The notes below the pieces were generated by a model. That model was not told the origin of the DNA. It ran no database searches and saw nothing but the letters and a program-made list of their open reading frames with translations. Positions 1 to 21,248 of a DNA stretch of 21,248 nucleotides are shown one piece after another. This stretch comes from a virus. Both the position numbers and the translations under genes were made by a program. Position 1 is the stretch's first letter; every line of letters begins with the position of its first letter. The stretch is from positions 1 to 21,248 of IMG/VR virus record IMGVR_UViG_3300011113_000354; one strand, written 5' to 3'.

Positions 1-184
1 CTTTCTTATCGCAAACCCAACAATGCCATTTTTGATAGTATGTTGTGTTTTCGTCAAAATTTATTTCAAGTTTAGGTTTAGAATGGTTACAAAAAGGACA
101 AGTATAGGCTTGATTACCACGAGCAGTTGGTTTACCTTGTCCTAATACTGAATTGACTAGAGCTATAGCTAGATTGTTTACCAT
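1..184 (-). CDS. DNA primase, zinc-ribbon N-terminus (partial, runs off left edge)
   Basis: Only the first 61 codons are present, read from the ATG at 184-182 to the window edge. The translation starts MVNNLAIALVNSVLGQ, followed by a zinc-ribbon pattern with CPFC at residues 29-32 and CWVC at 55-58, a CxxC-x22-CxxC arrangement. In phage and bacterial primases such a ribbon precedes the TOPRIM catalytic domain and helps recognise the template, so the expected role is RNA primer synthesis at the replication fork. The catalytic domain lies outside the window, so the assignment rests on the ribbon and its resemblance to primase N-termini of T4-like phages. It lies 21 bp downstream of the GIY-YIG gene, and no Shine-Dalgarno sequence is visible. 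A different zinc-ribbon protein cannot be excluded. Confidence 0.68.
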   Translation of the reverse strand, partial: MVNNLAIALVNSVLGQGKPTARGNQAYTCPFCNHSKPKLEINFDENTTYYQKWHCWVCDKK

Positions 185-205
185 AGCAGGGAATATATGA
201 AATTC

Positions 206-652
206 CTACTTGGAATCAAAGTCTTTCCTGTAAAACTTGCCTAAAACGTTATCGTTGAAATATTCTGAGGGGTTTTCTAGCACCCCATGTTTAAATAGAT
301 ATTTACACTCGTAATATGTTAGCAGTTTTTTGCTATAAACTAACTCTAGTATCTCACGTTTGAATTCTTGCTGTTTACCTTCCTTCAACATTTCTAAAAT
401 CGGTTTAGCAGAGCCATAGTATGTTTTCCAATCGCTTTCCTTTTGGATTGTTTGGTGGGTTGGTTTACGACCTGCACCTTGATGTTCAGCTAATTCCTTG
501 CGTGTTAATTTACGTTTAACATTGTGAAATAACACTTTTTTTCCAATATACGATATCCCGCTGGGTATATGAGTAGTTATGTATATAAACCCGTATATGT
601 TGGGAGGAAAATCATCTAATGTTTCTATAACTTTATTATTGTATAACCACAT
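206..652 (-). CDS. GIY-YIG-type endonuclease, free-standing
   Basis: This 148-aa protein carries the two signatures of the GIY-YIG nuclease fold: GFIYI at residues 21-25 and SYIGKK at 34-39. The spacing is that of the first two strands of the domain. Further on are the conserved-looking ESDWKTYYGS (72-81) and YYECKYLF (113-120), whose glutamate is a candidate metal-binding catalytic residue. There is no obvious extra DNA-binding domain. The length is typical of small phage GIY-YIG proteins, some of which are homing endonucleases and others repair or host-DNA nucleases. It sits between the repeat fiber gene (10 bp upstream) and the primase gene, at the boundary of the structural and replication modules. 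Which target it cuts, if any, cannot be read from the sequence. Confidence 0.72.
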   Translation of the reverse strand: MWLYNNKVIETLDDFPPNIYGFIYITTHIPSGISYIGKKVLFHNVKRKLTRKELAEHQGAGRKPTHQTIQKESDWKTYYGSAKPILEMLKEGKQQEFKREILELVYSKKLLTYYECKYLFKHGVLENPSEYFNDNVLGKFYRKDFDSK

Positions 653-662
653 AAATTATTTT

Positions 663-1925
663 TTAAGCTTGGGCAGTCCATGTGCCACCATTCCATAGAT
701 AAAGCCTCATAGCGGTACCACTTCCGCTAACAGCAAGTGAGCCTGAAGGAAATGTGGTTGGAAGGGTAGCTGTATATGGAGTTAAAGTTAAAATAGTCCC
801 TACGGTAACACTACTAGCTGTTATACCGCTTGAAGCAGAAATAATAGAAGCGGTAATAGCTCCTGTTGTAGTTAGAGTTGTACTAAATAATCCTGCTGAA
901 GAACTAATAGCACCTGATGAAGTTATAGCTCCTGTTGTAGTTAGGGTTGTACTAAATAATCCTGCTGAAGAGCTGATAGCACCTGATGAAGTTATAGCTC
1001 CTGATGTCCTTAGAGTTGTACCAAATAAGCCTGCTGAGGAACTAATAGCACCTGAGGATGTTATAGCACCTGTTGTTGTTAAAGTTGTACCAAATAAGCC
1101 TGCTGAGGAACTAATAGCACCTGAGGATGTTATAGTACCTGTTGTTGTTAAAGTTGTACCAAATAAGCCTGCTGAGGAACTAATAGCACCTGAGGCTGTT
1201 ATGGCTCCTGTTGTTGTTAGAGTTGTACCAAATAAACCTGCTGAAGAGCTGATAGCGCCTGAGGCTGTTATGGCTCCTGTACTTGAGATACGCATCATTT
1301 CGGTATTATTGACATTAAATGTCATTCCTGAGCTATCACCTGAATTACCTCTTATAAAACCAATGTGTGTAACAGGGTCAGCAGTCGAATTTACTGTAGG
1401 GTTATACCACATACCTACTTTAGCGTGTTCTGAACCTGTAGTACTCCCGGCCCCATTAGCAAAACCAGCTTTAAAATTGTTATCGGATTGACCTATTGTA
1501 AATAAAGATGTAATTAAATTAGGTGTACTTGCTGGGTTTACATGCAGTCTTGCTAATGATGATGTTGTGCCTATACTTACTTCACCGCTTGAGCTTATTG
1601 TTAAACCCACATTCTGACTAGCAAAACTATTATCAGCAGAAGATATTTTAAATTTATTATCCTTCCCATCTTGCCCTACTACCCAATCTCGTACGTCAGG
1701 AACTAAATAATGTTGTTCTATACTATTACTACCGGTTGTTATATAAAAAACTCTATTATTGGTATTTGACTTGAATACCCCAAAAGAACCTGTAACCGCT
1801 AAGCTCCCGCTGATGGTTATATTATAATCCGTTACTTGTCCTGTTAAAGCATCTATTGATTGAGTTATGTGGGATGCTTGGATTGTTGAATTATTAGTTA
1901 TTCCTACTTTACTTAGTACTGCCAT
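663..1925 (-). CDS. Repeat-containing tail fiber-like structural protein
   Basis: This 420-aa protein is rich in Ser, Thr, Gly and Ala. Residues 215-352 consist of six tandem 23-residue units of the form TTGAITxSGAISSSAGLF, followed by a degenerate seventh unit. The N-terminal 200 residues are non-repetitive and contain SGSLAVTGSFGVF near residue 40. The C-terminal 40 residues end with an aromatic segment (LYLWNGGTWTAQA) that may cap a trimer. Short Gly/Ser/Thr repeats of this type are common in beta-structured phage fibers and bacterial trimeric surface proteins. A host-binding or virion-surface role is therefore inferred from composition, repeats and its place at the end of the structural genes. 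Hand counts of single 60-nt lines suggest higher G+C here (about 40 percent at 1081-1140) than in the tail genes (about 17 percent at 9661-9720). Confidence 0.6.
   Translation of the reverse strand: MAVLSKVGITNNSTIQASHITQSIDALTGQVTDYNITISGSLAVTGSFGVFKSNTNNRVFYITTGSNSIEQHYLVPDVRDWVVGQDGKDNKFKISSADNSFASQNVGLTISSSGEVSIGTTSSLARLHVNPASTPNLITSLFTIGQSDNNFKAGFANGAGSTTGSEHAKVGMWYNPTVNSTADPVTHIGFIRGNSGDSSGMTFNVNNTEMMRISSTGAITASGAISSSAGLFGTTLTTTGAITASGAISSSAGLFGTTLTTTGTITSSGAISSSAGLFGTTLTTTGAITSSGAISSSAGLFGTTLRTSGAITSSGAISSSAGLFSTTLTTTGAITSSGAISSSAGLFSTTLTTTGAITASIISASSGITASSVTVGTILTLTPYTATLPTTFPSGSLAVSGSGTAMRLYLWNGGTWTAQA
870..1283 (-). repeat. Six tandem 69-bp repeats inside the fiber gene
   Basis: The plus-strand anchor CCTGCTGA recurs at 892, 961, 1030, 1099, 1168 and 1237, exactly 69 bp apart, giving six in-frame 23-codon units. 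A degenerate partial unit continues to about 846. The units differ at a few positions and fall into similar neighbours: those anchored at 892 and 961 share ACTAAATAAT before the anchor, while 1030, 1099 and 1168 share CCAAATAAG. This pattern fits local duplication or unequal recombination. Because the unit length is a multiple of three, a long reading frame also stays open on the opposite strand. Confidence 0.95.
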
Positions 1926-1926
1926 G

Positions 1927-2883
1927 TTATCTATCTATGTTTATTAGTATTGTGGTGTCAGTTGTTGCTGAGGTTGGGAGAGGTTGGGAGAGCTTACCTA
2001 TTGCTAGTAAATTCTGATTATCATCGTACAACCCTACTGTTGATACATATGGAGCAAAATACGAACCTGTTAAGTTGTTATTGAGTTGTCCGTTCCCGGG
2101 TTGGTAGAAACTACTAGTTTGTATATTAGTATAAGTTATTAATTGCCCGTCTAGTTCAGCTGAAGGATTTAATGTAGAGTTAAATTCGCTCTCTCTAATA
2201 GTACATTTGTATTGAGTCTCGTATAATGTTAGTGATGAATTGAATGAACAGGTAACAGTAGGTGAGGTTACAAAATTTGAAATATCCCCCGACGAACCAC
2301 TTGTTATAACTGCTATCCCGTGGTAATAAAAAATATTACCGCATATCGATCCTCCCTGTATTAAATTACCTTCTCCATCATCTGTAATGGCAATACTACT
2401 TGATTTCCATAAAAAAGTATTAGGTTGTATGTAGTTACCGAATAAACGGGAAGGTATAGATATTACCCCAATAGTTGAATTAGTAGCAGTAGGAAAATTT
2501 TTAGCAAATGTTAAATCTGTTTGTTTATAATTAAAATACCTACCCTGAGAAGAACCTGATCCTATTAATGTATCTCCCTCAGAATCAGCTCCTGGTAGTA
2601 TGTATCCTATATTGGGTTCATCCCCATAACTTGAATTTAGGTAATTTGAATAATATAATTGTTTTATTGAATTGTATACTAAACGTTGATATTTAGTAGA
2701 TACTTGTCCTGTTGTAGAATCGGTAGCAGGATTAAATAGTGTGCTTATATTGAGTCCTAAAAATCTATCTATAGAAACATTTGACGCCGTTAAAGCTGCT
2801 GCTCCTTCGAAAGTAAATGATTTGTTTACTTCAAATGGAGTAATGATTACATCGGAGGCTAAAAGTTGTTTGTAAGCGCTCAT
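1927..2883 (-). CDS. Virion structural protein, paralogue of the upstream 339-aa protein
   Basis: This 318-aa protein has no enzyme motif that I recognise. It is Ser/Thr/Asn/Gly-rich and looks beta-structured, like its neighbours. The last ~90 residues match the C-terminus of the 339-aa protein encoded just upstream: both have an EFN...NPS segment, then STVGLYDDNQNLLAIGKLSQPLP-like text (here split as TVGLYDDNQNLLA and GKLSQPLP), then a short hydrophobic tail. The N-terminus (KQLLASDVIITPFEVNKSF) is different, so the two share a C-terminal module attached to distinct N-terminal parts. The gene starts 5 bp after the upstream stop and ends 1 bp before the fiber gene starts, consistent with one transcript. 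A role in baseplate periphery or fiber attachment is inference from position. Confidence 0.6.
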   Translation of the reverse strand: MSAYKQLLASDVIITPFEVNKSFTFEGAAALTASNVSIDRFLGLNISTLFNPATDSTTGQVSTKYQRLVYNSIKQLYYSNYLNSSYGDEPNIGYILPGADSEGDTLIGSGSSQGRYFNYKQTDLTFAKNFPTATNSTIGVISIPSRLFGNYIQPNTFLWKSSSIAITDDGEGNLIQGGSICGNIFYYHGIAVITSGSSGDISNFVTSPTVTCSFNSSLTLYETQYKCTIRESEFNSTLNPSAELDGQLITYTNIQTSSFYQPGNGQLNNNLTGSYFAPYVSTVGLYDDNQNLLAIGKLSQPLPTSATTDTTILINIDR

Positions 2884-2888
2884 TCATT

Positions 2889-3908
2889 TTAAAAATCTAA
2901 CTTAACGCGAATCAATGCTTCTTTGGTAAAATCCTTAGGTAAAGGTCTTGATAACTTAGCTACTGCTAATAATTCGTTTGTATCGTTATATAAACCTACA
3001 GTTGTAATATAGGTTCTAGGAGTATTTATAAAGCTATTAAATATAATTTCCCCGGTTGAACCTGATATATATGACGGATTTTCAGAATAATTAAATTCTG
3101 AACTTCTAGCTCTAATAAATAAATAATTAGAAGCTATATTTTCGTTAGAATTTATAGTAAAACTTGCACCACCACTTATAGCACTAAATAATGATAAGTT
3201 AGGAGATATATTAGGAGTTACGGTAGCCGATGAAGCACTATATAAAAAATTCATTCCTCCGTTTGCCGGAGTAGAAGCTAAAGCTTTAGGATTTAGTAAT
3301 ATAGTTCCTATTTCGGGTATTAATAAACCATACGATCCTGAATTATTAACATAACCATTAGCATTTGTAGAAGTAACTCTAGATCCTGCCGAACCTGATA
3401 CTAACTGATATACTCTATTAGATCCTATATATTGAGCAGTTGTATTAGCAACACTATCATCTGTTAAAAATAAAGTATTAGATCCACTAGTAAGTTTAAG
3501 AGTTAAAGTTCCGGGCAGTATAGATTCTTTATATCTAGCTCTTTCAAATGTAATAGCAAAAAATTCAGGCACAGTTACACCCCCAAATGTAAAATCAGTA
3601 TTTTCATCTCCTAATATTAAATCTTGAAATTGCCCATATATTGTAGAAGTAGGAGAATTATTATTAACTACACTATTATAGGCTAAACTTCCACTTCCTA
3701 AAGAATTACCATAAGCTATATCAAATTGAGGAGTAGTTAAACTTGAACTATTATAAACAGTTAAATAAAATTTACCTGATGATCCTGCAATTTGGGTAGA
3801 AGATGAAAAAAAGGTTGTTAAAGCCGGAGCTCCAGTTGACCATAAAGTAGAAGTTACAGCGTCTACACTTGGTACAAAATCTGATGTTTCTAGTCTATTA
3901 AATGACAT
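2889..3908 (-). CDS. Virion structural protein, paralogue of the 318-aa protein
   Basis: This 339-aa protein begins MSFNRLETSDFVPSVDAV. It is low in Cys and charged residues and rich in Ser, Thr, Asn and Gly, a profile shared with the flanking structural genes. Near residue 115 is a more conserved-looking stretch (TVPEFFAITFERARYKE). The C-terminal region (SSEFNYSENPSY, then TVGLYNDTNELLAVAK and LSRPLPK, ending IRVKLDF) matches the end of the 318-aa protein. No known catalytic or binding motif is visible. It follows the 217-aa gene by 10 bp. It is most likely a tail or baseplate-associated component; I cannot assign an exact homologue in T4. Confidence 0.6.
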   Translation of the reverse strand: MSFNRLETSDFVPSVDAVTSTLWSTGAPALTTFFSSSTQIAGSSGKFYLTVYNSSSLTTPQFDIAYGNSLGSGSLAYNSVVNNNSPTSTIYGQFQDLILGDENTDFTFGGVTVPEFFAITFERARYKESILPGTLTLKLTSGSNTLFLTDDSVANTTAQYIGSNRVYQLVSGSAGSRVTSTNANGYVNNSGSYGLLIPEIGTILLNPKALASTPANGGMNFLYSASSATVTPNISPNLSLFSAISGGASFTINSNENIASNYLFIRARSSEFNYSENPSYISGSTGEIIFNSFINTPRTYITTVGLYNDTNELLAVAKLSRPLPKDFTKEALIRVKLDF

Positions 3909-3918
3909 ATTTATATTT

Positions 3919-4572
3919 TTAGACAGTTAATTTAGTTATTATAAAAGGAACAGTTATACGAGCTCCTGAATCTCTACCCTCTATAGTTAAAGTAGCAGTT
4001 AATTGAGTATTCGTAGTCCCAAATAAGGTATTAATAGTAGTAGCTCTAACACTAATAGTAGTTCCTACTACAGTTTTAGATATTGAAGTTCCTAAAGTAG
4101 GGGTTTGATTCAAGGCTTGGGCTTGTGGAGTGTTAATTCCTAATCCTTCAAATGTAGAAAATAATCTAATATCTGAAATAGTAGCTGTATAACCGCTAGA
4201 TTCAACTGTATTACCTCCTAAATAATTTAAGGTTTGGGGTGTAATAGCTATGGAAGCCCCTTGTTGTAAATTATATGAAGAATTTATACCTCCTATAATT
4301 GGCATTTTAGCTGTTCCTCTAGGCAATGTAACTAATTTATATTTCATAGTTTGTGTTTCTATAGGAAAAGCTTCAAGTAAAGGCATATTTTCAATAGCTT
4401 CACCATAATATGCTGAACCTGAGGGGTGGGTTGGATTATATAATGTATAATCAATTTCATCGTCTGCCAAAGCAAACTGCGTTATATTAAAATTTCCTTG
4501 TGAAAGAAGTTGACGACCTTTTGAAGTTAAAATGGCGTCTACAGTTACTACTGAGTTATCTAGGTATCCCAT
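3919..4572 (-). CDS. Conserved phage structural protein of unknown function (217 aa)
   Basis: The protein starts MGYLDNSVVTVDAILTSKG. Its N-terminal half is well ordered, with the segments FALADDEIDYTLYNP (37-51), GSAYYGEAIENMPLLEAFP (52-70) and KYKLVTLPRGTAKMP. The C-terminal half is a Ser/Thr-rich beta-like domain. I recall similar N-termini among structural genes of uncultured marine T4-like phages, but no function is known to me. It is preceded by the widest gap among the structural genes (40 bp), which contains a candidate late promoter, so it may start a second late transcript covering the fiber-end genes. No signal peptide or membrane segment is seen. Confidence 0.6.
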   Translation of the reverse strand: MGYLDNSVVTVDAILTSKGRQLLSQGNFNITQFALADDEIDYTLYNPTHPSGSAYYGEAIENMPLLEAFPIETQTMKYKLVTLPRGTAKMPIIGGINSSYNLQQGASIAITPQTLNYLGGNTVESSGYTATISDIRLFSTFEGLGINTPQAQALNQTPTLGTSISKTVVGTTISVRATTINTLFGTTNTQLTATLTIEGRDSGARITVPFIITKLTV

Positions 4573-4584
4573 TTGTTAAATTTT

Positions 4585-4605
4585 GTGTGTTTTATTATAA
4601 ATATG
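4585..4605 (-). promoter_or_regulatory. Candidate late promoter upstream of the 217-aa gene
   Basis: On the minus strand the motif CATATTTATAA (4605-4595) lies 22 nt upstream of the ATG at 4572, followed 4 nt later by ACACAC (4590-4585). The same two elements occur upstream of the 109-aa gene at 17653. T4-like phages use a single -10-like element read by the gp55 sigma, and a gp55-like gene is present here. If TATTTATA is that element, transcription would start near the ACACAC. AT-richness makes chance matches likely, so this is a hypothesis. Confidence 0.35.
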
Positions 4606-4612
4606 TATATTT

Positions 4613-7075
4613 TTAATTTTGTGTTTGTGCTCTAAGTAAAGATACAATTTTTTCTTTAGTTTCAGTTGCTTTTTCTCCCAAAAACTCAGGAACTAATACT
4701 CCATCACTAGTTTGCCCAGCAGGTTTAGTAATATCTAATATTACATTTCCAGGATCATATACATATCTTCTCAAAAGAAAATAATCTAAATTTGTACCAT
4801 TAGGTATATTATTGTCTAGGTTAAGCTGTAATTGACCGGTTGCGGATTGGGTTACATTAGTAATAGTAAATGATAAATTTTCTAATCCTTGAAATCTTAT
4901 TTCATCGTTAGATTGAGGATTAAAATCTAGTGTAATAGGGTCAAATCCGCTATTAATAATATCTTTTTGCCTAAATCCTATAAATTGATTTAAGCCTCCG
5001 GCAGATACAGATCCTGTATTGGCTAGTAATATATTAGGGGAAGATCCAGTTACCCAAAATAAAGTACAACTAGTAGAAGTTTGATTAAAAGAAGCTGCAG
5101 GGTATTGTTTTACTATAAAAGTAGGTTCATCTAATATTAAAGATTGTCCTGGGGGGATATCAGGAGCTATAACTGCTAATCTGTATAAAGATGAGGTAGT
5201 AGCATTTCTTTCAGTATAAGCAAATTGACTATTAGCAGTACTAGTATATTGAGTACCTCCTTGTCGTGGAGGATTATTTGAAATTATTTCACCTGTATAT
5301 ATAACTTGTGGAGATGTAAATAAAATACTCCAACTACTTCCTCCATTTGTAGATTTTTGTAAAATATATGTAATTTTGCTACCATTAAAAGTAGATCTAG
5401 TTTTCATATCAAAAGAAAAATACAGTATGTACCCTGAAGAAGAAAGACTTCCTAAAGATCCTGTTGGCTGATACCAGTATTGTACCGGAGATGATCCTGA
5501 AAAGAAACTAGCAGAATTACCTATACTTTGAAGAGATGATCTAGACGATCCAAAAGGTATTATATATGTGCCTGATGCATCCGGTGGTATACTAAATGTT
5601 ATATTTCCTCCTTCGTTTGCGGTAGCTATTGTTAAATTTTTAGCTCCTAAAACATATGCACTATAGTTATTTGACCCTGTAGATAAAATTTGCCCATCAG
5701 GTTGAGTGAAATTTATAGACCCTGTAAAACCAAATCCTATAACATTACCGTTGTTATTATAACTAGCAGTTTGAGTATAAAGTACAGGTTTAATTCTTTG
5801 ACCTGCTCTAAATATAGGTACAGTGTTGTTTACCGAATCTAAATTAACTCCAAACGAATCAGGGTTAGTTAAGAGTAAAGTAGCATTACTTCCTCCAAAA
5901 GTTTGTTCAAGAATCCCTAAATTTATTCCTTTTTGATCTGAAACCGGAATAATTTCAGTCCCATTTTCATCAATAATATATTTAATACTAACGTTTGTTT
6001 TTCCAACATTAGTATTTCCCCATTCAGGAGTAGTTCCTGCTAACCAATTAAATCTTACAAAATATGATTTTGGATTAGATACATTTGGGGTTTTACCAAA
6101 AGCAGTATCGGTACTAGACCAAACATTAAATCTAGCAGATTGTAATTGTTTTCCAATATATCTTGAACTTATATTTTTAAGTGAACTATAATTTGAATCT
6201 TGAACTGAAGCTGGAGTAGCAGAACCGGATAGTATGGCTATCCTGTTAATAGGAACAAATGGATTATTAGCATAATCTACATCCATAAATTCTGTACTAA
6301 GTCTATTTTCAGAAGCGTTGTTAATAATAGCGTTGTAATCCGAATTAACAAACGGGGTTGTAATGTATGGTTCTAGGATGGTTTGGGTACCTATGCCTGC
6401 TACTGGAGAAATAGATTGGGTAAATGATAAACTAGCAGTATTGATATTAAAATTAAAACTAGAAAAATTACCTATATATAATTGATATTGTTGTCCTTCT
6501 ATTGGGGTAAAAGAGCCACTAAAAGTAAAAGTAGAAAGAGAAGTAGCATAATCACTATACCCCCCACCCGGTATAAATTCTAAAGCTGTTCCTTGATTAT
6601 TTAATAATGCTATAGCAGCATATACTCTAGTAGAATTTGAAGATCCATCCCATTGCACCGAAGCAGTATATGTTAAAGGAATATTAGGAGTATTCCCTAA
6701 AGTATATATTCCTGTAGTAGGATTAAAATAATTTAAATTATCAATAGATTCAGTAAGATTTGTAAGATATACTTCATTCCCATTATTCATAATAAAACTA
6801 ACATTTCTACTAGCACTTACCCTATAATTCAATATCTGATTATTAGTGCTAGATGTTATATTAGTAGTAACTATCTGATATAAGAAATATGGACCATTCA
6901 GAGATGAACTCGGGTATTCTGTTATAGTAGCTATGGGGTATTCTATGATACCTGCATCGTTAGTTCTAATTCTAATTTTATCTAATTCACGTAATGAAGT
7001 ATAATTATCATTCCCGTTAGCATCGTAACGAGCTATTTTTATATATTTGACTCCTAATCCTATGTACGACCCCAT
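4613..7075 (-). CDS. Large virion structural protein (820 aa), beta-rich
   Basis: The N-terminus (MGSYIGLGVKYIKIARYDAN, then SLRELDKIRIR) resembles a domain seen at the start of other phage virion proteins. The bulk is a long series of Ser/Thr/Asn-rich segments with alternating hydrophobic residues, suggesting stacked beta-sandwich domains that could bind carbohydrate. The C-terminal ~60 residues (YFLLRRYVYDPGNVIL, then a Lys/Glu-rich end ATETKEKIVSLLRAQ) look like a helical tail that could anchor or trimerise the protein. No peptidase or hydrolase motif was found. It lies between the 1212-aa tail protein (10 bp upstream) and the 217-aa gene, so a tail or baseplate-fiber role is likely but not proven. 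The exact T4 counterpart is unclear. Confidence 0.6.
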   Translation of the reverse strand: MGSYIGLGVKYIKIARYDANGNDNYTSLRELDKIRIRTNDAGIIEYPIATITEYPSSSLNGPYFLYQIVTTNITSSTNNQILNYRVSASRNVSFIMNNGNEVYLTNLTESIDNLNYFNPTTGIYTLGNTPNIPLTYTASVQWDGSSNSTRVYAAIALLNNQGTALEFIPGGGYSDYATSLSTFTFSGSFTPIEGQQYQLYIGNFSSFNFNINTASLSFTQSISPVAGIGTQTILEPYITTPFVNSDYNAIINNASENRLSTEFMDVDYANNPFVPINRIAILSGSATPASVQDSNYSSLKNISSRYIGKQLQSARFNVWSSTDTAFGKTPNVSNPKSYFVRFNWLAGTTPEWGNTNVGKTNVSIKYIIDENGTEIIPVSDQKGINLGILEQTFGGSNATLLLTNPDSFGVNLDSVNNTVPIFRAGQRIKPVLYTQTASYNNNGNVIGFGFTGSINFTQPDGQILSTGSNNYSAYVLGAKNLTIATANEGGNITFSIPPDASGTYIIPFGSSRSSLQSIGNSASFFSGSSPVQYWYQPTGSLGSLSSSGYILYFSFDMKTRSTFNGSKITYILQKSTNGGSSWSILFTSPQVIYTGEIISNNPPRQGGTQYTSTANSQFAYTERNATTSSLYRLAVIAPDIPPGQSLILDEPTFIVKQYPAASFNQTSTSCTLFWVTGSSPNILLANTGSVSAGGLNQFIGFRQKDIINSGFDPITLDFNPQSNDEIRFQGLENLSFTITNVTQSATGQLQLNLDNNIPNGTNLDYFLLRRYVYDPGNVILDITKPAGQTSDGVLVPEFLGEKATETKEKIVSLLRAQTQN

Positions 7076-7085
7076 TTTGTTTATT

Positions 7086-10000
7086 TTAAAATCCGCTAAA
7101 TTTAACCTGTTGATTTACATCTCTATAACTTCCAGTATCGTATAATAAATATATTTCTCCATTATTTGGTGAAGTATTTATATTTAAGAAATTATCACCA
7201 GGCACTATATTAGTATTATAATACGAAGCAGTGTAAGCTAAGGCTACAGTACTTGGATTTAAAAATGGATTTCCACCATTCAAATCTCCATCTGTAACTA
7301 ATATACGTGAACCACTTAATTCCCCATTATAAAATTCTATTTGAGAAGATTGTATAAAGGGTATCGAACCACTAGGTCCTATATTAGATCCACTCCAACT
7401 TTGAGTTATACTAAAATTATAGCTAGAAGGTAATATTATACCCGATGTTGCTCCTTTTAGATCAGGAAATGAACCAGCATTACTTCCTGTAATTCTATAC
7501 ATTTGAATCCCCGCCCCTGAAACTAACAAATTTTGAAACATAAAAGGTGAGTTCCAAGTTATATTACTACTTCCACTTCCTTGTGTTGCTATAGGGGTTC
7601 GAGTAGTTGCTTGGGGGGTTGGGTATTTATTTCTTTCAAGTAAATGTTGTTTTATAACAATACCTGTAGATACTCCTGCCCTAGCAGGAACAAAATCTTT
7701 TATTAATTTGAATAATGAATTATCAAAGTATTTAATTAATCTAATAAAATCATTATAGTTATAATTTTGAATATATTTTTGAAAATAATTATTTCTTAAA
7801 GAATCTAAATCGGAATACGATTGAGCGGATGATGATACTAACCTAGGATCACCTATATATTCCCCTATATTAAAGAACCCAATTTGTGAAGTAATATCGT
7901 CGTTTATTTCGTTTTGAGGTGAAAATGCTACTTCAACATAATTCACGTCTCTTGTATAACTTTGACTTATCGGATAGTCTTGCTGTACGGAATCAAATGT
8001 AGAGAGTACCTTGTTATCGGGTATGTTAGGTAAACTACTATTGTAAGGTATTAAAGTATTTTGTATTTTAATTTTATCCGATATAGGATTTTTTATACCT
8101 GCTGGAAATTGATCGAAAAATATAGATTGACTGTTTGCAGTAAATGTAGGGGTACTGTTAAAGCTAAAATTACTATTATTTACAAACGATGAAGTAGTAG
8201 CCCAGGATCCTGTCACTTTAGGGTGTATTGAGGTTGAACCAGTATATAATTCTCCACCTAAAGATGCTCTAAAAGCAAGTTGATTTGGTCCTTGATTTGT
8301 TCCGTTTCCTTCAATGGAATTAGGGTTCATTACATAATCGTCAAATACACTTTCGCTTATGCGAGTACTGTAGTACCTGATTTCTTGAAATGAACCTGAA
8401 AAATTGTTATAATTTGTTAAGCTTGATGTTCCAAAGAATGAAGTATTAGTTGCTATCCATATTGGATTATCCCCTGCTACTGAGCTAGAAGCCTGAAATC
8501 CTAATTGATTTCCGTCGTACCCACTATAGATTGAATTTTTAGCAAACAATGTAAAAGTACTGCTACTAACAAGTGCTACAGACCACCACCCACTATCATA
8601 AAATGGTAAATACACGCTTGCAGATGTACTTAAACTTGCTGTATTTGGTATAAAATCTAATTTTGCATATTGGTAGTAGGGGTCTATGGTTGATCCTGAA
8701 TAAGAAGCACTAGTATACCCTGATCCTGTATAAGTTAAAATAATAGTAGCTCGACCACTAGACCCAGAAATTGACCATAAACTTTGAGATCTAGGTATAT
8801 TAGATGTAGGTAGTCCGTTAGTTTTAAACCTGAACATTAAAGTTGCAGGAACGTTATTAGGGGCTGCCCAATTTGAATTTAAATTCCAAGAAGATGAAAT
8901 AAAGTTATTCCCGTTTTGTTTATAGGCATAATTATATTGATCATACCAATAATCCCAATCATTAGCATTATTTTTATCCTTCCCCCCATACTCATTTATT
9001 CGTAGTATTGTATCAGGGATACCATAAGATGTAATTAAATCTTTTAACCCCTCTACTGTTCCTTTTTTCTTAAGTAATAAAGGTAAATTATGATATAAAC
9101 GTTTATATAATCTTTTATTAATATCGTCTAAAGGTATACCACTATTAGACGAAGTGACATATTGATTTATATATTCAAAATCCGTAGGAGTAGGAAGAGA
9201 ACTTGTAGTATTAGGAAATAGTAATAAACTACCTTGAGAAGTAAGTCCTAAAAGTGAAGTATATATATTATTATCACTAAAGTTATTTTGATATATATTA
9301 ATACCTGTATCTCTTAATGCTTGAGCTACTATATCTTTTGATATACCATAATCTATTCTATTATCAGCATTAAATTTATTAGGTATATCTTTAATATAAA
9401 TCCAAATACTATCAAATAGTTGACCTAACATATCAACAAACAAATTAAGATTATCGTTATTTGGATCTTCTCTTAAATACCCAGGAATAGCATTTATTAA
9501 AATATTTTGATTATCTAGATCGTATAAAGAAGCAGATGTTAAACTGTTTGTTAACCAAGTAGCTACACTTCCTGTAGAACTTAGAATATAAGGTTTTGTA
9601 GTATTAGTTTTAGGATAAGCATATGAACTACTCTCATAATACAAATAATATTCATACCCATCAAAATTAGTAATTAAATCATCAATTTTATTTTCTATAA
9701 TAGTTTTACTTCCTAAAACAGCTAAAGACGATGAAGTAGACCCAGTAATTTGAGTATTAATTTTATTAATATCGTTTTGATAAGATTCAATTAATGAAAC
9801 TTTATCATAAAAATTATTTATCCTCTGTTCTGCACTTGAAAAAAATACAAAGCTATTATAATCTGTATAATCTACATTAATTTCTATTCCTTTTTCTTCT
9901 AAAATACTATTTAAGTTATATAAAGGTTTTCTAGAACCTGATAAACTTATATTAGCTGAGCCTGTTAAGGTATTATAATTTATATATTGGGTAGAATTAT

Positions 10001-10724
10001 TAACTTGGTTTTTTAAATTAATGTTAATATTAGGTCCTTTTAATTTAATATTATCATCAACAAAGTCAAAAACAGTATTAATATCTATATTATATGCTAA
10101 AGGGTCAGATAATTGTTCTACAATCCAACACTCACTTTTTAAATCAAATTCATCAGGGAGGGGCTCATATAGTTTTATTAATATTGTAGGATCTCCAGGA
10201 TTAGAATTATCTAATAAAATATTATTAGCTATTACTAATTGATTATTTCCAAAATCTAAATAAAAATCAAAATAATCTGCCTGAGATTCTTGGATTTGCT
10301 GAATAAAGTTATTAACTGAAGAAATTAAATTTTCATTAGATATAACTGTAGTATTTAATCTAACCTCAGTTCTATCTGAGCTAATTTCATCTATATAGTA
10401 TCTATCTAAAGGGGAAGAAAATAAGAGTTTTCGTAAAAAATTATATACAGTATTGTATTGCCCTACAGAGTATCCAGATGACTTTAAGTCATTTTCGGGA
10501 TCAATTGTAACCTTATTATCAACTAAAATATAATTAGAAAAATTTACGTTTCCCGCAATTATATCATTATTTAAATTATATATAAAATATTCTAAATAAT
10601 CTGTAGCAGAATTAAATGATACATTAACTTCATTAGATATAATTAATGAAGTATCTGAAACAGAATAGTTCTGTAATTCAAATGTTGTGGGGTCAATGTT
10701 TTGTATGTTAACTATTTCCGCCAT
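7086..10724 (-). CDS. Large mosaic tail protein with tail-protein-I-like core and LamG-like lectin domain
   Basis: At 1212 aa this is the largest protein in the window. Residues 1-300 are Asn/Asp-rich with no recognised domain. Residues about 297-350 form a likely helical linker. Residues 425-480 (FVDMLGQLFDSIWIYIKDIP) and 540-581 (RLYHNLPLLLKKKGT, then GLKDLITSYGIPDTILRINE and YGG) resemble a motif of phage tail protein I-like baseplate proteins. Residues about 615-800 read as a concanavalin/LamG-like jelly roll (SLWSISGSS, WWSVALV, FQEIRYYSTRIS), a fold often used for glycan binding. Near residue 1005 is SLFKLIKDFVPARAG, then HLLERNKYP. It probably joins the baseplate to a receptor-binding or adhesion domain. 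Its start overlaps the end of the 138-aa gene by 17 bp, suggesting coupled translation. Confidence 0.62.
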   Translation of the reverse strand: MAEIVNIQNIDPTTFELQNYSVSDTSLIISNEVNVSFNSATDYLEYFIYNLNNDIIAGNVNFSNYILVDNKVTIDPENDLKSSGYSVGQYNTVYNFLRKLLFSSPLDRYYIDEISSDRTEVRLNTTVISNENLISSVNNFIQQIQESQADYFDFYLDFGNNQLVIANNILLDNSNPGDPTILIKLYEPLPDEFDLKSECWIVEQLSDPLAYNIDINTVFDFVDDNIKLKGPNININLKNQVNNSTQYINYNTLTGSANISLSGSRKPLYNLNSILEEKGIEINVDYTDYNSFVFFSSAEQRINNFYDKVSLIESYQNDINKINTQITGSTSSSLAVLGSKTIIENKIDDLITNFDGYEYYLYYESSSYAYPKTNTTKPYILSSTGSVATWLTNSLTSASLYDLDNQNILINAIPGYLREDPNNDNLNLFVDMLGQLFDSIWIYIKDIPNKFNADNRIDYGISKDIVAQALRDTGINIYQNNFSDNNIYTSLLGLTSQGSLLLFPNTTSSLPTPTDFEYINQYVTSSNSGIPLDDINKRLYKRLYHNLPLLLKKKGTVEGLKDLITSYGIPDTILRINEYGGKDKNNANDWDYWYDQYNYAYKQNGNNFISSSWNLNSNWAAPNNVPATLMFRFKTNGLPTSNIPRSQSLWSISGSSGRATIILTYTGSGYTSASYSGSTIDPYYQYAKLDFIPNTASLSTSASVYLPFYDSGWWSVALVSSSTFTLFAKNSIYSGYDGNQLGFQASSSVAGDNPIWIATNTSFFGTSSLTNYNNFSGSFQEIRYYSTRISESVFDDYVMNPNSIEGNGTNQGPNQLAFRASLGGELYTGSTSIHPKVTGSWATTSSFVNNSNFSFNSTPTFTANSQSIFFDQFPAGIKNPISDKIKIQNTLIPYNSSLPNIPDNKVLSTFDSVQQDYPISQSYTRDVNYVEVAFSPQNEINDDITSQIGFFNIGEYIGDPRLVSSSAQSYSDLDSLRNNYFQKYIQNYNYNDFIRLIKYFDNSLFKLIKDFVPARAGVSTGIVIKQHLLERNKYPTPQATTRTPIATQGSGSSNITWNSPFMFQNLLVSGAGIQMYRITGSNAGSFPDLKGATSGIILPSSYNFSITQSWSGSNIGPSGSIPFIQSSQIEFYNGELSGSRILVTDGDLNGGNPFLNPSTVALAYTASYYNTNIVPGDNFLNINTSPNNGEIYLLYDTGSYRDVNQQVKFSGF

Positions 10725-11124
10725 TGGTTGATAAAGATGATATTACAGATGATATATTATTTGATTGTTGATTTGATAATTCTAAAACTTGTTGTTGTAA
10801 TTCGTTATTTTCTTCTCGCAATTGGTTTACTTCTTCTGTTAAAGCTTCTATTAAAGGGTCAACTGTTTCATTTCCAATATATTCTTTACTTGTTCTAATT
10901 AAATATTCATGTGAATTTATTTCTCCTAATTTTGGAATATCAAAAAATAAATTTTGATATTGGTTAAAAAATTGATTAACCTGTACCTCAGTAGAAGGAA
11001 TAGAAGCCGCTACATTTTCGACACTAGGTGTAAAAACTAATTGACTAAACTGTGTATCAATTACTTTTGTGTATTGATTTTTATTATATACAGTTTTAGT
11101 TAAATTAACTATTTCTTTAGCCAT
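10708..11124 (-). CDS. Small structural protein with C-terminal coiled coil (138 aa)
   Basis: The N-terminal ~85 residues form a polar domain with TEVQVNQFFNQYQNLFFDIP and NSHEYLIRTSKEYIG. Residues about 90-118 (LIEALTEEVNQLREENNELQ) are a clear heptad coiled coil, followed by a Ser/Asn-rich tail. The length and coiled coil suggest an oligomeric connector, perhaps linking the large tail protein encoded immediately downstream to the baseplate. Its start overlaps the 377-aa gene by 8 bp and its end overlaps the 1212-aa gene by 17 bp, so the three are probably translated together. I do not recognise a T4 counterpart. Confidence 0.6.
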   Translation of the reverse strand: MAKEIVNLTKTVYNKNQYTKVIDTQFSQLVFTPSVENVAASIPSTEVQVNQFFNQYQNLFFDIPKLGEINSHEYLIRTSKEYIGNETVDPLIEALTEEVNQLREENNELQQQVLELSNQQSNNISSVISSLSTNGGNS

Positions 11125-12250
11125 TGGTTACTTTAAATAAACAATTATTATCTAATACTTTTGTAGTTCCTCCTATAGTAGTTTGTACCAATATAGTATA
11201 ATACCTTTCAGGCTCCAACCCATTCATATAAATATCAAAATAATTACTATCTGAATCTGCACTTATTTTAGTATAAGTTGTATCAAAATCTATTACATAC
11301 TCATTTGTATCTAAATCTTTTATAGCATAATATGAAGCAGTAGGTAAATAATAGTTAGTAGTATAAATAGATGAGGTTTGAAATGTTCTAGTTGGGTATT
11401 GTGGTCTTACATTTAATCTAAATCTTTGTATACTTTCACTATAATACACTCCAGGATTATCTCCTAATGAAATATATACTTGGGGATTAGTTATTATGGT
11501 TTGAGTAGAGGAACCTGTATTCCATATAAAATCATCCCATTTAAATTCTAAACATGGAGGGTATATGGTGTGGGTATCTCTAGAAAAATATTTTAAAGTT
11601 ATTTGTTCATTAATATTATTTACAAATTCTTGAGAAGGATCTTGTCTAACAATAAATCCATAGTTAGGCCAAGCACTTCCAGTCCACTGTTGAATAATAG
11701 ATTTGACATCAAAATTTAAATCTAAACTTGAATAATATGAAAAAGACTGAGAAGCTTGAGAACCTGTCCACCATACTCCCCCTCCTGAAGAACTAGGATT
11801 AGCAGATAAATTATATGAACCTGTTGAATTTGCCCCAAACCCACTAGTTAACCAAGCATTACTTCCTGATTGGGTTCTCCATATCCAAGATACACCATTT
11901 TGAACCTCGGGATTATCTAAATAATGACCTGTTCCCATTTCCCAAGATTGAGATAGGGCATTTACTAATATTGTAGTAGTTTTGGTAAGTCCTTCAACGT
12001 TAGCTACATATAACTTTAAATTAGAAGCCCATTGATTAGTTCCTATTAAAGAAGCACTTACATATGTAATTTCATCAGAATCAAATTGAACTAAAAAACG
12101 GGAAGCTTGAGGATATTCTCCATTTGTTTCTGTAACTCCTGTTTTAAAATTAGTAGATGCTTCTAAAATCTCATCTATTCCTGTATTCATAGCAGGATAA
12201 GCCGAATATAGTGTAGCGTCTTGAGAAGGGAATATTTTATATACTGCCAT
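11117..12250 (-). CDS. Virion protein with DNRLRE-like beta domain (377 aa)
   Basis: The protein begins MAVYKIFPSQDATLYSAYP, followed by LEASTNFKTG and then ASRFLVQFD. This order of an early 'polymorphic attachment' strand, a glycine-containing turn and a repeated 'R-x-L-x-F' strand resembles the DNRLRE/CBM96-like jelly-roll domain of surface and carbohydrate-binding proteins. Further segments include LDLNFDVKSIIQQWTGS (near 175-192) and PPCLEFKWDDFIW (near 234). The last ~100 residues form a second beta-rich part. It lies just downstream of gp6 (9 bp gap), so it is probably a baseplate-attached protein. The domain assignment is from pattern memory only and needs a profile search; the structural role is supported by position. 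Confidence 0.58.
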   Translation of the reverse strand: MAVYKIFPSQDATLYSAYPAMNTGIDEILEASTNFKTGVTETNGEYPQASRFLVQFDSDEITYVSASLIGTNQWASNLKLYVANVEGLTKTTTILVNALSQSWEMGTGHYLDNPEVQNGVSWIWRTQSGSNAWLTSGFGANSTGSYNLSANPSSSGGGVWWTGSQASQSFSYYSSLDLNFDVKSIIQQWTGSAWPNYGFIVRQDPSQEFVNNINEQITLKYFSRDTHTIYPPCLEFKWDDFIWNTGSSTQTIITNPQVYISLGDNPGVYYSESIQRFRLNVRPQYPTRTFQTSSIYTTNYYLPTASYYAIKDLDTNEYVIDFDTTYTKISADSDSNYFDIYMNGLEPERYYTILVQTTIGGTTKVLDNNCLFKVTNG

Positions 12251-12259
12251 TTTATGTTA

Positions 12260-14116
12260 TTATAAAGGTACTACTCTGCCTTGAATATCTGTATTTGGAT
12301 ATTTTACTTCAAATATCATAGGGTCAAGTGAAGGATATACTACATTATCTTTTGTAGCTCCTGCGGTATCATACGAGTATTGACTATATCCTAAACTTGT
12401 ACCTACTTTATTTGTAATTGCTATATTTTTAACTGTTTGAACCCCTTCAATTCTATCTAATAAGATATAAACATCTCTAAGGATTATAGGTTGATTGATT
12501 TGCCATTTATCTATTGCAAAATAATCTTGCAATGCTGTTATACATTTAGATAATATTTCGTTTGAGTTATAGTTAGGTAATACTATAATGTCAAAATTTA
12601 ATCCAATATTAATAATAAAGGCATCTTTAACTCTAATAGAATCCCCAATTATTCTATGTTGGGATAAATAGGTAGTTAAATTTTGCTTTAAAGTAGTAGT
12701 GGTAGTAGTTAAATTTTTGCTTATATTATAAGTTAAAATATATAAATCTAATGTAGTAGGTATTTCACCTAATCCTGTATTTTGTAACTTAGTAGGTTCA
12801 ATAAAAGCTTTAGCTATATTACCATATTTAGAGGGCATAGATAAAGCTCTAACCAAATAATCATTAGCTGTTACATTTCTTAATTGGGTAGAAAAATTAG
12901 CTATAGCATTTTGTCTAATATCTTCAATAGTATCACCATCATTCCCCCCATCAGCTGCCTCAGGGTTATTAATTGCTAATGAAGCAAATACTTGATTAGC
13001 GGTTGATGTGGTTAAATTTGTAACTTTAAATACTGGATTACCTGAAAAATTATTAATAGAATTAGCAGAAACATTTGCTGTTACCCCACCTCCTGTTAAA
13101 TACCTAACTGTTAAAGTTGTATTTGAAGGAGCTATACCATATGTTTTGGTAAACATAAAATTTGTAGGATCATAAGCTGTATTAAGCTTATTTCTTTCAA
13201 ATAATAATCCTAATCCTATATTATCAGAATTTGGGATAATTTCTTCATCATTATCATTAACATTCCCTGCTCCAAATTGTAGTTGTAGTGTAGTTTCATT
13301 TAAAACTCTTGTAACAAATCTTCTTTGAACTTTTTTAAGTTTTAATAAATAGGGAACATCACCTGAATTATTAGAATTATTAGGATCATTTGGGTTAGAA
13401 TTACGAATTGAATCGTATACATTTTCTTGAGCTAAATAATCTACCTCATACCATACATTACCATTACTATCAGTTATATCCAATATACCTATAATTCTAT
13501 CGGCATTAATTTCTACTGTAGCAAATTCTGTAGGAGAACTAAAAGAAAAAGTAGTAGTATTAATAGTAGCTGATATGGCTTTTCTAGACTTTTTTAGTAA
13601 AAATAAAGTAGGAGAATTTCCTGAGATCTGGTATACTGATACTTCTGTAGGATCTGAAGAACTAGATACAGAAAAATCTATGTCGTCTTGAACTAAAAAA
13701 CTTGTAGGTGAAACTAAATTAGTAGAAACTATTGAGTTTTGTGGTATATATAAAGCATAATCATAGTCTGGGACTTGTTCTGCCCCTGAGGTTTTAGCAG
13801 GAACTTGTTGATAAAAATCAACTGTAACAGCAGCTACACCGGTTACATTTGGTTTATACCCAAACATATAAGCTAATTGATACAAATTATTAGATTGTCT
13901 TGCAAATTGTAAATAATTCTCCTGAACTTGATTGTCGATATAAAATGATAAAATATCACCTACATATGAAGCCATTTCCATAAACATCATCCCAGGGGAA
14001 GATGGAGAAAAATCGTTATATGTTGTAGGAAAATAAGTACGAGCATAATTAATTAAATTAGCTCTTAACTCATTAAAATCCTTATTTATATAAGTTATGT
14101 TTTTATTAGCTGCCAT
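12260..14116 (-). CDS. gp6: Baseplate wedge protein, gp6-like (baseplate J family)
   Basis: This 618-aa protein is close in length to T4 gp6 (about 660 aa). The N-terminus carries a conserved-looking block, YINKDFNELRANLINYAR (9-26), DFSPSSPGMMFMEMASYVGD (35-54) and FYIDNQVQENYLQFA, typical of gp6-like proteins of T4-like phages. The baseplate J-like core follows, with DTIEDIRQNAIANFSTQ (near 393-409) and then NVTANDYLVRALS and YGNIAKAFIE. In T4, gp6 dimers connect wedges and, with gp25 and gp53, form the inner ring that changes shape when the sheath contracts. The gp25 stop overlaps this start in a TAATG junction, and the 377-aa protein follows. This is one of the firmest calls in the window. 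Confidence 0.86.
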   Translation of the reverse strand: MAANKNITYINKDFNELRANLINYARTYFPTTYNDFSPSSPGMMFMEMASYVGDILSFYIDNQVQENYLQFARQSNNLYQLAYMFGYKPNVTGVAAVTVDFYQQVPAKTSGAEQVPDYDYALYIPQNSIVSTNLVSPTSFLVQDDIDFSVSSSSDPTEVSVYQISGNSPTLFLLKKSRKAISATINTTTFSFSSPTEFATVEINADRIIGILDITDSNGNVWYEVDYLAQENVYDSIRNSNPNDPNNSNNSGDVPYLLKLKKVQRRFVTRVLNETTLQLQFGAGNVNDNDEEIIPNSDNIGLGLLFERNKLNTAYDPTNFMFTKTYGIAPSNTTLTVRYLTGGGVTANVSANSINNFSGNPVFKVTNLTTSTANQVFASLAINNPEAADGGNDGDTIEDIRQNAIANFSTQLRNVTANDYLVRALSMPSKYGNIAKAFIEPTKLQNTGLGEIPTTLDLYILTYNISKNLTTTTTTLKQNLTTYLSQHRIIGDSIRVKDAFIINIGLNFDIIVLPNYNSNEILSKCITALQDYFAIDKWQINQPIILRDVYILLDRIEGVQTVKNIAITNKVGTSLGYSQYSYDTAGATKDNVVYPSLDPMIFEVKYPNTDIQGRVVPL

Positions 14117-14523
14117 TATGTAAATTCAAGTTGAATAGTATCTACTACACTAGTATCTATAACATTATATGTTAAATTGACTAATATAGAATTATAGTCA
14201 TTATTAGGTAAAATTTGTAAATCTTGAACTAATACAGTAGGAAAGAATGATTTTATTTGAGATTCAATATTTTCTTTTAAAAACTCTATATTTCCACTTG
14301 TTATTTGCTCAAATATAAAAGCTCTTAACCCCGATCCAAAATTAGGATTTAAATATCTTTCAGAAGGATTAGTAAGAAAAAAATTAATTAAATTATTTTT
14401 TATTGCATCTTTACTAACATAGGTTGAATTAAATACACCAGGGGTATTAAATAATATAGATACACCTAGTGCTGTACTAGGTTTAAAATCTATAGGATTT
14501 ATTATACGTGCCCCAAATGCCAT
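14116..14523 (-). CDS. gp25: Baseplate wedge protein, gp25-like
   Basis: At 135 aa this matches the size of T4 gp25 (132 aa). The core motif ERYLNPNFGSGLRAFIFEQ lies at residues 55-73, the conserved 'ER..P.FG..L..F.FE' pattern of the gp25/TssE (GPW_gp25) family. It is followed by a helix (NIEFLKENIESQIKSFFP) and terminal beta strands (VNLTYNVIDTSVVDTIQLEF). In contractile tails and type VI secretion baseplates this protein nucleates sheath assembly at the wedge. Although once called a lysozyme, the family has no established lytic activity. TAATG stop-start overlaps join it to the 120-aa gene upstream and gp6 downstream, the same gp25-gp6 order seen in many contractile tails. Confidence 0.86.
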   Translation of the reverse strand: MAFGARIINPIDFKPSTALGVSILFNTPGVFNSTYVSKDAIKNNLINFFLTNPSERYLNPNFGSGLRAFIFEQITSGNIEFLKENIESQIKSFFPTVLVQDLQILPNNDYNSILVNLTYNVIDTSVVDTIQLEFT

Positions 14524-14885
14524 TATTTATTTCCTTTCATTAGTCCCATTATCATATCTAATCCTACATTTCCTGAGGGTAAAGCTGAACCTTCACCTAT
14601 AGTATCCATACCAGGCCTTACTTGTAAAGTATTAGCCATGATAGAGGTATCATTAGAATTAAAAGATAAAGTATCTTGCCCTGGTGTAAAATCTCCCATT
14701 ATAGCTTGCATCATAGCGCGTTTGTCTATTTTAGGAGCAGAAGAAATAGTAGGAGTTTGAATTTGTTCTGTAACTACAGCTGCTTTAGAAGCACGAACTG
14801 CTTCGAGAAGAATATCTTTAAGTTCTTCTTGAATTGCTTCTCTTACAGCTTCTTTAATGATTTTTTTAAAGTCTTGGGTTTTCAT
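14523..14885 (-). CDS. Small baseplate-module protein of unknown function (120 aa)
   Basis: The N-terminal 35 residues (MKTQDFKKIIKEAVREAIQE, then ELKDILLEAVRASKA) form a strongly amphipathic charged helix. The rest is a low-complexity, Met/Gly/Ser-rich region containing KRAMMQAIMGDFTPGQD and a final NVGLDMIMGLMKGNK. This resembles a helix followed by a flexible tail with short binding motifs, as in assembly chaperones or linkers, but no family is recognised. It lies between the 391-aa protein and gp25. Its stop overlaps the gp25 start (TAATG), so it is co-translated with core baseplate genes. The ATG at 14885 is 2 nt downstream of an ATATTTATAA stretch that partly resembles the candidate late promoter. 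Confidence 0.55.
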   Translation of the reverse strand: MKTQDFKKIIKEAVREAIQEELKDILLEAVRASKAAVVTEQIQTPTISSAPKIDKRAMMQAIMGDFTPGQDTLSFNSNDTSIMANTLQVRPGMDTIGEGSALPSGNVGLDMIMGLMKGNK

Positions 14886-14901
14886 GATTATAAATATTAA
14901 A

Positions 14902-16077
14902 TTAGTAAGCTTTTAAATTATCTCTGTCAATAATAAGTTTAAGTTCTTCAATTAATGTTTGAGGGTTAGTGGTAAAAGATAAAGGAGTTTCTATAAGTTT
15001 AATTCCACTTTGATTAATTCCAACTGCTTTTCTACGGATAACAGTAGGATTAAATGGCACTTCTTCAATTTCTATTATAAATCCTTGGTATGAAGTTTGA
15101 TTTAAAGTTTCTTCTGCTATTTCTTGTCTGTTATTTATATTTTGTAAATCTTCTGAAATAGGAGTTAGTTCATCTTTTATATTATTTTCTATTAAACATT
15201 TAAGTAAGAAAATATCTAATATTCTTAATAATAAAATTGCTGTATTAATAGTAGTACTAATTACAGCTATAGGAGGAGCAACTGAATTTATAGCAGATTC
15301 TAATTTATCTATTTTTGGGGTTCCTGTTAGAGTATATTTTTGTTGTTCTGCTATTATATCAATTTCGGACAAAGCACTTTGTAAACCAGCAGGTAATCTT
15401 AAAGGAGGAACAAATAATGATAACTGTTTTCCTACTATTAAAATGCTTAATTTAATTCCTCTTAAAGTTTTTAATATAGATTTAGATATTCTTAAACCAA
15501 TAGAAGCAATTGTTAAAGCAACTGTTATAGTTTGTAAAATTTGAGCTATTTTTTCTAACGAACCTAATAAATTATTTCTTATATTAATAATATTTTTTAA
15601 AACAGGTTGTGGGGGGCAAGAAGGGGGAAATAAGATAATTAAAGTTGCCAATATTGATTTCCTTTGTTCAAAAGAAATGGTTTTAAGATTAATTTTTCCT
15701 GTAAATACATCCTCAATAAGTTTAGGATCAACAGAAGTAAGTTCACCTCCTAAATCACTTCCTAATTTAATTATTGAGGGTTTAGAAAAATCTTTTTTTA
15801 TAACAAAGTTTAATACAATAGGTCTAACATTAAGTTTACTTATTATAAGATTTGTTATAGTAGGGATAATAAGATTTTTAATTTGGGATATTTGTTTATT
15901 TATAATATTAGGAAGTTTTTCAATTCCCTTAGGTTTTAAAGCATTAGGTAATGAATTAAAAACAACATTAGGATCTGTTGTAGTTAATTTGATATTCAAA
16001 TCATTCTGTAAAGCTTTATCTTTACTAGCCTGACTAAGAATATCAGCTTGTTGAATATTAATTTTTTTAATTTCCAT
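14902..16077 (-). CDS. Hydrophobic helical baseplate-region protein of unknown function (391 aa)
   Basis: The protein is Ile/Leu-rich and mostly helical. Hydrophobic stretches lie near residues 140-150, 178-195 and 265-297 (AVISTTINTAILLLRILDIF), with a proline-cysteine patch PPSCPPQP at 151-158. The C-terminal part (IIEIEEVPFNPTVIRRKA, then LIETPLSFTTNPQTLIEELK) looks like a small beta domain and is the most conserved-looking part. The hydrophobic helices could form a pore-lining or membrane-contacting element, or pack within the hub. T4 has no obvious single counterpart, and it is too short for a tape measure of a typical T4-like tail. It sits between the spike and gp25, joined to the spike gene by a TAATG junction. 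Confidence 0.55.
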   Translation of the reverse strand: MEIKKINIQQADILSQASKDKALQNDLNIKLTTTDPNVVFNSLPNALKPKGIEKLPNIINKQISQIKNLIIPTITNLIISKLNVRPIVLNFVIKKDFSKPSIIKLGSDLGGELTSVDPKLIEDVFTGKINLKTISFEQRKSILATLIILFPPSCPPQPVLKNIINIRNNLLGSLEKIAQILQTITVALTIASIGLRISKSILKTLRGIKLSILIVGKQLSLFVPPLRLPAGLQSALSEIDIIAEQQKYTLTGTPKIDKLESAINSVAPPIAVISTTINTAILLLRILDIFLLKCLIENNIKDELTPISEDLQNINNRQEIAEETLNQTSYQGFIIEIEEVPFNPTVIRRKAVGINQSGIKLIETPLSFTTNPQTLIEELKLIIDRDNLKAY

Positions 16078-17324
16078 TATGCTGTTCTTACACGTTTAGA
16101 TAATAAAGTATAAGGATTTAATTTAGAAAGAGTATCAGTTAGTTGACTAGCTGCTTGACTAGTTAAAACTAATTTTCCGCCTCCTGGGGGTACTATATCT
16201 GCTGACAATGCAAAAGATAAATTAGATAACTGAGTTAGCAGTTTATTTAGTAGTTCAACTGTTTGTTCACCTAATAAAACAGGTTCAGTTTTATTTTTAC
16301 TACCTAAATAAACCCCACCTTCATTTTCCCAAGTAGTAGTAGACAAAACAATAGGACCCGTTGTTTCTGCATTTATACTATTAACTGCATTTAAATTAAT
16401 AGATTTTTTAGAGGTTAATAATAGATGATCTTCAGTAGTATTAAATACTAATCTACCTGAGTTTAGTATTATTTGTTTACCTAAATAATCTTTAGGGGAT
16501 TGTGGAGGATTTGAATTGTAACTAACATAATTATTAGTGCTAGCAACATTTATAGGAATTTTTTGGGTTGAGGTTAAATAAATAGAAGAATCATCTTTAT
16601 TTATGTCTTCTATTGTAGGCAACCACCCTTCCTTACGCTTATCTCCTTGCCCATTTCTTAAAATAATTATAGAATCTCCATCATCCCCAGATGTTGACCA
16701 AGTATTAAAACGTTCTTTTACTGTGGAACCAAATCTAATACTATTACCCCATCTTCCTTCTAGTATAATATCTCCTTCAAAAGGTAAAAGAGGATGAATA
16801 TTAGAACGTTCTTTAAATGTTTTCCCTAAATCTATATCAGTATCATTATCGCTAACTCTTCTTACATTTCCAGCACCCACTAAAGGATAATCCCGTTTTG
16901 AATTTTCAGATAAATCTTCATTATTTAAAATATTAGGGATAGCATTATGGTGGGGATGATTCCATATTGAAATAGGAGGAAAATAATAAATTTCAGCATC
17001 CCCTGAATTTTCATTTACATCTGAGTTAGCTAATCTAATACAATAAACTAGTTCATTTTTTAATGGGTATATTTTTATATTAGGAAATAAGGGTTTAGCT
17101 AATGGATAATTTAACTCATTTTGTATAGAATCATCTACATTATTAAAAACTATACTACCTAAACCATTCCATTCTCCTGCTTCTGCAAATCTAGGGTGAG
17201 AATTATCTAAAATAATATCAACAACTCGAGCATCAAATGTTTTTGATTTTAAAGAATCAAAGAGATTATTTAAACCTCTACTTTGTCCTTTTCTAGAAAA
17301 CCCATATTTGGCTCCTACACTCAT
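16077..17324 (-). CDS. Central spike/baseplate hub protein, gp5-like, without lysozyme domain
   Basis: Residues about 30-130 look like an OB-fold domain with a long loop (FDARVVDIILDNSHPRF, ELVYCIRLAN, FPPISIWNHPHHNAIPN). Residues 182-201 (FEGDIILEGRWGNSIRFGST) match a segment common to gp5-like and VgrG-like spikes. Residues 282-345 (GKQIILNSGRLVFNT, SINLNAVNSINAE, GGVYLGS) have the alternating short-strand pattern of a beta-helical needle. Such proteins sit at the centre of the baseplate and puncture the outer membrane. T4 gp5 (575 aa) has a lysozyme domain between its OB fold and needle; this 415-aa protein has no recognisable one. Its TAATG overlaps with the 109-aa and 391-aa genes on either side place it in a tightly coupled baseplate operon. 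Confidence 0.7.
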   Translation of the reverse strand: MSVGAKYGFSRKGQSRGLNNLFDSLKSKTFDARVVDIILDNSHPRFAEAGEWNGLGSIVFNNVDDSIQNELNYPLAKPLFPNIKIYPLKNELVYCIRLANSDVNENSGDAEIYYFPPISIWNHPHHNAIPNILNNEDLSENSKRDYPLVGAGNVRRVSDNDTDIDLGKTFKERSNIHPLLPFEGDIILEGRWGNSIRFGSTVKERFNTWSTSGDDGDSIIILRNGQGDKRKEGWLPTIEDINKDDSSIYLTSTQKIPINVASTNNYVSYNSNPPQSPKDYLGKQIILNSGRLVFNTTEDHLLLTSKKSINLNAVNSINAETTGPIVLSTTTWENEGGVYLGSKNKTEPVLLGEQTVELLNKLLTQLSNLSFALSADIVPPGGGKLVLTSQAASQLTDTLSKLNPYTLLSKRVRTA

Positions 17325-17653
17325 TACTCAGATTTAAATTTATTTATTTCATTAAGTAACTGTTGTTTTTCTTCTTCGGATATACCCAAAGATTCTCCAC
17401 CTTGATTACTCATCGCGCGTTGAGCTAGTGCCGCCATTTTAATGAGTAAATCATCATTTTTAACACCAATTTCCATATATTCCTTAATTAGGGGGACTAT
17501 AAGAGTAGCGTCACCTATTTCTTCAATCATAGGTTTAAGTTCACCAATAAGTGCAGTGACTTGTTTATCTTTTTTCTTTTGGTTTTCGTATATTTCTTCT
17601 AAAATATTAGCAAATGTTTTTTTACCAAATACAACTTTATCAAATTGATTCAT
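17324..17653 (-). CDS. Small helical protein at the start of the structural module (109 aa)
   Basis: The protein is almost wholly charged helix: FGKKTFANILEEIYENQKKK (9-28) and then LIGELKPMIEEIGDATLIVP. It continues with AALAQRAMSNQGG and EEEKQQLLNEINKF near the end. I know of no named domain, but similar small proteins seem to precede spike genes in related uncultured phages. It could be an assembly chaperone or a hub-associated factor. It is the first gene after the sigma factor, behind a 32-bp gap containing the candidate late promoter, and its stop overlaps the spike start (TAATG). These two facts make it a likely first gene of the late structural operon. Confidence 0.58.
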   Translation of the reverse strand: MNQFDKVVFGKKTFANILEEIYENQKKKDKQVTALIGELKPMIEEIGDATLIVPLIKEYMEIGVKNDDLLIKMAALAQRAMSNQGGESLGISEEEKQQLLNEINKFKSE

Positions 17654-17666
17654 ATCTATATTATTA

Positions 17667-17683
17667 GTGTGTTTATAAATATG
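17667..17683 (-). promoter_or_regulatory. Candidate late promoter at the head of the structural operon
   Basis: The minus strand holds CATATTTATAA (17683-17673) directly followed by ACACAC (17672-17667), 19 nt upstream of the ATG at 17653. The same pair occurs at 4585-4605. The site lies in the gap between the sigma gene and the first structural gene, where a late promoter would be expected. The resemblance to a gp55-type single element is an inference; in T4 the late element is TATAAATA, whereas here it is TATTTATA on the coding strand. Confidence 0.38.
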
Positions 17684-17685
17684 AC

Positions 17686-18399
17686 TTACCCAAATTTCGT
17701 ATATCCGTTTTCTAAATAAAATGAATAGTTTTTCTTAAATATTGAATTTAAATGATTAGCTATTTTAGTGATGCGAGGAGTCTTTACATCAATTTGTTCT
17801 CTAATATAAATGTAAAGAGCTTTTTTATTAAAAATATCAATGTCTTCTCTTTTTCTAAACAATTCTAAAATAGCATCTGCTACTTGGGCATCGTCTTTTT
17901 TGGGAAATAATTTAAATATATTATCAGTACAATATAAAACATATAAATCTATAAACCCTGAAAGTTTATCATCTATAGTATCATGTACTTGTTCTTCTAA
18001 AGAATAAGTATGAGATTCGTCTTCTTCTAATTCTGTAATTTCAACTTTATCTATTCTATGTTTATAGTTTTGAGTATTAGATAATATTAAATAACGTTTT
18101 GCTATTGTCCCAAAATATGAGTATGCTTTGGCTCCCTTAGAGGGATCAAATAAATGTATTTTAGAAAGAAGAAATGTTATTACTTCGTGTTGTAAATCTT
18201 CAATATTTTCAACTTCGGTATAATAAAATTTAAAAGTATGAATTATATTTTCGGTTAATTTAAAGAAAGGATAGTGAATATGTCTACTATAAATTAAACT
18301 TCGAATATATTCATCCGTTGTATTATTATATTTAACAATAGCATCTTCAGTATCCTGTGTAAAATATTGTGTACCTTTTTTAGGTTCTATTCCTATCAT
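17686..18399 (-). CDS. gp55: Late-transcription sigma factor, gp55-like
   Basis: This 237-aa protein contains a sigma-70 region 2-like block at residues about 60-115: EDLQHEVITFLLSKIHLFDP (67-86), KGAKAYSYFGTIAKRYLI (88-105) and a basic stretch NYKHRIDK. The 'F.P.KGA....Y....A.RY' pattern is characteristic of gp55-type late sigma factors. T4 gp55 is 185 aa; this one is longer. A C-terminal segment (TPRITKIANHLNSIFKKNYS, 207-226) could be a degenerate helix-turn-helix. The protein would bind host RNA polymerase core and direct it to late promoters, in T4 with help from the sliding clamp. It overlaps the 97-aa gene by an ATGA junction and lies directly upstream of the structural genes it would activate. 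Confidence 0.72.
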   Translation of the reverse strand: MIGIEPKKGTQYFTQDTEDAIVKYNNTTDEYIRSLIYSRHIHYPFFKLTENIIHTFKFYYTEVENIEDLQHEVITFLLSKIHLFDPSKGAKAYSYFGTIAKRYLILSNTQNYKHRIDKVEITELEEDESHTYSLEEQVHDTIDDKLSGFIDLYVLYCTDNIFKLFPKKDDAQVADAILELFRKREDIDIFNKKALYIYIREQIDVKTPRITKIANHLNSIFKKNYSFYLENGYTKFG

Positions 18400-18689
18400 A
18401 ATTTAATGTTGTAAGGTTTTAACATATCGCTCAATGTTTTGAGTCGTTGAAAGAAAAAACCTACTTCATCATCACTTTGAAAAGTACCTTTAGCATCAAT
18501 TTTATCAATTCGTTTAGTCATAGTGTGAATAATTTCTCCTAAACTATTAATATAAGTTTGATATGAAATTATAACATCTTGGCGTTTACCTAATTCATCT
18601 TCCTGTTTTTCAACTTTACGTAGAAGGTTAAAGGTCGTGTATCCTAAGATCACGACCATTAACGCTAAAATTATTGCTAGAATTATCAT
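18396..18689 (-). CDS. Membrane-anchored coiled-coil protein of unknown function (97 aa)
   Basis: Residues 1-18 (MIILAIILALMVVILGYT) form one strong N-terminal membrane segment. A basic/acidic helix follows (FNLLRKVEKQEDELGKRQ, then a heptad-like stretch TMTKRIDKIDAK) that should lie on the inner side of the membrane. A C-terminal tail includes DDEVGFFFQRLKTLSDML. There is no lipobox and no cleavable signal peptide is evident. It overlaps both neighbours, the HD hydrolase and the sigma factor, in ATGA junctions. It resembles no holin or spanin that I recognise with confidence, though a small inner-membrane coiled-coil protein could serve in lysis or exclusion. Function is unknown. Confidence 0.55.
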   Translation of the reverse strand: MIILAIILALMVVILGYTTFNLLRKVEKQEDELGKRQDVIISYQTYINSLGEIIHTMTKRIDKIDAKGTFQSDDEVGFFFQRLKTLSDMLKPYNIKL

Positions 18690-19480
18690 ATACTGTCTAA
18701 TAGATTTTTTAAGCCTTCACTTTTAAGTGTACTTAATGCTTTCTGTTGTTTGCTTATAGTAGGTTTAGTGTTACTTGGTTTAGCACTAGTATCTAATGTA
18801 AAATTCTTTTTGGGAGCCTCCACGGAATTTTTAAATTTTGGCAACCATTCTCTTTCAAACTCAATTCTTGCTGCCATTAAATCTGCTTGATGCAATACAA
18901 ATGGAAGACAAGTACGTGGTTTTTGTTCGGGCATATAAGTCATAAGATATTTCTTATTACCTTCATCGTATAAACCATCGTGAGTTTGGATAGCTAACAT
19001 TTCATTAAACGAATATTGAACACCATGAGATTGAAGCAAATACAAACCGCGATCAGGGACTGAAGCGAATGCTACTTTGTTGTTGAACATATAATCTTCG
19101 CCTAGTTTATCTTTGCGCCATTGGTCTGTTTGGGGGACATAAGATTCGTTTGTTTCGTCTCCCATTTTACCTAAATCGTGGTTAATAGCAGAAAATACAA
19201 GTTCTTCAACTGTATATGTATTTAAATCTGCTCCCATTTCACCCCATAAATTGTTGAGTTTAAGAGCACAATCTACAACGCGGTTAACGTGTTCGATATA
19301 ACCTCCTGGAAAAGCATTGTGATATTCTTTTTTATGAGCAGCAGGCATTAGAATTAAACGATCTTTATATTGTTCGTAAAATTCTAGTAGTTTTTCTTTA
19401 CGAGGGGATGATATCCAAGTATTGATATGCTGGATAAAATAGTCCCAATTTTCTTGAATTTGTTCTGCTGTAAGTTTCAT
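18686..19480 (-). CDS. HD-domain phosphohydrolase
   Basis: The protein has the HD-superfamily metal ligands in order: H54 and H64 (GGYIEHVNRVVDCALKL, the first at KEYHN), the HD doublet H101-D102 in INHDLGKMG, H167-D168 in IQTHDGLY, and D200 in HQADLMAARIEFE. HD proteins hydrolyse phosphoester bonds in nucleotides, cyclic nucleotides or RNA; the overall layout, with a YIEH-type first motif and a late HQAD motif, resembles YhaM-type exoribonucleases and related enzymes. Substrate cannot be told. The last ~50 residues are a Ser/Thr/Lys-rich tail. Its end overlaps the 97-aa gene by 4 bp. In a phage, possible roles include nucleotide metabolism or countering host signalling or defence. Confidence 0.72.
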   Translation of the reverse strand: MKLTAEQIQENWDYFIQHINTWISSPRKEKLLEFYEQYKDRLILMPAAHKKEYHNAFPGGYIEHVNRVVDCALKLNNLWGEMGADLNTYTVEELVFSAINHDLGKMGDETNESYVPQTDQWRKDKLGEDYMFNNKVAFASVPDRGLYLLQSHGVQYSFNEMLAIQTHDGLYDEGNKKYLMTYMPEQKPRTCLPFVLHQADLMAARIEFEREWLPKFKNSVEAPKKNFTLDTSAKPSNTKPTISKQQKALSTLKSEGLKNLLDSI

Positions 19481-19491
19481 AACTATTTATT

Positions 19492-19668
19492 TTAATTCAA
19501 AGCATCACGTTGAAGCATTGTTTTAAGATCAGCAATAATGTTAGCTGAGTCTTCAAAAAGCTTATTGTAATCTTCTTTATTTATAGGTCTATCTTGCATG
19601 ACGTATAAATTTTTTAATTTGCCTTCAAGTTTTTCTAACTTGATCATAGCTAGATCTTTGTTTCTCAT
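19492..19668 (-). CDS. Small charged helical protein (58 aa)
   Basis: An ATG at 19668-19666 opens a 58-codon frame that stops at TAA 19494-19492. The product is helical and charged: MRNKDLAMIKLEKLEGKLKN, then LYVMQDRPINKEDYN, and ending IADLKTMLQRDALN. The leader AAAAAATAAATT before the ATG is A-rich, like other genes here. The frame fills the gap between the 143-aa gene and the HD gene, which otherwise would be a 231-bp hole in a densely packed operon. Similar small helical proteins are common in T4-like phages of Bacteroidota as far as I recall. Function is unknown. Confidence 0.66.
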   Translation of the reverse strand: MRNKDLAMIKLEKLEGKLKNLYVMQDRPINKEDYNKLFEDSANIIADLKTMLQRDALN

Positions 19669-19711
19669 AATTTATTTTTTAGGTTTAATATAATAACAAA
19701 ATATTAGAGAA

Positions 19712-20143
19712 TCAAGCTTTATTTGCAAATTCTCTAGATTTGTCTTGAATTTTTTTTAAATGGGCACATTTTTCATATTCTTCTAACCCCTCCCAATATG
19801 AAATAGCTAAATCAAAACATTTAATAAAGGTGTTGTTTGAATACATTTTAATAGCGTCTAAGTGGGTAGATTTAGATATATCTACTTTTGAAATAAACTC
19901 CCAACTTCTAGTGTATATCATAGAGCTAGTAATCCCTTGAACATCAACATTTTGAGGTAAAATAGTATTTAATTGAAAATAAAGAGAATTACTACTAGTA
20001 ATGATTTTCTTAAACATTCCTAACCAAAATACAGGTGTATTTTTTAAGTCAAAAAGTGTTTCAGTTTCACTATTAGTAAGAGGAGTATCGGAGGGTTGGT
20101 CAAATAGCCCAAATATTTTATCTATGTCCATTCGTACATACAT
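19712..20143 (-). CDS. Conserved phage protein of unknown function (143 aa)
   Basis: The product reads MYVRMDIDKIFGLFDQPSDT, then LTNSETETLFDLKN and FWLGMFKKIITSSNSLYFQ. The later part is helical and ends YWEGLEEYEKCAHLKKIQDK. The internal ATG at 20131 (MDIDKIFGLF) looks like the more natural start, since the four extra residues MYVR are poorly protein-like and fall in a TA-rich leader; both starts are possible. No catalytic or binding motif is recognised, though a single small helical domain of this kind is found in T4-like phages near tRNA or sigma genes as I recall. It is separated from the tRNA array by 39 bp with no obvious terminator. Confidence 0.6.
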   Translation of the reverse strand: MYVRMDIDKIFGLFDQPSDTPLTNSETETLFDLKNTPVFWLGMFKKIITSSNSLYFQLNTILPQNVDVQGITSSMIYTRSWEFISKVDISKSTHLDAIKMYSNNTFIKCFDLAISYWEGLEEYEKCAHLKKIQDKSREFANKA

Positions 20144-20182
20144 ATATACATTTCTTGGAAAAGTAATATTTATTTAAGTTAG

Positions 20183-20256
20183 TAGGAGAAGCGGGACTCG
20201 AACCCACAACCTCGTGCTCCCAAAGCACGTAATCTAACCAATTGATATATTCCCCT
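20183..20256 (-). tRNA. trnP-UGG: tRNA-Pro(UGG)
   Basis: The transcript folds with acceptor AGGGGAA/TTCTCCT, anticodon stem CGTGC/GCACG around loop TTTGGGA (anticodon TGG), and T arm GTGGG/CCCGC with TTCGAGT. Discriminator is A, followed by CTA, so CCA is not encoded. D-stem position 10-25 is a T-T mismatch. It is the last gene of the array. Confidence 0.92.
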
Positions 20257-20262
20257 ATAGTG

Positions 20263-20336
20263 CGGTTCGTATGGGAATCGAACCCATGACCTTTGCAGTG
20301 ACAGTGCAATATTGTACCCAACTCTACTAACGAACC
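20263..20336 (-). tRNA. trnD-GUC: tRNA-Asp(GUC)
   Basis: Acceptor GGTTCGT pairs with ACGAACC. The anticodon stem is TTGCA/TGCAA around CTGTCAC (anticodon GTC). The T arm is ATGGG/CCCAT. Discriminator G matches the usual Asp identity. The D stem (GTAG/CAAT) has one mismatch. The next bases are CAC, so CCA is not encoded. Confidence 0.93.
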
Positions 20337-20340
20337 ATTG

Positions 20341-20413
20341 AGCGATAAACAGGACTCGAACCTGCAACCTCCGACTTGGAAGGACGATGCTCTACCAATT
20401 GAGCTATTATCGC
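20341..20413 (-). tRNA. trnG-UCC: tRNA-Gly(UCC)
   Basis: Acceptor GCGATAA/TTATCGC, D stem GCTC/GAGC, anticodon loop CTTCCAA (anticodon TCC) and T arm GCAGG/CCTGT are all present. Discriminator is T, usual for Gly. The anticodon stem TCGTC/GTCGG has a T-T mismatch. It is one of two Gly tRNAs in tandem, followed by CAA, not CCA. Confidence 0.93.
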
Positions 20414-20419
20414 AAATTG

Positions 20420-20492
20420 AGCGGCAAACTGGATTCGAACCAGCGACCCTAACCTTGGCAAGGTTATGCTCTACCAACTGAGCTACTGCCGC
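20420..20492 (-). tRNA. trnG-GCC: tRNA-Gly(GCC)
   Basis: Acceptor GCGGCAG/TTGCCGC (one G-T pair), D stem GCTC/GAGC, anticodon stem TAACC/GGTTA around TTGCCAA (anticodon GCC) and T arm GCTGG/CCAGT fold perfectly. Discriminator T fits Gly. With the adjacent UCC gene it covers most glycine codons. Confidence 0.94.
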
Positions 20493-20497
20493 AACTG

Positions 20498-20570
20498 AGC
20501 TTCTTATCGGATTCGAACCAATGACCATCCGCTTACAAGGCGGGAGCTCTACCAACTGAGCTAAAGAAGC
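20498..20570 (-). tRNA. trnT-UGU: tRNA-Thr(UGU)
   Basis: Acceptor GCTTCTT/AAGAAGC, D stem GCTC/GAGC, anticodon loop CTTGTAA (anticodon TGT) and T arm ATTGG/CCGAT are present. The anticodon stem CCCGC/GCGGA has one C-A mismatch at its base. Discriminator is T, followed by CAG. Confidence 0.93.
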
Positions 20571-20576
20571 ATTTTG

Positions 20577-20650
20577 TGGACCGTACCGGATTCGAACCGA
20601 TGACCTTCTGAATGCAAATCAGACGTTCTAGCCAACTGAACTAACAGCCC
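20577..20650 (-). tRNA. trnA-UGC: tRNA-Ala(UGC)
   Basis: Acceptor GGGCTGT/ACGGTCC carries G3-U70, the classic alanine identity pair, with discriminator A. The anticodon stem TCTGA/TCAGA surrounds TTTGCAT (anticodon TGC), D stem GTTC/GAAC, T arm ATCGG/CCGGT. CCA is not encoded. Confidence 0.95.
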
Positions 20651-20655
20651 TTTTG

Positions 20656-20729
20656 TAGCGGGTGAGGGATTCGAACCCCCGATTCCTGGCTTATGAGACC
20701 TGGCGGATAGACCACTTCCATAACCCGCA
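20656..20729 (-). tRNA. trnM-CAU: tRNA-Met(CAU), possibly initiator-type
   Basis: The best fold has acceptor TGCGGGT opposite ACCCGCT, so position 1-72 is an unpaired T-T followed by six pairs, with T8 in its normal place. An unpaired 1-72 is the hallmark of bacterial initiator tRNAs. The anticodon loop is CTCATAA (anticodon CAT). The anticodon stem (CAGGT/GCCAG) has two G-C pairs and one T-G next to the loop, not the full GGG/CCC of a standard initiator, and one A-A mismatch. It could be an initiator-like, elongator or lysidine-modified Ile tRNA; the CAT anticodon alone does not decide. Confidence 0.85.
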
Positions 20730-20738
20730 ATATATTTG

Positions 20739-20813
20739 TACTCCGTACGGGACTCGAACCCGTAAGCTTTCCCGTGAAAGGGGAATGTCCTAAACCAATT
20801 AGACGAACGGAGC
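20739..20813 (-). tRNA. trnE-UUC: tRNA-Glu(UUC)
   Basis: Acceptor GCTCCGT/ACGGAGT ends in a G-T pair. D arm GTCT/GGAC, anticodon stem TTCCC/GGGAA around CTTTCAC (anticodon TTC) and T arm ACGGG/CCCGT are intact. Discriminator is A. The next bases are CAA rather than CCA. Confidence 0.93.
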
Positions 20814-20824
20814 GTATTGATTTG

Positions 20825-20896
20825 CGTCCTGAGTAGGGGTCGAACCTACGGCCTAGCGGTTAACAGCCGCTTGCTCTACCACTGAGCTATCAAGAC
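20825..20896 (-). tRNA. trnN-GUU: tRNA-Asn(GUU)
   Basis: Acceptor GTCTTGA/TCAGGAC, D stem GCTC/GAGC, anticodon stem AGCGG/CCGCT around CTGTTAA (anticodon GTT) and T arm GTAGG/CCTAC are intact. Discriminator G is usual for Asn. CAA follows. Confidence 0.94.
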
Positions 20897-20902
20897 AAAT
20901 GG

Positions 20903-20985
20903 TACCGAAGGCGAGACTCGAACTCGCAATGCTATATAGCGCTGGTTTCTAAGACCAGTGTGACTACCAATTCCACCACTTCGGC
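20903..20985 (-). tRNA. trnL-UAG: tRNA-Leu(UAG)
   Basis: This is a class II tRNA with acceptor GCCGAAG/CTTCGGT, anticodon stem CTGGT/ACCAG around CTTAGAA (anticodon TAG), a long variable arm (CGCTATATAGC) and T arm GCGAG/CTCGC. Discriminator is A. It is the only gene in the array followed by an encoded CCA (20902-20900). Confidence 0.93.
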
Positions 20986-21014
20986 ATAAATATACAAAAT
21001 AAATTTTAATTATC

Positions 21015-21022
21015 CAAATTTA
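21015..21022 (-). promoter_or_regulatory. Possible Bacteroidota-type -7 element in the tRNA array
   Basis: The 45-bp gap between the Ser and Leu tRNAs is the widest in the array. On the minus strand it contains TAAATTTG, which fits the TAnnTTTG -7 consensus of Bacteroidota housekeeping promoters. No matching -33 TTG at the right distance was found, so this is weak evidence for a second start inside the array. Confidence 0.22.
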
Positions 21023-21030
21023 TTTTTTTG

Positions 21031-21117
21031 CGGAAGATATTGGATTTGAACCAATGAACCAGTTACCCGATTAACACCTTAGCAGGGTGCCGCTTTAGAC
21101 CACTCAGCCAATCTTCC
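21031..21117 (-). tRNA. trnS-GCU: tRNA-Ser(GCU)
   Basis: This is a class II tRNA with acceptor GGAAGAT/ATCTTCC, anticodon stem GCACC/GGTGT around CTGCTAA (anticodon GCT), a long variable arm and T arm ATTGG/CCAAT with TTCAAAT. Discriminator G is usual for Ser. CAA follows. Confidence 0.93.
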
Positions 21118-21122
21118 TTTAG

Positions 21123-21196
21123 GGCGACCGATGGGAATCGAACCCACCCGCACTAGAACCACAATCTAGCGCTCTACCAACTGAGCTACAGCCGCC
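21123..21196 (-). tRNA. trnH-GUG: tRNA-His(GUG)
   Basis: The acceptor GCGGCTG/CGGTCGC is extended by an encoded G-1 opposite discriminator C73, the identity feature of tRNA-His. D stem GCTC/GAGC, anticodon stem CTAGA/TCTAG around TTGTGGT (anticodon GTG) and T arm GTGGG/CCCAT are intact. It is the first gene of the array in transcription order and is followed by CTA. Confidence 0.95.
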
Positions 21197-21198
21197 AT

Positions 21199-21248
21199 TT
21201 AACGGCAGTGATAATCTGCCGCTTTTGTAGCAATTTGAATATCAGGTT
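21199..21248 (-). CDS. Possible 3' end of an upstream protein gene (partial)
   Basis: From the right edge one minus-strand frame reads PDIQIATKAADYHCR and stops at TAA 21201-21199, 2 bp before the tRNA-His gene. It looks protein-like and ends where a gene would be expected to end, but 15 codons are too few to prove coding or to name the product. A second frame stays open into the tRNA and is less likely. Confidence 0.3.
   Translation of the reverse strand, partial: PDIQIATKAADYHCR
21203..21221. other. Hairpin upstream of the tRNA array
   Basis: CGGCAG (21203-21208) and CTGCCG (21216-21221) form a perfect 6-bp GC-rich stem around a 7-nt loop. On the plus strand it is followed by CTTTTG, a weak terminator-like tail; on the minus strand it overlaps the last codons of the partial gene and precedes tRNA-His. 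It could separate mRNA from the tRNA transcript or simply be coding sequence that happens to pair. Confidence 0.4.

Follow-up and report, generated by a model that had tools for sequence, protein, structure and literature searches.

The octamer TATTTATA is most likely the late promoter element of this phage and of its clade (probability about 0.82). It would act as a single −10-type element, read in all likelihood by the phage's own sigma factor, with transcription starting at a purine and yielding both leadered and leaderless mRNAs. We infer promoter function in vivo from computed properties of the box, namely its conservation, position and orientation, its association with late genes, the lack of a −33 element and the bimodal spacing to the start codon. 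The DNA analyzed, referred to as the window, is an IMG/VR record of 21,248 bases, a fragment, and the motif counts given for it cover both strands.

The sequence-only reading had described a motif 19–22 nt before two start codons, with ACACAC downstream. Both copies are exact: CATATTTATAA occurs precisely twice in the window, at 4595–4605 and 17673–17683, on the minus (coding) strand in both cases and never on the plus strand. The distances are 22 nt to the ATG at 4572 and 19 nt to the ATG at 17653, and ACACAC follows each copy. The placing of one copy where the sigma gene meets the first structural gene also holds, since the box at 17674–17681 lies there and is conserved in relatives. A third copy, ATATTTATAA at 14888–14897, had been called partial and 2 nt from an ATG. 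Its end does stand 2 nt ahead of the ATG at 14885; it is not partial, being a full box at a recurrent spacing of 3–5 nt. ATATTTATAA occurs three times in sense orientation in the window and not at all in antisense. Comparison with relatives defines the core motif as (A/C)TATTTATA(A/T). Inclusion of ACACAC and of the initial C in the motif was considered and rejected, their conservation stopping at the closest relatives.

The core octamer is present five times in sense and seven times in antisense orientation, and three of the five sense copies lie within 40 nt upstream of a start. An exact box thus placed is found for 3 of the 20 window genes; among 5000 order-1 resamplings of the upstream regions, 4 reached three and none exceeded it. 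When up to two mismatches are allowed, the CATATTTATAA 11-mer shows no enrichment in the window (39 copies versus 47.5 expected). The AT-rich window on its own lends the motif modest support, and it is because of the relatives that the motif is near certain. The features are listed in Table 1.

Table 1. Putative late promoter boxes in the window, the genes they would serve and the candidate sigma gene.
Feature	Position	Strand	Remarks
Putative late promoter box TATTTATA	17674–17681	−	sigma/first-structural-gene junction; predicted start ~17670 (4th nt past box), leader 16–17 nt
First gene after sigma gene, 109 aa	17324–17653	−	probably served by box 17674–17681
Putative late promoter box TATTTATA	4596–4603	−	predicted transcript start ~4591–4592, leader ~20 nt
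Structural-type gene, 217 aa	3919–4572	−	probably served by box 4596–4603
Putative late promoter box TATTTATA	14889–14896	−	3 nt ahead of ATG; predicted start = A of AUG (14885), leaderless
Gene of predicted leaderless mRNA, 120 aa, N-terminus MKTQDFKKIIKEAVREA	14523–14885	−	ORF and homologs
Candidate late sigma factor, 237 aa	17686–18399	−	sigma-70 region 2 and conserved C-terminal helical domain

The window sigma is 45% identical to a relative in Flavobacterium phage immuto, 37% to one in Microcystis phage Mel-JY01 and 42% to one in the 484-kb jumbo phage LR756508, and hundreds of IMG/VR contigs carry relatives of it. With the Mel-JY01 sigma as query, relatives among the viral contigs were not found. 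Eight long genomes or contigs were analyzed in full, comprising immuto, Mel-JY01 and six contigs of 79–175 kb.

Between the sigma gene and the gene that follows it, almost all of 80 window-like loci carry TATTTATA or a close variant of it. Among 80 immuto-like loci, 63 carry TATTTATA and the remainder mostly TATTTATT. The bases flanking the box vary freely. Homologs of gene 3919–4572 have TATTTATA in 77 of 78 cases, 11–26 nt before the ATG; those of gene 14523–14885 have it in 77 of 78 as well, and TATAAATA, the T4 late box, is found in 0 of 78 in either set. An immuto gene with an upstream box, most likely the one starting at 90644, is of the same family as gene 3919–4572. Homologs of gene 17324–17653 keep the upstream box, in a leadered or a leaderless arrangement depending on the clade. 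Dozens of divergent relatives carry TATTTATA upstream of the homologs of both genes originally flagged. In LR756508, within the 50 kb around the sigma gene, TATTTATA is missing both from the regions ahead of genes and from the junction; the motif and the sigma family are therefore not coupled everywhere, and the specificity has an edge. No report of the motif was found in the open-licence literature.

The sense-strand density of TATTTATA in the 50 nt upstream of genes exceeds that inside genes 10–78 fold in all eight long genomes or contigs, whereas TATAAATA reaches only 1–10 fold in the same comparison. When all 8-mers were tested for upstream location, TATTTATA ranked first in immuto (24/28, p ~1e-25) and between second and ninth in the others, as a rule next to ATATTTAT, which overlaps with it. 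As a control, the same pipeline recovered TATAAATA from a 50-kb late region of T4, 14–28 nt from the ATG. The immuto boxes stand ahead of the terminase, portal, sheath, tube and tape-measure genes. A box is present for 17 of the 84 genes in the half of that genome devoted to virion and packaging functions and for 7 of the 148 remaining genes (Fisher p=5e-4), the latter being the seven sites outside the late half. None of the 29 genes of the cluster at 66–77 kb has one. The rarity of the box inside genes, its absence from that cluster and its excess in the late half support the original suggestion that it is a late promoter of shifted specificity.

The bases around the box point to where transcription would begin. 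In all 24 immuto sites the base preceding the box is A or C and the fifth base past it is A or G. Among 243 leadered sites of the clade, the preceding base is A in 86% and C in 12%, and a purine occupies the fourth base in 86% and the fifth in 91%. These purines suggest a transcription start at the fourth or fifth base, which would place the box at about −12 to −5; the T4 late box is located at −13 to −6 (PMC1524935). A conserved upstream block (−35/−33) was looked for in the immuto late sites and was absent.

In the mechanism proposed here, host RNA polymerase with the phage sigma encoded at 17686–18399 would most likely bind TATTTATA, with A or C before it, A or T after it and no −35/−33 element, and would initiate at the purine 4–5 nt downstream. 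An ATG at least 8 nt past the box would then give an mRNA with an A-rich leader. An ATG 3–5 nt past the box would give an mRNA that begins at the AUG or within one nucleotide of it, and is thus leaderless.

The spacing between box and ATG falls into two classes. Over 400 distinct sites, 4 have 0–2 nt, 107 have 3–5 nt and 3 have 6–7 nt, with a broad distribution from 8 nt up; taking one site per family (117 families), the three counts are 3, 19 and 0. The 3–5 nt spacing occurs in 21 families in all, the raw peak being dominated by few families, two of which give most sites, and the start codons of most of these families are ORF calls alone. With a spacing of 3 or 4 nt the A of the AUG falls exactly on the predicted start site. 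Among 49 distinct homologs of gene 14523–14885, the distance is exactly 3 or 4 nt in 47 and 12 nt in one, and one has no exact box; the window copy at 14889–14896 belongs to the short class. Boxes at 3–5 nt probably give leaderless late mRNAs that start on or next to the AUG. The gene after sigma has its box 20 nt from the ATG in the window; in another clade, where the N-terminus is the same, the distance is 3 nt. Because this gene shows both spacings, the leadered or leaderless class appears switchable with a fixed start codon.

Short-spacing boxes might instead serve only the genes farther downstream, with the adjacent gene expressed by read-through and the 3–5 nt simply inherited, so that no leaderless mRNAs would be made. 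This account is compatible with a promoter, and it is a possible one, helped by the fact that most short-spacing sites come from two families. It fits less well with 3–5 nt being found in 21 families and 6–7 nt in none (one site per family), or with the gene after sigma being leadered or short-spaced by clade while its start codon is unchanged.

The 14523–14885 protein and several late proteins of immuto and of the contigs G015–G020, which within a genome are otherwise unlike one another, have in common an N-terminal amphipathic stretch, MK..eLK..IkEei..eL. This stretch might serve in targeting, perhaps for entry into the head core; the pattern is loose and some matches are chance.

The immuto 66–77 kb cluster has promoters of another kind. 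About 15–20 near-identical copies, GTTG followed after ~22 nt by TATATTTAGGTATCAATAATTAAA, stand ahead of small unknown genes. GTTG lies ~22 nt ahead of TATATTTAG, which is itself 21–30 nt from the ATG, and the short-spacing class is absent. Judged from these promoters and the small unknown genes, the cluster is probably early. Its promoter resembles the Bacteroidetes −33/−7 type, for which the host consensus is TTTG/TANNTTTG (sigma-ABfr) (PMC6847099). The late box, too, could be imagined as a host −7 element of the TANNTTTG kind, read by the host sigma in an ordinary constitutive promoter, and the core ATATTTA is indeed common to it and the early box TATATTTAG. Such an origin is improbable. 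TTG occupies the −33 place in 18 of 18 TATATTTAG promoters and in 7 of 24 immuto late sites, where chance gives 18%, and the late box is missing from all 29 early-cluster genes. The published host consensus cited above also speaks against it, and the same box is enriched in the phage of a cyanobacterium, Microcystis, which is not a Bacteroidete host.

Other upstream-enriched motifs were seen in relatives. G018 and G019 have a second one, TTCGTATATTC, which may be their early promoter, and Mel-JY01 has AACAACCTAACAGGA.

That the box acts in the RNA, as a processing or translation element and not as a promoter, is more improbable still. The idea draws on the box being very near the AUG in many genes; the spacing nevertheless runs from 3 to more than 40 nt, at a fixed distance past the box there is a purine-rich position that resembles a start, and the early cluster lacks the box. 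In Mel-JY01, moreover, the boxes mostly lie 27–43 nt upstream of the ATG, with leaders resembling ribosome-binding sites in between.

A late promoter that works from the opposite strand, with T4 TATAAATA read normally, is hardly credible, although TATTTATA and TATAAATA are exact reverse complements. The box lies just upstream of coding-strand starts in a fixed relation to the ATG, and coding-strand TATAAATA is missing from both homologous gene sets (0/78). The context, with A/C ahead of the box and a purine 4–5 nt past it, follows the sense orientation, and antisense transcription would run backwards into the preceding gene. Aligned in one direction, the two boxes are identical except at two central bases, AA in TATAAATA and TT in TATTTATA.

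If TATTTATA is a late promoter, the protein encoded at 17686–18399 is the candidate to read it. It may be a sigma-70 region-2 factor, possibly gp55-like in its working, with homology to the gp55 family unsupported. Pfam Sigma70_r2 matched 25 of 33 members of the sigma family, with E down to 1e-4, the window protein being under the curated cut-off. An AlphaFold model built with 24 close relatives reached pLDDT 49, and a broader alignment raised the mean pLDDT to 76. In the latter model one helical domain lies at the N-terminus and another, which is conserved, at the C-terminus. Sigma factors make up most of the model's structural matches; those in the PDB are weak (E>0.05), and one strong match in the viral library is unnamed. 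PDB sequence searches with the sigma and with its C-terminal domain gave no useful match, and a region-4-like C-terminal domain is therefore not claimed. The profile comparison (hhalign) of T4 gp55 with the sigma family gave a probability of 0.9%, and immuto sigma matched PHROG 234 with E=0.5. The earlier label "gp55-like" is fair for the function (sigma region 2) and unsupported as a statement of descent.

T4-type late promoter activity depends on a gp55-like sigma, gp33 and the sliding clamp. A gp45-type sliding clamp is present in G019 and, by homology, also in G015 and G017; none was detected in immuto, Mel-JY01, G016 or G018. We consider it doubtful, though conceivable, that a self-contained late sigma, with region 2 and its own C-terminal helical domain, drives the TATTTATA regulon in a partly clampless clade, a fixed subset of late mRNAs being leaderless and the choice of start site setting the translation class. 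If true, this sigma would resemble the single-polypeptide late sigma that, according to the T4 review, has not been found (PMC2988020).

Other features of the window are all on the minus strand but one. Twelve tRNA genes (Pro, Asp, Gly x2, Thr, Ala, Met, Glu, Asn, Leu, Ser, His) occupy 20182–21195, upstream of the sigma gene region. A SegE-type GIY-YIG endonuclease gene (206–652; Pfam PF19835, E 7e-26) adjoins a tail-fibre-like gene. The gene at 663–1925 has repeated GAITSSGAISSSAGLFGTTLTTT-type units, and the long plus-strand ORF at 754–1491 is probably a mere antisense shadow of it.

For a large T4-like clade of mostly uncultured phages, which includes a cultured phage of Flavobacterium as well as a phage of Microcystis, the box supplies a late-promoter consensus of practical use, through which late genes may be recognized by their sequence alone. 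It would also represent a natural two-base shift of the late box beside a candidate sigma. Leaderless late mRNAs as predicted here are undescribed for T4-like phages in the open-licence literature found.

The closest known system is the T4 late promoter with gp55 (PMC2988020, PMC1524935). Both have a single 8-bp, −10-type AT box without a −35 element, virion genes downstream and a phage-encoded sigma with region 2, which in the present phage is a candidate. The T4 box is TATAAATA at −13 to −6, whereas the present one is TATTTATA, changed in the two central bases and predicted at about −12 to −5. The short-spacing, leaderless class predicted here is absent from the T4 late boxes of the 50-kb region tested. 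Homology to gp55 is unsupported by the profile comparison, and a gp45-type clamp was detected in only some of the relatives.

Aeromonas phage Aeh1, with the late promoter CTAAATA (PMC1524935), offers a precedent in that its late sigma has diverged and its late box is shifted; the change in Aeh1 is at the 5′ edge (−13/−12), while here it is at the box centre. Bacteroidetes sigma-ABfr promoters, TTTG/TANNTTTG (PMC6847099), are like the immuto early-cluster promoter and unlike the late sites, which use TATTTATA without a −33 element. In leaderless genes whose TA-like signal stands ~10 bp ahead of the start codon (PMC3160421), as would hold for the short-spacing sites, a −10 box a few nucleotides before the AUG implies that there is no leader; in the present case the box would belong to the late regulon of a phage, in which leadered and leaderless genes occur together.
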